Source of the DNA: Candidatus Thalassolituus haligoni
GTDB taxonomy: Bacteria > Pseudomonadota > Gammaproteobacteria > Pseudomonadales > Oceanobacteraceae
Direction: 5' to 3'
NCBI RefSeq assembly: GCF_041222825.1
Contig: NZ_CP139482.1
Location: 3,911,501 to 3,975,500 of the forward strand
Length of the DNA stretch: 64,000 nt
The notes beneath the pieces are model-generated. The model was not told the DNA's origin. It saw nothing but the letters and a program-made list of their open reading frames with translations, and searched no databases. The position numbers and the translations under genes were made by a program. Below, one piece after another: positions 1 through 64,000 of this stretch; position 1 is the first letter of the stretch; every line of letters starts with the position of its first letter.

Positions 1-1
1 T

Positions 2-376
2 CTGTTTATTCTTGGCATCGTATTTTTACTCGGTTTTATCCTCGACTGGATCGAAATCACGCTGATTATTCTACCGCTGGTTGCGCCGGTGATCAGTGCC
101 TTGGAAATTTCCATCAACGGCTACGGCGTCATGGATAATCCGACTCTGGTGTGGTTTGTGATGCTGGTCGCGCTGACCTTGCAGACCTCGTTCCTGACAC
201 CGCCGGTGGGTTTCTCGCTGTTCTATCTGAAAGGTGTATGCCCGCCGGAAGTATCGTTAGCGACCATATATAAAGGCGTGATTCCGTTTATTCTGCTGCA
301 ACTGACCGCCCTGGCGTTGCTGATCATCTTCCCCGGTCTGGTCAACTGGTTCCCGGCCTACGTCTACGGGCCATAA
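2..376 (+). CDS. TRAP transporter large permease (DctM family), 3' end only
   Basis: The reading frame is open from the window edge to a TAA at 374-376, giving the last about 124 residues. It is almost entirely hydrophobic helices, with the DWIEI and LTPPVGFSLFYLKG segments typical of the C-terminus of DctM-type large permeases (usually about 430 residues). The family forms the inner-membrane channel of a tripartite ATP-independent periplasmic transporter that takes up carboxylates using an ion gradient. The 5' part, and probably the DctP and DctQ partners, lie outside the window to the left. The nearby ben genes make an aromatic-acid substrate plausible, but this is inference. It converges on the CBS-domain gene across a hairpin at 412-446. 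Confidence 0.88.
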   Translation: MFILGIVFLLGFILDWIEITLIILPLVAPVISALEISINGYGVMDNPTLVWFVMLVALTLQTSFLTPPVGFSLFYLKGVCPPEVSLATIYKGVIPFILLQLTALALLIIFPGLVNWFPAYVYGP

Positions 377-411
377 CAACCGGAGAGATCAAAGTGGCCA
401 TGGCTGGCCGT

Positions 412-446
412 GCCTGCAAGGCGGAATCTCACCCCACCTTGCAGGC
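412..446. terminator. Hairpin between the convergent TRAP and CBS genes
   Basis: A perfect 10-bp inverted repeat (GCCTGCAAGG at 412-421, CCTTGCAGGC at 437-446) is followed by AGCCCCTTTTC. It lies 36 bases after the TRAP permease stop and just past the stop of the convergent CBS gene. The position and strong stem fit a terminator for both genes, although the T-run is short. Confidence 0.6.
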
Positions 447-469
447 AGCCCCTTTTCTGGGGTACCGCA

Positions 470-1033
470 TCAGGATACCGCTGAAAATACCCGTGCGAAG
501 CTGGATTGTTCATGAATATCAATCGGCAAGCGCAGCTTGCGAGAGATGTCACTGGCGGAGAACAGGCCCCGGATTTTGTGGTTTTCACGATCCACCACCA
601 GACAGTGTTGCTGATAGTTATCTTGCAGGCAGTTCACCACATCACCAATGGTCGAGAGCACCAGTTCGGAGTAATTCAGCGCGGTCAGATCTTTCTTGCG
701 GGTCATCAGTTCCGAGACCAGCACTTCTTTCAGGCTGCTGAGGCCGGTATTGGTCGCTTGCAGCAGAATGTACTGATCCGACAAATGCTCTGCATCAATG
801 ATACCGAGAAAGCGGTTGTTTTCATCCACCACCAACTTCAGGCGAACATGGGTCTTGATCATCATGTTGCGAGCTTCGACGGCAGTCACCGAGGATTCAA
901 TCACCATCGGTTCACTGTCGACAAAATCGGTAAAAAACGCCTTTGCTGGGCTGTTCAGAGAGATATGAACCGGCTTTTCAGGAAAGGCCAGTTCATCGAC
1001 GTTTTGTACTGGGTGCAGAGTCAATTTATGCAT
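470..1033 (-). CDS. CBS-domain protein
   Basis: This 187-residue soluble protein has two CBS-like motifs: residues about 35-95 (ending LKLVVDENNRFLGIIDAEHL) and about 105-170 (ending HCLVVDRENHKIRGLFSASD). Paired CBS domains usually form a Bateman module that binds adenine nucleotides and regulates a partner. No catalytic or DNA-binding domain is attached, so it is a stand-alone CBS protein of unknown target. The ATG at 1033 is preceded by a purine-rich AGGAG-type site. It lies downstream of the small membrane-protein gene on the same strand and converges with the TRAP permease. No link to benzoate metabolism can be shown. Confidence 0.82.
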   Translation of the reverse strand: MHKLTLHPVQNVDELAFPEKPVHISLNSPAKAFFTDFVDSEPMVIESSVTAVEARNMMIKTHVRLKLVVDENNRFLGIIDAEHLSDQYILLQATNTGLSSLKEVLVSELMTRKKDLTALNYSELVLSTIGDVVNCLQDNYQQHCLVVDRENHKIRGLFSASDISRKLRLPIDIHEQSSFARVFSAVS

Positions 1034-1158
1034 GGGAAATACTCCTCTTTTGCCTGTTACCGCAGCGATACTGATCGGTCAGGCAATATTCTGATTGTTG
1101 GGTGAGATTCGGGAGTCTGGCCAAAGGGAGGGGGGAAGCTGTCCATTGGCCAGAGCAA

Positions 1159-1461
1159 TCAAAAACGGCGAGGAGGGCCGCGAACCCGAATGCTGGCGCG
1201 ATGCTGCGTCCGGTAATCCGGCACCATCGCAGGCAACAGCACAACCATCAGCACAAGCGTCAGCAGTAATAACGTAACCGGAGCAGGTGGAACATAGCGG
1301 TCGTTGTCGCCATCCAGCAATGCGGGGGGATCACTGAATGCAACCTGACTACTCCAGAAGGCGTCATGATTACCATGGGCATCCAGCAAACTGAACGCAC
1401 TGACAGCACCCAACAAGGAGACACAGAAGAGCATACGCAGCATGATGCAACGATTGATCAT
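1159..1461 (-). CDS. Small predicted membrane or exported protein
   Basis: I do not recognise this 100-residue protein. It starts with a signal-like hydrophobic segment (residues about 5-26, ending near SLLDAHG) and has a second strongly hydrophobic stretch at about 59-82, after a proline-rich VPPAPV. The C-terminus is basic (about RTQHRASIRVRGPPRRF). The pattern fits a periplasmic loop anchored by a C-terminal transmembrane helix. An AGGAG-like GGGGAGAGCT sequence precedes the ATG. It lies 125 bases upstream of the CBS gene on the same strand. The topology makes it a plausible real gene, but no family assignment is offered. Confidence 0.5.
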   Translation of the reverse strand: MINRCIMLRMLFCVSLLGAVSAFSLLDAHGNHDAFWSSQVAFSDPPALLDGDNDRYVPPAPVTLLLLTLVLMVVLLPAMVPDYRTQHRASIRVRGPPRRF

Positions 1462-1676
1462 TAGCTCTCCCCGGTTCGATAGATTGCGCTAAACGGCAAT
1501 CGGTGGTTGATACGTTCAAGATGACGGATTTAGCGTCACTGTTGAAGTATAGACTGAATATTCTGTTTAAGTTCTCCACCAAAGACGTTCAAATGGGACA
1601 ATCCTGTAAATTATTACATCATTATTGCCCCACCTAACGGAATGGCATCAAAAATGCCGTTAACGTATGCCGGGAG

Positions 1677-2462
1677 TCAGCCCAAATCCCCACCACCGAC
1701 CGGAATCACCGAACCGGTAAGGTAGGAAGATTCATCCGATGCCAAAAACAGAATGGCATTGGCCTGTTCCTGCGGCGTCGAGTAGCGCTTCATCAGAGTA
1801 GAATCGATGGTCTGGTCGACAATCTGCTGATACCAGATTTCTTCCTGCTTGCTTTGTTTGTTGGTGTTGCGCGGAATTCGACGCGGGCCAACGTCGGTGC
1901 CGCCCGGCGCGGTAGCGTTTACCCGAATACCGTATTCGGCATTTTCATACGCCAGACAAGCGGTCAAGGCATTCACACCGCCTTTGGCAGCCGCATAGGG
2001 CACCCGGTTCAGGCCACGGGTGGCAATCGACGAGACGTTGACGATGGTGCCACTGCGTTGTGCCTGCATGGTATCGAGCACCGCATGACAACCCCACAAG
2101 GTCGGAAACAGCGAGCGTCTGATTTCTTTTTCGATCTGGGTCGGTTTGTAGGCTTCATAGGGTTTGGCCCAGATGGTGCCGCCGACATTATTCACCAGCA
2201 CATCGACCCGACCCAGCTCTTCAATGACCGAACGGATAGCGTCGTTGGCACTTTTGAATTGCTCCAGATTGGCCAGTCGGTAGAGGGTGTTGGGTGAACC
2301 GGCAGCGAGGCAGGATTCGACCACTTCTTCGACGATGGGCGACAGATCAATCAAGGCCAGTATCGCGCCTTCCGCCGCCATGGATTCCGCCACCGCCCGG
2401 CCGATGCCTTGAGCAGCTCCGGTGACGATAACGACTTTGTTTTCAAAACGGGATGGACGCAT
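1677..2462 (-). CDS. benD: cis-1,2-dihydroxycyclohexa-3,5-diene-1-carboxylate dehydrogenase (BenD)
   Basis: This 261-residue short-chain dehydrogenase has the cofactor motif TGAAQGIG near residue 14, the NNVGG structural motif near 90, a catalytic Ser in NVSS and the YAAAK active-site motif near 157. It is the BenD/XylL type, which oxidises the benzoate cis-dihydrodiol from BenABC and decarboxylates it to catechol with NAD+. I chose the ATG at 2462 because AGGAG lies directly upstream; the longer open frame to 2534 would run into benC. It is the last gene of benABCD and overlaps no neighbour. Confidence 0.93.
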   Translation of the reverse strand: MRPSRFENKVVIVTGAAQGIGRAVAESMAAEGAILALIDLSPIVEEVVESCLAAGSPNTLYRLANLEQFKSANDAIRSVIEELGRVDVLVNNVGGTIWAKPYEAYKPTQIEKEIRRSLFPTLWGCHAVLDTMQAQRSGTIVNVSSIATRGLNRVPYAAAKGGVNALTACLAYENAEYGIRVNATAPGGTDVGPRRIPRNTNKQSKQEEIWYQQIVDQTIDSTLMKRYSTPQEQANAILFLASDESSYLTGSVIPVGGGDLG

Positions 2463-2520
2463 GAGGTGTTCTCCTGAAGCGAGGTGGTGTGCAAAACACA
2501 CCACTACAAACGGGCGATGT

Positions 2521-3531
2521 TCAACTGGAAGCAAATTTCTCGTAATAGAAATTCACTGGCTTGATGCCTTTATCGGTCATAAAGCCGTTGACGGCATCCA
2601 CCATGGGCGGCGGCCCACAGAGGTAAATATCGAGGTCGCCGTTGTGTAGCACGCCGTCGTCCATATGATGGGTCACGAAGCCTTTAACCGGGTATTCCGC
2701 ATCCGGGTTGGCGGCACAGGCCGTGAAACTGAAGTTGTCGATCCGTGCGGCAAAGTCTTCCAGCTTGTCCATTTCAACCAGGTCACCGTCGTTGGTAACG
2801 CCGTAAATCAAGTGTACCGGCTGAGGGCAACCGTCACGTTCGAGTTTCTCCAGCATCGCCAGAAAAGGTGCCAAACCGGTACCACCGGCCAGCATCAACA
2901 GCGGACGTTTGACATCACGCAGGTAGAAGCTGCCGAACGGGCCACGCAATGTCATGGTATCGCCCGGCTTGGCGTCGTTGACCAGCCAGCTGCTCATCAA
3001 GCCGTCCGGCACGACCCGAATCAGGAACGACACAGCACCACGGTCTTCTTGCACCAGCGAGCTGAACGAGTAGGCACGGGTTTGATCGGTGCCGGGCACT
3101 TGCAGGTTGACGTATTGTCCCGGCAAGAAATGCATGGCACGAATCTGGTCACTGGCAAGGGTAAAGCTGAGGGTGGATGGTGACAGTCGGTTAAGTGCCA
3201 CCACCTCGGCATGAATATCTGCCATCACGGTACGTACACACATTTCCGACAGCGCCGGTACGTTAATTACGCAATCCGTTGCTGCAATCATGCAGCAGGT
3301 GAGCACCTTGCCCGCTTCCGCTTCCTGATCTGACAGCGCATCTTCGATGTAATCATCCATTTCGAACTGGCCGGATTCCCACTGGCATTTGCAGGTGCCA
3401 CAGGCACCGTCACGACAGTCCATCGGGATATTGATTTGCGAGCGGTAGGCGGCATCAGCAACGGTTTCACCCGCCATGGCGTCGATAAAACGGGTAACCC
3501 CGTCTTCAAAATTGAGTGCTATTTTGGTCAT
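2521..3531 (-). CDS. benC: Benzoate 1,2-dioxygenase reductase component (BenC)
   Basis: This 336-residue iron-sulfur flavoprotein has an N-terminal chloroplast-type [2Fe-2S] ferredoxin domain (C39, C44, C47 and a Cys at 79-80). An FAD-binding domain (RAYSFSS) and an NAD-binding domain (GGTGLAPF, CGPPPMV) follow. It passes electrons from NADH to the BenAB oxygenase. The domain order and length match BenC/XylZ. It is separated from benB by about 200 bases that hold a striking 21-bp hairpin, whereas benA and benB are almost contiguous, so reductase and oxygenase may be made in different amounts. Confidence 0.95.
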   Translation of the reverse strand: MTKIALNFEDGVTRFIDAMAGETVADAAYRSQINIPMDCRDGACGTCKCQWESGQFEMDDYIEDALSDQEAEAGKVLTCCMIAATDCVINVPALSEMCVRTVMADIHAEVVALNRLSPSTLSFTLASDQIRAMHFLPGQYVNLQVPGTDQTRAYSFSSLVQEDRGAVSFLIRVVPDGLMSSWLVNDAKPGDTMTLRGPFGSFYLRDVKRPLLMLAGGTGLAPFLAMLEKLERDGCPQPVHLIYGVTNDGDLVEMDKLEDFAARIDNFSFTACAANPDAEYPVKGFVTHHMDDGVLHNGDLDIYLCGPPPMVDAVNGFMTDKGIKPVNFYYEKFASS

Positions 3532-3660
3532 AGCGGTGTCTCCAGCCTTTGTTGAAGGCTTTTGTCGTTATGGTTCTGCGTGAGAGTGGCGGTTGAGCGG
3601 TACGCACGGGCAGGTGCCTGATTTGACCATCGCCCGCTGCACCACTCCACTTGAAGCCGC

Positions 3661-3711
3661 CGATAACAAGCACACAGGGTGAACACTGCGCACCCTGTGT
3701 GCTTGTTATCG
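3661..3711. repeat. Perfect 21-bp inverted repeat between benB and benC
   Basis: Bases 3661-3681 (beginning CGATAACAAGCACACAGG) are exactly complementary to 3691-3711, with a 9-base loop. There is no T-run on either side, so a classical terminator is unlikely. A hairpin this stable between oxygenase and reductase genes could protect the upstream mRNA or act as a processing site. It could also be an inserted palindrome. Confidence 0.8.
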
Positions 3712-3727
3712 AGCATCAGACATCGTC

Positions 3728-4219
3728 TTACACGTGATAGATATCGACGACGTGATGAATGTAATCATTTTTGATCACGACGGTTTTCTTCAGAATACGA
3801 ATACCAGCGTCGGTCTTTTTCAGCGTCACAAAAGCGTTGCCGAAATAGGAATCCACGGTGTTGTAGCGCACGCTGTGGGTACACCAGTTGTAGCGGATAT
3901 CACAGCTGTCGCCATGGTCGGCAAGTATTTCAACATTGCTGGTGTTATGGCTGGTACGCGGCTCCGGCAAGCTGGAGGCACTGGAGCGTTCAGTCTTGAT
4001 ACGGAACACCCGGTCTTCGAGACCGTCGCGACGGCGATAGTACATCAGCGAGACGTGGGCTTGCGGGTCGGTCACCAGTTCGCCATCGTCATCCCAGCTG
4101 GGAATCCAGAACTCTGCTTCCGGGTCGTAGTGTTCCAGCCACTGATCCCATTGCTTGTCGTCCAGCGCACGGGCTTCGGAGTACAGGAAGTTCAGAATCT
4201 GTTGGTATTCAAAGCTCAT
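3728..4219 (-). CDS. benB: Benzoate 1,2-dioxygenase small (beta) subunit (BenB)
   Basis: This 163-residue protein of the ring-hydroxylating dioxygenase beta family has the cystatin-like fold signature (EARALDDKQWDQWLEHY near the N-terminus, then a basic RIKTERSS segment). It carries no cofactor and supports the BenA hexamer structurally. BenB/XylY proteins are usually 160-165 residues, so it is full length. The ATG at 4219 is preceded by AAGGAG and follows the benA stop by 11 bases, consistent with translational coupling. Confidence 0.94.
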   Translation of the reverse strand: MSFEYQQILNFLYSEARALDDKQWDQWLEHYDPEAEFWIPSWDDDGELVTDPQAHVSLMYYRRRDGLEDRVFRIKTERSSASSLPEPRTSHNTSNVEILADHGDSCDIRYNWCTHSVRYNTVDSYFGNAFVTLKKTDAGIRILKKTVVIKNDYIHHVVDIYHV

Positions 4220-4230
4220 TATGTTGCTCC

Positions 4231-5586
4231 TTAGCCTTTGGCTTTATCCGAACCGGTTTTGTCGACACAGGCAGACAGGTAATCCACCCAGTAACGGTGC
4301 TGAATGGTGTACAGACCTTCGTCTTCCGATTTGGCACCACTCATCACCGGCTTGAGGTCAAGGGCTTTGGCCGCGTCGTCCGGGCCGTTGATCCAGTGGG
4401 TGGCACCCCGGCACATGTCGTTCCATGGCAGACCACCGGCTTTGAAGCCTTCCTGACAGGCACGGAATTCTTCCAGATCATCCGGCGTCGCCATGCCTGA
4501 GGCATTAAAGAAGTCTTCATACTGGCGAATGCGGTGGGCACGGGCGTCGGCACTCTCGCCTTTGGGTGCGATGCAGTAGATGGTGACTTCGGTTTTATCG
4601 ACTGAAATCGGGCGGAAGTGACGAATCTGCGAGCTGAACTGATCCATCAGAAAGACGTTCGGGTAGAGACACAGGTTGCGCAAGTTACCGATCATCCAGT
4701 CGGCCCGCGCTTCACCATACTGGGCAACCAGCTCGTCACGTTTTTCATACAGCGGGCGATCTTGCGGGTTAGGCCATTGCATCCACAGCAGAATGTGGCC
4801 TTGCTCGAAGGCGTAGAAGCCGCCTTTCTGTTTGTTCCAGGTCGACGCATCCATGGCTTTGACGTCATCGTCGGACATGCCATTTTTACGGCGTGCGGTG
4901 GTCGCCACATAGTTCCAGTGCACGGACGACACGTGGTAGCCATCGGCACCGTTTTCAGCCTGAACCTTCCAGTTACCATCGTAGATATAGCTGGATGCGC
5001 CCTTGACTACTTCCAGCCCCTGCGGTGACTGATCGACAATCATGTCGATGATCTTGGCCGCTTCACCCAGGTGTTCGGTCAGTGGTTTGACGTCTTCTCG
5101 CAGCGAGCCAAACAGGAAACCACGATAGGATTCAAAGCGGGCGACCTTGGTCAGGTCGTGGGAGCCTTCGCAGTTGAAGGAATCCGGGTAACCGGCTTCT
5201 TTCGGATCTTTTACTTTCAACAGTTTGCCGGAGTTATTAAAGCTCCAGCCATGGAATGGACAGGTAAGAACCGACTTGTTGCCCTTTTTGGTACGGCACA
5301 ACACCGCGCCCCGGTGGGAACAGGCGTTGATAAAGCAGTTCAGTTCACCGTCCTTGTTACGGGCAATAAATACCGGCTGGCGACCCATATAGGTGGTGAA
5401 GAAATCGTTGTTCTCGGCAATCTGGCTCTCATGGGCCAGATAGATCCAGTTGCCTTCGAAGATGTGCTTCATCTCCAGCTCGAACAGCTCAGGATCGGTA
5501 AACATGTCACGGCGACAGCGAAACAGGCCCTGTTCCTTGTCTTCTTCCATCATGCTCTGGATTTTTGTTATCAGTTGCTCGTTCAT
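4231..5586 (-). CDS. benA: Benzoate 1,2-dioxygenase large (alpha) subunit (BenA)
   Basis: This 451-residue Rieske oxygenase alpha subunit has the [2Fe-2S] ligands C89, H91, C109 and H112 and the mononuclear-iron histidines H218 and H223 in the D-G-Y-H-x4-H motif. With BenB and BenC it dihydroxylates benzoate to the cis-diol. BenA/XylX proteins are about 450-460 residues. An upstream in-frame TTG at 5589 is possible, but I chose the ATG at 5586 because GGAGG lies 8 bases upstream. It heads benABCD and sits behind a XylS/BenR-type box at 5639-5674. The activator gene is not in the window. A toluate-type substrate range cannot be excluded. Confidence 0.95.
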
Positions 5587-5638
5587 CAATGGACCCTCCG
5601 TATTGATGTTCAGGTTAAAAGCCTGACGAAATACGAAC

Positions 5639-5674
5639 TATCCAGAGCCGGATAAGGTTTATCCGTTTTGTGCA
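5639..5674 (-). promoter_or_regulatory. XylS/BenR-type activator site upstream of benA
   Basis: On the minus strand, bases 5674-5660 read TGCACAAAACGGATA, an exact match to the XylS/BenR half-site TGCA-N6-GGNTA. A second GGATA, preceded by a degenerate ATCC, follows exactly 21 bases later (5653-5639). XylS-type activators bind two direct repeats with this period next to the -35 region. The site ends about 50 bases before the benA start codon. Confidence 0.65.
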
Positions 5675-5720
5675 CAGCCGGGTAATGAGTTTAATCGAGC
5701 CGAAAAAAGCCGCAGCCGCA

Positions 5721-5752
5721 GGCCAGAAAACGGGGTGTTTACCCCGCTGGCC
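5721..5752 (-). terminator. Terminator of the first catechol 2,3-dioxygenase gene
   Basis: A two-part stem (GGCCAG 5721-5726 with CTGGCC 5747-5752; CGGGGT 5731-5736 with ACCCCG 5741-5746) starts 14 bases past the dioxygenase stop. In the minus direction the inner stem is followed by TTTT. It separates this gene from the benA promoter. Confidence 0.6.
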
Positions 5753-5765
5753 GTCTGCAAAAATA

Positions 5766-6701
5766 TCAGGTAACAACCGTTAGAAACGTGTCGTGTAACT
5801 TGCGATGCGCGTAATCCAGACCACCGCCCTCGCCCAGCCCTTCAAATGTCCAGGTGATCGGTTTGTGATCCGGATAGGTCTGATAACCGCCCATAAAGGT
5901 TTCGAACCGGTTACCGGAAGGATCCCAGGCGTAAATGGTGCAACCTCGGGTAATACCATGGCGAGTGGGGCCAATATCCACCGGCACATCGTTCATCGCC
6001 ATAATGTCAGCCGCACGTAATACCTTCTCCCAGCTTTCCAGCTGGAAGGCGACATGGTGCAGCTTGCCAGGCTCGGAATGTTCAACAAAGGCGATATCAT
6101 GGGCCTTGTTGGAACAGCTGAGCCAGAGCGCAATTTCACCCTCCCGATCCGGGGTCAGGGTGCGCTCAACCAACTGAAAGCCCAGCACCTCAATCAGAAT
6201 CTTTTTGGCAGCCGCAGTATCCGGGCCATACAGCAAGCAGTGATCCATACGAATAGGGGCGATGCCTTTTTCGGCGTTGGCATTCCAGGGTGCCGGATTC
6301 AACTCAGCGCTGTCGTTGCCCACCCACGTCTTGTCGGCGTACAGTTCGATCAGATGACCAGTAGGTAAAGTGAAACGCACCCGCTCGCCGGTTTCCAGCA
6401 TCTCGCCAGCAGGCATACGACTGGTTTCCAGACCATAGTCGTTTAATGCGCGCTCAAAATGGAGCAGGGTGTCGTTATCCAGCACCTTGAAAGCAAAAAA
6501 ATCGATCCCGGCACGATCAGCTTCACGAATCACCACACTGTTATGATCCTGCTCATCCCAGGCCTTGAAATAGACCCGGCCTTGATCATCCCGGCCGGTT
6601 TCCAGCAAGCCCAACACATCCCGATAGAAATGAACGCCCTGTTCGAGATTCAGCACCCGGATCTGAGCATGACCCGGCCGCAATACACCTTGAATCGCCA
6701 T
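5766..6701 (-). CDS. dmpB: Catechol 2,3-dioxygenase, copy 1 (extradiol ring cleavage)
   Basis: This 311-residue type I extradiol dioxygenase has two vicinal-oxygen-chelate modules. The iron ligands are H154 (MDHCLLYG), H215 or H216 (KLHHVAF) and E267 (GNRFETF), matching H153, H214 and E265 of XylE. It cleaves catechol to 2-hydroxymuconic semialdehyde with Fe(II) and O2. The ATG at 6701 follows an AGAGG site and an A-rich Crc/Hfq-like tract (AACAATAACAAG). The gene has terminators on both sides and its own upstream repeats, so it is probably monocistronic. It takes catechol from both the phenol and benzoate routes. A clear paralogue lies at 15458-16393. Confidence 0.96.
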   Translation of the reverse strand: MAIQGVLRPGHAQIRVLNLEQGVHFYRDVLGLLETGRDDQGRVYFKAWDEQDHNSVVIREADRAGIDFFAFKVLDNDTLLHFERALNDYGLETSRMPAGEMLETGERVRFTLPTGHLIELYADKTWVGNDSAELNPAPWNANAEKGIAPIRMDHCLLYGPDTAAAKKILIEVLGFQLVERTLTPDREGEIALWLSCSNKAHDIAFVEHSEPGKLHHVAFQLESWEKVLRAADIMAMNDVPVDIGPTRHGITRGCTIYAWDPSGNRFETFMGGYQTYPDHKPITWTFEGLGEGGGLDYAHRKLHDTFLTVVT

Positions 6702-6739
6702 CAGTTGATACCTCTTGTTATTGTTTACCAGTTAGACGA

Positions 6740-6800
6740 TTAAGGTATCCAGCGACACCATTCCGATCTAATACCTAATAGGAAAGAGTCCAATACTGTT
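6740..6800. promoter_or_regulatory. Putative operator region of catechol 2,3-dioxygenase copy 1
   Basis: The inverted elements TTAAGGTATC (6740-6749) and TCTAATACCTAATA (6767-6780) lie 39-79 bases before the start codon. They resemble the TCTAATACTATT / TTAGGTATTA pairs in front of the second dioxygenase (16551-16598) and the ferredoxin (30085-30129). A LysR-type regulator such as the one at 16624 is a reasonable candidate binder. Confidence 0.4.
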
Positions 6801-6801
6801 T

Positions 6802-7156
6802 TTGCATGAAGTATTGTATTTTGACGAGCATCATTGACTTAGTGCCAGGTCAATACTCGATGAGAAAAATTGTTTTTTTAACGTCGGATGACGGCAATGG
6901 ATTGATTATCCAGATTGCCTCAAGCACGGTCGCAGAGGTGCTTCCAGATCGTGGATATATGGCACAAATAGGCTTCGGTTTATGGCTAAAAAGCGGGATT
7001 TTATGGTTTATTGGGGTGCTTTGGATGTTAAAAATCAGCAGCAAAAAAAAGGGGATTACCCGGCAAGAATCAGTCAACCATTTTTGACAAAAGGATATCC
7101 CGACTTTGGATTGATCCGCCATAAAAACAGCAGGAAACTCCCTGTTCGGCAGAGGG
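6802..7156. other. Intergenic stretch without a supported gene
   Basis: Short open frames exist here (for example 6806-7087 and 6982-7221, plus strand), but they lack a good ribosome-binding site and a recognisable family, and the second runs into a terminator hairpin. The stretch is AT-richer than its surroundings. I see no RNA gene. Confidence 0.5.
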
Positions 7157-7215
7157 CAAAAAAAATCGGCGATACAGTACCGTTTATGAATAATAAACGA
7201 GTACCTTTCGCCGAT
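7157..7215 (-). terminator. Strong intrinsic terminator of the phenol-hydroxylase operon
   Basis: Read on the minus strand, two 23-base arms (7215-7193 and 7187-7165) form a long stem. ATCGGCGA pairs with TCGCCGAT and the loop-proximal ATAAACG/CGTTTAT also pairs, with a small internal mismatch and a 5-base loop. Seven T residues follow at once (7164-7158). It lies 65 bases past the dmpD stop and closes the dmpKLMNOP-D transcript. Confidence 0.85.
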
Positions 7216-7279
7216 GTTTAATCAATCTGGTTTAAAATCACGACAGCAATCGTTTTAAAAACCGCTGCCGGTCAGCAGC

Positions 7280-8101
7280 TTATGCTCCTTTAAAAAAATT
7301 GACGACAAGCTGATTAAAGCGGTCTTTATGTTCTATTTGAGTCCAATGCCCGCAACGACCAAATACATGCAATTCTGCCCGCTCAATAAGTTCTGCCAGA
7401 CGAAGACCGGCAGACAGCGGCACGACAAAATCTTCGCGTCCATGCACAATCAGCGTGTCGTTAGCCAGTGCTCGTAGCGCTTCATCCGAACTGGCCAGGG
7501 CATCGACCCAACGCTGGCGCGGCGCTGGGAACATACGCGCAAAAGACTCCTGAAATCCGGGCTGAATACTGGCGTTATAACGCAGTTCAGCTAATTCATC
7601 GGTCACAAGCGAGCGATCATAGGCAAAAACATCAAGCAGTTTACGCATATTCGCAATCGATGGCTCATAGCCCCAAACTGCATTCAAGCCATCCGTGAGC
7701 TCAAATTTTGTACCGGCAGAACCCATGAGAATCATTCGATCCACCCTTTCCGGGTATTTTACCGCAGCAGCAATGGCCAAGGCGCCGCCAAAGGAATTGC
7801 CAACAACATGGGCTTTTTCAATATCCAGGGCATCCATCAGCCCAATAATATGATCAACCCAATTCTCCATGCGGTATTCGAAATCAGCAGGCCGTTCGGT
7901 GAATCCGAAACCGACCATATCTGGGGCGATAACACGAAAATGTTCACTAATAGCTGGCATATTCAACCGCCAATTGGCATAAGCGGTCACACCAGGGCCA
8001 GAGCCATGAATCAGAATAACCACAGGCCCTTCGCCACTGTCGTGATAATTCGTTTGAATATTCGCCGCTACGACATTTTTCGATATTTCTGGATTGGTCA
8101 T
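7280..8101 (-). CDS. dmpD: 2-hydroxymuconic semialdehyde hydrolase (alpha/beta hydrolase)
   Basis: This 273-residue alpha/beta-hydrolase has the oxyanion-hole motif HGSGPG near residue 32, the nucleophile elbow GNSFGG with S103, D224 (GREDFVVP) and H252 (GHW). Sequence and length match DmpD/XylF, which hydrolyse the meta-cleavage product of catechol (or methylcatechols) to 2-hydroxypentadienoate plus formate (or acetate). The ATG at 8101 is preceded by GGAGAG. It is the last gene of the phenol-hydroxylase operon, before the terminator at 7157-7215. The alternative dehydrogenase branch (DmpC) is not in the window. Confidence 0.9.
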   Translation of the reverse strand: MTNPEISKNVVAANIQTNYHDSGEGPVVILIHGSGPGVTAYANWRLNMPAISEHFRVIAPDMVGFGFTERPADFEYRMENWVDHIIGLMDALDIEKAHVVGNSFGGALAIAAAVKYPERVDRMILMGSAGTKFELTDGLNAVWGYEPSIANMRKLLDVFAYDRSLVTDELAELRYNASIQPGFQESFARMFPAPRQRWVDALASSDEALRALANDTLIVHGREDFVVPLSAGLRLAELIERAELHVFGRCGHWTQIEHKDRFNQLVVNFFKGA

Positions 8102-8164
8102 GACACTCTCCGATTACATCATCCGCATTTATAGAATGCTGAATTAAATAGTTGGCCCCTTAAA

Positions 8165-8212
8165 CTCAGATCCGTTTAAACTCAAATCCGTTTAAACTCA
8201 AATCCGTTTAAA
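8165..8212. repeat. Three tandem copies of a 16-bp unit over the dmpP stop
   Basis: The unit CTCAAATCCGTTTAAA occurs at 8165-8180 (one mismatch), 8181-8196 and 8197-8212. The copy at 8197-8212 encodes the last codons and TGA of dmpP, so the 3' end of the gene has been triplicated into the intergenic space. Each junction makes a GTTTAAAC palindrome. Confidence 0.9.
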
Positions 8213-9259
8213 CAAGGCCGAACGCTGCTGTTCTTCCGCACCATCGGCAGCAGTAACAAATCGCTCCATATGAATATCGCGTTCAAACAGTCGCCCTTGC
8301 ATCAGGGTGCTGATGGCGGCGTCGATCATCGGTGGCGGGCCACACAGGTAGGCTTTGTGGCCTTCGAATTTGCCATCGAACCGGGCATTGACAGCATCGT
8401 GGACAAAGCCGGTAAAGCCTTGCCACTGGTCGTCGGGTTCCGGGGCATTCAGTGCCGGAATGTAGTGGAAGTTGCTGTGCTGCTGTTCGAGGGTTTCGAA
8501 AATCTCGCGGTTATACAGTTCGCTGATGTTGCGCGCTCCCTGGAACAGGTAGATCTGGCGACTGTCGCCTTCTTCGAGCAGATCCAGCACCATGGATTGC
8601 GGGCTGGACAGGCCGGAACCCCCGGCGATAAAGATCACGTCCTTGTCGTCCGATTTGCGGGTGAAGAACTGGCCGTAAGGGCCGGAGATGGTGAGTGTGT
8701 CGCCGACCTTGAGCTGATTGTGCAGCCAGGTCGTACCGGCACCACCGGGCACCAAACGGACATGCAGTTCCAGGGTGTCGGCTTGTGACGGTGTATTGGC
8801 AATGGAGAATGCGCGACTGCCTTCAACGCCGGGAATAATCAGGTTGATGTATTGCCCGGCCTGAAAAGCCATATCCCGATCCAGACGGAAATGAACACCC
8901 TTGATGGTGGGCGACAGGTTGATGATGTCGGTTACTTCTGCGTCAAAGTCTTCTACCGGGTGTCCGGCAAAATCCGGGTCGACGTCGATGTCGGCTTCTA
9001 TCACCAGATCGCTTTCCGGGATGGCACAGCAGGCGAGAATTTTGCCTTCGTCTTTTTCCATGTCCATCAAGGCAAACGGCGACGCAGCACCAACATCGAC
9101 ATCCCCTTCCAGCACCTGGCATTTGCAGGTGGCGCAGGTGCCGTGGCCACAGGCAAAGGGTAACCAGACCCCCTGGCGCAGCGCTGCATCCAGAATGGTT
9201 TGCCCTTCTTCTACCTCAATCTGCTCGCCAGTGGGTTCAATGGTGACCATGTAGCTCAT
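8198..9259 (-). CDS. dmpP: Phenol hydroxylase reductase component (P5, DmpP)
   Basis: This 353-residue reductase has an N-terminal [2Fe-2S] ferredoxin domain (C37, C42, C45, and a Cys at 77-78), then FAD- and NAD-binding domains (RAFSIAN, GGSGLSSP, CGPPPMID). It delivers NADH electrons to the diiron oxygenase DmpLNO. Length and domain order match DmpP/MphP. The stop lies inside a 16-bp tandem repeat. It is four bases downstream of dmpO and probably translationally coupled to it. Confidence 0.95.
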   Translation of the reverse strand: MSYMVTIEPTGEQIEVEEGQTILDAALRQGVWLPFACGHGTCATCKCQVLEGDVDVGAASPFALMDMEKDEGKILACCAIPESDLVIEADIDVDPDFAGHPVEDFDAEVTDIINLSPTIKGVHFRLDRDMAFQAGQYINLIIPGVEGSRAFSIANTPSQADTLELHVRLVPGGAGTTWLHNQLKVGDTLTISGPYGQFFTRKSDDKDVIFIAGGSGLSSPQSMVLDLLEEGDSRQIYLFQGARNISELYNREIFETLEQQHSNFHYIPALNAPEPDDQWQGFTGFVHDAVNARFDGKFEGHKAYLCGPPPMIDAAISTLMQGRLFERDIHMERFVTAADGAEEQQRSALFKRI

Positions 9260-9263
9260 GCTG

Positions 9264-9626
9264 TTATACCCCTGCGCCCTGGAAACCGGTCAGTTCCGGT
9301 GTGGTAAATCGCAACAGTGACTTGTGGCCAATGCCTTGTTCCGCCAGGCCTTTGTTGATATCGGGTGTGAAGGACTGGCCATCCAGTAGCCAGACAACGG
9401 TATCCCAGTTGATCTGTTCCCATTCAGGATGAATCCCAAAGGCTTCGCCCATGACCTGGTCACGAAAGTCGCTGAATGGCATCGCCGGTGGCACTGGCCA
9501 GGCGAAGGCCGCCGGGAACATCAGGTGTCTGTCCCAACCGGCGTACACCACCTGGTTGCCGTGGAAGTTTTCGATCTTGTCTTTGATTTCGCCGACATAG
9601 TCTGGCGTGATTGCTTGAACAGCCAT
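9264..9626 (-). CDS. dmpO: Phenol hydroxylase P4 subunit (DmpO)
   Basis: This 120-residue small subunit of the phenol hydroxylase oxygenase has the family's AGWDRHLMFPAAFAWP segment near residues 28-45 and ends in FTTPELTGFQGAGV. DmpO-type proteins are about 119 residues. The open frame extends to 9656, but the start MAVQAITPDYVG at 9626 fits the family. The leader carries an AATAACAA tract. The gap to dmpN upstream is unusually long for this operon (about 190 bases) and is filled by a tandem repeat. Confidence 0.93.
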   Translation of the reverse strand: MAVQAITPDYVGEIKDKIENFHGNQVVYAGWDRHLMFPAAFAWPVPPAMPFSDFRDQVMGEAFGIHPEWEQINWDTVVWLLDGQSFTPDINKGLAEQGIGHKSLLRFTTPELTGFQGAGV

Positions 9627-9700
9627 ATTGTTATTCTCTTGTCTGGAGCCTGACATCTGCTGTCAGGCTCGGTGTTGTTTTTTCCGTAGGGACGGGCTCT

Positions 9701-9801
9701 GTCCCTGTCCGTTTCGCTCCGTCCCTGTCCGTTTCGCTCCGTCCTTGTCCGTTTCGCTCCTGTCCCTGTCCGTTTCGCTCCTGTCCCTGTCCGCTTCGCG
9801 C
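9701..9801. repeat. Five tandem 20-21-bp repeats between dmpN and dmpO
   Basis: The unit GTCCCTGTCCGTTTCGCTCC is repeated at 9701, 9721 and 9741 with period 20, then at 9761 and 9782 with an extra T (period 21). Only the last copy and one internal base diverge. In the minus direction it reads GGAGCGAAACGGACAGGGAC. It lies inside the phenol-hydroxylase operon and must be transcribed. Confidence 0.9.
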
Positions 9802-9818
9802 CCACCACATCCGGTGGG
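9801..9818 (-). terminator. Hairpin directly after dmpN (attenuator candidate)
   Basis: CCCACC (9801-9806) pairs with GGTGGG (9813-9818) around a 6-base loop, one base past the dmpN stop. No T-run follows in the minus direction, so read-through into dmpO is expected. It may stabilise the upstream mRNA. Confidence 0.4.
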
Positions 9819-9819
9819 G

Positions 9820-11319
9820 TCAGGCTGATTTCCATTCCTTCCAGCGCTTTTCATCCGGACTGCCTTTAAAGTCGAGGTTGTCGGCTCCGAGATTAAAGTT
9901 GTAATAATCCCGCAGCACCTCTTCCATCCCCGGGCCACCGCAGTTGCCCTGGAAAATTTGGTGTGCCGGTAACCAGGCCTGAACGTATTTTTCCGGCTCG
10001 TCATCGAAGATGTCTTTACAGCCGTCCGAGCAAAAGTGGTATTTGTCGCCCTTGTATTCCGACATCCGGTAGGAGAGCTGGCCGGGGTTGTCCATTTCGG
10101 TAAACAGCATTGGTATCTGACAGGTGTTACATAGCTGCGGCAGCGCCTTGTTGTATATACGCTTGCCTTCGTCTTCGAGTTTTTGCGCCAGCTCCCAGCG
10201 TGGGCGGTAGTATTTGTCGAAGGTATTAGGGTACTTTTCGCTCAGCCAATCCATTTCCTTCTCGGTCGGAATCCAGGTATGGAAGCCCGCAGCATGGCCG
10301 AAGGTGTAAAACGTCCACCAGGTCTGATGGCTGATGTGTTCTTTTTCTTTTTCAGTGGTCTCAACGTACTTCGGCTTGCGAATGCCGTAGCGGGCCAGAT
10401 CCTTGAACAGCGCACCACCGGCTTCTTCAAAGTAAACTTCCCAGGCTTCCTGCCAGCTCATCACCTTGTTCGGCAGCATATAGTCCATCATCATGCCGAC
10501 GAGACTGAGCATACGGGTGCCACGCCAGAACCATTTGTCAATCCACTTCTGCACGATGGGTACGTTGGCTTCGTCCTGTTCCAGCAGGAACTTGATCACT
10601 TCCAGACCCAGGGTCATATGGCGGGCTTCGTCGGACTGGGCCGAAAAGCCGAACGTCACCGTCGCCATATCGCCGTTGTGTGCCGCGCCCGACATAAAGG
10701 GTACAAATACCAGGTTGGTGAGTACGTACTCAAAGCTGAAGCTGATCGCTACCAGGAACTCGAACGGGCCTGCCGTGCGGGCATCATCAAAGAAGGATTT
10801 TGGCACCGACAGATACCAGACCCGGTCGTGCATATGGCTCCAGTCCTGGAAACCATCAAAGAACTTGTTGTACTGACTCATGGCATGTATCTGGGTCTGT
10901 ACGTGTCGCAGTTCGTCGATGGACTGCATCTGACAAGCCACGCGGGCACCGACGCCGCCAAACTGGCGGCCAACATGGGCAAAGCCCTGAAAAGCCTGAT
11001 ATTCCAGCGGTGAAATACCGGTCAGGAACAATTTGATGGCATTCATATAACGGGGGTCAGAGACGTTCAGGTGACCGTTATTCTGTGCCGATGCATCAAA
11101 AATGGCGTAGAGCTTCTTTTCTTTCTCGGCCTGGTATTTCCAGTAAGCGTCCATGGTCAAACGGAAAGGGTCTTCCCACTTCGACCAGTCGTTGATCTTG
11201 ATGCCCTCAAAATCTTCGTAAGGAAAGGCCTGCTTGCGATCTTCGTAGGAGAATTCCCAGTCAAGATCGCGAGTCAGTAACTTGTATTTGTCTTTCAAAT
11301 TCAGTTTTTTTACAGCCAT
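9820..11319 (-). CDS. dmpN: Phenol hydroxylase large oxygenase subunit (P3, DmpN)
   Basis: This 499-residue subunit of a bacterial multicomponent diiron monooxygenase has carboxylate/histidine iron motifs at E136-x-x-H139 (DELRH) and E231-x-x-H234 (DEARH). A Cys-rich YHS-like domain follows near the C-terminus (about 405-460, CNTC and CSDGC). It holds the active site that hydroxylates phenol to catechol. Length and motifs match DmpN/MphN. The A-rich AATAACAAGGAG leader merges a Crc/Hfq-like site with the ribosome-binding site. The operon order dmpK-L-M-N-O-P is canonical. Confidence 0.96.
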   Translation of the reverse strand: MAVKKLNLKDKYKLLTRDLDWEFSYEDRKQAFPYEDFEGIKINDWSKWEDPFRLTMDAYWKYQAEKEKKLYAIFDASAQNNGHLNVSDPRYMNAIKLFLTGISPLEYQAFQGFAHVGRQFGGVGARVACQMQSIDELRHVQTQIHAMSQYNKFFDGFQDWSHMHDRVWYLSVPKSFFDDARTAGPFEFLVAISFSFEYVLTNLVFVPFMSGAAHNGDMATVTFGFSAQSDEARHMTLGLEVIKFLLEQDEANVPIVQKWIDKWFWRGTRMLSLVGMMMDYMLPNKVMSWQEAWEVYFEEAGGALFKDLARYGIRKPKYVETTEKEKEHISHQTWWTFYTFGHAAGFHTWIPTEKEMDWLSEKYPNTFDKYYRPRWELAQKLEDEGKRIYNKALPQLCNTCQIPMLFTEMDNPGQLSYRMSEYKGDKYHFCSDGCKDIFDDEPEKYVQAWLPAHQIFQGNCGGPGMEEVLRDYYNFNLGADNLDFKGSPDEKRWKEWKSA

Positions 11320-11371
11320 GATGTGGCTCCTTGTTATTTTTGTTGGGTCAGGCGTCGGGGGCAGACGGCTT

Positions 11372-11641
11372 TCAAAGCACCCAGCTCAGCTCAAGCCGGT
11401 CTTCATCCTCATCCACGTTGCCACCCAGGGAAATCAGGTTCAGATGCAGTTCCTGCACGTCCCAATCACGGCCGAGTTTTTCTTCTACGGTTTCCCGCTT
11501 CACCACCATAAGGTTCTCCTGCTCCATGCGGATCATGGCGGGCTGGTAGATCACCGTGACTTCTGGGTTATCTTCTTCTACCGCTTCGACGATATAGCGT
11601 GAGACGTCGTTGTCTTGCAGGATCAAATACACTTTGGACAT
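11372..11641 (-). CDS. dmpM: Phenol hydroxylase activator protein (P2, DmpM)
   Basis: This 89-residue cofactor-free effector protein of the MmoB/DmpM family starts MSKVYLILQDND and contains VIYQPAMIRM. It binds the oxygenase and couples NADH oxidation to hydroxylation. DmpM is about 90 residues, so it is full length. It lies 11 bases downstream of dmpL and 52 bases upstream of dmpN. Confidence 0.93.
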   Translation of the reverse strand: MSKVYLILQDNDVSRYIVEAVEEDNPEVTVIYQPAMIRMEQENLMVVKRETVEEKLGRDWDVQELHLNLISLGGNVDEDEDRLELSWVL

Positions 11642-11652
11642 GGGGTTCCCCT

Positions 11653-12639
11653 TCAGGACAGGCCGAGTTTGGCGGTACGTTTATCCAGTGCCAGCAAGGC
11701 ATCTTCCAGTGATGCCGTACCACCACAGAGCTCCTGCGCCACTGGAGCCAGCGCTTCGGCGACGCGGCCACGCCAGTCGTTCAGCCACTGGCCTATCAGT
11801 GCCTTGTTGGCGTCGGATTCTGCTACGGCGGTCTTGAGTACGCTGTCGATCCAGCGACTGTTGTCACGATTCCACTCACGCATAAATTCGGTCAACATGC
11901 CGACGTCCTGCGCGCCATTGGCGTTCAGCCATTGATCGTACTGCACGTAAAACAGCTCGAAGACCAAGGTGTCGATCACCAGATCCTGGGCAATAAAGGT
12001 TTCGAACCAGTCCTGTACCGTCAGGGTTTTTTCACACAGGGCACGCATGCCTTGCCAGATGGGGTCTTGCATCCAGAGTTGCTTGGCCTGCGTAAGCAGG
12101 TCACCGCTATTACCATCCAGAATCAGGCCAATCCGCGACAGGTACTGGGCAATGCCCAAACGATCCATACCGTTAAACAGCAGCGCCTGGGTTATGGATG
12201 TACCAAAACCGATGGAGCAGCCATACACGTTGTTAAGGTTGGCGGTGTGTTCGACATGGCGCAGCGGAATCAGATGTCGAACCAGACTGGCCTTGACTGC
12301 GTCCGACAGGTGTTCTGGCAAGCCGCGCTTTTCAAAAAAGCTGTAGTTGTTCTCGGCTTGCTCCTGCATTTTGGCGCGTTGCTGTACGTAGGTGCCGTAA
12401 TAGAACTGGCGTGGGTCTTTCAGGTCGTACCAGTCGGCCATGGCCACAGCCGTTCTCGAACGGTCGTTCAGTTCTTTGTCTGGCTGCCATAACGGACGGT
12501 AGTGAAAGTTGATTTCAGCCTGAAGATCGTAAGTGGCTTCCTGGTAACGGGAGGCTGGCTTGTCGCCAAAGCGACGTTCCAGATTGGCGAAGGTCTGGCG
12601 CACCGGCTCCAGCGTCGAGGTTTTGATTTCTACAGTCAT
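11653..12639 (-). CDS. dmpL: Phenol hydroxylase P1 subunit (DmpL)
   Basis: This 328-residue beta-type subunit of the diiron oxygenase resembles DmpN in helix pattern but lacks the iron-binding E-x-x-H pair, as expected. It pairs with DmpN and DmpO in the (LNO)2 oxygenase. Family members are about 330 residues. Its leader holds AACAACAACAACC, a very good match to the AANAANAA Crc/Hfq target, 16-30 bases before the ATG. It is separated from dmpK by about 150 bases. Confidence 0.94.
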   Translation of the reverse strand: MTVEIKTSTLEPVRQTFANLERRFGDKPASRYQEATYDLQAEINFHYRPLWQPDKELNDRSRTAVAMADWYDLKDPRQFYYGTYVQQRAKMQEQAENNYSFFEKRGLPEHLSDAVKASLVRHLIPLRHVEHTANLNNVYGCSIGFGTSITQALLFNGMDRLGIAQYLSRIGLILDGNSGDLLTQAKQLWMQDPIWQGMRALCEKTLTVQDWFETFIAQDLVIDTLVFELFYVQYDQWLNANGAQDVGMLTEFMREWNRDNSRWIDSVLKTAVAESDANKALIGQWLNDWRGRVAEALAPVAQELCGGTASLEDALLALDKRTAKLGLS

Positions 12640-12792
12640 AATTGACGTCCTGATTGGTTGTTGTTGTTTTCAGAGTCAGTAGCTACTGGTAAAAATGGCC
12701 AGATACGCGACATGTATGTATGGCGATTAACTGTGCATTTTCTGATCGCTTTTCACCCAGTGATGCCAACGCAGGCGAATATTCAATAGCTG

Positions 12793-13083
12793 CTAGTGGG
12801 TTCGGGAATGGTTATCAGCCATCAGCGTATCTTCGCCGTAGCGCCATTTCGCCGTTTCAGCATCCACTGTCTGCTTTTGTGCTTCGGTCATTTCGATGAC
12901 GTTATTGGCGCGACAAAAGGTCTCAAATACCGCTGGCGGCATAATAAGTTCGACAAACAGGGTCGGATCTCCAATAGCAAAATCGAATTCAACAAAGCGG
13001 GCACCTTCCGGGCTACGCACACGGATATAGCGAGTTGCTTCATTAAAATGGGTGTTTGAGGATTCATATTTGAGTTCATGCAT
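12793..13083 (-). CDS. dmpK: Phenol hydroxylase P0 assembly protein (DmpK)
   Basis: This 96-residue member of the phenol_hydrox_P0 family starts MHELKYESSNTHFNEATRY and contains PEGARFVEFDF. DmpK helps assemble the active iron-containing oxygenase. It is the first gene of the operon and lies 61 bases inside the sigma-54 promoter at 13144-13159. A short, diverged copy of its first codons and promoter occurs at about 30283-30490. The leader has an AATAATAAACAGG tract. Confidence 0.92.
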   Translation of the reverse strand: MHELKYESSNTHFNEATRYIRVRSPEGARFVEFDFAIGDPTLFVELIMPPAVFETFCRANNVIEMTEAQKQTVDAETAKWRYGEDTLMADNHSRTH

Positions 13084-13143
13084 ACTGAAATAACCTGTTT
13101 ATTATTTTTAGCTAACCAGTGATCTTCTGTACCCAGGTATATC

Positions 13144-13159
13144 AGCAAGACGTATGCCA
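13144..13159 (-). promoter_or_regulatory. Sigma-54 promoter of the phenol-hydroxylase operon
   Basis: On the minus strand this reads TGGCATACGTCTTGCT, matching the -24/-12 consensus TGGCAC-N5-TTGCT with GG and GC exactly 10 bases apart. It lies 61 bases before the dmpK start. Two enhancer dyads lie 60-107 bases further upstream, and dmpR is divergent, which is the classic DmpR-controlled arrangement. Confidence 0.88.
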
Positions 13160-13218
13160 CAAACAACGCTACATTTCAGGCCAGAACAGGGGCTATATCG
13201 CCGATATAACCCTCCGTA

Positions 13219-13266
13219 CCTGAGCAATTCATCAGGCGACCGAAATAGCCTCATGATATGATCAGG
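13219..13266. promoter_or_regulatory. Pair of DmpR-type upstream activating sequences
   Basis: Two dyads, CCTGAGCAATTCATCAGG (13219-13236) and CCTCATGATATGATCAGG (13249-13266), are spaced 30 bases apart, about three helical turns. They resemble the TTGATCAATTGATCAA enhancer sites bound by DmpR/XylR. Confidence 0.78.
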
Positions 13267-13385
13267 TCATGCGTTGCGGCGGTAACTGATATAATTAACC
13301 GATTCGATTCCGATGCAGCAAAAACAGAACCTGCTACATCGCATATGACCGTCGACGGCAATTCCAAAACAATAAAAAGATACCT

Positions 13386-15125
13386 ATGACAACTTCATCA
13401 GCGACATCAAATAACGTGCAGCCACCCGAAGTACCGGATGCCAAAGATCTGATTTCCCAAATCCGCTTTTGCCATGAAAAAGGCGAAATATGGCTGCAGG
13501 AAGCCCGCATGCTGCTGATTCATGCCAGTGATATGGGCATTCTGCGGGAGGAGCTGGTGACGTCCATGGGGATGGAACGGGCGCGGGGGTTTCTCATGCG
13601 TTTTGGCTACCAGTCAGGCCAGCGAGATGCCGAAGTCGCCCACAAAATACGCAGCCATATGTCTCTGGAACAGGGGTTTATGGCCGGGGTTCAGCTCCAT
13701 GCCATCGAAGGTATTGCACTGGTGGTCGCCAAAAAAGTGCAGCTGGATCCGTCGATCCATCATTTTTATGGTGAGTTCGACTGGCACGGCTCGTATGAGG
13801 CGGATCAGTATCTGGCCAAGCATGAGCTGTCTGACTCACCGGTGTGTTGGACGCTGCTGGGGTACGCCAGTGGTTATACGTCGGCCTTTCTGGGCATGCC
13901 CATTTTGTACAAGGAAGTGCAGTGTCGGGGCATGGGACATGAACACTGTTCAATTGTCGGCAAACCGGCAGAACAGTGGGAAGACCGTGAAGCCATGCAG
14001 CGGTTGATGACACCCGACCACCTCGCCGATGAGCTGTTCTCGCTGCAACAACAGGTCTGTCATCTGAAAGCCAGCTTCCGCCAGGGTGCACTGGATGACG
14101 ATCTGCTGACCAATTCAGTCGGTCAATCGGAAGCCTTTATGCAGGTGTGTCAGCTGATTCGCAAAGCCAGCCAGAGTCGGGCCACGGTGTTATTACAGGG
14201 AGAAACCGGCGTCGGCAAAGAGGTTGTCGCGCGCGGGCTGCATAACGCCAGCGATCGGGCCAATAAAGCGTTTATCGCCGTCAACTGCGCCTGTATTCCA
14301 CCGGATCTGATCGAGGCGGAATTGTTCGGAGTCGAAAAAGGCGCATTTACCGGGGCGACCGTCAGCCGTGAAGGCCGTTTTGAGCGGGCCAACGGTGGCA
14401 CTATTTTTCTCGACGAAGTCATCGAACTCTCCCCTCGCGCCCAGGCAACCTTGTTACGGGTTTTGCAGGAAAGTGAACTGGAGCGGGTCGGCGATAACCA
14501 GACCCGCGCCATTGATGTCCGAGTGGTCGCAGCCACCAACGAAGATCTGGAAAAAGCCGTCAAGGAAGGTCGCTTCCGGGCTGACCTGTTTTTCCGGCTG
14601 AACGTTTTCCCGGTGCGAATTCCACCACTACGCGAACGGCTACAGGACATTCCCCTGCTGGCGGAATATTTTCTCGAAAAATACCAGAACCTTTACCGTA
14701 AACAGCTGGCTGGCATCACCGACAAGGCCATGCAGTCGCTGATTCGCTACAAATGGCCAGGTAATATTCGCGAGCTGGAAAACATGATCGAGCGAGGCGT
14801 TATTCTCACCGACAACGGTACATCAATTGATCTGTGTAATCTGTTTCCATCGTTGATGGAACCGTCGCATCCGCTGAATGTAATCGACCAGAACGGTTCA
14901 CTGTCGGCCAGCACGTCCCAGCTGATTGTGCAGCAGAATCATATCCGCAGCCTGATCGACGGTGGTGTCGGGCTGGAAGAAGTAGAAAAACAGATGCTGC
15001 AACAAGCGATGGAACAATCCGCTAATAACATCACCCATGCAGCGCAGTTATTGGGTATCAGCCGGGCGGCCATGTCCTATCGATTAAAGAAGCTGAATGA
15101 TATGGAAAAGAACGATTCGCAGTAG
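13386..15125 (+). CDS. dmpR: Phenol-responsive sigma-54 activator (DmpR/MopR type)
   Basis: This 579-residue protein has an N-terminal sensor with a V4R domain (about 20-215), an AAA+ domain (Walker A GETGVGKE at 272-279, GAFTGA at 319-324) and a C-terminal Fis-type helix-turn-helix. By my alignment H105 and W133 match the phenol-contacting H106 and W134 of MopR. C154, E177, C180 and C188 match its zinc ligands. It should therefore sense phenol and switch on the divergent dmpK promoter through the sites at 13219-13266. The leader AAAACAATAAAAAG suggests Crc/Hfq control of the regulator itself. Confidence 0.94.
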   Translation: MTTSSATSNNVQPPEVPDAKDLISQIRFCHEKGEIWLQEARMLLIHASDMGILREELVTSMGMERARGFLMRFGYQSGQRDAEVAHKIRSHMSLEQGFMAGVQLHAIEGIALVVAKKVQLDPSIHHFYGEFDWHGSYEADQYLAKHELSDSPVCWTLLGYASGYTSAFLGMPILYKEVQCRGMGHEHCSIVGKPAEQWEDREAMQRLMTPDHLADELFSLQQQVCHLKASFRQGALDDDLLTNSVGQSEAFMQVCQLIRKASQSRATVLLQGETGVGKEVVARGLHNASDRANKAFIAVNCACIPPDLIEAELFGVEKGAFTGATVSREGRFERANGGTIFLDEVIELSPRAQATLLRVLQESELERVGDNQTRAIDVRVVAATNEDLEKAVKEGRFRADLFFRLNVFPVRIPPLRERLQDIPLLAEYFLEKYQNLYRKQLAGITDKAMQSLIRYKWPGNIRELENMIERGVILTDNGTSIDLCNLFPSLMEPSHPLNVIDQNGSLSASTSQLIVQQNHIRSLIDGGVGLEEVEKQMLQQAMEQSANNITHAAQLLGISRAAMSYRLKKLNDMEKNDSQ

Positions 15126-15457
15126 AAACAGCCAAAACAGAAACAGCCAAAAATAATAATTTACATAACAAGAAAGGATATATCGGTGTAAAAAGGCGGG
15201 TAAAAAAAGCGGGGCAAAAAAGGCGACAATTGCACCCGCCAAAGGTCAAAACCGGAATATTCCAAGAGGCCAACAATATTCTTAATACTCTGGCAATAGT
15301 CGCAGTATTTTAACAGTGTCCACGGTACCCGGATGATTATATGCACCGGGTTCTCAGGGTTACTAATCCAGACTGATTGTGAGTTCCAGTGGCAACTTGT
15401 GCAGCCGGGTCAGGTCGATATGACCCTCAAACAACCCGGCAACCAATCGCGTTTGAA
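15126..15457. other. Intergenic region between dmpR and the second dioxygenase (convergent)
   Basis: No gene is supported. It holds three hairpins: GGCGGGT/ACCCGCC (15195-15240), ACCCGG/CCGGGT (15327-15351), and GCCGGGT/ACCCGGC (15404-15440) with a nested GGTC/GACC. None has a clear T-run, but their place between convergent genes fits termination. Confidence 0.5.
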
Positions 15458-16393
15458 TCAGGTTACGATCGTCAAAAAGGATTCATGCAATTTACGTTGC
15501 GCAAAATCCAGACCGCCGCCTTCTCCCAGTCCTTCAAAGGTCCAGGTTAATACCTCACTGTCTGGATACACGGTATAACCACCCATAAAGGTTTCAAAGC
15601 GGTTACCCGATGGATCCCAGGCATAAATGGTCGCCCCACGGGTGATGCCATGGCGGGTTGGGCCAATATCGACCGGTACATCGTTCATCGACATCAGGTC
15701 GGCAGCACGCAGCACTTTTTCCCAGCTATCCAACAGGAATGACAGGTGATGCAGCTTGCCGGGTTCCGGGTGTTCAACAAAGGCAATATCGTGAACCTTG
15801 TTGGAACAGGTCATCCAGATACCCATATTGGCTTCGCCATCCGGCGTCAGTGAACGCTCCACCAACTGAAAGCCCAGTACATCTTCAAAAATCTTCTGCA
15901 CTTCCATCACATTTGGCCCATACAGCAGGCAGTGATCAAGACGCAGTGGCGCAATGCCTTTTTCAGCCCCTTCGTTCCAAGGGTTCGGGTTGATACCACC
16001 GAGGCCGTTACCAATACGGGTCTTCTCGGCATACAGTTCAATATCGTGGCCGGACGGCAGGGTAAAGCGCACCCGCTCACCGGTTTCCAGCAGTTCTCCG
16101 GCCGGGATACGGGTGGTTGGCAAACCGTATTCAATCAGGTCGGCTTCCAGCTTGTTGAGCGTCGCGTTATCCAGCACGCGAAAAGCAAAAAAATCGATAC
16201 CGGCGGAGTCGGCTTCACGCAGAATCACACTGCTGTGATCGTACTCTTCCCAGCATTTCAGATAGACGCGGCCCTGATCATCTCGCCCGGTTTCGGTCAT
16301 GCCGAGGATGTCCCGGTAATGATGAACCCCTTCTTCAAGATTCATTACCCGAATCTGGGCATGCCCTGGACGTAAAACACCTGTCATTGCCAT
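15458..16393 (-). CDS. Catechol 2,3-dioxygenase, copy 2
   Basis: This 311-residue extradiol dioxygenase is clearly paralogous to the copy at 5766-6701 (same length, same start pattern VLRPGHAQIRV). The three iron-binding motifs (LDHCLLYG, KLHHLSF, GNRFETF) are intact. It should open catechol or a substituted catechol. The two copies differ most in the middle of the N-terminal domain. It is divergent from a LysR regulator and has a GAAAATAACAAAAAGGGG leader. The neighbouring regulator suggests a different inducer or methylated substrates, which is inference. Confidence 0.94.
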   Translation of the reverse strand: MAMTGVLRPGHAQIRVMNLEEGVHHYRDILGMTETGRDDQGRVYLKCWEEYDHSSVILREADSAGIDFFAFRVLDNATLNKLEADLIEYGLPTTRIPAGELLETGERVRFTLPSGHDIELYAEKTRIGNGLGGINPNPWNEGAEKGIAPLRLDHCLLYGPNVMEVQKIFEDVLGFQLVERSLTPDGEANMGIWMTCSNKVHDIAFVEHPEPGKLHHLSFLLDSWEKVLRAADLMSMNDVPVDIGPTRHGITRGATIYAWDPSGNRFETFMGGYTVYPDSEVLTWTFEGLGEGGGLDFAQRKLHESFLTIVT

Positions 16394-16550
16394 CTTGCTG
16401 TCCCCTTTTTGTTATTTTCACAGTGGGTATTTTTAAAAATCAGCGGATGCAGAAACGGTCAACTCACCATAAAACGTCGTCTTGCCGACGGTTGGCGATG
16501 ATCGATTTCACACCATATGAGCCTCAAATTATCCCAGCACCCGATACTCG

Positions 16551-16598
16551 TCTAATACTATTGACCCGGCCACTTCATGCCAATAAGGTATTAAGATC
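16551..16598. promoter_or_regulatory. Putative LysR operator pair between dioxygenase copy 2 and LysR
   Basis: TCTAATACTATT (16551-16562) and AATAAGGTATTAAGATC (16582-16598) lie in the divergent promoter region. The same two elements, with the same 33-base start-to-start spacing (16551 to TAAGGTATTA at 16584), occur before the ferredoxin (30085 and 30118). LysR proteins normally bind such paired sites beside their own gene. Confidence 0.5.
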
Positions 16599-16623
16599 TC
16601 GTTGGCCATCCCAGGAATGACGT

Positions 16624-17514
16624 ATGGAACTTCGCCAGATCCGCTATTTCATTGAAGTTGCAGAAGAAGGCAATATTGGCCGGGCAGCGCTGAAACTGCA
16701 TATTTCCCAGCCACCTCTCACCCGTCAGATTCAGCAACTGGAAGAGAATCTGGGAGTGCAGTTGTTTGTCCGTACCCCCAAGGGCGTTGAACTGACCGAA
16801 GCCGGTGCCATGTTTCTGGAAGAAGCCAGGAATATCCGTTCGGTCGTCGCACTGGCGGCCGAACGCACCCAGCGTGCTGGCCGAGGCCAACTGGGCCGCC
16901 TGGATGTCGGGATTTTTGGTTCGGCCATTTTCGATACCATCCCCAAGCTGCTATTGGCGTTCCGCAACCGCCATCCCGACGTCAATGTGGTGCTGCACAA
17001 TATGGAGAAAGGCGAGCAGATCGAGGCGTTACGCCAGCGCCGTATCACGGTCGGATTTAACCGCATGCTGGCACCGCTGCCCGATATCGTCAGCGAAGTG
17101 ATTGGCACCGAAAAACTGTACATTGCCGTGAATGTGCAATCGCCGCTGGCTGCCCTTGCTGCCTTGCCTTTCCGGGTACTGGAAAACGAACCCTTGATTG
17201 CCTTTCCCAATTCTGGCCGCCCCAACTTTGTCGACAAGATTGTCAACCTCTGCCAGGAACAGGGATTTCTGCCCAATATTGTGCAGGAGGTCGGTGATGC
17301 CGTCACCGGTGTTGCGCTGGTATCCAGTGGTTTTGGCGTGTGTGTTGTACCTCAGTCCGCCACCAAACTCGGGCTGCCCGGCGTGATATTCAAACCCTTT
17401 GAAGGCTTGTCGGAAGCCGCTTCGGTCGACCTCAGTTGCGTGTATCTGAAAGACCGGGAGTCACCGATCCTGACCTCGTTCCTGGAGACCGTAAGGACAA
17501 CCGCGCTGACTTAG
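16624..17514 (+). CDS. LysR-family regulator (CatR/BenM-like group)
   Basis: This 296-residue protein has an N-terminal winged helix-turn-helix (MELRQIRYFIEVAEEGNIGR, then QPPLTRQIQQLEENLG) and a periplasmic-binding-protein-like effector domain. The N-terminus resembles the BenM/CatM/CbnR branch that senses muconate or related aromatic metabolites. It is divergent from the second catechol 2,3-dioxygenase and probably controls it. The shared operator-like motif suggests it may also control the ferredoxin operon at 30 kb and the first dioxygenase. It ends 24 bases from the end of the convergent sigma-54 regulator. Confidence 0.88.
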   Translation: MELRQIRYFIEVAEEGNIGRAALKLHISQPPLTRQIQQLEENLGVQLFVRTPKGVELTEAGAMFLEEARNIRSVVALAAERTQRAGRGQLGRLDVGIFGSAIFDTIPKLLLAFRNRHPDVNVVLHNMEKGEQIEALRQRRITVGFNRMLAPLPDIVSEVIGTEKLYIAVNVQSPLAALAALPFRVLENEPLIAFPNSGRPNFVDKIVNLCQEQGFLPNIVQEVGDAVTGVALVSSGFGVCVVPQSATKLGLPGVIFKPFEGLSEAASVDLSCVYLKDRESPILTSFLETVRTTALT

Positions 17515-17538
17515 TTGGACTGGCGAGCACTATGCTCG

Positions 17539-19317
17539 TCAGTGCGAGCGCTGCAACTGTCGATATTTTTTCAACCGGTATTCAAACTGGGCTCGGGTCA
17601 TTTTCAGCAGTCTGGCTGCGGCCGAGAGATTGCCGCCACTTTGTGCCAGGGCATAGTCCAGCACGCTGGTTTCCATGGTTTCCAGCGAACCGAAAGTATC
17701 CAGAAACGAGGCAATCAGTCCATCTCTGCTACCGCCACCAACCGAGGGTAACGGATGTTCAGTCACCCTGATATCCGCAGCAGCACTCGGCTCTCCCCTG
17801 CCGGAACGGGTCAATTCGCCATCCGGCCCCAGTTTGAACAGGATTTCCAGATTGTCTTCATCACCGGAAAACAAATGGTGTAAATCGATATTGGCGTCGT
17901 TATCCGCCAGAATAACTGCTCTTTCGATGATATTTTCCAGTTCCCGCACATTGCCGGGCCATTCATAAGCCCACAAGGCTTCGCTGGCGCGCTGTGTGAT
18001 GCCCTTGATCACCTTGTTAAAGCGCTGCGAATAACGTTTTACAAACACGCTGACCATCAGCGGCAGATCTTCCCGGCGTTCCCGCAGTGGAGGTATTTCG
18101 ATGGGGAAAACATTCAGCCGATAGAACAGGTCTTCACGGAAACGTCCGGCTTTGACTTCGTCGCGCAGGTTACGATTGGCAGCGGCAACAATACGCACAT
18201 CCACCGCCCGAACCCGGATGTCACCGACCCGTTCAACTTCACCTTCCTGCAGCACCCGCAGCAATTTGCCCTGGGCATGGAGTGGCAAGCTGGCGATTTC
18301 ATCCAGAAACAGGGTGCCGCCATCGGCTCGTTCAAATCGTCCTGGGCGCGATACGGTCGCCCCGGTGAAAGCGCCTTTTTCCACGCCAAACAGTTCTGCC
18401 TCGACCAGATCTGCCGGAATCGCAGCGCAGTTTACCGAGATCATCGGTTTATCCGCACGGGGACCAATCGCATGCAGGGTTTTCGAAAAACGTTCCTTGC
18501 CAACGCCGCTTTCGCCCTTCAGCAGTACCGTGGCATCTGTCGGGGCAACCCGTTTCAACAAGTGTACCGCTGCGTTAAAGCTGGCGGAGGCACCGACCAG
18601 ATCGGGTAAACTGCTGATGTCGGCCAGTTGAAAACCCTTGTCCTGCCGGGGTGGCGGTCGTCGGCCTGGTGCCGCCACAAAGTCCTCGATTTGTAAAAAC
18701 TTCAGGTGTTCGGCGGAGTCGTCACACTCATCTAACGGCTGTCCAACCACGCGACAACGAGCATGACCCATGGCAACGCATTCTACCTCGCGCCAGAGAA
18801 TCGGACGCCCCATAATGGTCGTGGTTGCACCGCAGGCGTAACCCGTCATCATCCAGCAAGCCGGAATACCACTGATGCTGTAATGCTGCAGATGAGCATC
18901 GGCTTCCCATGACGATTGCCAGTAATAATCGCCCCAAAAATCACCGGTCTGCTCATTGAAGTGCATGCGGTCGACGGCCTGATTACGAACGAATCCCTGC
19001 AGTTCCCGCAGCCTCGGCAACATCGCCAGCTTGGTGTCTGTCTGACCGCCTTCGGACTCGATCAGCGAGCGGGCATCGGCCACGCCCTGCTGATAGCCCA
19101 ACCGGGTGAACATCTCTCGGGTCTTGTCCAGCCCCAAGCGTTCGATCAACTCCCGCCGCAGCGCGGCCAGAGAAAATCCATGCACCAGTAACATGCGATT
19201 TTCAAACAGCTGGATAAGTCCACTATCGGGTGCAAAGCGGAGTTTTTCCGCCAGTGCCTGATCATCAATAAATTCACGGATCGGATGTAACGTCTGATGT
19301 TGGTTGTGGGCTGACAT
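17539..19317 (-). CDS. Second DmpR/XylR-family sigma-54 activator with altered ligand pocket
   Basis: This 592-residue protein has the same layout as DmpR: V4R sensor domain (about 20-215), AAA+ domain (GESGVGKE, GAFTGA) and C-terminal Fis-type helix-turn-helix. The zinc-binding positions C154, E177, C180 and C188 and the pocket W133 are kept. At the phenol-contacting His, my alignment puts Arg104 (LRELQG versus LHAIEG in the other protein), so the effector is probably not simple phenol. It is divergent from the VanB/VanA-like pair, whose promoter is sigma-54-type. The leader has AATAATAAAAATAAACAGGA. Confidence 0.92.
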   Translation of the reverse strand: MSAHNQHQTLHPIREFIDDQALAEKLRFAPDSGLIQLFENRMLLVHGFSLAALRRELIERLGLDKTREMFTRLGYQQGVADARSLIESEGGQTDTKLAMLPRLRELQGFVRNQAVDRMHFNEQTGDFWGDYYWQSSWEADAHLQHYSISGIPACWMMTGYACGATTTIMGRPILWREVECVAMGHARCRVVGQPLDECDDSAEHLKFLQIEDFVAAPGRRPPPRQDKGFQLADISSLPDLVGASASFNAAVHLLKRVAPTDATVLLKGESGVGKERFSKTLHAIGPRADKPMISVNCAAIPADLVEAELFGVEKGAFTGATVSRPGRFERADGGTLFLDEIASLPLHAQGKLLRVLQEGEVERVGDIRVRAVDVRIVAAANRNLRDEVKAGRFREDLFYRLNVFPIEIPPLRERREDLPLMVSVFVKRYSQRFNKVIKGITQRASEALWAYEWPGNVRELENIIERAVILADNDANIDLHHLFSGDEDNLEILFKLGPDGELTRSGRGEPSAAADIRVTEHPLPSVGGGSRDGLIASFLDTFGSLETMETSVLDYALAQSGGNLSAAARLLKMTRAQFEYRLKKYRQLQRSH

Positions 19318-19368
19318 AGCAGTTTCCCACCTCCTGTTTATTTTTATTATTAGAGCAATTTTCTTTAT

Positions 19369-19384
19369 TTAAGCAATTGCTGAA
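19369..19384. promoter_or_regulatory. Putative enhancer site for the VanBA-like operon
   Basis: TTAAGCAATTGCTGAA is a near-perfect dyad similar to XylR/DmpR enhancer sites. It lies 90 bases upstream of the sigma-54 promoter at 19474. A weaker AGAGCAATTTTC half-site precedes it. Confidence 0.5.
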
Positions 19385-19473
19385 TTTCATCATTTTATTA
19401 AAGCAGTCTATTAAACCATCAGCAATAAAATTAAATTCCCATAAAATTCAATATGTTACAAGAATTAAAAAAC

Positions 19474-19489
19474 TGGCATATCGGTTGCT
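19474..19489 (+). promoter_or_regulatory. Sigma-54 promoter of the VanBA-like operon
   Basis: TGGCATATCGGTTGCT matches TGGCAC-N5-TTGCT, with GG and GC 10 bases apart. It lies 64 bases before the reductase ATG and is divergent from the second DmpR-family regulator. Confidence 0.82.
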
Positions 19490-19553
19490 ATCTCCTAGTC
19501 AGCCCGACAACCGGGACTTTGAACAATAATAAAAATGATCAAGGGAGCAGGCC

Positions 19554-20525
19554 ATGACCGGTCCATTGCTTTTCACCGTACGTATTCAGCAAAAACTCAC
19601 GCTGGCAGAAGATATTATTGGCCTAACGCTTGTTTCACCAGACGGTAGTTTATTACCCGAATTTGAGGCCGGTGCCCATATCGATATCCACCTTGCCAAT
19701 GGCATGGTGCGTCAATATTCGCTCTGCAACAGCCCGGCACAACGCGACCACTACCAACTGGGAATCCTGTTGGATCCGTTGAGCCGGGGTGGCTCGCTGG
19801 CGATTCACCAGACCCTGCAAGCAGGCGACACACTCACCATCAGCGCACCGCGTAATCTGTTTCCACTCCAGCCTTCTCCACGCTACCGGCTGTTTGCCGG
19901 AGGCATCGGTATTACCCCGATTCTGGCCATGGCCGAAAGCCTGCAGCGGCAAAGGCAGGACTTTGAACTGCACTACTGTGCCCGTTCGCGTTCCCGTGCC
20001 GCCTTTGTCGATCGTCTGCAAACATCTGCCTTTGCCAGCCGGGTGCAGTTGCACTTTGATGACGACCCGACAACCGCACCACTGGATGCCCCGGCGCTGT
20101 TAGCCAACCCGGATTCCAGCCATCTCTACGTCTGCGGGCCGGAAGGCTTTATTCGCCATCTGACGGAAACGGCCAAGTCCTGCCTCTGGGCGACCACTCA
20201 GGTGCATTACGAGCAGTTTTCAGCCCCCGTTACCAACCACGAGGCGCTGTCCAACCGTCATGCATTTGAGCTGCAACTGGCCAGCTCTGGTCAGATTATC
20301 CCGGTCTCTGCCGATCAGTCTGCCGCCCAGGCGCTGATCGCAGCCGGTGTCCCGGTGGCGATCTCGTGCGAGCAGGGCATCTGTGGCTCCTGCCTCACGG
20401 CGGTGATCGATGGCGAACCGGATCATCAGGACTATTTTCAGACCGAGGCTGAAAAAGCCACTAACAATCGTTTCACACCCTGTTGCTCCCGCGCCAAATC
20501 CAGACGTCTGGTACTGGATATCTAG
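19554..20525 (+). CDS. VanB-like oxygenase reductase (FNR domain plus C-terminal 2Fe-2S)
   Basis: This 323-residue phthalate-dioxygenase-reductase-type protein has an N-terminal flavin domain (RQYSLCN), an NAD-binding segment (GGIGITPI, YVCGPEGF) and a C-terminal plant-type [2Fe-2S] domain (CEQGICGSC plus a downstream Cys). This domain order is typical of VanB and opposite to BenC/DmpP. It should supply electrons to the Rieske protein 115 bases downstream. The ATG is preceded by AAGGGAG and by AACAATAATAAAAAT, a Crc/Hfq-like tract. Confidence 0.9.
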   Translation: MTGPLLFTVRIQQKLTLAEDIIGLTLVSPDGSLLPEFEAGAHIDIHLANGMVRQYSLCNSPAQRDHYQLGILLDPLSRGGSLAIHQTLQAGDTLTISAPRNLFPLQPSPRYRLFAGGIGITPILAMAESLQRQRQDFELHYCARSRSRAAFVDRLQTSAFASRVQLHFDDDPTTAPLDAPALLANPDSSHLYVCGPEGFIRHLTETAKSCLWATTQVHYEQFSAPVTNHEALSNRHAFELQLASSGQIIPVSADQSAAQALIAAGVPVAISCEQGICGSCLTAVIDGEPDHQDYFQTEAEKATNNRFTPCCSRAKSRRLVLDI

Positions 20526-20640
20526 GCGGATGGGCAGCCAGTCATAACACCCGTTCAGTCACCGTTTTGGTTGAGCCAGTCTCAGCCACGCTATGGCCGT
20601 ACAGCGTCGGCCACCCTTCAACACAACATGAGATATAACA

Positions 20641-21696
20641 ATGACAACAACGCAAAATCTCCCCTATCTGAGCAATATCTGGTACGTCGCAGCCCTGTCC
20701 ACCGAAGTCGATGATGAGGCCCTGTTCAGCCGCACCTTGCTGGACACCAGCGTCATGATCTACCGCCGCCAGGACGGCACCCCGGTTGCCTTGCGTGATC
20801 GCTGCCCACACCGTTTTGTGCCGCTGTCGCAAGGCAAGCGAGACGGTGACAGCGTGGTCTGCCCTTACCACGGCCTGAGCTTCGATTGCAGCGGCAAGTG
20901 CAACCACAACCCCCATGGCAACCAGCATATTCCCGAGGCAGCGGTGGTGCAGTCTTTCCCATTGGTGGAGCGTTATGGCTTCCTCTGGATCTGGATGGGC
21001 AACCAGCCAGCCAACCCGGACCTGATTCCCGACTATGGCCCGCTGGTTGATGGCCACCCGAACGGCGTCGGTTACACCTACATGCGCCGGGAATGCAACT
21101 ACGAGCTGATCAACGACAACGTGATGGATCTGAGCCACATTGACCATCTGCATGGTGAAATCATCACCACTCGCGGCAAACTGTCACCCCAGGTGCCGCA
21201 ACTGTCCGAAACAGCAGACACAGTGTCGGCCCGCTGGGAATGGGAACAGACACCACCCATGCTGATTTTTAACCAGTTCCTGCCAGCCCCCGAAGCCTCA
21301 GCACGGCATTTTATCGGTATTACCTGGAGCGCCCCGGCCAATATTCAATTGACGGTGGGTGCCACCCAGAACAATGACAGCCTGGATCTGCATCATTGTG
21401 TCGGTCAATACGACCTGCATACCTGTACTCCGGAAACGCTGAACTCAACTCACTATTTCTTTGGTACCCGGCGCAATCATCTGGAAGATGATGCGGAATT
21501 TAACGCCATGAAAACCAAAGCCATGCACGATGCCTTTGAAACCGAAGATGGCCCGGTGCTGGATGCAGTTCACCAGCAAATGGGCACCACCGACCTGTTC
21601 AGCCTGAAGCCGGTCTTGCTGCCCAGTGACATTGCCGCCGTCAAGGTGCGTCGCAAACTGGCTGAACAGATTACGCTGGAACATCAGCCATTATGA
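20641..21696 (+). CDS. VanA-like Rieske oxygenase (aromatic O-demethylase type)
   Basis: This 351-residue stand-alone alpha subunit has the Rieske ligands C55, H57, C74 and H77 and an iron motif N-D-N-x-M-D-L-S-H-x4-H around 160-175. Length and motifs match VanA, which demethylates vanillate to protocatechuate and formaldehyde. With the upstream VanB-like reductase it forms a two-component system. The substrate is not certain: the operon is behind a DmpR-family regulator and a sigma-54 promoter, which is unusual for vanillate demethylase. A methoxybenzoate or methoxyphenol is a reasonable guess. Confidence 0.87.
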   Translation: MTTTQNLPYLSNIWYVAALSTEVDDEALFSRTLLDTSVMIYRRQDGTPVALRDRCPHRFVPLSQGKRDGDSVVCPYHGLSFDCSGKCNHNPHGNQHIPEAAVVQSFPLVERYGFLWIWMGNQPANPDLIPDYGPLVDGHPNGVGYTYMRRECNYELINDNVMDLSHIDHLHGEIITTRGKLSPQVPQLSETADTVSARWEWEQTPPMLIFNQFLPAPEASARHFIGITWSAPANIQLTVGATQNNDSLDLHHCVGQYDLHTCTPETLNSTHYFFGTRRNHLEDDAEFNAMKTKAMHDAFETEDGPVLDAVHQQMGTTDLFSLKPVLLPSDIAAVKVRRKLAEQITLEHQPL

Positions 21697-21743
21697 TGGC
21701 TAACGTGCGAACCGGCTGATCGATTCCGTTCTGCCACTCGACC

Positions 21744-21766
21744 GGGCTGTTGTGAAGCAACAGCCC
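21744..21766. terminator. Hairpin between the convergent VanA-like and binding-protein genes
   Basis: GGGCTGTTG (21744-21752) pairs perfectly with CAACAGCCC (21758-21766) around a 5-base loop. No T-run follows on either strand, so this is a candidate bidirectional terminator judged by position. Confidence 0.55.
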
Positions 21767-21810
21767 AAAACTAAAACTAAAACTAAAACTAAACCCAAAA
21801 CTAAGCCTAA
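21767..21810. repeat. Short tandem repeat of AAAACT
   Basis: Four exact copies of the hexamer AAAACT, followed by degenerate ones (AAACCC, AAAACT, AAGCCT), lie between the hairpin at 21744 and the end of the binding-protein gene. This is a simple-sequence tract prone to length change. Confidence 0.8.
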
Positions 21811-21829
21811 CAGCGGCAGCGACGACGGT

Positions 21830-23059
21830 TTATTCCCAGGCCCGCTCAGCGACTTCCTTCTCGGTGGGGACGATGATCTGACCAGCGATATTGGAAACCA
21901 CCCGAAAGTAGTCTTCCCGCAAACTCCCTTGCATCACCTGTTCCCGAGGCTTACCGGTCACCACGTACACCGACTGCACACTCAAGTGATCAAAACGCCG
22001 CCAGCTTTGCGGGTCCTTCAAACCAGTAAAGGTCAGCCCTTCAAGGCGTTTCGCCAGTGTCCGGGAATCCAGTGTGCCTGCTTCCTCGGCCACGCGCTGG
22101 TAGTGCCAGACAAGGCTATAGGCGGTAGCTGCCAGCGCCGACGGGTTGGTTTCGTAACGTGCAACATAAGCCTCGGTAAAACGCACACCATCGCCATAGC
22201 GGTAGTCTTTCGCGACCTGCCAGCTCCAGGGAACCGTCGCAATCACCCCTTCCAGCATGTCCGCTCCCACCGCGCGGGCCACACTGAGCGTCATATTGGG
22301 AGCGACGATTTTTAACGCCGTGGTCAGCCCCAATTCATGGATCACCTGCAATGCCTTGGCCAGGTCATCACCCGCTTGCACCAGTACCAGCACCTCGGCC
22401 CCGTCATCCCTGGCTTGCTCAACGGCGGCGATAAACTCCTTGCGGCGCGGGCCAGGAAAACGGGTTAACGACTGTCCGTGCACACTGAGATCGGTGGTAT
22501 GGGTGAATTTGCGCAGAATCTGCTCTGTCATTAATCCCCCAGGGCTATCGCTGGTGATATAAAACATCTTCTTGCCGCCAAGCGACTGGTTGATATAAAA
22601 CGCCAGCGTCTTGGCTGCCATCCAGGCATCGTAAGAGGCATAAAACACCGTCGGCCGTTGTATACGGTCGCCGGGCGAATGAAACAGGGTATCGAAATAC
22701 AGCAGGTTGGCATTGGCCGCCGCCGTGGCGGTTGCCTGCGGTTGCAGCGAGCTGCCAAAAGCCATGCTGACACCCGCGTTGACCAGTTCGCTCACATGTT
22801 CCTGTTCCTTACCTTTGCGGCCAGAGGCCGACAGCAGCAACTCCAGCGGCTTGCCCAGCACGCCACCTGCCGCGTTGATTTCATCAATCGCCAGCAAGGC
22901 TCCACGCGCCTGATCGATACCCAGATTTTTGTAGCGTCCGGTATTCGGAAACGTCATGCCGATTTTGACGGTATCGGCGGCCACGACCGGTAACACCAGT
23001 AGCGCCAATAACCAGACACAGCCTCTGAACGAGGCCGTCAGTAACCCAATCATATTCAT
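21830..23059 (-). CDS. Periplasmic binding protein (Leu/urea/amide ABC type)
   Basis: This 409-residue protein has a signal peptide (residues 1-28, cleavage near VVAADTVKIG) and a type I periplasmic-binding fold of the Peripla_BP_6 kind (KIGMTFPNTGRY, DEINAAGGVLGKPLEL). Such proteins feed branched-chain amino-acid, urea or aromatic-acid ABC transporters or act as sensors. No permease or ATPase gene is adjacent. It is instead the last gene of the ferredoxin-YCF48-RND-DUF1302-DUF1329 row, so it may deliver ligand to that system or to a transporter elsewhere. The substrate is unknown. Confidence 0.85.
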   Translation of the reverse strand: MNMIGLLTASFRGCVWLLALLVLPVVAADTVKIGMTFPNTGRYKNLGIDQARGALLAIDEINAAGGVLGKPLELLLSASGRKGKEQEHVSELVNAGVSMAFGSSLQPQATATAAANANLLYFDTLFHSPGDRIQRPTVFYASYDAWMAAKTLAFYINQSLGGKKMFYITSDSPGGLMTEQILRKFTHTTDLSVHGQSLTRFPGPRRKEFIAAVEQARDDGAEVLVLVQAGDDLAKALQVIHELGLTTALKIVAPNMTLSVARAVGADMLEGVIATVPWSWQVAKDYRYGDGVRFTEAYVARYETNPSALAATAYSLVWHYQRVAEEAGTLDSRTLAKRLEGLTFTGLKDPQSWRRFDHLSVQSVYVVTGKPREQVMQGSLREDYFRVVSNIAGQIIVPTEKEVAERAWE

Positions 23060-23137
23060 AAACTCAACACCCGTTCACAAACCAGTGAAACAAAAAGGCC
23101 CGCACAGGGCGGGCCAAACGAGCACTCCAACAAGAAT

Positions 23138-24451
23138 CTAACGACCGGCAGCGCGCAATTGCTGTACGGTAAACTTGGACGCCGGACTCAATTCAGGGTT
23201 AACAATGCCCTTGAATTGACCCGTGGTGCAGTGATCCGCCTGCATATCCACCATTGAGAACGAATCATCGATCGACACACCCGATCCCTTGTTAATGGCC
23301 AGATGGTGGTCTGGATGCGTCTGACCAATGGTGAAGGTTTTCCACATTGCCCCGTTGCGGTCATAGGTGATGTTTCGCGGGATCACGTACGTCTGGGCGT
23401 CGATATAATGCTCGCGACGACCAACCGGATGGTTGGGATCGGTTGGCTCCGACCAGAGGACGTAGGTCTTGCGCAGCTGCCAGGTGATCTTCGGGAAACA
23501 ACCGCCCTTGCCACCAAAATCGACAAACTGATACCCCTCATCGTCCACTGGCTCAGCGGCCAGTGCCAAGTCGTTGTGGTTATACATCGGCGACAACATC
23601 CACTGGGTGCCCTTGTAGGTCCACTTCATGTCACTGATGCGGCCACCATAACCTTCAAAGTCTTCGATCATGATGTCGGTACCGAGGAAGGCATCCGTGG
23701 TTTGACCAGACGACAAGCGACGCACCCGGCGCTGGAAACCCAGATACAGGTAGGCGTTATCGTTCTTGGTATCGTCCTGGAACTTGTGAATCAGCAGCTG
23801 GGTGTTCTTGACGTCAAACGGTTCCAGCACCTGGGCATAGGTGCCACGGAACAGGCTGGACGGGTTCGGGGTGATTTCCGGGTAAGGTTCCTGGGCAGTA
23901 CGGCGGGAGAAGTTCAGGAAGTTGAAATTGAACTTGAAGGTACGCTCAACCTTGCCGGACGACATGTTTTTCATGGTCCAGTAGAACGGCATAATGGCGG
24001 CAGAATCGCCCCAGTTGTAGCCGTACTTGTAGTTCCAGGCCAGCTTTTCACCGGCTCGGGGATCATCCAGGGATGGCTCCTGCGGGAACGGTCGACCGGC
24101 ACCCGGTGCATTGATTTCACCCACTTTTTCTCCCAGCGACGCCTGCCCGGCATACTGGCGAGTGGCATCGACATACGACTTGTGGAGATCAAACGAGGTC
24201 GTTGCGCCGACGGTAATTTCATAATCACCGTTCTTGATAAACATATAGGTGGCCGGATCCAGATACGACACCACCGAGTCGACGTTGCTGGCGTTGATCA
24301 CCATACCGGGTTTGATACCGGCAACCTCCGGGACGCCCCCTTTCGCATACGGATAAAACGATTCCTGAATCACCGCTTCCGGCACTGGGGCGGCCTCGAC
24401 GGCCAACGCTGGGCCAGCCAGCACGGCTATTAATGCAATCTGCTTGTACAT
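23138..24451 (-). CDS. DUF1329 periplasmic/outer-membrane-associated protein
   Basis: This 437-residue protein has a short signal peptide (MYKQIALIAVLAGPALAVEA). The body matches the DUF1329 family (motifs WNYKYGYNWGDSA and YIDAQTYVIPRNITYDR, and a late Cys pair). The family is exported and recurs next to DUF1302 and RND genes near hydrophobic-substrate catabolism in Pseudomonas-like bacteria, but its biochemical role is not established. It lies 21 bases downstream of the DUF1302 gene and is almost certainly co-transcribed. A carrier for a hydrophobic compound between membranes is an inference from context. Confidence 0.88.
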   Translation of the reverse strand: MYKQIALIAVLAGPALAVEAAPVPEAVIQESFYPYAKGGVPEVAGIKPGMVINASNVDSVVSYLDPATYMFIKNGDYEITVGATTSFDLHKSYVDATRQYAGQASLGEKVGEINAPGAGRPFPQEPSLDDPRAGEKLAWNYKYGYNWGDSAAIMPFYWTMKNMSSGKVERTFKFNFNFLNFSRRTAQEPYPEITPNPSSLFRGTYAQVLEPFDVKNTQLLIHKFQDDTKNDNAYLYLGFQRRVRRLSSGQTTDAFLGTDIMIEDFEGYGGRISDMKWTYKGTQWMLSPMYNHNDLALAAEPVDDEGYQFVDFGGKGGCFPKITWQLRKTYVLWSEPTDPNHPVGRREHYIDAQTYVIPRNITYDRNGAMWKTFTIGQTHPDHHLAINKGSGVSIDDSFSMVDMQADHCTTGQFKGIVNPELSPASKFTVQQLRAAGR

Positions 24452-24472
24452 GTCGGTTACCTTTTATGGTTA

Positions 24473-26086
24473 TCAGAAGCCGTAACGAACGGTCAGCTGG
24501 AGTTCATCTTCCTGGTTGGCAACACCAATCGGGCCATTGCTAAAGCGGGCCAGTGGCTCCCACTGCGGCACATCGGGTTCACCGGCCAGAGCGCTGGCGG
24601 ACCATTCAAATTTCTGTTTGCCGCCTTCCTTGATATTCAGAGCGAGGTTGACCAGCCAGTGATTGTCTGGCTGATACGAAATACTCGGGGCAATCGCGGT
24701 GGCTTCGGCCTTGACATCGTGAGCAACCAGCAGCTGTGGACAGAGGCGGTTGTTCATATAGAAGCCCTTGAAGAGCAAGGTGCCGGTCCAGTTTTTCTCG
24801 GCGTCCGGCATATCGTCTTCGTGATCCAGTACGTGTTGACCAAACACCTGCATCGACAGCAGGAACGCGCTGCGGGTGCCGAGCGCCGGAATAATGATGT
24901 TCTTGTCCATACCAATCACGTAACGGGCAATATCGGTTTCCTTGTGCCCATCGAGATCACGCGCCAGCTCTTCACCCTGGGTGTAGGCTGCTTCCACACG
25001 CCAGGTGGCATCGGTATTCATATCGTAATAATCGAGCGAGCCGCCGAGCAGGCTGACGCGAGGGAAGTAAATATCAAACACACCATCGGCGGCCGGGGTG
25101 CCGGGATCTGGCCCACGCCAGTGAATGGAAGGCAGCTGCTGGAAGTAACGCAGCGCATTCACCGAGAAGGTGGCATCGCCATAGACCCCTTCCCACTTCA
25201 GCCCACCCTGGGTATTTTCCAGGCTGCGATCCGGCAACTTGACGTCGTGAATGATCGGAATGGTGCCCGCCAGGTAAGACGAGAAGAAGCAACCGGCATC
25301 CAGAATGGCGTATGCCTGACCACAGGTGCCCAGGTTGTTGGGACGGAACTTGTCGAAGTTCCAGATCAGCTGGAAGTTCATGTCGTCAAAAACGCTGTTG
25401 GCACCCATCAGCAGGTCGGCTTTCAGCATCCACTGGGGAATACGAATGTCTTCCAGTTCGTCGTAAATATTGTGACGGGAATAATCCACCGGGTTGGTGG
25501 TATCCAGTACCCGGAACAGGTCAGTACGCCCCCAGATCACTTGCTGTTTACCCAGCCGGACGGTCAGCTGGTCTTCACCGACATCGCGGGTCGCATCGAT
25601 ATACAACTCACGGATAAAATCCAGTTCGTCGTTAAAGTCAGGGGTGCGGACGTCTTGCGAATCGTCATCCATATAGCCATGCAGGTTATCGCACAGCTGC
25701 TCATCGTTCTCACACGGCAGCGGCACTCCTGCGGAAAGCAACAGGCTGGACGCACCGCCATCCGGGTGCCAGTTTTCGCCCAGATAGTCTTGTTCGGCAT
25801 CCTTGCCAAATTCATCACTGTTGAGGTCGTAAACACCATCGTAGGTAGCACGTAATACGCCATTTAACGTGACGTTGTACCAGCTGCCACTGGTGTCGAC
25901 AGGCCGTATAAATTCAGCTTGTACGGTGTTGCGGAACTTGGATAACCCAACCTCGTCCCGATAGTAAGTCGCGTTCTCTCCAAACCCGCTCCAGCTCGTC
26001 TCATTGGCCACCACCAACGATGGACTGACAGCGGCTGCAACAGCAAGGGCTATCAGGGATCGTTTGGCCAGCATGATTCCAGGCAT
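24473..26086 (-). CDS. DUF1302 outer-membrane-type protein
   Basis: This 537-residue protein has a signal peptide (MPGIMLAKRSLIALAVAAAV, cleavage near VVANETSW). The body is rich in alternating aromatic strands and ends in the hydrophobic/aromatic VRYGF expected of an outer-membrane beta-barrel. It contains the family segments LRLGKQQVIWGRTD-like and DGVYDLNS. I chose the ATG at 26086 because CGGAGGT lies just upstream; the longer frame to 26128 lacks such a site. The leader AAAATAACAATAAACC is Crc/Hfq-like. It is co-located with DUF1329 and the RND protein, with which it probably forms one envelope system. Confidence 0.87.
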   Translation of the reverse strand: MPGIMLAKRSLIALAVAAAVSPSLVVANETSWSGFGENATYYRDEVGLSKFRNTVQAEFIRPVDTSGSWYNVTLNGVLRATYDGVYDLNSDEFGKDAEQDYLGENWHPDGGASSLLLSAGVPLPCENDEQLCDNLHGYMDDDSQDVRTPDFNDELDFIRELYIDATRDVGEDQLTVRLGKQQVIWGRTDLFRVLDTTNPVDYSRHNIYDELEDIRIPQWMLKADLLMGANSVFDDMNFQLIWNFDKFRPNNLGTCGQAYAILDAGCFFSSYLAGTIPIIHDVKLPDRSLENTQGGLKWEGVYGDATFSVNALRYFQQLPSIHWRGPDPGTPAADGVFDIYFPRVSLLGGSLDYYDMNTDATWRVEAAYTQGEELARDLDGHKETDIARYVIGMDKNIIIPALGTRSAFLLSMQVFGQHVLDHEDDMPDAEKNWTGTLLFKGFYMNNRLCPQLLVAHDVKAEATAIAPSISYQPDNHWLVNLALNIKEGGKQKFEWSASALAGEPDVPQWEPLARFSNGPIGVANQEDELQLTVRYGF

Positions 26087-26208
26087 GTTATACCTCCGGT
26101 TTATTGTTATTTTCGCAGCGCCAACCACTCTGGATATGAAGAATCCAGGCAGCAGGCAGCCGATTCCCGACCTCGACCAGGCGAAGCGCGTGAATTTTTT
26201 ATTAACGG

Positions 26209-28626
26209 TTAATCGGCGTGAATAATACCGTCTTCGTCAGTGTACGATTGACAGATAAACGCCGGTTTGAATACCAGTATCCAGCTGGGCACCAGTAACA
26301 TGGCGGCCAATCCGTTTAATACCACCATAACAATCAATAACAGTGCGGCATCGGCCTGAAACCTGAGGTCCGATAACAACACCCACATAACGATACCGGA
26401 TATCAGCGTAATCGCGGTGAAACTCACCGCCAGACCGGTGGTTCTCACCGCTTGTCGAACCGCAATATTGATATTATGCGAACGCACCATTTCACTACGA
26501 ATCCGGTCCATCATATAAATCGAATAATCGATACCCACCCCGACACCGACGGCAATAATAGGTACAGTATTGATATTAATACCCATCCCCATCACGCCCA
26601 TATAGGCATACGTCAGCGTGGTGGCGAACAGCATCGCCATAAACATCATTACCCCTGATATAATCGAGCTGTAAAACAAGGCGACAAACACAAAGATCAG
26701 AATAAACACCAGCGGCAAAACCCACAGGTTGGTTTCGTAAGCCGCTTCGTTCATGGCGGCGGTTACGCCAATAGTGCCACCGGCCAGGCGAATACTCAGC
26801 CCTTCAACCTCGTCGCCATGGGCGGCGATCCATTCCTTCACCATATAAATGGCACGACGAATAGTCTCGCCCTGGTGATCCTTGTAATAAAACACCAGGT
26901 TGGCAATACGTTCGTCGGTATCAACAAATTCGTTCAGCGCGCCAGGAATCGGGTTCGACATCATGTAGGTAAACATCAGCCCGCCGACGTACTGCTCATC
27001 ATCGGGAATTTGCAGCCAGCGCGGGTCATTGGTGTGCAACAAGCGGTTGACCTGCATCACCAGATCGGGGATGCCCTTGGCCCCGCCCACGTCCGGGTCA
27101 GTCAGCATATGGCGTTCCAGATCGGCCAACGCCGCCAGTACTTCCGGACGTTTGATGCCGCCCTTGCTGTCGGTTTCGGCAATGATGTAAAGCTCTTCCG
27201 AACCGGGAAAACTATTGTTAATCGCGCTGGAAGACAGGTTGTAGTCGTGATCCTGATAAAGAATCGGCGAGCCGGGTTCCGATTCACCAATCACCACCAG
27301 CGACGAGGCATAAAACCCGCCACACAACAGCAAACCGCCCAGCCACAACGCCCGGCGTGCAGATTGGGTATCGCTGACCAGATCGGCGCAGACAAACCCG
27401 ACATGACGAAACAGGTTGTGCTTAATGCGGGTGTTGCGTGGCCGAGGCAATACCGACAGCAACAGCGGCACCGCCAACAATACGGTAATGATAATGCTCA
27501 ACGCCCACAACGAGGCGTAATGGGCCAGCTTGGTATTCAGTGGGATCGAGCCAACCGCAATCAGCAACAGGCCAATGGCATCCGAGACCACACCCAGGCT
27601 GCCCGGCCGGAACAGGTTTTCAAAGGTGGTGCGGGCGGCCAACTGGTGATGATCCTTGCCATCCGGGGTGGCCTCATCCAGCTCATTGATTTCGGCATAG
27701 TAGCGCTCAACGATCTGGATGCCGTGCGACATCGCCCGTGCCGAAATCAGAAACGGAATCACCATGCCCAGCGGGTCAATGTTGTAGCCAAACAGCGAGA
27801 TAATACCAATGCCCCAGATGGTCGACACCAGCACCGCCGCCAATGGCACCAGCACGCCGTATAATTTGCGAAAGTAGAACACCAGCAAGCCGATCATGAT
27901 CACCGCAGTAAACAGAAAGATCTCGATAATCTGATCCAGATACTGGTAAGCCCAGCCCACCAGCATCGGCTGGCCGGTAACGTGAATGCGGTATCCAGGT
28001 TGCGCTTCGGTGGCCCGAATCGCCTGAATTTCATTAAACGTGGCCTCGTAATCAAGTTTGCCTTCGTTTAACTGCGCCTTGATCAACGCCATACTCTTGT
28101 CCGGACTGACCAGTGGGCCATACACCCGAGGATCCGAGACCACGTCTTTTTCCAGCTTTGCCAGCGCCGCCGCCGAAAGATCACCGCCCTGGGGGTCGAA
28201 ATAGGATTGGGAATTGACATTACCTTCCGGCGTCATCCACACCTTGCGGGAGTTGCGGTGCGTAACGGAAGTCACCAGATTGTGGTTCACCCCGGTCAGG
28301 CTATCCACCGCCATCGTTACCCGGTGAATTTTCTGCAGCGCCTCATTGGAAAACACGTCACCGTCGAGTACTTCAACTCCCACCACAATCACATTGGCAC
28401 CACCAAAACTGTCTTTGATGCTGTTGTGCAGCTCGATATACGGGTGTTCCTGCGGCAACAGGTCGGCAAAATCAGAATACATTTTAACGGCTGGAATCTG
28501 CGCCGCAAAAAACAGCGTAATCAGTAAAATAGCCGCCAGAATGGTACGAGGATGCTTAAAAGCCGACGTCTCTAGCACATGCAGAAAATGCGTTGCCTTG
28601 TGGGCGTCTGCGGAATACTGGTTCAT
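26209..28626 (-). CDS. RND/MMPL-superfamily transporter
   Basis: This 805-residue protein has the two-fold RND layout: a transmembrane helix at residues about 28-48, a large periplasmic loop (about 50-225), five helices (about 230-400), a helix near 430, a second periplasmic loop (to about 610) and five C-terminal helices. The motif GVGVGIDYSIYMMDRIRSE near 690 is the conserved TM4-like segment with Asp. This COG1033/MMPL type acts without a membrane-fusion protein and moves lipids or hydrophobic compounds. It is coupled to the BNR lipoprotein upstream (36-base gap). Direction of transport is not known. Confidence 0.9.
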   Translation of the reverse strand: MNQYSADAHKATHFLHVLETSAFKHPRTILAAILLITLFFAAQIPAVKMYSDFADLLPQEHPYIELHNSIKDSFGGANVIVVGVEVLDGDVFSNEALQKIHRVTMAVDSLTGVNHNLVTSVTHRNSRKVWMTPEGNVNSQSYFDPQGGDLSAAALAKLEKDVVSDPRVYGPLVSPDKSMALIKAQLNEGKLDYEATFNEIQAIRATEAQPGYRIHVTGQPMLVGWAYQYLDQIIEIFLFTAVIMIGLLVFYFRKLYGVLVPLAAVLVSTIWGIGIISLFGYNIDPLGMVIPFLISARAMSHGIQIVERYYAEINELDEATPDGKDHHQLAARTTFENLFRPGSLGVVSDAIGLLLIAVGSIPLNTKLAHYASLWALSIIITVLLAVPLLLSVLPRPRNTRIKHNLFRHVGFVCADLVSDTQSARRALWLGGLLLCGGFYASSLVVIGESEPGSPILYQDHDYNLSSSAINNSFPGSEELYIIAETDSKGGIKRPEVLAALADLERHMLTDPDVGGAKGIPDLVMQVNRLLHTNDPRWLQIPDDEQYVGGLMFTYMMSNPIPGALNEFVDTDERIANLVFYYKDHQGETIRRAIYMVKEWIAAHGDEVEGLSIRLAGGTIGVTAAMNEAAYETNLWVLPLVFILIFVFVALFYSSIISGVMMFMAMLFATTLTYAYMGVMGMGININTVPIIAVGVGVGIDYSIYMMDRIRSEMVRSHNINIAVRQAVRTTGLAVSFTAITLISGIVMWVLLSDLRFQADAALLLIVMVVLNGLAAMLLVPSWILVFKPAFICQSYTDEDGIIHAD

Positions 28627-28662
28627 TTGAAGGTCTCTGTTCTGCTTATTATTGTATTGGAT

Positions 28663-29619
28663 TTAACGCAATTGATTACGGGCCACGACAACCAGACCAC
28701 CGCTGCCTCCCACCAGAATCAGCTGCTCGCCCACGAGTACCGCATCGCGAAAATAGGCACCATGGCCAACACCACTGACGGTGCGCCACTGCTCACCGGA
28801 TCGACGCAACAGCAGACCGCTCTCCCCCAGTGCCATCATCTCGTTGCCCACTTGCTGCAGGGCATAAACCGGTGCCGCCACACCGGTTGGCTCGGCCACC
28901 CAGTGCTGGCCGCCGTCACGGGTGTGCAGAATCGAGCCGCCCAGACCCGCCACCCAGCCTTCTCCAGAGGTCTCGAATAATGCTCCCTGAGGGTAAAAGT
29001 CATCATCAATCAGCCCGGCAGACTGCCAGCTGAGACCGCCATCACTGGTGTGGTACACCAGCCCCAACTCGGCCACGGCGTAGGCTTCAGAGGTGGAGAC
29101 AAAATCGATCTGGGTGAAGATGGCGTCTTCGCCCAGGCTTTGCTCCTCCCAGGACGCACCGCCATCCAGGCTGCTGAGCAAGGTACTGAAACTGCCACCG
29201 ACCCAGAGTGTATTATCGGGGGCGCAATCCAGCGTCAGCAGCGATTCCAGCGTCGGTATTGGTACAGGACGCCAGTGTTCACCCTTGGCGTCACTGACCC
29301 AGAGCTGGCGATTATTCGACAGCGCGTAAAAGCGCTGATCCGGACAGACTTCAATATCAATCAGATTAGCGTCTCGTCCCAATGCCAGCCGCTGCCAGCT
29401 GTCCGCAGAGGCCCGTGGGCGCACCAGCACCACGCCAAAATTCCCCACCGCCACCACTACCTCATCATTGGCCGCTACCGCCATCAACTGATCGGTACGT
29501 TGAACCGGCTGGCGATTGTTTTCCGCCACCCGCTCCATATTCAGACGTGCCTCACAACCATACAGGCCGACAACCAGCAAAAAGGCACAACAAACCCTGA
29601 CAGTCATAAACATAGTCAT
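28663..29619 (-). CDS. YCF48/BNR-repeat lipoprotein (beta-propeller)
   Basis: This 318-residue protein has a lipoprotein signal peptide ending in the lipobox LYGC (about residues 19-22). Sialidase/BNR-like blade motifs repeat through the body (SLDGGASWEE, TSDGGLSWQS, TRDGGQHWVA). This is the photosystem-stability-factor-like (YCF48/HCF136) fold, which in heterotrophs accompanies RND/DUF1302/DUF1329 genes. It may cap or scaffold the transporter on the periplasmic side. Three in-frame ATG codons lie within 13 bases, so the start is uncertain by a few residues. Confidence 0.85.
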   Translation of the reverse strand: MTMFMTVRVCCAFLLVVGLYGCEARLNMERVAENNRQPVQRTDQLMAVAANDEVVVAVGNFGVVLVRPRASADSWQRLALGRDANLIDIEVCPDQRFYALSNNRQLWVSDAKGEHWRPVPIPTLESLLTLDCAPDNTLWVGGSFSTLLSSLDGGASWEEQSLGEDAIFTQIDFVSTSEAYAVAELGLVYHTSDGGLSWQSAGLIDDDFYPQGALFETSGEGWVAGLGGSILHTRDGGQHWVAEPTGVAAPVYALQQVGNEMMALGESGLLLRRSGEQWRTVSGVGHGAYFRDAVLVGEQLILVGGSGGLVVVARNQLR

Positions 29620-29697
29620 ATCGCCATTTAAAAAATAAAAGCCCGTCCCACCTGTTATTCAGGCGAGCATCATTACGAGCAGAAAAATTACATCAAA

Positions 29698-30006
29698 TCA
29701 TGCCGCCTGATTAAATCGACGCGCCAGCTTGCCAACAACCTCCAGGGTTATATCACTGCGGGGATATACCCGACAGGCAAGGACAATATTTTTTTGTTGA
29801 TCTTCGGCACTGATATGACAACGAGCCATCGGCCCCGCTTCGTATTCGCCGGAGGTAATACGGACTTTGCAGATACCGCAACCACCACCACGACAACCAG
29901 CAGGCACCGCACGGGAGTTGGATCTCAGCAACCCGGTGAGCAAGGAATCCGAATCACGACAAATAACCGTGCGGTCACAGCCGGAGACAGAAATTGAGTA
30001 ATGCAT
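29698..30006 (-). CDS. XylT/DmpQ-like [2Fe-2S] ferredoxin
   Basis: This 102-residue plant-type ferredoxin has the cluster motif CRGGGCGIC (about 38-46) and a fourth Cys in VLACRVYP. Its closest recognisable group is XylT/DmpQ/NahT, which re-reduces the iron of catechol 2,3-dioxygenase inactivated by substituted catechols. In most meta operons the gene sits just before the dioxygenase; here it heads an envelope-protein operon. The leader AATAAAAATAAAAAG is A-rich. Upstream lie LysR-type elements (30085-30129) and, further away, a duplicated sigma-54 promoter. Confidence 0.86.
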   Translation of the reverse strand: MHYSISVSGCDRTVICRDSDSLLTGLLRSNSRAVPAGCRGGGCGICKVRITSGEYEAGPMARCHISAEDQQKNIVLACRVYPRSDITLEVVGKLARRFNQAA

Positions 30007-30084
30007 GGCGACCTCGACTTTTTATTTTTATTCAGCAAGTCTGATGGTGTTAGAAAGCTACAATAACTCGACAGAAATATACTC

Positions 30085-30129
30085 TCTAATACTATTTGCA
30101 GACCGGCTTAATACTGATTAGGTATTAGA
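30085..30129. promoter_or_regulatory. Putative LysR operator pair before the ferredoxin operon
   Basis: TCTAATACTATT (30085-30096) and GATTAGGTATTAGA (30116-30129) reproduce the pair at 16551-16598 with identical 33-base spacing. The proximal element is 79 bases from the ferredoxin ATG. Confidence 0.5.
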
Positions 30130-30157
30130 ACATACAGCGGGCTACAACAAAGCGGAT

Positions 30158-30316
30158 TTACGACTGTCTGGCCCGAGTTTCCAGCGCCTGCTGCCATGCC
30201 CGACCAGCCGTTATCACGCCAATCGCCCAATCTGCAGGACGGATATTGGCTGGCAGTACAAAAAATAACGAGTTGCCAATATGGGTTTTCGAATATTCAT
30301 ATTTGAGTTCAAACAT
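30158..30316 (-). pseudogene. Chimeric 52-codon remnant: DmpK start fused to a tautomerase-like tail
   Basis: From an ATG at 30316 the first 13 codons (MFELKYEYSKTHI) copy the start of DmpK (MHELKYESSNTHF). The last about 27 codons (RPADWAIGVITAGRAWQQAL and on to a TAA at 30158) copy the C-terminus of the tautomerase-like protein encoded at 30596-31018 (PADWAIGGITADRARKQELE). Neither domain is complete, so this is a recombination scar or leader peptide rather than an enzyme. It lies directly behind the duplicated phenol-hydroxylase promoter and would be the first frame on that transcript. Confidence 0.72.
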
Positions 30317-30364
30317 ACGGAAAAAACCTTTTTATTATTGTTGGCCAATGACTCCCGCAATATC

Positions 30365-30380
30365 AGCAAGACGTATGCCA
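30365..30380 (-). promoter_or_regulatory. Duplicated sigma-54 promoter upstream of the ferredoxin operon
   Basis: On the minus strand this reads TGGCATACGTCTTGCT, identical in all 16 bases to the dmpK promoter at 13144-13159. It points toward the ferredoxin-RND operon, whose first gene starts 359 bases downstream. Flanking sequence from about 30283 to 30495 is recognisably similar to 13058-13275. Confidence 0.82.
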
Positions 30381-30438
30381 TAAACGACACCACATATCAG
30401 GCCATAACTCGGGTATATCAGTGCGATAACCCTCATCG

Positions 30439-30486
30439 CCTGAGCAATTCATCAGGCGGCTCAAACAGCCTCATTATATGATCAGG
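30439..30486. promoter_or_regulatory. Duplicated DmpR enhancer pair
   Basis: CCTGAGCAATTCATCAGG (30439-30456) is identical to the first dmp enhancer, and CCTCATTATATGATCAGG (30469-30486) differs from the second by one base. The 30-base spacing and the 59-base distance to the promoter (60 in the original) are kept, so the copy looks functional. Confidence 0.78.
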
Positions 30487-30595
30487 TAAGACGCTATTAC
30501 CGTAACGGATATGACGCCAGCATGGTGCGCCGCTGTTTGACTTGACCCGCCAACAGATGACCCAGATCACTGCGACAGATCGGATTGACTACTCA

Positions 30596-31018
30596 CTACT
30601 CCTGCCCGGCCCGCGCTTCCAGCTCCTGCTTCCGTGCCCGATCCGCCGTAATCCCGCCAATCGCCCAGTCTGCCGGACTGACACGGGTGCAAATACCCCG
30701 GATTTCCATCCGATCAATCCCCAGGCTGGTGACCAGAATCGCGGTAAAAGCAGCATGCAGCTCCTGCACCTGACTGGTAGCACGGTCTTGCAGCACAAAA
30801 AACTGGTAGAAAGGGGCCAACAGCGTGGCGTCAGGCAAACCCAGCCAGCCACCACCCGCCGCAATCTGAGCCGCTGGCAATATCTGGATATAGGCACGAA
30901 TACGCTCAACCGGCGCAGCCAGTATCTCGGCAAACACCCGGCAGGCTTCGGTGCAAATCACCTCGCGGGATTCCCGCACCGCGTCGGTATCAGGCAATGT
31001 AAAAATAATAACCGGCAT
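30596..31018 (-). CDS. Tautomerase-superfamily protein (fused 4-oxalocrotonate-tautomerase-like)
   Basis: This 140-residue protein starts Met-Pro (MPVIIFTLPD), giving the N-terminal proline used as general base in this superfamily. Length and two beta-alpha-beta halves (second half near VTSLGIDRMEIRGICTRV) fit the cis-CaaD/fused 4-OT type rather than the 62-residue DmpI. Substrate unknown. It is followed upstream by an SDR gene on the same strand (80-base gap), suggesting a two-gene unit. A partial copy of its last about 27 codons lies at 30158-30245. Confidence 0.65.
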   Translation of the reverse strand: MPVIIFTLPDTDAVRESREVICTEACRVFAEILAAPVERIRAYIQILPAAQIAAGGGWLGLPDATLLAPFYQFFVLQDRATSQVQELHAAFTAILVTSLGIDRMEIRGICTRVSPADWAIGGITADRARKQELEARAGQE

Positions 31019-31097
31019 TTTAATGACCTCTCATCAACAACATAATCAGGACACTGTTACAGCAAGACAAACAGGAACAGCAGCACACACAGGCCCG

Positions 31098-31853
31098 CTA
31101 TGGCAGGCCACGGCGACGGCCACTATCCAGCATCAACGTCGAACCCGTCATCGAGTCCGCCTCGACGGCCAGCAGCGTTTTAACGGCCCAGGCCACTTGC
31201 TCCGGAGTGGTAAAAGCCCCGATAGACGATTCTGCTTGCATTTCTTCCAGCACCTTCTCCACTTCAATACCGCGCTGCTCGGCACGGGCTGTGGCCACGT
31301 GCCGCAAGCGTTCGGTATCAGCCGGCCCCGGCGCAATCGTGTGAGCCGTGACGCCACGCGGCCCCAGAGCCAGACTGATTTGACGTACCACGTTAAACAA
31401 CGCCGCGTTGGCCACTCCGGCAGAAGCCGCATAAGCCGTCGGCTCCAGACCATAATGACCGGCAATCGCGACCAGCCGCGAATGGGGCTCAAGGTACGCA
31501 TCGACGGCACGACACAACCGCATAAAGCCACCCACCTTGATATTGACGGCATCCACCATGGTGGCCGTCGGTGCCACCAAAATGCCACCAGCCACCCCGA
31601 CACCCGGCCCATGCACCACCAGCTGAACCGGGCCAGTCACCGCATGGTGAATGATTTCTATCGACGAATCCTCAGAGATATCAGCCGCGACGGTACGGAT
31701 GCCGGGATACTGTTCTTTCAGTGCATCCAGCGAATTCTGACGGCGGGCAACCGCCAGTACTTGTAACCCTTCGGCCAGCAGTGTTTTGACAATGGCCTGA
31801 CCAAAAGCACCGGTTGCCCCCACGACCACAGCGGTTTTCTGACGATTATCCAT
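31098..31853 (-). CDS. SDR-family protein lacking the catalytic lysine
   Basis: This 251-residue Rossmann protein has the cofactor motif GATGAFG (12-18) and the SDR fold (VVHGPGVGVAGG in place of NNAG; a C-terminal MTGSTLMLDSGRR). At the active site the Tyr141 motif reads YAASA, so the Lys of YxxxK is Ala145. It may bind NAD(P) without normal dehydrogenase activity or use a divergent mechanism. The start is preceded by GGAGAGACATC. It lies 80 bases upstream of the tautomerase gene and may share its transcript. Function unknown. Confidence 0.8.
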   Translation of the reverse strand: MDNRQKTAVVVGATGAFGQAIVKTLLAEGLQVLAVARRQNSLDALKEQYPGIRTVAADISEDSSIEIIHHAVTGPVQLVVHGPGVGVAGGILVAPTATMVDAVNIKVGGFMRLCRAVDAYLEPHSRLVAIAGHYGLEPTAYAASAGVANAALFNVVRQISLALGPRGVTAHTIAPGPADTERLRHVATARAEQRGIEVEKVLEEMQAESSIGAFTTPEQVAWAVKTLLAVEADSMTGSTLMLDSGRRRGLP

Positions 31854-31920
31854 GATGTCTCTCCAACGCCTGCGTCGTGCGCAGGTTTGTTATTTTTAGA
31901 AGCGTTAATAACGTGTAGAA

Positions 31921-31966
31921 GGCACCGCTGCAAACGCCACGAGCGCCGTCGTTTTCAGCGGTGCCT
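31921..31966. repeat. Long hairpin upstream of the SDR gene
   Basis: GGCACCGCTG (31921-31930) pairs with CAGCGGTGCC (31957-31966), with a further AAACG/CGTTT pair inside. There is no T-run. It sits between the MITE-like element and the SDR gene and may be a terminator or leader structure. Confidence 0.6.
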
Positions 31967-31978
31967 CAGGTGTACCCC

Positions 31979-32121
31979 AGGAGCCTGTCGGACTTAGGCG
32001 TTCGTCGCGAGGGAAAGACTGATTTGAGGCGAATAGTGGTTCTATTTAACAAGAATTTGCTCACAAAAGAGCCAGATTCAGCTTTTCCGCAGTAGAGCAG
32101 CCCTAAGCTCGACAGATTCCT
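31979..32121. mobile_element. MITE-like element, 143 bp, with 20-bp terminal inverted repeats
   Basis: The left end AGGAGCCTGTCGGACTTAGG (31979-31998) and the reverse complement of the right end (AGGAATCTGTCGAGCTTAGG, 32102-32121) match at about 16 of 20 positions. The ends resemble those of IS elements with CTGTCGnnCTTAG termini. There is no coding capacity inside, so a transposase would have to act in trans. I see no certain target-site duplication. Confidence 0.55.
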
Positions 32122-32250
32122 AGACTAAGGAGATAGTAAAATACCTTCCAATACCCTTTGGAAACGCTCTTCATACCTGAAAAGAAGTACCCTTCCCCAT
32201 CGCAGCAGGCACTGCCAGAAAAGCCGGGCCGTGACCGGAAGGGCAGTGAT

Positions 32251-33231
32251 TTATACGGGATGTTTGCCTGCCGCAACGGCGTACAACATCTCCAGCGCCA
32301 GGGTTGCTCCCGCCAGCGAGGTGATTTCTGCATGGTCATAAGCAGGAGCCACTTCCACCACGTCCATACCACGAATATCCATTCCGGCCAGGCCCCGGAT
32401 AATTTTTAACGCACAATCCATGCTCAGACCTGCCGATACCGGAGTGCCGGTGCCAGGCGCAAACGCCGGGTCGAGAGCATCGATATCAAAGCTGATATAA
32501 ACCGGCCGCCCGGCGACCCGCTGGCGAATGCGTGTCAGTGTCGCGGCTGGGCCAAGGTCGTTTAACTCGGCTGCATCAATGACTTCGAACGGGTGCCCAT
32601 CCAATTCATAAGCAGTACGAATCCCCAACTGAATCGAGTGTTCGGTATCCACCAGCCCTTCAACCACCGCATGGTGAAACAGCGTGCCATGATCGTATTG
32701 GCTGCCGCCGTCATAGGTGTCGGTGTGGGCATCAAAATGAATCAGCGCCAGTGGTCCGTGCTGTCGCGCCTGGGCCCGCAAGATCGGCAGGGTGACAAAG
32801 TGATCGCCACCAAAAAACAGTGTCTTTTTCCCGCCTTGCACCAAAGCAGAGGCAAAGGCTTCGAGGTTGTCTACCAGCGTCTGTGGTTCGCCATGGCGGA
32901 ACGCAAGGTTCCCGGCATCCTCCAGTTTTAACACGTCATCCAGTGCAAAAGTCCATGGCCAGCGCCTGCCTTCCCAAATCAGGTTGGCCGATGCCTGACG
33001 CACCCCCTGAGGCCCGAAACGGGCACCCGGACGACCAGATGTTGCCATATCAAATGGCACGCCTGCCACAATGACATCGGCCTGGGAATGGTGAATATCC
33101 GTCATCAACGGGCACTGCATAAAGGTCATGCCTAACGCACTATAGAGAGGCATATCGGCATTGGCAGTAGCGGAGGCAATAGCCATCGGATTCTGGGCAG
33201 CAGGCGTCGGGTACATGGAAGTTCCAGTCAT
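32251..33231 (-). CDS. speB: Agmatinase (SpeB type, arginase family)
   Basis: This 326-residue ureohydrolase has the binuclear manganese motifs GGDHFVTLPILRA, FDAHTDTYDGG and SFDIDALDPAFAPGTGTP, and ends VVEVAPAYDHAEIT-LAG as in E. coli SpeB, to which it is clearly similar (for example GVPFDMATSGRPGARFGP). It hydrolyses agmatine to putrescine and urea. The N-terminus is about 15 residues longer than SpeB, and a later Met is possible. It is divergent from a LysR regulator that probably controls it and is near a polyamine transporter, so arginine/agmatine/putrescine metabolism is the common theme. Confidence 0.93.
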   Translation of the reverse strand: MTGTSMYPTPAAQNPMAIASATANADMPLYSALGMTFMQCPLMTDIHHSQADVIVAGVPFDMATSGRPGARFGPQGVRQASANLIWEGRRWPWTFALDDVLKLEDAGNLAFRHGEPQTLVDNLEAFASALVQGGKKTLFFGGDHFVTLPILRAQARQHGPLALIHFDAHTDTYDGGSQYDHGTLFHHAVVEGLVDTEHSIQLGIRTAYELDGHPFEVIDAAELNDLGPAATLTRIRQRVAGRPVYISFDIDALDPAFAPGTGTPVSAGLSMDCALKIIRGLAGMDIRGMDVVEVAPAYDHAEITSLAGATLALEMLYAVAAGKHPV

Positions 33232-33399
33232 TCATTCGCGGTTGTCAGGAACTGAGATCACGGCTGTGCCTCAGTACTATATATGGAGCATATTGCTTGG
33301 AGTGTATGGCGCGCAGAATAAGCGCCACCAAATTATTAGAGAAATGAATAGTATTCCTGACATAATGCACCGCGTGCATAATGAATTGAGATCCTGAGA

Positions 33400-34323
33400 A
33401 TGTCCGACACCGCGTCGCCACTAAGACATTTTGACCTTAACCTGCTGCAGGTATTTGATGCCCTGATCAGCGAATGCCACGTCTCGCGAGCCTCCGAACA
33501 GCTGTTTCTGAGCCAGTCGGCCACCAGTCACGCCCTCAACCGGCTGCGTCAGCAACTCAACGATCCCCTGCTGGTACGCTGCGGCAGCGGCCTGCAACCC
33601 ACGCCCCGTGCGCTGGCAATGCTGCCAGACGTCAAAGCCATCCTGAAACAGTTGGAACTGACCCTGGCCCCACCCAAACAATTTGAACCGGCCCACAGCC
33701 AGCGGGTATTCACCATTGCTGCCACCGACTACTTTGAAGCGGTGGTACTGCCAGACATGATGCCGACGCTGCAACAGCAAGCACCCGGAGTCATCTTTGA
33801 TCTGGAAATGATCGGCCCGCACGCCTCACTGGAACGACTGGAAAATGGCACAGTGGATCTGGTGATCGGCCTGGATGAAAACCTCACCGTGCCCGCCCAT
33901 CTGCTGCGGCAGCCCTGGCTGACCGAACAACTGGTCTGCCTGGTGGGCACCCGTTTCGACGACATCCCCGCACAGCTCACCCTCGATCAGTACCTGGATT
34001 TTCCCCACGTGGTGATGCTGGACCAGACTGATACCAGCACCAATGGCATCGATCGCTGGCTGGCGGGCCAACAGCGACAACGCCAGCGCATGGCACAAAT
34101 GATCAACTACCTCGCCGCCGCCCGTTTGGTTGCCGAACGCCGGGCTTTATTAACCCTGCCGCGTCGCATGGCCGAACTGTTTTGTCATTGGTTACCGGTG
34201 CGTACGGTGGAAGGGCCAGACGATATGCCCAACTGGGAAATGACACTGATACAACACCCGCTACACGTACAAGACCCGGCCCTGCAGTGGTTGATAGAAC
34301 AAGTTGTCAGCGCCAAGCCGTAA
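33400..34323 (+). CDS. LysR-family regulator next to agmatinase
   Basis: This 307-residue protein has the N-terminal HTH typical of the NodD/LeuO-like branch (HFDLNLLQVFDALISECHVS, then SQSATSHALNRLRQQLNDPL). A LysR substrate-binding domain with TIAATDYFEAVVLP follows. It is divergent from speB with a 168-base intergenic region and is the likely regulator. Its 3' end abuts the first modular repeat array, with no terminator before the repeats. Confidence 0.88.
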   Translation: MSDTASPLRHFDLNLLQVFDALISECHVSRASEQLFLSQSATSHALNRLRQQLNDPLLVRCGSGLQPTPRALAMLPDVKAILKQLELTLAPPKQFEPAHSQRVFTIAATDYFEAVVLPDMMPTLQQQAPGVIFDLEMIGPHASLERLENGTVDLVIGLDENLTVPAHLLRQPWLTEQLVCLVGTRFDDIPAQLTLDQYLDFPHVVMLDQTDTSTNGIDRWLAGQQRQRQRMAQMINYLAAARLVAERRALLTLPRRMAELFCHWLPVRTVEGPDDMPNWEMTLIQHPLHVQDPALQWLIEQVVSAKP

Positions 34324-34340
34324 ACTGGGAAACACCATGC

Positions 34341-35661
34341 TGCCGCCAGAGAGGGCCGCTGTGCCCGCCAACGGCGCTGATAACAACGCTATCTTTCCTC
34401 CTGGGAGGGCCGCCGTGCCCGCCAATGACGCTGATAACAACGCTATATTTCCTCCTGGGAGGGCCGGGCCGCTGTGCCCGCCAAGTGGCATTGAGAACAA
34501 CGCTATATTTCCTCCTGAGAGGGCCGGGCCGCCTTGCCCGCCAGTGGCGTTGACAACAACGCCAGGCTGCTGGCGAGCGTGGCAGCTCGCGCTCCCGGAA
34601 TCGAAGTCCGCCAACGGCGTTGATAACAACGCCAGGCCGCTGACGAGCGTGGCAGCTCGCGCTCCCGGAATCGAAGCCCGCCAACGGCGTTGATAACAAC
34701 GCTATATTTCCTCCTGGGAGGGCCGGGCCGCTGTGCCCGCCAATGACGCTGATAACAACGCCAAGCTGCTGCGAGCGTGGCAGCTCTCGCCCCCGGAATC
34801 GAAGCCCGCCAATGACGCTGATAACAACGCTAAGCTGCTGCGAGCGTGGCAACTCGCGCCCCCGGAGTCGAAGCCCGCCAATGACGCTGATAACAACGCT
34901 AAGCTGCTGCGAGCGTGGCAACTCGCGCTCCCGGAATCGAAGCCCGCCAATGGCGCTGAGTTAATTTGCATTGGGAGGGCCGCTGTGCCCGCCAATGGCG
35001 CTGATAACAACGCCAAGCTGCTGCAAGCATGGCAGCTCGCGCCCCCGGAATCGAAGCCCGCCAGTGGCGTTGACAACAACGCCAGGCTGCTGGCGAGCGT
35101 GGCAGCTCGCGCCCCCGGAGTCGAAGCCCGCCAATGACGCTGATAACAACGCCAGGCTGCTGGCGAGCATGGCAGCTCGCGCTCCCGGAGTCGAAGCCCG
35201 CCAATGGCGCTGATAACAACGCCAGGCCGCTGACGAGCGTGGCAGCTCGCGCCCCCGGAATCGAAGCCCGCCAGTGGCGTTGACAACAACGCCAGGCTGC
35301 TGGCGAGCGTGGCAGCTCGCGCCCCCGGAGTCGAAGCCCGCCAATGACGCTGATAACAACGCCAGGCTGCTGGCGAGCATGGCAACTCGCGCTCCCGGAA
35401 TCGAAGCCCGCCAAGTGGCGCTGATAACAACGCCAGGCTGCTGGCGAGCATGGCAGCTCGCGCTCCCGGAATCGAAGCCCGCCAATGACGCTGATAACAA
35501 CGCCAGGCTGCTGGCGAGCGTGGCAGCTCGCGCTCCCGGAATCGAAGCCCGCCAACGGCGTTGATAACAACGCTATCTTTCCTCCTGGGAGGGCCGGGCC
35601 GCTGTGCCCGCCAGTGGCAGCTCGCGCTCCTGAAATCGAAGCCCACCAACGGCGTTGACGC
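34341..35661. repeat. Modular hairpin-repeat array 1 (about 1.3 kb)
   Basis: By my count there are about 20 junctions of the core CGCCAAYGRCGYTGATAACA, which itself forms GGCGTT-GATAAC-AACGCC hairpins. Between cores lie interchangeable modules: A (about 70 bp; stem GCGAGC-N6-GCTCGC and CCCGGAATCGAAG), B (about 59 bp; CCTCC-TG-GGAGG and GGGCCGGGCC) and a rarer GAGTTAAT module. The order is about B-B-B-A-A-B then mostly A. Long open frames on both strands here are by-products of the repeats. The array fills the space between the convergent LysR and LuxR genes. Confidence 0.9.
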
Positions 35662-35685
35662 TTACACCAGAACGTACTTGCGCTC

Positions 35686-36492
35686 TCAAGCGCCGTTAAG
35701 TCCACTAAACAACGGCATCATCAGCGCAAACAATTCCGCCTGCGAGCTGATATTGCATTTGCTGTACAGCTGACGGCGGAAAACCTTGACCGTCTCTCGG
35801 CTGATACCCAAATGCAACGAAATGGATAACGACGAGTGGCCTTGCAAGATATACATGGCCACTTCGGCCTGACGGCCACTCAGCCGAATATCATGCTGTT
35901 GCTTCAGTGCTTCTCGTAATCGCTCGGTCACCGGTAGCTGGCGCTCAGTGGAAAATTCACTGGGGACATAACCCTGCCAATGCAGTTCGCACAAGGTCGT
36001 CAGCACATGTTCATATTGTTTGATGGCGGCAAAATCCTGCTGCGAATACAGCTGGTTGCTGCTGCCATCACGACCAAAGCAAGCAGTAAGGGTGGTATCG
36101 CTACCAAGGCGGGCAAACACGGCGATTTCATCCACCAGCGTGGTGCTCTGGTAGTACTCGCGAAAATAACTGGTTTGCCGAAACTGGTCTGGTGCCAGCT
36201 CAAATAACCGGTGTACGCCCGCTTGCAAGCCATTGAGATGCGCCTGGTAGTAAGGATCGAGCAGGTAGGCCGCTTTCAGGTAATGGGAATCCATCGTCAG
36301 ATACACCACCGGATTGCGACATTCGCGGTAAAAATCCACCGGATTATGGTGCTTGTGATACGCCAGAATAATCAGATTATCGAACGGCATCAGCTGCCGG
36401 ACGCAATGGCTGAACGCTTCGGCAAATTCTGGCTGCCCCACCGCCCGGATAGCGTGCGCCAAGGCTCTGTCTACACTGCTCTGCTTGTCCAT
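35686..36492 (-). CDS. LuxR-family regulator divergent from the polyamine ABC operon
   Basis: This 268-residue protein has a C-terminal LuxR/FixJ helix-turn-helix (LSGRQAEVAMYILQGHSSLS, then ISRETVKVFRRQLYSK). The N-terminal sensor of about 195 residues is not clearly an acyl-homoserine-lactone domain. I chose the ATG at 36492 (MDKQSSVDRALAHAI); the frame is open to 36615 but that extension looks unlike the family. It is divergent from the polyamine-type transporter operon and is its most likely regulator. The ligand is unknown. Its 3' end touches repeat array 1. Confidence 0.83.
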   Translation of the reverse strand: MDKQSSVDRALAHAIRAVGQPEFAEAFSHCVRQLMPFDNLIILAYHKHHNPVDFYRECRNPVVYLTMDSHYLKAAYLLDPYYQAHLNGLQAGVHRLFELAPDQFRQTSYFREYYQSTTLVDEIAVFARLGSDTTLTACFGRDGSSNQLYSQQDFAAIKQYEHVLTTLCELHWQGYVPSEFSTERQLPVTERLREALKQQHDIRLSGRQAEVAMYILQGHSSLSISLHLGISRETVKVFRRQLYSKCNISSQAELFALMMPLFSGLNGA

Positions 36493-36724
36493 AGGCCACT
36501 CGTGTTGCTTCGTTTTGCTATCACTCACGGAGGTTTTCACAGACCTTGCCACGGATGCAGCCGATCCGGTTATTTCAAAAAACACATACCACACCAGGGT
36601 TATATACCCCTCCAATCAAGCCAAATAGACTCTAATCCATATTACGAGGGGTATCAATCAACGTATTTATGCGCTGTCCGCTACCCGCCGTTCAGCCAAC
36701 GTTCTAACCACTGGAGATCTGGCG

Positions 36725-37843
36725 GTGCCAAACGCAGCGATTTCAATCCAACAGGTTGCCAAGCATTTTGGTGACTTCCAGGCACTCAAAACCGTGTCAC
36801 TTGAGATTCAGGAAGGTGAGTTTTTCACGCTGCTGGGGCCATCCGGCTGTGGCAAAACCACGCTGCTGAAATTGCTGGGTGGCTTTGAACAAACCAGCGC
36901 CGGGCGGATTTTTCTGTTTGATCAGGAAATCGAGCAACTGCCTGCCAATCGGCGCCCGATCAACACCGTATTTCAGCAATATGCCCTGTTTCCTCACATG
37001 AGCATTCACGAGAACGTGCAGTTCGGCATGAAAATGCAGGGCATCAAGAAAAAGGCCCGCGAACAGCGCGCCACCGAGATGCTGGAACTGGTGCAACTGG
37101 GCCGTTTTGCCCAGCGCAAGCCCACCGAGTTGTCCGGTGGCCAGCAGCAACGCGTCGCTCTGGCGCGGGCACTGGCTCCAAAACCCAAAGTACTGTTACT
37201 GGATGAGCCGCTGTCGGCTCTGGATCTCAAGTTGCGCCAGTCCATGCGCATCGAACTGAAGCGGATTCAGCAAGAAACCGGCATCACCTTCGTCTTTGTT
37301 ACCCACGATCAGGAAGAGGCTCTGACCATGTCTGACCGCATTGCGGTGATGTCGGCCGGAGAATTACAGCAAGTCGGCAGCCCGCGCACCATTTACGAAG
37401 AACCAGCCAATCGTTTTGTCGCCAATTTTATCGGTGAAACCAATCTGCTGCAGGTACAAACAGACGCTGTGGATACACAACGCCAGGTCGCCCGTGTGCA
37501 TTTCTTAGCGGCCAACAAGGCGACAGCCTGCGCCCCTGCCAGCCCTTTTTACATCGACTGCCCCACCATTGATGCCCTTTCGCCTGGTCAGCCTGCATGG
37601 CTCTCCATCCGCCCGGAACGGCTGTCGCTAATGGCGGAGTCTCCGCACAGCGACGGACTGGCAGGCACCATCAGCCAGGTGATCTATATGGGCACCGATA
37701 CCCAATATGTCGTCCAGCTGGACATTGGCCATGAGCTGTCGGCCCGGATCCAGAATATGGCGTCACAGACTCAGCCGCTGCAGTCAGGACAACGGGTACA
37801 GGTCTCGCTGGATGAACAGGCCGTGCGCCTGTTGGTGGCCTGA
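36725..37843 (+). CDS. Polyamine-type ABC transporter ATP-binding protein
   Basis: This 372-residue ATPase has Walker A GPSGCGKT (about 38-45), a Q-loop, the signature LSGGQQQR, Walker B VLLLDEPLSALD and a C-terminal TOBE domain (about 280-370). It matches PotA/PotG. It starts at a GTG (36725) with GGAGAT upstream. It energises uptake through the two permeases that follow without gaps (3 and 24 bases). The likely substrate is putrescine, spermidine or a related amine. Confidence 0.93.
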   Translation: MPNAAISIQQVAKHFGDFQALKTVSLEIQEGEFFTLLGPSGCGKTTLLKLLGGFEQTSAGRIFLFDQEIEQLPANRRPINTVFQQYALFPHMSIHENVQFGMKMQGIKKKAREQRATEMLELVQLGRFAQRKPTELSGGQQQRVALARALAPKPKVLLLDEPLSALDLKLRQSMRIELKRIQQETGITFVFVTHDQEEALTMSDRIAVMSAGELQQVGSPRTIYEEPANRFVANFIGETNLLQVQTDAVDTQRQVARVHFLAANKATACAPASPFYIDCPTIDALSPGQPAWLSIRPERLSLMAESPHSDGLAGTISQVIYMGTDTQYVVQLDIGHELSARIQNMASQTQPLQSGQRVQVSLDEQAVRLLVA

Positions 37844-37846
37844 TCC

Positions 37847-38743
37847 ATGCGCTTTTTTCCTTCACCACTGCTGCAACATACCGGCTTCCGCCGCAGCCTG
37901 CTGCTTTCCCCGGCCATGCTGATGATCGGTTTTTTTCTGATCCTGCCACTGCTGATGATACTGGTCTTTTCGTTTTTACAGCCCGGCACCTATGGCGGTG
38001 TGATCTGGCAGTTTTCTCTTGATGCCTACCAACAGTTCCTGTTTGAAGAAGATTTTCTCAGTGGTGAACTGGTGTTTACCAGTGCCTATCTGGAGATTTT
38101 TTCCACCTCGCTGCTACAAGCCTGTATTGCCACCCTGAGCTGCCTGTTGGTCGGTTTGCCAACCGCCTATTTTATCGCCACCCGACCGCCATCCAGCCGT
38201 GGACTCTGGCTGTTTGCTATCACGATTCCCTACTGGGTCAACCTGTTGATTCGCACGGTATCGATGCTGTTTATCATCCGTGATCAGGGGCCATTAAATG
38301 AATTATTACTGGCACTGGGCTGGATTAGCGAACCTCTGCAGCTGGCCTACACCCCGTTTGCCGTGGCGCTCGGGCTGTTCTACTCCTATTTGCCCTTTAT
38401 GGTGCTGCCGGTTTACGCCGCCATCGAGCGTTTCGATTTTTCACTACTGAACGCCGCCCATGATCTGTATGCCAGCCGTTGGGCAGCACTGCGCCATGTC
38501 CTGATTCCCGGTGTTCGGGGCGGCATCATCGCTGGCTGTTTACTGGTGTTTATACCCTCACTCGGGGCCTTTATTGCACCGGACGTTCTCGGGGGCGGCA
38601 AGCAACTGATGATCGGCAACCTCATTGCCTTGCAGTTTCAGGGTTCCCGCAACTGGCCGTTCGGGGCTGCCGCAGCGGTGATTTTGCTCACCATCGTCCT
38701 GACCCTGTTACTGATATTTGCCCAGCGCAACCGTCGCTCCTGA
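37847..38743 (+). CDS. Polyamine-type ABC transporter permease 1 (PotB/PotH family)
   Basis: This 298-residue inner-membrane protein has six predicted helices. It has the EAA-type loop DLYASRWAALRHVLIPGVRGG near residue 205, where the ATPase docks. The start overlaps the end region of the ATPase gene by spacing only (3 bases), showing tight coupling. It pairs with the next permease to form the channel. Confidence 0.92.
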   Translation: MRFFPSPLLQHTGFRRSLLLSPAMLMIGFFLILPLLMILVFSFLQPGTYGGVIWQFSLDAYQQFLFEEDFLSGELVFTSAYLEIFSTSLLQACIATLSCLLVGLPTAYFIATRPPSSRGLWLFAITIPYWVNLLIRTVSMLFIIRDQGPLNELLLALGWISEPLQLAYTPFAVALGLFYSYLPFMVLPVYAAIERFDFSLLNAAHDLYASRWAALRHVLIPGVRGGIIAGCLLVFIPSLGAFIAPDVLGGGKQLMIGNLIALQFQGSRNWPFGAAAAVILLTIVLTLLLIFAQRNRRS

Positions 38744-38767
38744 ACCGTCGTTTCTGAAGGTGCCACC

Positions 38768-39577
38768 ATGACTGTAAAGATGAACATGAATATCCAACAT
38801 TATCCGGGCGCCCGAGCCATCACCCTGGGCTGCCTGTTTGTGCTGTACGCCCCATTGGTGGTGATCAGTATCTATTCCTTTAACTCGTTACGCTCCATCA
38901 CCACCTGGGGTGGTTTTACATTCGACTGGTACATCAAGGCATTCAACAACCCCAGCATCCAGAGCGCGACTGTCAATTCCCTCAGCATTGCCCTGACGGC
39001 GTCCTGTATTGCCACGGCCATTGCAACCTGTGCCGCCATGGCCTTGTTACGGGGCGGCCCCTTTCGCGGGCAGACGGCACTGTTTGGCGTGCTGAATCTG
39101 CCGCTGATGATTCCCGAAATAGTCACCGCCGTGGCCAGCCTGGTGTTTTTTATTGCCATAGATATGACCCTCGGCCTGGGTTCCATCCTGATCGCCCACA
39201 CCGTGTTCTGTATTCCCTTTGCCTACCTGCCCATTTCTGCGCGCCTGAACAGCATCAGCCAGCAATACGATGACGCTGCCCGCGATCTGTACGCCAGCCG
39301 CTGGGCCAGCTTCCGCTATGTCACCCTGCCTATGCTGATGCCCGGCGTGATCTCGGGCCTGATGCTGGCATTTATTGTCTCGATGGACGATTTCATCGTC
39401 GCCAACATGGTTGCCGGCCCCGGTGCCACCACCCTGCCAATGACCATTTACAGCCTGGTGCGCATTGGCTTTACCCCGGAAATCAATGCCGTATCCACCC
39501 TGCTACTGCTGTTGTCGATGCTCTGCGTCGGCAGCTCCTGGTTACTGAACCGGGCAGACCACAACACCAAGTCCTGA
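38768..39577 (+). CDS. Polyamine-type ABC transporter permease 2 (PotC/PotI family)
   Basis: This 269-residue permease has six predicted helices and the EAA loop DLYASRWASFRYVTLPMLMP near residue 175. The N-terminus (YAPLVVISIYSFNS) is typical of PotC/PotI. It is the second half of the transmembrane channel, 24 bases downstream of permease 1, with GAAGG upstream of its ATG. Confidence 0.92.
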   Translation: MTVKMNMNIQHYPGARAITLGCLFVLYAPLVVISIYSFNSLRSITTWGGFTFDWYIKAFNNPSIQSATVNSLSIALTASCIATAIATCAAMALLRGGPFRGQTALFGVLNLPLMIPEIVTAVASLVFFIAIDMTLGLGSILIAHTVFCIPFAYLPISARLNSISQQYDDAARDLYASRWASFRYVTLPMLMPGVISGLMLAFIVSMDDFIVANMVAGPGATTLPMTIYSLVRIGFTPEINAVSTLLLLLSMLCVGSSWLLNRADHNTKS

Positions 39578-39634
39578 TTGCCAAACCCTAACGCCCGATA
39601 GCCCCAACGCCTACTTCCGAAAGCGGAGATCGCC

Positions 39635-40696
39635 ATGCAAACCCCAAAACGCACGTCCCTGTTCCACACCCTGAAGCACCAGCTACTGGTACTGACGGCC
39701 GGCCTGGCACTTTCCGGCAGCGTCCATGCTGCCGGAGAACTGCACCTCTACAACTGGTCCGACTACATGCCGCAAGCCATGCTGGACAAGTTTGCCGCCC
39801 GCTACGACGTCAACGTGACTCAGGATACCTACGACAGTAACGAAACCCTGCTGGCCAAACTCAAGTCAGGTGTGGCTGGATATGACCTTGCAGTACCGGG
39901 TGACTACATGGTCGCCATTATGATCAAGGAAGGATTGCTGGAAAACATACACGCCAACCAGCTGGAGAATTTCCATTACATCAAACCGGATCTGATCGAT
40001 GTCTATTTCGATCCAGGTCGCGACTACTCCATTCCCTACCAGTTTGGCACCACCGCCTTTATGGTCGATACCGCCGTATACGATGGCGACATCAACACAC
40101 TCGACATCCTGTTTAATCCGCCAGCGGCGCTCAAAGGCAAAATCAACATGTTCCGCGACGTCAACGACGTCATCAATGCCGCGCTGCGCTACAAGGGTTA
40201 CGAGACCTGCAACAGCAACCGCCAACAATTGAACGACGTTAACGACCTGTTACTGGCCTCGCGCCAGAACTGGCTCAGCATCATGTCCGATGGCGCTCGC
40301 GAAATGCTGGTCTCTGGCGACGCCGCAGTCTCCATGATCTGGAATGGCATGGGTCTGCGCGCCCGGATGGAAAAACCGACCCTGCAATATGCCTACCCGA
40401 AACAAGGCCTGACCGCCTGGGCCGATAACCTGGTCGTACTCAAGGGTGCCCCCAACCTGGACAATGCCAAGCTGTTCATGAATTTCCTGCTGCAGCCGGA
40501 AAATGCCGCCGCGCTGACCAACTTTGCAGGCTATACCGCCGGTGTGACCGGCACCGAACCCTATCTCGACAGCCAGCTGAAAGGGGCCTTGGAACTCAAC
40601 CCACCCGCCGGTGCAGCCCCAGCGACCTTTGTTCCCCCATGCAGCCCGGACGTTGTACGCCTGTACGACCGGATCTGGACCAACCTGCTGAAATAA
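39635..40696 (+). CDS. Polyamine-type periplasmic binding protein (PotD/PotF family)
   Basis: This 353-residue protein has a signal peptide (cleavage near SVHAAGELHLYN) and the SBP_bac type fold with LYNWSDYMPQAMLDKF at the mature N-terminus, the hallmark of PotD/PotF. Acidic and aromatic residues (Trp, Tyr and Asp around SDY and SIPYQFGT) line the amine pocket in this family. It is the fourth gene of the operon. Confidence 0.93.
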   Translation: MQTPKRTSLFHTLKHQLLVLTAGLALSGSVHAAGELHLYNWSDYMPQAMLDKFAARYDVNVTQDTYDSNETLLAKLKSGVAGYDLAVPGDYMVAIMIKEGLLENIHANQLENFHYIKPDLIDVYFDPGRDYSIPYQFGTTAFMVDTAVYDGDINTLDILFNPPAALKGKINMFRDVNDVINAALRYKGYETCNSNRQQLNDVNDLLLASRQNWLSIMSDGAREMLVSGDAAVSMIWNGMGLRARMEKPTLQYAYPKQGLTAWADNLVVLKGAPNLDNAKLFMNFLLQPENAAALTNFAGYTAGVTGTEPYLDSQLKGALELNPPAGAAPATFVPPCSPDVVRLYDRIWTNLLK

Positions 40697-40746
40697 TCTC
40701 GATACGGCAACGGACTTTGGTGCGTTGCCTCACTAAGGACACCGTC

Positions 40747-41529
40747 TTGAACATCCTCATCTATCAGGGAAGCGCCATCGCAGCCAACAAGGCAGCCAAC
40801 CTGGCGCAAGTGCAACGAATCAGCCACAGCGCCAGCCTGCTGGGTGCCGATGCCGTGGTATTTCCAGAACTGTTTACCACCGGCTACAACCTCGGAGCAC
40901 AGCTCCGCTCCCTGGCGGAACCGCTGCAAGGCGACAGCTTTCACCAACTGGCCGACATGGCCCGCCGCTATCAGCTGTCGATCATTATTGGTTTACCCGA
41001 AACCGACGCAGGCAAACTCTACAACAGCGCCATCGTCATCGATAAGCAAGGCCAACTGGCAGGGCATCACCGCAAAGTATTCCTGTTTGGCAACCAGGAA
41101 AAACAACTGTTTACCGCAGGCACCCGCTTCCAGACCTTTGAACTCTGCGGACACACCTGTGGCCTGTCGATCTGTTACGACATCGAATTTCCGGAAAGCA
41201 CCCGCACCCTTGCCCAACAAGGCGCCAAACTGCTGTTCAACCCCACCGCCAACATGACGCCCTACTATCAGGTACCCAACACCCTGGCACGAGCCAGAGC
41301 ACTGGAAAACGGCCTGACCGTGGTATACGCCAACCTCTGCGGCCAGGAAGGAGACCTGCACTACACCGGACAAAGTGCCCTTATCGCCCCCGATGGCACC
41401 GACATCGCCCGTGCCGGAAACGACCCCTGCCTGCTGATGGCAGACGTATCCGCGTACCTGCAACAAGACAGCGGCCGCCGTTGGTCAACCCAACTGCAAG
41501 ACCTGAATGAATGGCAACAACACGAATAA
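40747..41529 (+). CDS. Carbon-nitrogen hydrolase, DavA (5-aminopentanamidase)-like
   Basis: This 260-residue nitrilase-superfamily amidase has the Glu-Lys-Cys triad in FPELFTTGYN, HRKVFLFG and ICYDIEFPE. Sequence around PTANMTPY and YANLCG closely resembles Pseudomonas DavA, which hydrolyses 5-aminopentanamide in lysine breakdown. Another small omega-amino amide is possible. I chose a TTG start at 40747 because AAGGA lies 7 bases upstream; the frame itself is open earlier, within the binding-protein gene. It ends the transporter operon, so it probably processes an imported compound. Repeat array 2 starts right after it. Confidence 0.82.
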   Translation: MNILIYQGSAIAANKAANLAQVQRISHSASLLGADAVVFPELFTTGYNLGAQLRSLAEPLQGDSFHQLADMARRYQLSIIIGLPETDAGKLYNSAIVIDKQGQLAGHHRKVFLFGNQEKQLFTAGTRFQTFELCGHTCGLSICYDIEFPESTRTLAQQGAKLLFNPTANMTPYYQVPNTLARARALENGLTVVYANLCGQEGDLHYTGQSALIAPDGTDIARAGNDPCLLMADVSAYLQQDSGRRWSTQLQDLNEWQQHE

Positions 41530-41548
41530 CTTACAACACTGCGACTGG

Positions 41549-43073
41549 GCGGCCGCTGTGCCCGCCAATGGCATTGATAACAACGCTATCTTTCCTCCTG
41601 GGAGGGCCGGGCCGCCGTGCCCGCTAATGACGCTGATAACAACGCCAGGCTGTTGGCGAGCATGGCAGCTCGCGCCCCCGGAACCGAAGTCCGCCAATGG
41701 CGCTGAGTTAATGTACAAGACCGCCTCCTGGGAGGGCCGGGCCGCTGTGCCCGCCAATGGCATTGATAACAACGCTATCTTTCCTCCTGGGAGGGCCGGG
41801 CCGCTGTGCCCGCTAATGACGCTGATAACAACGCCAGGCTGTTGGCGAGCATGGCAGCTCGCGCCCCCGGAACCGAAGCCCGCCAACGGCGCTGAGTTAA
41901 TGTACAAGACCGCCTCCTGGGAGGGCCGGGCCGCTGTGCCCGCCAATGACGCTGATAACAACACTAGGCTGTTGGCGAGCGTGGCAGCTCGCGCCCCCGG
42001 AACCGAAGTCCGCCAATGGCGCTGAGTTAATGTACAAGACCGCCTCCTGGGAGGGCCGGGCCGCTGTGCCCGCCAACGGCGTTGATAACAACGCTATGTT
42101 TCCTCCTGGGAGGGCTGGGCCGCTGTGCCCGCCAACGGCGCTGATAACAACGCCAATCTATTGGCGAGCGTGGCAGCTCGCGCCCCCGGAACCGAAGTCC
42201 GCCAATGGCGTTGATAACAACGCTATGTTTCCTCCTGGGAGGGCTGGGCCGCTGTGCCCGCCAACGGCGCTGATAACAACGCCAATCTATTGGCGAGCGT
42301 GGCAGCTCGCGCCCCCGGAACCGAAGTCCGCCAATGGCGTTGATAACAACGCTATGTTTCCTCCTGGGAGGGCTGGGCCGCTGTGCCCGCCAACGGCGCT
42401 GATAACAACGCCAATCTATTGGCGAGCGTGGCAGCTCGCGCCCCCGGAACCGAAGTCCGCCAATGGCGCTGAGTTAATGTACAAGACCGCCTCCTGGGAG
42501 GGCCGGGCCGCTGTGCCCGCCAATGACGCTGATAACAACACTAGGCTGTTGGCGAGCGTGGCAGCTCGCGCCCCCGGAACCGAAGTCCGCCAATGGCGCT
42601 GAGTTAATGTACAAGACCGCCTCCTGGGAGGGCCGGGCCGCTGTGCCCGCCAACGGCGTTGATAACAACGCTATGTTTCCTCCTGGGAGGGCTGGGCCGC
42701 TGTGCCCGCCAACGGCGTTGATAACAACGCTATATTTCCTCCTGGGAGGGCCGGGCCGCCGTGCCCGCCAACGGCGTTGATAACAACGCTATCTTTCCTC
42801 CTGGGAGGGCCGGGCCGCTGTGCCCGCCAATGGCGTTGATAACAACGCCAGGTTGCTGGCGAGCGTGGCAGCTCGCGCCCCCGGAATCGAAGCCCGCCAA
42901 CGGCATTGAGTTAATTTACAAGACCGCCTCCTGGGAGGGCCGGGCCGCTGTGCCCGCCAATGGCATTGATAACAACGCTAAGCTGTTGACGAGCGTGGCA
43001 GCTCGCGCCCCCGGAATCGAAGTCCGCCAATGGCGCTGATAACAACGCCAATCTATTGGCGAGCGTGGCAGCA
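41549..43073. repeat. Modular hairpin-repeat array 2 (about 1.5 kb)
   Basis: It uses the same core and modules as array 1, with about 24 junctions by my count, but with many more of the third module, here GAGTTAATGTACAAGACC. A B-A pair of 129 bp is repeated three times (from about 42080, 42209 and 42338), showing higher-order duplication. The A modules carry CCGGAACCGAAG instead of the CCGGAATCGAAG common in array 1. The right edge fuses into an IS3 remnant. The forward frames are stop-poor but lack gene features. Confidence 0.9.
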
Positions 43074-43140
43074 CGGTGTTCGTAAACCATGCGGACAGCG
43101 AGTTGACGGACTTCAGAGGAATACTTGTTGGATGTTCCAT
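43072..43140 (-). pseudogene. Remnant of an IS3-family orfA (transposase N-terminus)
   Basis: On the minus strand, one frame reads TSNKYSSEVRQLAVRMVYEH, the typical start of IS3-family OrfA proteins. The natural start codon is out of frame, apparently by one lost base (ATGGAACATCC), and the coding sequence stops at repeat array 2 after about 22 residues. No orfB or inverted terminal repeat can be seen. It marks an old insertion cut off at the array boundary. Confidence 0.55.
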
Positions 43141-43236
43141 AAGTTCATTATCTCAACGTTGGAACCTCCTCAAAACCCGGAGTGATTTATTCAATCCATC
43201 CCTTACCCTTGAACCAACCCACGCCTCCGAATAAAG

Positions 43237-43250
43237 TGACCACCCGGTCA
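43237..43250. promoter_or_regulatory. RutR-box-like operator before gpt
   Basis: TGACCACCCGGTCA is a perfect TGACC-N4-GGTCA dyad 30 bases before the gpt start. It matches the E. coli RutR box core (TGACCANNTGGTCA) except for one base. Related sites lie before the Tsx-like gene and the permease. Confidence 0.65.
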
Positions 43251-43280
43251 GTTTTTGATGTTAATCACAGGTGCTCGCTC

Positions 43281-43778
43281 ATGTCCGATCAAACCTATTC
43301 CATGGATTACCCTGTCAGCTGGGAAGAGCTGCATCGTAATGCCCGCACGTTATCGTTACGTTTGCTGGATAAAGGCCCCTGGAAAGGGCTGATTGTAATT
43401 ACCCGTGGTGGGTTGGTGCCTGCGGCGATTCTGGCGCGGGAGATGGATATTCGCTTGATCGATACGGTGTGTGTCACCAGCTACAAGAGTGCAGATGATT
43501 CGGCGACTCAATCGCTGCAAGGCGAGTTGCAAATTCTGAAGCGTGTCGAGGGTGACGGCGAAGGAATGCTGTTGATCGATGATCTGGTGGATACCGGCAC
43601 AACCGCCCGCTGTGTCCGTGAGATGTTGCCGAAGGCGCATTTCGCGACCATTTATGCCAAGCCTGCGGGCGTGCCTTTGGTGGATACTTTTATTACTGAA
43701 GTCAGCCAGGACACCTGGATTCGTTTTCCTTGGGATATGGAGTACACCTTTTCGACGCCGCTGGCGGAACGTAAATAA
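43281..43778 (+). CDS. gpt: Xanthine-guanine phosphoribosyltransferase
   Basis: This 165-residue type I phosphoribosyltransferase has the PRPP-binding motif [12 protein letters not shown] near residue 95 and the early segment [10 protein letters not shown]. It matches bacterial Gpt, which converts xanthine, guanine and hypoxanthine to nucleotides. The open frame begins at 43182, but the ATG at 43281 ([14 protein letters not shown]) fits the family length (about 155). The operator at 43237-43250 puts it under probable RutR-like control together with a nucleobase permease. Confidence 0.93.
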
Positions 43779-44019
43779 AACGAACGGCAACGGCTAATCT
43801 CCCAGCTGTTGCACTGTCAACCTGGCGCGGACTGCAATGCGAAGCGCCCTCTAACCTTCCCCAACACTCGTAGCGACTCAGATTGCAACATTTAGGTGCT
43901 TGTCTATTTGCCCTGCGCACTATCGGCAGGCATTTCATCGTGTGCACCGTTGCAGGTAGCGCAGATTTGTCGCACCGATAGCCTGTAAACATGGGCTTTA
44001 TAATAAAAATTAAAATTTC

Positions 44020-44071
44020 TGCCCAGTTGGTCAGGATTTTGCTTTTTCAGGAATTACTGTCCAAACGGTCA
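44020..44071. promoter_or_regulatory. Paired RutR-box-like operators before the Tsx-like gene
   Basis: TGCCCAGTTGGTCA (44020-44033) and TGTCCAAACGGTCA (44058-44071) match TGACCANNTGGTCA with one and two mismatches. Their starts are exactly 38 bases apart, the same as the pair before the permease (46200 and 46238). The bases between also align (TTTTGCT...TTACT). Confidence 0.62.
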
Positions 44072-44170
44072 ACTTATAAGACCGGTGACAACATGCTGCA
44101 GCAGAAGGCCCAACAAGCCCTGAAGTCAGCCAGACGATTCCTGAACTATTAATCTGAAAGAGAGAGTGTG

Positions 44171-44899
44171 ATGAAAAAACAACTTCTAGCCTTGGCCGTT
44201 GTCGCCGCTACAACCATTCCTGCAGCACACGCCGAGCGTTACTTCGCGGACAACAGCATTTCGGTATTGATGGGGGGAGACTTCAAGATCGATTCTGCCG
44301 ACTGGCCACAAACCGACAAGGACTACGGCCTGACGACTTACACCGTCGAGCACGTATCTGGCTACAGCTGGGGCGGCCTGTTCTTCTTTATGGACCGAGA
44401 TCAGGGCGACGACCAATTCCGCGCCAGCTACAGCGAATTTTCACCCAAGTTTTTTCTGACCACCTTTGACGACAGCATCGTTAAAAATATCAACCTGGCC
44501 TTCACTCTTGAATCCGGTTCCACCTCATCAGGATTCAGTCAGGATAACTATCTGTACGGTATTGGTGCCGACCTGGCGATTCCAGGTATGAACTTCGCCA
44601 GCGCGACCTACTATTACTGCAAAAATGACAACGACACCGAAAGTGATCATCAGATCACCCTGACTTATGGCGCGTCCTGGGGGCAGGTTGATCTGGGAGG
44701 TTATATCGACTATTCCACTGGCGCGGAAGACCATAAAGCCAGCTTCAACTTCAATCCTCAGCTGACGTACAACGTTGGCCCGATGCTGGGTTACGACAAC
44801 AAGATCAAGTTGGGTATCGAATACAGCGCGTGGCACAACAAGTACGGCACTGAGTTTGACGAGAACACTGTCAGCGCCTTGATCAAAGTACATATGTAA
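44171..44899 (+). CDS. Tsx/OmpK-family outer-membrane nucleoside channel
   Basis: This 242-residue protein has a signal peptide (cleavage near AHAERYFADN) and alternating beta-strands ending VSALIKVHM. It resembles the Tsx/OmpK barrel family (nucleoside-specific channel-forming protein). It should let nucleosides or nucleobases cross the outer membrane. I use the ATG at 44171; a GTG three bases earlier is also possible. Regulation by the operators at 44020-44071 fits the nearby nucleobase permease. The closest competing identity is a general porin-like protein. Confidence 0.8.
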   Translation: MKKQLLALAVVAATTIPAAHAERYFADNSISVLMGGDFKIDSADWPQTDKDYGLTTYTVEHVSGYSWGGLFFFMDRDQGDDQFRASYSEFSPKFFLTTFDDSIVKNINLAFTLESGSTSSGFSQDNYLYGIGADLAIPGMNFASATYYYCKNDNDTESDHQITLTYGASWGQVDLGGYIDYSTGAEDHKASFNFNPQLTYNVGPMLGYDNKIKLGIEYSAWHNKYGTEFDENTVSALIKVHM

Positions 44900-44922
44900 C
44901 AGCAGCAAAACCGGGCGGTGCT

Positions 44923-44942
44923 GGCGAGCATGGAGGCTCGCC
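44923..44942. terminator. Hairpin after the Tsx-like gene (single repeat-module relative)
   Basis: GGCGAGC (44923-44929) pairs with GCTCGCC (44936-44942). It resembles the stem of module A in the repeat arrays (GGCGAGCATGGCAGCTCGC). It lies between convergent genes and may end both transcripts. No T-run. Confidence 0.5.
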
Positions 44943-44981
44943 GCCTCTTCGGTGAGCCTCAGCCGCCCCGGCTGGCGCTGG

Positions 44982-45974
<993 letters not shown>

Positions 45975-46199
45975 TTAGAGTACCACTGCCGCACAACTCA
46001 TGGGCAAGCCTACCAAATACCCGTTTGCAGGCAATGTCTTTGGCTCGGCCCCAAGCCCACTTTCTGTGCGCGTTATCGGTACGTGTCTCCTCTCGGGGCA
46101 TGAGCGGTCACCTCTTGTGACTCGCAGACCAACGGGAGGCCAGCGTTTTGTTCATAACAGGTTGTTTTTACGGCAATAAATGCTTTTCCCAGGACTTTC

Positions 46200-46251
46200 T
46201 GACCGGTTGGCCAGTTTTTTGCTATTACCCAGTAACTTGACCATATGGTCA
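46200..46251. promoter_or_regulatory. Paired RutR-box-like operators before the nucleobase permease
   Basis: TGACCATATGGTCA (46238-46251) is an exact match to TGACCANNTGGTCA. TGACCGGTTGGCCA (46200-46213) is a close dyad 38 bases upstream. The rest of the 410-base gap (45942-46372) holds no supported gene. Confidence 0.75.
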
Positions 46252-46372
46252 GAAAAGAACATCAACAACTACGGCAATGGCGACCCACCATTACCCGCAA
46301 CAAGCCTTGCACGCAGCCCTGTTCCTTCCAGTGACTGCCTGACTGACGACTACCATCCTCAGGGAGATAACC

Positions 46373-47767
46373 ATGTCCGACCATCAACCTAATGACCTGC
46401 TGTATTCGCTGGATGCCAGACCCGGCGTGCTGGAGTCCAGCTTCGCTGCCATCCAGCACGTGTTGGCCAGTTTTGTCGGTATTATCACGCCCACGTTGAT
46501 TGTCGGCGGCGTGCTGGGACTGGGTGAACATATTCCTTACCTGATCAGCATGTCGCTGATGGTGTCCGGGGTGGCAACCATTATTCAGGCACGCCGTCCG
46601 TTCGGCATTGGCGCTGGCATGATCTGCGTGCAAGGCACCAGTTTTGCCTTTTTGAGTTCCGTGCTGGCAGCGGGTTTTATTGCCAAAGGGAAAGGTGGAG
46701 GCCCGGAAGAGATACTGGCGCTGATTTTTGGTGTCTGTTTTCTCGGAGCTTTTGTCGAAATTTTCCTCAGCCAGTTTTTGCACAAGCTGAAGTCCGTGAT
46801 TACACCGCTGGTCACCGGCATTGTAATTACCATCATTGGTATCAGCCTGATCAAGGTCGGTATGACCGATCTGGCGGGCGGCTTTAAAGCACCCGACTTT
46901 GGCAGTCCGGCCAACCTGGCGCTCGGTGGTCTGGTGCTGGTCAGTATTATTGCCCTGAACCGTTCTTCCAACAGCTGGATTCGTCTGTCTTCCATTGTGC
47001 TGGGGTTAGCCATTGGTTTCGTGGTCGCCGCCTTTATGGGCAAGATCAGTTTCACCAACCTGGCAAGCCTGCCTGCCTTCAGTATTCCAGTGCCTTTTAA
47101 ATACGGCTTCTCGTTCGACTGGACGGCATTTGCACCGATCGCCCTGATTTATCTGATCACGGCCATTGAATCCACCGGCGACATTACTGCTAACTGCATT
47201 GTGTCGCGCCAGCCAATCAAGGGCGATAGCTACATCAGCCGGGTGAAAGGTGGCGTATTGGCCGACGGTCTCAACTCCATGCTGGCCGCCCTGTTCAACA
47301 GCATGCCCAATACCACCTTCAGCCAGAACAACGGCGTGATTCAACTGACCGGCGTGGCCAGCCGTTATATCGGTTTCTACATTGGCGGTATGCTGTTCTT
47401 GCTGGGGCTGTTCCCGGTGATTGGCGGCATTCTGCAAAACATTCCCAAGCCGGTACTCGGCGGTGCAACGCTGGTGATGTTTGGTACGGTGGCAGCAGCC
47501 GGGGTAAAAATTCTCGCCACCGAAGCACTGGATCGTCGCAAAATGCTGATTATGGCGGTGTCGTTTGGTATGGGTCTGGGCGTAATCATGGTGCCGAACC
47601 TGCTGGCCGAAATGCCCAAGCTGGTGCAGAGCATCTTTGGTTCCGCCATCACCACTGGCGGCCTGGCGGCCATTATTCTGAGCCTGGTGCTGCCCGAAGG
47701 AAAAGTCGCCGCAGAAGATGAAGCGGAAGAAAACCCGAACATAACCGCCGACAGCGCCACGTCCTGA
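46373..47767 (+). CDS. NCS2-family nucleobase (xanthine/urate-type) permease
   Basis: This 464-residue inner-membrane symporter has about 12-14 helices. Family motifs include GAGMICVQGTSFAF, ESTGDITANCIVSRQPI near residue 265 (TM8 signature) and NTTFSQNNGVIQLTGVASR near 310. It is of the xanthine/uric-acid branch (XanPQ/UacT-like) rather than the uracil branch, so xanthine or urate with H+ is the likely substrate. Its start is preceded by GGGAGATAACC. The exact RutR-type operator upstream and the RutR-like gene downstream point to substrate-responsive control. Confidence 0.92.
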   Translation: MSDHQPNDLLYSLDARPGVLESSFAAIQHVLASFVGIITPTLIVGGVLGLGEHIPYLISMSLMVSGVATIIQARRPFGIGAGMICVQGTSFAFLSSVLAAGFIAKGKGGGPEEILALIFGVCFLGAFVEIFLSQFLHKLKSVITPLVTGIVITIIGISLIKVGMTDLAGGFKAPDFGSPANLALGGLVLVSIIALNRSSNSWIRLSSIVLGLAIGFVVAAFMGKISFTNLASLPAFSIPVPFKYGFSFDWTAFAPIALIYLITAIESTGDITANCIVSRQPIKGDSYISRVKGGVLADGLNSMLAALFNSMPNTTFSQNNGVIQLTGVASRYIGFYIGGMLFLLGLFPVIGGILQNIPKPVLGGATLVMFGTVAAAGVKILATEALDRRKMLIMAVSFGMGLGVIMVPNLLAEMPKLVQSIFGSAITTGGLAAIILSLVLPEGKVAAEDEAEENPNITADSATS

Positions 47768-47804
47768 TTCACCAATACGAGTGTTAATAACCATCATTAT
47801 TCAG

Positions 47805-47825
47805 GCCGCCTTCGGGCGGCTTTTT
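47805..47825 (+). terminator. Intrinsic terminator of the permease gene
   Basis: GCCGCC-TTCG-GGCGGC (47805-47820) is followed by TTTTT (47821-47825). It lies 37 bases past the permease stop and separates it from the downstream TetR gene. Confidence 0.92.
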
Positions 47826-47895
47826 CAGCTCTGCCGCATTTCAGGCTACATTTCAGGCTACAATGCCGACACTTTCGACATAACCAGATGATCTC

Positions 47896-48543
47896 ATGCC
47901 TTTAAACATCACCTCTCACAGCCATGAAAAACCCGCTGGCGATATCCGTCAACGTAACGAGAAAGTGATCCTGGCTGCCGCAGAGCAAGAATTTGCCGCC
48001 TTCGGCTTCAAGGGTGCCAGCATGCGCGAAATTGCCAAACGTGCAGATCTGCCCAAAGCCAATATTCACTATTATTTCAAAAACAAATTGGGCCTGTACC
48101 TGGCAGTATTAAGCGACATTATCGACCTCTGGGACGGCACTTTCAGCAAGATGACCGCAGACGACAATCCCGCTGAATCCCTGCTTCACTACATTCGCAA
48201 GAAAATCGAGTTTTCCTGCCAGCACCCATTGGCATCCAGAATTTTCGCCACCGAAATCATCAGTGGCGGCCCCAATCTCGACGGCTACTTCAGCGACGGC
48301 TATGTGGAGTGGTTTGAATCACGGGTGGAAGTGTTTCGGGAGTGGCAGCGACGCGGCAAGATGGACGCCACGATCAACCCGGCGCATCTGATTTTCCTGC
48401 TGTGGTCGAGCACCCAGCACTACGCCGACTTTAACTTCCAGATTACGTCGGCGTTGAACAAACCCGAATTGGCACAGACGGATTTTGATGCCGCAGCAGA
48501 AACGCTGACGCATATTATTCTGAAAGGATGCGGGGTGGTGTGA
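47896..48543 (+). CDS. TetR-family regulator, RutR-like
   Basis: This 215-residue protein has a TetR helix-turn-helix (AAEQEFAAFGFKGASMREIA, then LPKANIHYYFKNKLGLYLAV). Its C-terminal domain resembles E. coli RutR, with a shared INPAHLIFLLWSSTQHYADF-type segment near residue 160. RutR responds to uracil/thymine and binds TTGACCANNTGGTCAA. Boxes of this type lie upstream of gpt, the Tsx-like gene and the permease, so this is the probable regulator of the local nucleobase regulon. The ligand could be a purine rather than uracil. No box is visible before its own gene. Confidence 0.85.
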   Translation: MPLNITSHSHEKPAGDIRQRNEKVILAAAEQEFAAFGFKGASMREIAKRADLPKANIHYYFKNKLGLYLAVLSDIIDLWDGTFSKMTADDNPAESLLHYIRKKIEFSCQHPLASRIFATEIISGGPNLDGYFSDGYVEWFESRVEVFREWQRRGKMDATINPAHLIFLLWSSTQHYADFNFQITSALNKPELAQTDFDAAAETLTHIILKGCGVV

Positions 48544-48634
48544 ACGGGCGGCAAGCGTCACTATTGAATGTTTTCGGGTGACATGTTTTCTGGCCCCCGC
48601 GCTCCTGAGGCTGTGCAAGTATTCGGGGGATTAT

Positions 48635-48660
48635 GGCTGCCACGCTCCTGCGTGGTAGCC
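48635..48660. repeat. REP-like palindrome, copy 1
   Basis: GGCTGCCACGC-TCCT-GCGTGGTAGCC is an 11-bp stem with one mismatch. Copies at 56854-56879 and 60072-60097 share the form GGCTNCCACGC-N4-GCGTGGNAGCC. It is followed by GACCGG/CCGGTC (48679-48701). Confidence 0.75.
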
Positions 48661-48778
48661 GGCGGCGTTATTGTCGATGACCGGCTAAATACATACCGGT
48701 CGTTACCACGCGGAGCATGGGAACGAGATAGGCCGAAGCACTAGCCTGGACTCCAATACCCACGCCACACGGATGTCT

Positions 48779-49105
48779 TCACACGTGACCGCCATCCACC
48801 AGCTTCAACCCCACCACTCCGACCATAATCAGGCCGATGCAGGCCAGTCGCATCAGGCCACCCGGTTCTTGCATAAACAGGATGCCGACCAGCGCAATGG
48901 AGGCGGTGCCGATACCGGCCCAAACGGCATAGGCGGTACCCATCGGGATGGTGCGCATGGCCAGTGATAACATCGAAAGGCTGGCGATAATCAGCAGAAC
49001 GGTGATCACCGATGGCCATAATTTCGAAAATCCATCGCTTTGTTTCAGTCCGATGGCCCACAAGCATTCAAGGCCGCCCGCTATCAGTAAATAGATCCAA
49101 CCCAA
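48779..49105 (-). CDS. sugE: Small multidrug resistance family protein (SugE/Gdx type)
   Basis: This 108-residue protein has four hydrophobic helices and the conserved Glu in GGLECLWA (Glu13), the SMR proton/substrate site. The sequence is closest to E. coli SugE, now Gdx, a guanidinium/H+ antiporter (AVWAGIGTASIALVGILFM, MRLACIGLI). The start is TTG at 49105 with AGGAG 7 bases upstream. It lies on the same strand and 114 bases after mgdD, so it could be co-transcribed with the methylamine genes. I see no convincing guanidine riboswitch. Confidence 0.85.
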   Translation of the reverse strand: MGWIYLLIAGGLECLWAIGLKQSDGFSKLWPSVITVLLIIASLSMLSLAMRTIPMGTAYAVWAGIGTASIALVGILFMQEPGGLMRLACIGLIMVGVVGLKLVDGGHV

Positions 49106-49219
49106 GGGGTCACTCCTGCTTTGTTAATCTTGATTATTGCTTGTGGCCGCTGACCGCCTGAGTATCAGGGCGTCATCTAACGGCCTCTCGGGAACCGTTA
49201 ATTTCCCCTAATACATCCT

Positions 49220-49945
49220 TTACCCTAATACATCCAGGCCCACGGCTCCGCCACCAAATTCCTGCACCGCGTCCATCAGGGCAGTCCAGAGGTAGTCGCT
49301 GGAGGCGACGTCACACAGAATCGATATTGCCGGTAAACCCTGGTAGCTCTGGCGCACCATAATGGCATTGACACGGGCGATCGAGGTCTGGGCAATACTG
49401 CCTTCCGGAAAGACGGCTTCACGCATATCGACACCACAGATCTTGGCCATCACGGCAGCCATGTGTTCACCGGTCAGCATCAGCCAGGCATGGGAGTCCA
49501 TGCAAAACAGCGGGTAGCAGCGATCCGGTGTGTCCGACTGCTGGGTCGGCAATGCCATGATGGCAGCACCGAGATCGGTCGGGCTGCCCAGCAGCCAGTA
49601 TTCTTTCTGGCTCAGGCGCAGTATGCAGTCACCGTTGGCGCTGCTGGCTGCGGTGTTGGGACGCGCGGGAATCGGCATGCCGTTTTGGGCCAGCAAGTCG
49701 GTTGTGCTCACGCCGCGATAGCCGGTACGTGGCAGCATCGACAATTCCAGCAGACCGGCTTTGCGGGCGATATCAGCATCGTTCCTGGCGATCCGGGAGA
49801 CCACGCTGGCAGCGGCAGCGGTCTTGACGCTGCTGGTGTCGGCGGTTGCAATAGCCGCCAGACGACGATAGTTACCGCTGCGGGCAATGTCAGCATCGGC
49901 CCAGTCAACGTGAGCGGGCGATGCGGTGTTGTACAGTTCAGACAT
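49220..49945 (-). CDS. mgdD: N-methylglutamate dehydrogenase subunit D (SoxG-like)
   Basis: This 241-residue gamma subunit of the heterotetrameric sarcosine-oxidase family has an aminomethyltransferase-like fold (DSHAWLMLTGEHMA near residue 150). It completes the MgdABCD (or SoxBDAG) complex. I chose the ATG at 49945 with AGGAG upstream over a start at 49969. It is separated from mgdC by a 190-base gap with no gene. See mgdC for the choice between sarcosine oxidase and N-methylglutamate dehydrogenase. Confidence 0.75.
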   Translation of the reverse strand: MSELYNTASPAHVDWADADIARSGNYRRLAAIATADTSSVKTAAAASVVSRIARNDADIARKAGLLELSMLPRTGYRGVSTTDLLAQNGMPIPARPNTAASSANGDCILRLSQKEYWLLGSPTDLGAAIMALPTQQSDTPDRCYPLFCMDSHAWLMLTGEHMAAVMAKICGVDMREAVFPEGSIAQTSIARVNAIMVRQSYQGLPAISILCDVASSDYLWTALMDAVQEFGGGAVGLDVLG

Positions 49946-50138
49946 TGTGTTGTCTCCTGCTGGGCGCAAACGCCCATGTTATTAATCCGTTTGAATCAAA
50001 CCCTGTCGCATATGTCGCTGGCGTTTTCGGGGCAAGCCCTCTCCTGCCCATTTGGCCTCGTACAAAACCTGGCTTCCTGCAAAACCTGTCTTCGCGGGAA
50101 GTGGCTTGCCGCCGACAGGGGATTAGGGAGTGCCAGAT

Positions 50139-53100
50139 TTACATAGCTTGACGGGCTTGCTCGGCATCGTAAAACGGCAGGGCCACCACTTCGGCCATGA
50201 TCATTTCGCCATCTACCCGAATCGGCAACTGGGTGCCGGGTTCACTCTGGTTCACGGCAGCGAAGGCCATGCCAATAATGGCACCAACGGTGGGTGAATA
50301 TTCACAGGAGGTGACGTTGCCGGTGATATCGGCCATGCGCTCTGTCGTTGCCAGTACCAGGTGCCCTTCTTCCGGTTTTTTACCGCTTGCCATCAGGCTG
50401 GCTGGCAATTTGAAGCCCACCAGCTTGCGGGTTTGCAGCCGTTTCATCACGATATCGACCGCCCGGCAGCCATTGAAGTACGGCTTGTTTTTACTGACCG
50501 CCCATTCCAGCCCCAGCTCACCAGGATGGCTCATGCCGTCGGTGTCCTGGCTAATAATAATGTGGCCTTTTTCCAGTCGTAACAGACGCTGGGTTTCAAC
50601 CCCAAAGGGTTTAATGTCGAAGGCGGCACCTGCGGCCATCAGGATGTCCCACAGGGCCTCGCCATAACGTGCCGGTACGTGAATCTCGTAACCCAACTCG
50701 CCGACAAAGCCAACTCGCAGCAAGCGCGCTGGTATGGTCTGTTGTTGGCCATCTGCTGACACTGCGCCAGGCACGTTGATGCTGCCTTCGCGGCAGGCCA
50801 GGTACGGGAAGCCTTCCTTGCTCAGATCCAGGTCGGTCAGCTGTTGCAGTACCTTGCGGCTGTCTGGCCCGGCCAGGTTAACGGCGGCAAAGGCCGAGGT
50901 GACGTTGGTGATATCCACATCCAGACGCCACTGCGTATTCCAGAAGGTCATCAAACGGTAGACCGCATCGACTCCGGTGGTGGTCGCGGTAACGTAGAAG
51001 CAGTCATCGGCAAAGCGACAGGCGACGCCATCGTCCACCACCACGCCCTGATCACTGGTAAGTACCGCATAGCGGGTTTTGCCCACCGGTTGCTTGAGAA
51101 AACCAAAGGTGTAAATACGGTTCATCAGCTCGGCGGCATCCGGCCCACGCAGTTCAATGCCACCGAGGGTGGAAACGTCGATCAGGCCGACGCGACTGCG
51201 TACATGCAGGGCTTCGGCTTCAATCGTGGCATTACGAAGCGCGCGGCTGCCGGGAATCAGCGGGCTGGCGTCACTGCCGCTTAACAAACTGCCTTGTGGC
51301 GGATAAAACGCTGGCCGCGTCCAGATACCCGCCGGGATCATTTTGGCACCCAGCGCCAGGTGACGATGGTGCATCGCGGTATGTCGATATGGGTCGAAAC
51401 CACGTCCGGCCAGGAAGGCCAGTTTTTCTGGTGTCAGCGGCGGACGGGCAGTAGTGACACCGGTTTCGGTCACTGTCCGGCCGGTCGACTGAGCCACCAA
51501 TCGTGCCGTTGGCAGTGCCGAGTGGCGCCCCTGGGATGGCCCCATGCCCACGGTGGAAAACCGTTTTACCAACTGTATGTCGCGGTAACCGAGACGAGTG
51601 GCGTTAACGATGTCCTTGCTTTGCAGGTCTTCGTCGTAATCCACAAAGTCCTTGCCTTTGGGGTGCGGGAAAATCGGCCAGTCGTAGTTGACCTTGCGTG
51701 AGCACTCGACCACCTCGGGCTGGCTGGCGGGCGGATGGCCCAGCAGGGTTAACGCCGCTGCCGCAGCGTATTCGGCATCCTTGATCACGGCATTGATGCT
51801 GTGTTTGCCATTCACCGAACCGGCAATATGCAGGTGTTGTGGCAGCTGACGAAGTGAAAATTCGGCCCGCGCTTCATCGTAACTGAGCTGGCCACCAGCC
51901 TGGCATAACAGCTGGTAGGCTGGCATATAGCCAGACGACATACAGACCAGATCACAGCGCAACAGGTCGCCTTCTGGCGCGACTCGTCCACGACCACGAA
52001 TCGCCCGGATTTCTACCGCTTCAACGTGATCCTGGCCAAAAGCTTCGTAAAGCGTCTGGCCAAAACGCAGCGCGATACCGGCCTGCTGGGCGCGGAAGAT
52101 CAGGTTTTTGGTCTCGCTGGATTCGGTGCCCATGGGGTCATCCACGCCACCACGCATATCCACCAGCGCTTTTACCTCCACCCCTTGTGCGGCCAGCGCC
52201 AGAGCGGTCAGGTAGCCATCGTCGTTACCGGTCAAGACCACGGCACTCTGGCCAGGTTTGATGGCGTAGAGTTTCATCATGCGCATGGCAGCGCTGCACA
52301 TCACCACACCGGGCAGGTCGTTACCACGGAACACCACGTGTTGCTCGTAACTGCCGGTGGCCATGATGCATTCTTGTGCCCGGATCTTGTACAGCCGCTT
52401 GCCATGCAGAACCGGTAACCAGTTATCGACAAACCAGGCGTTGCAGATCGAGTCAGTCATCACGGTGATATTAGGGTGCTGTTCTACCTGGTTAACCAGT
52501 TGCTGACGCAGGGCTTCGGGATCGTCCAGATCACTGAAGTCGGCATAACTCAACGAACCACCCAGCACCGGTTGTTCTTCCAGTAGCAACACGTCCACCC
52601 CGGCGGCAGCGGCAGTCAGTGCCGCTGTCAGGCCAGCCGGGCCGGAACCCACCACCACCAGATCATGGAAGCGATAGGCCTTGTCGTAGTATTCCGGTTT
52701 GAAATCCAGATCGGCGATACCCAGACCGGCTTTTTCACGAATCTGTTTTTCCCACCAGTCCCAGATGCCTTTCGGCTTGTAGAACGCCCGATAGTAAAAG
52801 CCCACTGGCATAAAGCGGCCAAAATGCCCGAGAATGGCGTCCTTGTCTTTGGCCAGCGTGCCGTTGACGTTCTGGCCGGTTACCTCCAGACCATCGATGG
52901 CGACCATTTTGTCTGCCAGCACATTGGGTTCACCCTGGATCTGTACCAGGCTGTTGGCATCGTGCGCCGACATCGTCAGCGGGCCTCGGGCACGGTGGTA
53001 TTTGAACGACCGCGACCACAACCAATAGTTATTAGCCAGCAAGGCACTGCCAATGGTATCGCCCTTGTAGCCGGTCACACTCTGGCCTTCAAAACGGAAC

Positions 53101-53192
53101 TGCACAGTCTGGCTGCGATCCAGCAGCAGGCCCATCGGCGCTGCCAGTCTCTGAGAGAGGGTAGTCGATGGTGTAGATGCAACGGAATTCAT
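50139..53192 (-). CDS. mgdC: N-methylglutamate dehydrogenase subunit C (SoxA-like)
   Basis: This 1017-residue alpha subunit has an N-terminal Fer2-like region (about 20-110), an NAD/FAD-type Rossmann region (VVVGSGPAGLTAALTAA near 180) and a C-terminal glycine-cleavage T-protein-like folate domain (about 600-1010). It oxidises the N-methyl amino acid and passes the C1 unit to tetrahydrofolate. Sarcosine oxidase has the same layout. I favour N-methylglutamate dehydrogenase because gmaS and mgsABC lie in the same cluster. The ATG at 53192 overlaps the mgdB stop by one base. Confidence 0.8.
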   Translation of the reverse strand: MNSVASTPSTTLSQRLAAPMGLLLDRSQTVQFRFEGQSVTGYKGDTIGSALLANNYWLWSRSFKYHRARGPLTMSAHDANSLVQIQGEPNVLADKMVAIDGLEVTGQNVNGTLAKDKDAILGHFGRFMPVGFYYRAFYKPKGIWDWWEKQIREKAGLGIADLDFKPEYYDKAYRFHDLVVVGSGPAGLTAALTAAAAGVDVLLLEEQPVLGGSLSYADFSDLDDPEALRQQLVNQVEQHPNITVMTDSICNAWFVDNWLPVLHGKRLYKIRAQECIMATGSYEQHVVFRGNDLPGVVMCSAAMRMMKLYAIKPGQSAVVLTGNDDGYLTALALAAQGVEVKALVDMRGGVDDPMGTESSETKNLIFRAQQAGIALRFGQTLYEAFGQDHVEAVEIRAIRGRGRVAPEGDLLRCDLVCMSSGYMPAYQLLCQAGGQLSYDEARAEFSLRQLPQHLHIAGSVNGKHSINAVIKDAEYAAAAALTLLGHPPASQPEVVECSRKVNYDWPIFPHPKGKDFVDYDEDLQSKDIVNATRLGYRDIQLVKRFSTVGMGPSQGRHSALPTARLVAQSTGRTVTETGVTTARPPLTPEKLAFLAGRGFDPYRHTAMHHRHLALGAKMIPAGIWTRPAFYPPQGSLLSGSDASPLIPGSRALRNATIEAEALHVRSRVGLIDVSTLGGIELRGPDAAELMNRIYTFGFLKQPVGKTRYAVLTSDQGVVVDDGVACRFADDCFYVTATTTGVDAVYRLMTFWNTQWRLDVDITNVTSAFAAVNLAGPDSRKVLQQLTDLDLSKEGFPYLACREGSINVPGAVSADGQQQTIPARLLRVGFVGELGYEIHVPARYGEALWDILMAAGAAFDIKPFGVETQRLLRLEKGHIIISQDTDGMSHPGELGLEWAVSKNKPYFNGCRAVDIVMKRLQTRKLVGFKLPASLMASGKKPEEGHLVLATTERMADITGNVTSCEYSPTVGAIIGMAFAAVNQSEPGTQLPIRVDGEMIMAEVVALPFYDAEQARQAM

Positions 53193-53482
53193 CAGCAAGT
53201 CTCCCCGTCAGGCGTTGACTCATCCGATGGTAATTCGGATGGATCATAAGTACGTAAAATGTCATCGCTTACACGATGGCGCTCGGCGACAAACCAGTAA
53301 CCCGATGGTGTGTGGTACCACCATTCGCGGGCCACACCCGTGCCGTTGTAGGCGTAAAAGGTGTGTTCTGCCCAGGCTTTGTCGGGGGCAGATTCAACGC
53401 TTGGCAGTGGAGAAACGTCACCGCCATAAACAAATTCGCTGATATTGCGTGGCCCGTTTAACGGGCAGGGCATGATTTTCAT
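53192..53482 (-). CDS. mgdB: N-methylglutamate dehydrogenase subunit B (SoxD-like)
   Basis: This 96-residue delta subunit begins MKIMPCPLNGPRNISEFVYG. Canonical SoxD has a CxxCG zinc pair here; this protein has CPLNG, so one ligand is replaced by Asn. That is what I would expect of a variant not tied to sarcosine oxidase. C-terminal features (REWWYHTPSGYWFVAERH) are family-typical. It is translationally coupled to mgdC. Confidence 0.78.
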   Translation of the reverse strand: MKIMPCPLNGPRNISEFVYGGDVSPLPSVESAPDKAWAEHTFYAYNGTGVAREWWYHTPSGYWFVAERHRVSDDILRTYDPSELPSDESTPDGETC

Positions 53483-53570
53483 ATCTCACCTATCTTGGCG
53501 AACGGTTGCCGAACGTCTGATCTCAGACGTCTGACGCCGATTAATACTGTGTTGTGGCCGACGTTGCCCA

Positions 53571-54830
53571 TCAATGGGATGCCGCAGTGGCACCCATTTC
53601 ATTCACCTGACGGAATTCGCTGAATCGCTCCACGCCGAAAGGTTTGATCAGCTCTGGCACCTTGCCGCCGCTGGCAACCAGTTCGGCCATGGCCTGACCG
53701 CAAATCGGGGTAGACTTAAAGCCCCAGGTTCCCCAACCGGCATCGAGGTAATAGTTCTTTACCGGACTCAATCCCATAATCGGGCTGTAGTCGGAGGTCA
53801 TGTCGGTGAGACCGGTCCACTGGCGCATCAATTTGAGGTTGGCCATAAAGGGGAACAGCTCGACTGCGTGTGCCAGCAATTGTTCTTTTAACTCCAGACT
53901 GGAACGGGTGTTATAGAGCGGGTACGGGTCGGAGCCGCCACCAAACACCAGTTCACCACGGCCAGTTTGTTGTACGTAACAGTGGAACGCAGGGGAACTC
54001 ACCAGAGGGTCAAGGAACGGCTTCACCGGTTGAGTCACCATCGCTTGCAGCGGATAAGACACAATCGGCAGCTTGAAACCGGCTTTTTCCGCCAGCAGCG
54101 AGCTGTGGCCAGACACCGCCTGTACCGCACAGCCGCATTCAATGGTGTGTTCTGCGCTGCCTTGTTTGGCTTTGACAGCGGTCACTTTGCCGTCTTCCAC
54201 CACCACGCCGGTCACTTCAGTCAGCTGATGTAATTCCACACCACGCTGGGTCGCGCCTTTGGCATATCCCCAGGCCACGGCATCGTGACGCGCCGTCGCG
54301 CCATCCATATGCCACAAACCCGCCAGTACCGGCTGGTGACCCGGATTCATGTTCAAGGTCGGCACCAGCTCACGGATTTGCTGTGGGTCGATCAATTCGG
54401 TTTTGCCACCGAAGTGCTTGTTTACTTCGGTGCGTTGACGAAAGCCACGAATGGCGGCATCCGTATGGGCCAGGGTCAGCTGACCACGTTTGGAATACAT
54501 GATGTTGAAGTCAAATTCGTTCGACAGTCGCTGAAATAACTTCACCGACTCGCTGTAGAACTTCACCCCTTCCGAGGTGAGGTAGTTGGAGCGAATCACG
54601 GCGGTGTTACGAGCGGTATTACCGCCGCCAAGGTAGCCTTTTTCCAGTACCGCGACATTGGTGATGCCGTGGTACTTGGCCAAGTAGTACGCAGTGGCCA
54701 CACCATGCCCGCCAGCACCGATAATCACCACGTCGTAGCGACGTTTGAGAGCGGTCGGTGCTGGCAGATCGGCGTCTTGTTCAAACGGATAATCGTTTTT
54801 CAGCCCGTATTTCAGAAGTGCAAAAGGCAT
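53571..54830 (-). CDS. mgdA: N-methylglutamate dehydrogenase subunit A (SoxB-like flavoprotein)
   Basis: This 419-residue D-amino-acid-oxidase-type flavoprotein has VVIIGAGGHGVATAYYLAK (FAD binding, about residue 33) and the TARHDAVAWGYAKG segment. In the heterotetramer this beta subunit carries the catalytic flavins and oxidises the methylamino group. The start is preceded by AAGGAGCAAGGCC. It is first of the mgdABCD set and lies 21 bases downstream of folD. Confidence 0.82.
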   Translation of the reverse strand: MPFALLKYGLKNDYPFEQDADLPAPTALKRRYDVVIIGAGGHGVATAYYLAKYHGITNVAVLEKGYLGGGNTARNTAVIRSNYLTSEGVKFYSESVKLFQRLSNEFDFNIMYSKRGQLTLAHTDAAIRGFRQRTEVNKHFGGKTELIDPQQIRELVPTLNMNPGHQPVLAGLWHMDGATARHDAVAWGYAKGATQRGVELHQLTEVTGVVVEDGKVTAVKAKQGSAEHTIECGCAVQAVSGHSSLLAEKAGFKLPIVSYPLQAMVTQPVKPFLDPLVSSPAFHCYVQQTGRGELVFGGGSDPYPLYNTRSSLELKEQLLAHAVELFPFMANLKLMRQWTGLTDMTSDYSPIMGLSPVKNYYLDAGWGTWGFKSTPICGQAMAELVASGGKVPELIKPFGVERFSEFRQVNEMGATAASH

Positions 54831-54851
54831 GGCCTTGCTCCTTGTTGATCG

Positions 54852-55739
54852 TCAGACGCCGGACATCTGCTGCAAGCGTCTTGCAGCAACCAGTGTGTTT
54901 TTCATCAGACAGGCAATGGTCATCGGGCCAACACCACCAGGAACCGGCGTAATGGCGTAGGCCACTGGCTCCACGGCTGCGTAATCAACATCCCCGACCA
55001 GCTTGCGCTGCGTACCACCAGAGGGGCCAACGCGTTCAATGACGTTGATACCGACATCGATCACCGTCGCGCCGGGCTTGATCCAGTCCGCGCCGATCAT
55101 TTCCGGGCGGCCAACGGCGGCGACCAGAATATCGCCCTGCTGTGCCAGTGCCTGCGGATTCGGGGTACGGGAATGAACGATCGTCACGCTGCAGTTAGCC
55201 TGCAATAACAACGCTGCCATGGGCTTGCCGACAATATTGGAACGCCCCACCACCACGGCGTGTTTACCGGATAAATCACCTAACACCTGTTCCAGCATGA
55301 TCATGCACCCTTGTGGGGTGCAGGGAACCAACGATTCCTTGCCGACGCTGAGCGCGCCGACATTGACCGGATGAAAACCGTCAACGTCCTTTTCCGGGCT
55401 GATCGCGGCAATAATCTGCTCTTCGTCCAGATGTGCAGGCAATGGTAATTGCACCAGAATGCCGTGCACCGCTGGGTCGGCATTGAGGTCGGCCACCAGC
55501 TGGTTGAGGGTATCCTGGGTCGTATCCATCGGCAGACGATGCTCAATGGAGTTGAGGCCGGACTCCGTAGCGCGGGCAATCTTGTTGCGCACGTACACCT
55601 GGCTGGCCGGGTCTTCACCCACCAGCACCACTGCCAATCCGGGCTTGATACCATAGCTATCAAGAAAGGCGGCCGCATCGCTAGCGACCCCGTCCAGCAC
55701 TTGGGCTGAGATAACTTTTCCGTCGATTCGAATGGCCAT
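54852..55739 (-). CDS. folD: Methylene-THF dehydrogenase/methenyl-THF cyclohydrolase
   Basis: This 295-residue FolD has the N-terminal segment [16 protein letters not shown] and the NADP-binding motif [13 protein letters not shown] near residue 165. It oxidises methylene-THF, made by the dehydrogenase, to methenyl- and then formyl-THF. I chose the ATG at 55739 over a GTG at 55748. It sits between purU and mgdA, so it serves C1 disposal in this operon; a housekeeping copy probably exists elsewhere. Confidence 0.93.
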
Positions 55740-55748
55740 GGTGTGCAC

Positions 55749-56615
55749 CTATTTGAAAACGACGGTTTTGTTGCCATCAACAAACACACGATGTTCGGTG
55801 TGCAGTTTGACAGCCCGCGCCAGTGCCACGGTTTCGGTATCGCGACCGGCAGCGGTGAGTTTTTCTGGCCCCATGGTGTGATCCACTGGCTGCACCGATT
55901 GCTCGATGATCGGGCCTTCATCCAGATCCGAGGTCACATAGTGGGCGGTGGCACCAATCAGCTTCACGCCACGGTCATAGGCCTGGTAATACGGCCGGGC
56001 ACCTTTGAAACCTGGCAGGAACGAGTGGTGAATATTGATCGCCTTGCCCGCCAGCTCGGCACACAGGGTGTTCGACAAAATCTGCATATAACGGGCAAGT
56101 ACCACCAGCTCGGTGCCGGTTTCCTTGACGATGTCGATCAGCGCTTGCTCTTGCTGCGGCTTGTTCTCTTTATTGACCGGCAGGTGGATAAAGCGGATGC
56201 CTTCGCGTTCGGCCATGGGCCGCAGATCCTGATGGTTGGAGACCACAGCAGTGATTTCCATGTTCAGTTCACCCTTGTTCTTGCGATACAGCAGGTCACT
56301 GAGGCAGTGATCCGCCTTTGATACCATGATCAGGGTCTTGATCGGCGCGCAGGCGTTGTTGAGGCTCCAGCTCATCCCGAAACGTTCGGCCACGTCGGTG
56401 AAACCTGTGGTGACTGCCGCGTACTGGTCTCCGGCTTCAAAATGAAAGCGGGTACGCATAAAGAAGTTGCCGCTGTCCTGGTCATCAAACTGGGACTGCT
56501 CGCTGATGTAGCAGCCTTTCTCCGACAAGAAGCTGGCGACCGCCGCCACAATGCCACTGCCCGCCGGGCAGGTGGTTTTTAATACGTATTCAATTTTTTC
56601 GTTGTCATGAGGCAT
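55749..56615 (-). CDS. purU: Formyltetrahydrofolate deformylase
   Basis: This 288-residue protein has an N-terminal ACT domain (about 9-85) and a C-terminal formyl-transferase domain with AINIHHSFLPGFKG (N194, H196/H197) and SDLDEGPI (D232). It hydrolyses formyl-THF to formate and THF, clearing the C1 unit and regenerating folate. The frame is open to 56729, but AGGGGAAC precedes the ATG at 56615 and the length then matches PurU. It lies 9 bases upstream of folD. Confidence 0.94.
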   Translation of the reverse strand: MPHDNEKIEYVLKTTCPAGSGIVAAVASFLSEKGCYISEQSQFDDQDSGNFFMRTRFHFEAGDQYAAVTTGFTDVAERFGMSWSLNNACAPIKTLIMVSKADHCLSDLLYRKNKGELNMEITAVVSNHQDLRPMAEREGIRFIHLPVNKENKPQQEQALIDIVKETGTELVVLARYMQILSNTLCAELAGKAINIHHSFLPGFKGARPYYQAYDRGVKLIGATAHYVTSDLDEGPIIEQSVQPVDHTMGPEKLTAAGRDTETVALARAVKLHTEHRVFVDGNKTVVFK

Positions 56616-56853
56616 GGTTCTGTTCCCCTGTTGGCTTGTATCAGTTGGCTTATATGGAGTTTCAAGCCGCACAAAGCCTGCGAAGTCAGTCGCTTCGCTG
56701 ATCAATTCAGTTGTTGTGTTCACACTCACCCGCTGGCATGCAGGGTTCGGCGGTGTCTCGGCACGACAAGCTCGCTCGTGCGGTTAACCCGGCTGGCTAG
56801 CCGCAAGGTTCACCTCGTTCCCCTGTTCCTGCGTGGGAAGACAAAGGGCACCC

Positions 56854-56879
56854 GGCTACCACGCAAGAGCGTGGGAGCC
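56854..56879. repeat. REP-like palindrome, copy 2
   Basis: GGCTACCACGC-AAGA-GCGTGGGAGCC, the same form as 48635-48660, lies in the gap between purU and mgsC. The 313-base gap (56616-56928) holds no supported gene. Confidence 0.75.
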
Positions 56880-56928
56880 AGTCTGGTCGTCGCGCCCGAC
56901 GTCAGATTTCCGCTGCCAGACACGGCCG

Positions 56929-58263
56929 TCAATAGCCACCCTGACCCGGAATCCAGCTGGTACCTGCCAGCGGCACTCGGGCCATGGCGGCAGATTCCAC
57001 CGTCAGGGCGACCAGATCTTCCGGTTCCAGGTTACGCAGATCACTCTTGCCACAGGCGCGTGCCAGCGTCTGGGCTTCCATGGTCAGTACCCGCAGGTAG
57101 TTGGCCAGGCGGTGGCCAGCGCTAACTGGGTCGAGGCGTTTGCTCAGTTCCGGGTCTTGAGTCGAGATACCCGCCGGATCCTTGCCTTCGTGGTAATCGT
57201 CGTAATATCCGGCAGCGGAACCGATTTTCTTGAACTCGGCATCCCACTTTGGATGGTTACAACCCAGCGCAATCAGAGCAGCAGTACCAATCGCTACCGC
57301 GTCGGCACCCAGTGCCATGCACTTGGCGACGTCGGCACCGTTGCGGATACCACCCGAGACGATCAGCTGTACCTTGCGGTGCATGCCCATTTCCTGCAAC
57401 GCCTGTACGGCTTGTGGAATCGCGGCCATGGTTGGTATACCCACGTGTTCGATAAACACTTCCTGAGTCGCAGCGGTACCGCCTTGCATACCGTCGACGA
57501 CGATCACATCGGCACCGGCTTTAACCGCCAGTTTGACGTCATAGTAGGTACGGGTCGCACCCACTTTAATGTAGATCGGCACCTGCCAGTCGGTAATCTC
57601 ACGCAGTTCCAGAATCTTGATGGCGAGATCGTCCGGGCCAGTCCAGTCCGGGTGACGACAGGCAGAACGTTGATCGACGCCCATCGGCAAGGTGCGCATT
57701 TTCGCCACCCGATCAGTAATCTTCTGACCCAGCAACATGCCACCGCCGCCCGGCTTGGCACCCTGACCCAGTACCACTTCGATGGCATCGGCCTTGCGCA
57801 GGTCGTCCGGGTTCATGCCGTAACGGGAAGGCAGGTACTGATACACCAGTTTGGTGGACTGGCCTCGCTCTTCCGGTGTCATACCGCCGTCACCGGTTGT
57901 CGTCGTGGTGCCGACTTCAGAGGCACCCCGTCCCAGCGCTTCTTTGGCATTGGCGGACAAAGCACCAAAGCTCATACCGGCAATCGTGACCGGCGTCTCG
58001 ATGACGATCGGTTTTTTGGCGTAACGGGTGCCCAGCGTGACCTGGGTGTTGCACTTCTCGCGGTAACCTTCCAGCGGGTAGCGGGACATACTGGCCCCAA
58101 GGAACAGCAGGTCGTCGAAGTGCGGCAATTTACGCTTGGCACCAAAACCACGGATATCGTAGATACCGGTTTCGGCGGCGCGGCGGATTTCCTGCATAGT
58201 CAACGCGTCAAAGGTCGCGGACTCACGCAGGCCAGGGTTCACATTCAGATCTTTTTCGCTCAT
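56929..58263 (-). CDS. mgsC: N-methylglutamate synthase subunit C (GltB FMN-domain/GlxD-like)
   Basis: This 444-residue protein corresponds to the FMN-binding synthase domain of glutamate synthase (GMSFGALSANAKEALGRGAS near residue 90, and GVDQRSACRHPDWTGPDDLA). The usual activities of this fold are transfer of an amino group to 2-oxoglutarate. In the N-methylglutamate pathway it acts with MgsA and MgsB to turn gamma-glutamylmethylamide and 2-oxoglutarate into N-methylglutamate and glutamate. The order gmaS-mgsA-mgsB-mgsC supports this role. It starts with AGGAGATAGTGAT upstream. Confidence 0.84.
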   Translation of the reverse strand: MSEKDLNVNPGLRESATFDALTMQEIRRAAETGIYDIRGFGAKRKLPHFDDLLFLGASMSRYPLEGYREKCNTQVTLGTRYAKKPIVIETPVTIAGMSFGALSANAKEALGRGASEVGTTTTTGDGGMTPEERGQSTKLVYQYLPSRYGMNPDDLRKADAIEVVLGQGAKPGGGGMLLGQKITDRVAKMRTLPMGVDQRSACRHPDWTGPDDLAIKILELREITDWQVPIYIKVGATRTYYDVKLAVKAGADVIVVDGMQGGTAATQEVFIEHVGIPTMAAIPQAVQALQEMGMHRKVQLIVSGGIRNGADVAKCMALGADAVAIGTAALIALGCNHPKWDAEFKKIGSAAGYYDDYHEGKDPAGISTQDPELSKRLDPVSAGHRLANYLRVLTMEAQTLARACGKSDLRNLEPEDLVALTVESAAMARVPLAGTSWIPGQGGY

Positions 58264-58286
58264 ATCACTATCTCCTGGCTGCGGGC

Positions 58287-58970
58287 CTAGTAGGCTGAAA
58301 TGTTGTCTACTTTGAAGTTATACAGCTGACGGGCAGAGCCGTAGCGCTTGAAGCTGGCCGGGTCTTCATCAACCCCGGCGCGGTTCAGCAGCTCGGTCAG
58401 GTAGTCGAGATGTTCCTGACGCATTTCTTTTTCGATGCAGTCAGCACCCAGCGAGGCAACCGTACCCTTGACGAAAATCCGGGTTTCGTAGAGCGAATCA
58501 CCCAGCGCTTCACCGGCATCACCACACACCACCAAAGCACCCGCCTGGCCCATAAAACAGCTCATATGGCCAACATTGCCCTTGACCACAATTTCCACCC
58601 CTTTCATGGAAATACCACAACGGGCACCGGCGTTACCTTCGATCACCAGCATGCCGCCGTGAGCGGTGGCTCCGGCCGATTGTGAGGCTTCGCCCTTGAC
58701 GCGGACGGAGCCGGACATCATGTTTTCAGCCACGCCCTGCCCGACATTACCGTGTACCACGACGTGGGCTTTCTTGTTCATACCGGCACAGTAGTAACCG
58801 GCATGACCTTCAATATCGACACTCAGCGCCTGGTCGAGACCACAGACCAGATTGTGGTCGCCCTTGGCGCCAGTGATTTTCCATTCGCGTTCGGTGCATT
58901 CCGCCGCCTGATCGTGCAGCGTCTGATTAATATCGCGCAGCGAGGTGGTGGCCAGATCAAATGTTTTCAT
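58287..58970 (-). CDS. mgsB: N-methylglutamate synthase subunit B (GXGXG/GlxC-like)
   Basis: This 227-residue protein is a stand-alone GXGXG (GltB C-terminal) domain forming a right-handed beta-helix (GHAGYYCAGM, VHGNVGQGVAENMM, GNVGHMSCFMGQAG). It has a structural role in the synthase. The start is preceded by GAGGAACATC. It is 38 bases downstream of mgsA. Confidence 0.86.
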   Translation of the reverse strand: MKTFDLATTSLRDINQTLHDQAAECTEREWKITGAKGDHNLVCGLDQALSVDIEGHAGYYCAGMNKKAHVVVHGNVGQGVAENMMSGSVRVKGEASQSAGATAHGGMLVIEGNAGARCGISMKGVEIVVKGNVGHMSCFMGQAGALVVCGDAGEALGDSLYETRIFVKGTVASLGADCIEKEMRQEHLDYLTELLNRAGVDEDPASFKRYGSARQLYNFKVDNISAY

Positions 58971-59008
58971 GTGATGTTCCTCGTATTAGCCCTTGGCAGC
59001 TCGCGTGC

Positions 59009-59905
59009 TCAGGCACGTTCCCAGACATAGATTTTGGCCGCTTCCGGCTCCCACACGTTGGCATTCTCGATACCGGGCAAGGTGGTCAGCGCCTGGTATT
59101 CGGAAGCCATGGCGACGTAGTCGTCGGTCTCAGCCAGTACCGCCGGCTTGCAGGCAATGGGGTCGCGCACCACGGCAAAACCGTTCCGGGTGCCAATGGT
59201 GAAGGTAAAGAAACCGTCGAGGTCCTTCATCGCATTTTCCAGCGCCTGATTGAGGGTATCGCCCAGCTGCAGACGACGAGCCAGGTAACCGGCAGCGACT
59301 TCGGAGTCGTTTTCGGTCTCGAAGCGGATGCCCTGGCGTTTCAGTTCCAGCCGCAGACGGTTGTGATTCGACAGCGAGCCGTTGTGCACCAGACACAAAT
59401 CTTCGCCGGTCGAGAACGGGTGCGAACCGGCCATGGTCACGGCAGACTCGGTGGCCATGCGGGTGTGGCCAATGATGTGTGTGCCCTTCATACCCTTGAG
59501 ATTGAAGTTTTCGGAAATCACTTCCGGCAGACCCACTTCTTTCAGAATCTCGATCGAGTGACCGGCGCTGAGAATCAGCACTTCAGGTGCTTTTTCCTGG
59601 ACATACGCCGTGGCGGTGGCGGCATCGGTGTGCATTTTAAACACGGCAACGGTGGCATTCTGAAACCAGCTGACCTCGGCATTAAGCTCAGCACGAGCCG
59701 CTTCTGCCAGCGCTTCCCAGTCGTAATTCAGATGCTCGTGACGCAGGGTCAGCTTGGTGCCATCGGCAACTTCATCACCGTAAATGGCAAACCCGGCGCT
59801 GTCCGGGCCGCGATCGGTCATCGCGATCAGCATCGGTTCAAACAGGGCACCGAGCTGGCTCTCCAGCGCCGGATTTTTCAGGTACAGACCTACGATTCCA
59901 CACAT
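59009..59905 (-). CDS. mgsA: N-methylglutamate synthase subunit A (class II glutamine amidotransferase/GlxB-like)
   Basis: This 298-residue Ntn-type glutaminase begins MCGIVGLYLKN, leaving Cys2 as the N-terminal nucleophile after Met removal. Motifs HIIGHTRMATES and SHPFSTGEDLCLVHNGSLSN are the usual glutamine-binding segments. In MgsABC it would act on the methylamide of GMA rather than on glutamine. Confidence 0.86.
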   Translation of the reverse strand: MCGIVGLYLKNPALESQLGALFEPMLIAMTDRGPDSAGFAIYGDEVADGTKLTLRHEHLNYDWEALAEAARAELNAEVSWFQNATVAVFKMHTDAATATAYVQEKAPEVLILSAGHSIEILKEVGLPEVISENFNLKGMKGTHIIGHTRMATESAVTMAGSHPFSTGEDLCLVHNGSLSNHNRLRLELKRQGIRFETENDSEVAAGYLARRLQLGDTLNQALENAMKDLDGFFTFTIGTRNGFAVVRDPIACKPAVLAETDDYVAMASEYQALTTLPGIENANVWEPEAAKIYVWERA

Positions 59906-60036
59906 CGCGTTATCCTCGTTTTTTCACAGTCGTATATTCATTACACACTTCGCTATGCCTGCTTCAGACCGAGCGAAACCGTTCCGCTTTTGCCGGGGCA
60001 AAAGCAGTGAATTCAGTATTTAAATGTTTGTTTCTC

Positions 60037-60097
60037 ATTCCCATGCTCGCGCCTGGGAATGCAAACCGCAGGGCGACCACGCCGGAGCGTGGCAGCC
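60037..60097. repeat. REP-like palindromes, copy 3
   Basis: ATTCCCA/TGGGAAT (60037-60060) is followed by GGCGACCACGC-CGGA-GCGTGGCAGCC (60072-60097). Both lie between mgsA and gmaS, in a 215-base gap with no gene. Confidence 0.75.
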
Positions 60098-60120
60098 AGT
60101 TACAGGTTACTTGGCACAGC

Positions 60121-61470
60121 TCAGAAAAATTCGCCGTAGCGTTTCACTTCCCAATCACTCACATGACGGCAGTAATCAATCCACTCGTCTTTTTTGAGCT
60201 TGATAAATTCACCCATCACTTCCTTGCCAATGGCGTCGGTCAGCACGGTGTCTTTTTCCAGCTCAGCAATGGCTTCACCCAGGGTTTGCGGCAGAATCTC
60301 AATGCCTTGCTCTTCGCGTTCTTGCTGGCTCAGTGCGTACAGATTGATATTCATCGGATCACCGGCTTCCAGCTCACGCTCAATGCCGTCCATACCGGCA
60401 GCAATCAGTGCCGCGTGCACCAGATAAGGGTTACAACCTGAGTCTGGCAGGCGGAATTCCAGTCGTCCGTAAGGTACGCGCACCATGGCAGAACGGTTGT
60501 TGTCGCCGTAGCAGATATAGGCCGGTGCCCAGGTCGCGCCAGAGGCTGATCCACCTACCACCAGTCGCTTGTAGGAGTTCACCGTTGGCGCGGCGATGGC
60601 ACACAACGCCTTGGCATGCAGCAGCAGACCGGCGGTGAAGTGGTAAGCCATTTTCGACAACCCCATACCCTGCTTGTCACTGTCATCGCCAAACAGGTTC
60701 TTGCCACTCTCATCGCAAATCGACAGATGGAAGTGCATACCGTTACCGGTACGATCCGACGCGGGCTTGGGCATAAAGGAGCACACCATGCCAAGGTCGT
60801 TGGCAATTTCACCTGCGGCCATACGCACCAGGGTGAAACGGTCGGCAGAGGTCAGGGCATCGCTGTAGGTGTAGTTGATTTCGAACTGGCCGTTGGCGTC
60901 TTCATGGTCGATCTGATACACGTCCATGCCGACTTGTTGCAGGCTTTCGACCAGTGTTTCGAGAAACTCACGCGAGCGCGACAGTCCCTTGTAGTCGTAG
61001 CAAGGCTTGTCCAGGTTGTCGGTATCATCAACCGGCCCCAATGTGCCATCGGCGTTACGTTTGAACAGCGAGAACTCAGGTTCAAGACCGGTGTTTAATG
61101 TCCAGCCCTTGTCGTCCAAGCGCTTGAGCTGGTTTTTTAACACCACGCGACTGTCGTATGGGTGTGGCTGATTATTGACGTAACCGTCACAGGCAATGCG
61201 GGCATAACCTGGCTGCCAAGGCACCGTCGTCAGACTGGCCAGATCACCACGGGCGAGGAAATCCGGGCCGTGTGGCTCCATCCCCATACCCCAGACCGCA
61301 AACCCGGCAAACCCGGCACCCTTTTCAACAACATCCATAAGACAATTGGCTGGCACTGACTTGGTCTTGGCCACACCGTGAATATCAACAAACTGCGCCA
61401 GCACATACCGAATATCATTTTCCGACATAAAAGCTTCGATTTCGGCGGCGGATGGGGTCGTGGACGACAT
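60121..61470 (-). CDS. gmaS: Gamma-glutamylmethylamide synthetase (glutamine-synthetase family)
   Basis: This 449-residue glutamine-synthetase-family enzyme has [41 protein letters not shown] and [20 protein letters not shown]. Length and the missing adenylylation region fit the GlnT/GMAS group. It is the first gene of the cluster and, with mgsABC downstream, most likely ligates methylamine to glutamate. A plain glutamine synthetase is the alternative. The ATG is preceded by CAGGAGCAAG. It is divergent from a XRE-cupin regulator. Confidence 0.82.
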
Positions 61471-61514
61471 ACACTTGCTCCTGATTCCTGGGTCAGCTTT
61501 TCGCCGAACCTTTG

Positions 61515-61652
61515 TTTCTCTTTAGGAAAATTAATTTCTTTAAGTGAATGCAACCCCTGTGCCAGCACTTTCCTTGAGGGAATATTTTTTTCATATTGAA
61601 CCGAAAGCCCCGATTTACCTATAGTGAGTCAATAAATTTTCCCTCAAAGAAA
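61515..61652. promoter_or_regulatory. Putative operator cluster between gmaS and its XRE-cupin regulator
   Basis: Four related elements occur: TTTCTCTTTAGGAAAATT (from 61515), TTTCTTTAAGTGAATG (from 61535), TTTCCTTGAGGGAATATT (61569-61586) and, inverted, TTTCTTTGAGGGAAAATT (61652-61635). Recurrence in a divergent promoter suggests binding sites for the 61768 regulator. Confidence 0.45.
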
Positions 61653-61767
61653 CCCTCTTGCACCTGCTGCAATGCTTGAATGACTGTTTTTTGGCACCAT
61701 TGAAATGCATCCATTCACACAATCGCACTACAGAAGGGCAAATCAGGTATTAGTGGAGCTTTCAGAT

Positions 61768-62358
61768 ATGGAAGGAAACGACACCCGTTTTAATCTGGAC
61801 CAGTACATTGCCATGAAGGTCAAAAAGGCCAGATTGGAAGAAGGATTAAAAATCACCGATGTGGCGCGAATTTCCGGCATCAGCCAGGGCATGGTCAGCA
61901 AAATAGAGAACGCCCAGGTCTCCACCAGTCTCGAAACCCTCAGTCGCCTTTGTACCGCCATTGGCCTGCCTATTTCGAAACTGTTCAGCGACTACGACCG
62001 CCCGGATGGCGGAGCCCACTTCACCCCGTCGGGAGCAGGACTGGAAGTCGTCCGCAGAGGCACCGACAAGGGCCATACCTACCAGCTACTGACTTACCAA
62101 CGCGGCGGCAAACGCAATTTTGAACCCTTCCTGATCACCATGGACGATCTGTCGGAAGTCTTTCCGACCTTTTCGCACCCCGGCGAAGAATTTATCTACA
62201 TGCTGAAAGGCAGCCTGATTTACCGCCACGGCAACCACCTGTATGAAATGGGCCCGGGCGACAGCCTGACCTTTGATGCCGAAACGCCACACGGCCCGGA
62301 GAAACTGGTCGAAGTGCCGTTGCAATTATTGTCGATTATTAACTACGTGGAAGAATAA
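61768..62358 (+). CDS. XRE-family regulator with C-terminal cupin domain
   Basis: This 196-residue protein has an N-terminal helix-turn-helix (DVARISGISQGMVSKIENAQ, about 30-50) and a cupin sensor (about 110-190; FSHPGEEFIYMLKGSLIY, YEMGPGDSLTFDAETPHGPE). Such regulators (for example PuuR-like) respond to small metabolites. It is divergent from gmaS and probably regulates the cluster. I prefer the ATG at 61768 with TGGAG upstream; an earlier start at 61705 lacks a site. Confidence 0.85.
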   Translation: MEGNDTRFNLDQYIAMKVKKARLEEGLKITDVARISGISQGMVSKIENAQVSTSLETLSRLCTAIGLPISKLFSDYDRPDGGAHFTPSGAGLEVVRRGTDKGHTYQLLTYQRGGKRNFEPFLITMDDLSEVFPTFSHPGEEFIYMLKGSLIYRHGNHLYEMGPGDSLTFDAETPHGPEKLVEVPLQLLSIINYVEE

Positions 62359-62930
62359 CGGTCAGCGGACCGGCTTTTGGACAGCCTCGGAGGGCGTCCG
62401 TACAAACCGGCTCCGTCCGTGTCCGCAAAGTGTCCACTAAAATACAAGTGGACACTATCCTGAGGGCGCTTACGGATTACCGCACACGATGGTGGGTAAT
62501 CCTTGGGCGTTACCTGCTGAGAGCGTTGGTTTCAGAACAAGGCATGAGGAACGCAGTTTAGCGAGTTCAATAAGTAACGAATAACATCGTTCTGGAGTCA
62601 ACTGCCCTCAGCCCGAAAGGCCAGGGTCAAATAATTGAGAACGCCCCCTAGCGTTTTGTCGAATAGAAATCCTTACCACCGACTAATACCAGGACAACAA
62701 GGCCAAACGATCACCCGCCAGATCAGTGGAAAAATTGAGTGGGCAGTGCCTGAATCTGATTCCCATGCGATACCTGACTGTTTGTGAGAGAGCTCAGAGC
62801 CTATTACACCCAATATGCGGGAATCTAGGGATTAACGACCATAGAGCGGCAGTAGTCGGTTATTTTTTGGCGAAGGCAAACACCACCGATTTTACTGCCG
62901 TTATCGCCACACTAAAAGTGCGATGAACCT
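62359..62930. other. Gene-free stretch with several strong dyads
   Basis: It holds AGTGTCCACT/AGTGGACACT (62429-62456), GGATTACC/GGTAATCC (from 62473) and CCCT/AGGG around GCC-CGAAA-GGC (about 62604-62627). No frame of note is present. It may hold a structured RNA or the remains of a mobile element; I cannot assign it. Confidence 0.4.
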
Positions 62931-64000
62931 TTATTTGGCAACCACTAAAGATTGGATACTGGTGTATTCATCCAGTCCGTGTTCAGAAAACTCAACCCCC
63001 ATACCGGATTGTTTGACACCACCAAATGGTACGTCTGGAGCCATGGCAAAATGTTGATTAACCCAGCTAATGCCACACTCCAGGCGACCAGCAATGGCGG
63101 CAGCTTTTTCGACGTCAGATGACCAGACCGAACCACCCAGCCCATACTGGCTATTATTGGCACGGCTGACAGCCTCATCGATGGTATTGAATTTCATGAT
63201 CGAACGCACCGGGCCAAATATTTCTTCGTTAGCAATCGGGCTGGTTTCGTCAGTATCACAAACCAATGTCGGCTCGATAAAAAAGCCAGGTGTGCGGATT
63301 TTTCCTCCAGCCAGAATGCGCCCATACTGCGGCACCAGAGACAGAACATTGCGAATATCGTCAAACTGCTTGCGATTCTGTACCGGACCAAACTGGGTCG
63401 CCGGATCCATACCATCCCCGGTCACACTGTCCGCCACCCGCTTGGCCAGTGCTGCACACATCGCGTCATACACTCCTTCCTGTACATAGATACGCTTGAT
63501 AGACATGCATACCTGTCCGGAGTTAATAAAGGCCATATCAAATATTTGCTCGGCGACCTGTTCAACGTTAACGTCATCCAATACGATGGCCGCATCATTA
63601 CCACCCAACTCCAACGTCAGACGCTTGAGATTGTGCGCGGAGGAAGCCATAACCTGACGCCCAGTCTGGGTTGAACCAGTGAAAGAGATCTTGGCAACAT
63701 CCGTACTCTGACTAAGCAGTGGGCCAATATCGCCACGGTCTGCCAGAACGTTGATCACGCCAGCCGGCACAACAGACTGGAGCAACTCACCCAAACGCAA
63801 AGTAGCCAGCGGTGTCGTCGGGCTGGGCTTAATCACCAAGGTATTGCCTGCCAACAGCGCCGGAGCCAATTTGTATACCGCCATCAGCACCGGGAAGTTC
63901 CAGGGAATAATGGCAGCAACAATCCCCAAAGGGCGGCGGTGCAACTCCACTCGCTGGCTATCATCGTTGCGAATAACTTCAGGCGCCAGTTTCAGTGATG
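62931..64000 (-). CDS. NAD(P)-dependent aldehyde dehydrogenase (3' part, runs off the window)
   Basis: About 356 residues of a family of about 475-500 are present, open to the right window edge. Motifs include PWNFPVLMAVYKLAPALLAG (cofactor region), the general base Glu in TLELGGNDAAIV, the nucleophile Cys in INSGQVCMSIKR and EEIFGPV. It oxidises an aldehyde to an acid. Its substrate and operon partners lie outside the window. It converges on the XRE-cupin gene. There is no evidence of a role in methylamine metabolism. Confidence 0.92.
   Translation of the reverse strand, partial: SLKLAPEVIRNDDSQRVELHRRPLGIVAAIIPWNFPVLMAVYKLAPALLAGNTLVIKPSPTTPLATLRLGELLQSVVPAGVINVLADRGDIGPLLSQSTDVAKISFTGSTQTGRQVMASSAHNLKRLTLELGGNDAAIVLDDVNVEQVAEQIFDMAFINSGQVCMSIKRIYVQEGVYDAMCAALAKRVADSVTGDGMDPATQFGPVQNRKQFDDIRNVLSLVPQYGRILAGGKIRTPGFFIEPTLVCDTDETSPIANEEIFGPVRSIMKFNTIDEAVSRANNSQYGLGGSVWSSDVEKAAAIAGRLECGISWVNQHFAMAPDVPFGGVKQSGMGVEFSEHGLDEYTSIQSLVVAK

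Follow-up and report, generated by a model that had tools for sequence, protein, structure and literature searches.

A copy of the dmpK sigma-54 promoter block stands before a ferredoxin and probable efflux operon in Candidatus Thalassolituus haligoni

The promoter block of dmpK has almost certainly been duplicated in the genome of Candidatus Thalassolituus haligoni, with the second copy residing in front of a ferredoxin gene and an efflux cassette of the same strand. We consider it probable that the dmpK promoter was duplicated into this ferredoxin/efflux operon, that its regulatory elements were kept, and that a DmpR-type protein drives both promoters. The window referred to throughout is the whole stretch of DNA analyzed, 64 kb of a single-contig 4.38-Mb assembly (G000:C1:3911501-3975500, where G000 is the window's own genome).

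13027..13292, minus strand: source block, the dmpR-dmpK intergenic promoter region with the first codons of dmpK
12793..13083, minus strand: dmpK (Pfam PF06099)
30265..30512, minus strand: copied dmpK promoter block (enhancers, sigma-54 promoter, leader and dmpK start), homologous to 13027-13292

Direct comparison of the two regions by BLASTN aligned 30512-30265 with 13292-13027 at 74.4% identity over 266 columns with an E value of 7.6e-47, which rules out chance similarity of the blocks. When 30283-30512 was searched against the whole 4.38-Mb genome, two places only were returned, the query itself and the dmpK block (77%, E 1.7e-40). The copied block includes the dmpK start codon (ATG at 30316) and the first codons of the gene, and the two homologous blocks lie in the same orientation approximately 17.2 kb apart. 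The homology thus runs past the functional motifs (266 columns, 74%) and has its source within the genome, at one of the two places. A preliminary description of this DNA, made from the sequence alone, had claimed that 30283-30495 reproduces the dmpK promoter block, and had proposed an alignment of the two as a check on chance motif identity; the block proved larger than it had suggested, and the homology reaches into the flanks.

Other sources and carriers of the block were also sought. No third copy, as might mark a mobile element as carrier, is present in the genome, and a DNA search of 142 genomes, including the window's own, matched the block in that genome alone. A distant plasmid search with 29600-32000 matched five records, in the SDR gene part only. 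A second dmpKLMNOP-like cluster resides outside the window (G000:C1:3881168-3885925), its DmpN 82% identical and a LysR-like gene adjoining; this second phenol hydroxylase cluster was rejected as the source, as no 0-mismatch sigma-54 site stands before it.

Three regulatory elements can be recognized within the copy.

30469..30486, minus strand: upstream enhancer UAS1, CCTGATCATATAATGAGG, one base different from dmpK UAS1 (13249-13266)
30439..30456, minus strand: upstream enhancer UAS2, identical to dmpK UAS2 (13219-13236)
30365..30380, minus strand: sigma-54 -24/-12 site, TGGCATACGTCTTGCT, identical to 13144-13159

Read along the minus strand, both blocks show UAS1, 12 bp, UAS2, 58 or 59 bp, TGGCATACGTCTTGCT, the leader and the ATG. 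The -24/-12 site of the copy fits TGGCAY-N5-TTGCW with 0 mismatches, and upstream of it stand two 18-bp imperfect palindromes whose starts are 30 bp apart, as they are in the dmpK block. Paired palindromic sites with 29-42 nt between centers are reported for XylR/DmpR factors (PMC6449761), a range into which the 30-nt spacing of this enhancer pair falls. UAS2 is nearer to the promoter than the usual 100-200 nt given in the same source, but stands at the same distance as at dmpK. The identical promoter, the one identical enhancer and the single change in the other were all as first described, as was the spacing of 30 bases between enhancers; the gap from UAS2 to -24 is 58 bp in the copy and 59 bp at dmpK rather than 59 and 60, the same one-base difference under another way of counting.

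Divergence between the blocks is unevenly distributed. Bases within the elements are identical at 51 of 52 positions, compared with 49 of 71 in the rest of the interval from UAS1 to -12, where a gap accounts for one of the 22 differences; the Fisher p of 1.3e-5 for this comparison is indicative and partly post hoc, because the element borders came partly from the finding itself. A pattern written from the four enhancer sites of the two blocks occurs genome-wide, at up to one mismatch, at those four sites only, so the scan speaks solely to the absence of further close sites. This distribution suggests that the regulatory parts of the copy have likely been retained under selection, and the earlier impression of diverged intervening bases around selected elements is upheld by these counts and by the enhancer pairs of congeneric genomes.

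All three congeners compared (G005, G002 and G004) have two CCT...AGG-like imperfect palindromes of 18 bp in the dmpR-dmpK gap, and in each case exactly 30 bp separate one start from the other. Relative to the enhancers of the window, these sites carry 0, 1 and 4 mismatches to UAS1 and 4, 5 and 4 mismatches to UAS2 in G005, G002 and G004, respectively, the left end of UAS2 in G002 reading CTT. Measured start to start, UAS2 and -24 are 77 bp apart in G005, 90 bp in G002 and 77 bp in G004, compared with 77 bp at the dmpK promoter of the window and 76 bp in the copy, and the -24/-12 site of G004 has one mismatch to the consensus. The dmpK promoters of G005 and G002 align with the blocks of the window over 50-52 columns only, and that of G004 gives no alignment at E 1e-3. 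In contrast, 266 columns of the copy can be aligned with the dmpK block of the window, which makes the copy younger than the splits from these congeners. The copy was also to be looked for in related genomes, and it is present without a single difference in an Oceanobacter MAG contig (L033, CAJXTI010000070.1), in which the genes of the locus match at 96-100% protein identity over the matched pieces. This confirms the arrangement, but a block without differences gives no independent evidence of constraint. In the same contig, the binding-protein gene matches as two overlapping pieces in different frames (11609-12845), perhaps through a frameshift or an assembly error.

The surroundings of the copy contain the following features.

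30596..31018, minus strand: full tautomerase-like gene, 140 aa, with relatives in G005 and in L034, a locus from the named-genome scan
30159..30243, minus strand: second, partial copy of the tautomerase 3' end, 85 bp, 81% identical to 30597-30681
30160..30316, minus strand: 52-codon chimeric ORF, the dmpK start in frame with tautomerase C-terminal codons

The copied block sits between two copies of the 3' end of the tautomerase gene, whose product matches NCBIfam 4-oxalocrotonate tautomerase models below their cut-offs. The gene order in G005 is SDR, tautomerase, ferredoxin, YCF48 and RND, and the 162-bp gap between its tautomerase and ferredoxin genes contains no sigma-54-like site and no UAS; a UAS-like sequence with 3 mismatches does precede the SDR gene of G005, without a sigma-54 site there. 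In L034, the tautomerase stop directly adjoins the ferredoxin match. The DNA past the second tautomerase piece has AAATAGTATTAGAG in common with the G005 gap and aligns with it when forced, with nothing significant by BLASTN between the two. The two duplicated pieces have diverged to a similar extent (74-77% for the promoter block and 81% for the tautomerase end), which fits one event, and the simplest reading is a single old event by which the dmpK promoter arrived here and the tautomerase end was doubled. The spacer at 30513-30595 has no full match elsewhere in the genome, where only resemblances of 16-30 nt at E 0.009 or worse were found. Within this spacer, which runs from the tautomerase stop to the copied block, a piece of 25-30 nt resembles a repeat found at at least 12 places in the genome. 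The chimeric ORF, in which a few codons derived from dmpK precede those of the tautomerase, is putative and is open in three distinct sequences, that of the window and two in the protein collection, one 92% identical and one 98% identical, the latter being the representative of a cluster that may include the window's own protein.

Downstream of the block, the following genes are encoded.

29698..30006, minus strand: 2Fe-2S ferredoxin (Pfam Fer2), the first full gene behind the copied promoter
28663..29619, minus strand: YCF48-like protein, AmeC-like (Pfam PF14870)
26209..28626, minus strand: RND (MMPL) transporter, AmeD-like (Pfam PF03176)
24473..26128, minus strand: DUF1302 protein, AmeA-like (Pfam PF06980)
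23138..24451, minus strand: DUF1329 protein, AmeB-like (Pfam PF07044)
21830..23059, minus strand: periplasmic binding protein (Pfam PF13458), the last gene of the presumed operon

These genes are consecutive on one strand with gaps of 21-80 bp, and four adjacent members score above the cut-offs of PF06980, PF07044, PF14870 and PF03176, the composition of an AmeABCD-type cassette. The best NCBIfam model for the RND protein is HAE3 (TIGR00921), at 133 bits and under its cut-off of 352. The operon probably pumps toxic aromatics out of the cell. A further box, GTATTRGARRGTAT, is present on the minus strand before the ferredoxin gene (30079-30092), between the copied block and that gene, and before the SDR gene (32141-32154), and G005 has similar sequences in the two corresponding positions. 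The search pattern was derived from the sites themselves, and chance alone predicts 0.85 matches at up to 2 mismatches. Some other regulator, perhaps of the LysR type, may bind this box, and another promoter may drive the same genes.

This box bears on the first alternative, in which the block would be a decaying relic without function and the operon would be controlled from another promoter, for example through GTATTRGARRGTAT and a LysR-type regulator. Consistent with that account are the agreement of only 49 of 71 positions outside the elements, the GTATTRGARRGTAT boxes, which have similar sequences in G005, the LysR gene found inside the related operon of L034, and the G005 tautomerase-ferredoxin gap, which lacks a sigma-54-like site. 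A relic would be expected to lose elements and flanks equally, yet the 30-bp phasing and all but one of the 52 element bases persist, and the copy reproduces the geometry of congeneric dmpK promoters. We therefore regard decay as unlikely and a working, retained promoter as the preferred reading.

The regulator presumed to act at both promoters is encoded beside the source block.

13386..15125, plus strand: DmpR-type sigma-54 activator (Pfam XylR_N, V4R, Sigma54_activat, HTH_8), presumed regulator of both promoters

This protein has the domains of the DmpR family, namely XylR_N, V4R, an AAA+ sigma-54 interaction domain and a Fis-type HTH, and its best solved relative is CapR/DmpR (6iy8, 558 bits). 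In an alignment with 6iy8 and relatives, it keeps the residues matching His100, Trp128 and Cys151/Glu172/Cys177/Cys185 of DmpR, which are described as the phenol anchors (His100 and Trp128) and the zinc ligands (PMC7264223); a second source agrees on the His-Trp pair (PMC10715001). Identity with MobR was considered and rejected: the best NCBIfam match is NF041906, a model of type 'exception', at 731 bits, and as this is below the cut-off of 999 the protein is not called MobR. The whole genome encodes one sigma-54 gene and five XylR_N regulators. DmpR-dependent transcription from the copy is likely on the basis of the copying itself, the unique UAS sites, the retained elements and the congener geometry, which together favor the control by a DmpR-type regulator that was originally proposed.

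With five such regulators available, both promoters could instead be served by a different XylR_N protein. Three distant ones (L084, L085 and L086) also keep the His/Trp anchors and the zinc ligands, so that the acting regulator is inferred from proximity. Nonetheless, in G005, G002 and G004, as in the window, the UAS pair adjoins the DmpR-type gene, the distant XylR_N genes are approximately 66 kb or more away, and the other regulator within the window (17539-19317, minus strand) has Arg at the position of the phenol-anchoring His. Assignment to another of these proteins is quite improbable against this background, and the neighboring DmpR-type protein is preferred. The 17539-19317 regulator faces a sigma-54 site of its own, TGGCATATCGGTTGCT (19474-19489, plus strand), which stands before genes for a reductase (19554-20525) and a VanA-type Rieske oxygenase (20641-21696). 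Least probable is that recent gene conversion, rather than selection, explains the likeness of the elements: homologous blocks in the same orientation some 17.2 kb apart could recombine, but the identity does not form one tract, each of the identical elements of 16-18 bp being separated from the next by sequence that has diverged.

Under the preferred reading of a retained and regulated copy, a segment with two enhancers, the sigma-54 promoter, the leader and the first codons of dmpK would have been duplicated after the split from the examined congeners, and would have landed, together with a second tautomerase 3' end, between the tautomerase and ferredoxin genes of an SDR-tautomerase-ferredoxin-ameCDAB-like operon. 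Neutral parts would then have diverged, with no loss of the enhancers, of their 30-bp phasing or of the -24/-12 site. In the presence of phenol or a related effector, the 13386-15125 protein would bind both enhancer pairs, and RNA polymerase with sigma-54 would switch on the phenol hydroxylase operon and, as one presumed transcript, the ferredoxin/efflux cassette in parallel. Ferredoxins of the XylT/DmpQ type reactivate catechol 2,3-dioxygenase; the ferredoxin encoded here may do the same, with the efflux cassette lowering the toxic load. If this is correct, a whole two-enhancer sigma-54 promoter has been copied in a manner that restores or strengthens co-regulation of degradation and efflux. 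The two blocks form a natural pair of paralogous sigma-54 promoters, and the drift of their spacers reveals the positions at which selection likely acts in a promoter of the DmpR type.

The copying of a promoter to a new gene in the same genome is known in prokaryotes as promoter propagation or promoter reuse. In the present case the copied promoter is of the sigma-54 type with two enhancers, its source can be traced, leader codons came along with it, and a pattern of constraint is visible. A limited literature search by title found no published promoter duplication of this kind, which is weak evidence.

Phenol-sensor control of such cassettes has precedents. In Betaproteobacteria, genes of COG4447, COG1033, PF07044 and DUF1302 were predicted to be under AphR, AphS or AphT, and a role in coping with toxic aromatics was suggested for them (PMC6449761). 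The AphR (Burkholderia sp. 383), AphS and AphT regulons are predicted to include the same four-gene cassette next to aromatic genes; in the excerpted text of that source the sites are not described as copies of a phenol hydroxylase promoter, whereas the locus here is a demonstrable duplicate with dmpK codons (PMC6449761). The AmeABCD system of Castellaniella defragrans, in which deletion of ameABCD lowered monoterpene tolerance, has the same components, DUF1302 (AmeA), DUF1329/LolA (AmeB), COG4447 (AmeC) and RND HAE3 (AmeD), but is tied, as far as the excerpt goes, to monoterpene metabolism and not to phenol; the present locus differs from it in the ferredoxin in front, the periplasmic binding protein behind and the gene order (PMC6394551). 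EtpR of Aromatoleum aromaticum EbN1 is a DmpR-like protein with sigma-54 motifs before both degradation and putative solvent-efflux clusters, and was suggested to serve both, in an anaerobic p-ethylphenol pathway with no promoter duplication described in the excerpted account (PMC4630880). In addition, DUF1302 and DUF1329 genes are present in a Zoogloea phenol hydroxylase cluster (PMC7012976). Given the Betaproteobacterial predictions (PMC6449761) and EtpR (PMC4630880), control of the cassette by a phenol sensor is not a new idea; the contribution of this locus is the route, a copied dmpK promoter.

Among 192 genomes, including the window's own, YCF48 was found at E < 1e-50 in six, and all six are among the 11 that encode DmpN at E <= 1e-60, an overlap with a chance probability of 7e-9 if relatedness is ignored. 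In all five other order-level relatives with a close YCF48, the fetched 40 kb contains both the cassette and phenol hydroxylase. Of the remaining DmpN genomes, G004, G115 and G160 have no close YCF48; the cassette of G002, also a DmpN genome, is cut by a contig end, and in G187 a weaker YCF48 (E 3.7e-21) shares a contig with DmpN. L034 contains a catechol dioxygenase and no DmpN match within its 20.9 kb. A class-wide draw of 369 genomes yielded eight loci outside the window's own genome with YCF48 at E below 1e-96, weaker matches in G440, G340 and G451 being left out. DmpN lies in the fetched stretch at four of the eight (G310, one of two G538 loci, G533 and G281) and not in that of G436 or the other G538 locus, while the contigs of G490 (8.9 kb) and G198 (15.4 kb) are too short for their neighborhoods to be judged.

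Promoters of the cassette itself were also compared. Perfect sigma-54 sites within 500 bp of YCF48, accompanied by a one-mismatch UAS-like palindrome, occur at 3 of 14 other loci (G079, G139 and G045), against an overall 15 sites in 1,052,620 nt (0.007 per 500 nt), a total that includes those three, and these promoters show no sign of being duplicates of the dmpK promoters in the same genomes. At the other 11 loci, G005 among them, the 500 bp before YCF48 yielded no sigma-54 site, in a scan that would not reach the promoter of the window, as this lies higher up, in front of the ferredoxin gene.

The preliminary description had viewed the event as promoter capture, with the implication that an envelope-transport operon foreign to phenol was brought under its control, and this implication is not supported: the cassette resides beside phenol hydroxylase in five of five order-level relatives and at four of eight class loci, it has sigma-54/UAS promoters of its own at 3 of 14 loci, and its control had been predicted earlier (PMC6449761). 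Re-wiring, or reinforcement, describes the event better, the aromatic-efflux operon being part of the phenol cluster. We lean slightly toward a broader view in which the cassette has come under the phenol sensor by lineage-specific routes, namely adjacency with possible read-through, its own sigma-54/UAS promoters (in three families) and duplication of the dmpK promoter. The locus itself would tie the poorly understood YCF48-RND-DUF1302-DUF1329 cassette to phenol sensing in Gammaproteobacteria, extending the prediction made for Betaproteobacteria.

Finally, the window contains further repeats and paralogues. Two catechol 2,3-dioxygenase paralogues (5766-6701 and 15458-16393, minus strand) are 70-79% identical in DNA over matched pieces, and five head-to-tail repeats of approximately 20 bp occupy the DmpN-DmpO gap (9699-9813). 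Two arrays of related repeats (families D1-D5), with spacings of about 59, 70 and 130 bp, are located at 34353-35670 and 41550-43064.
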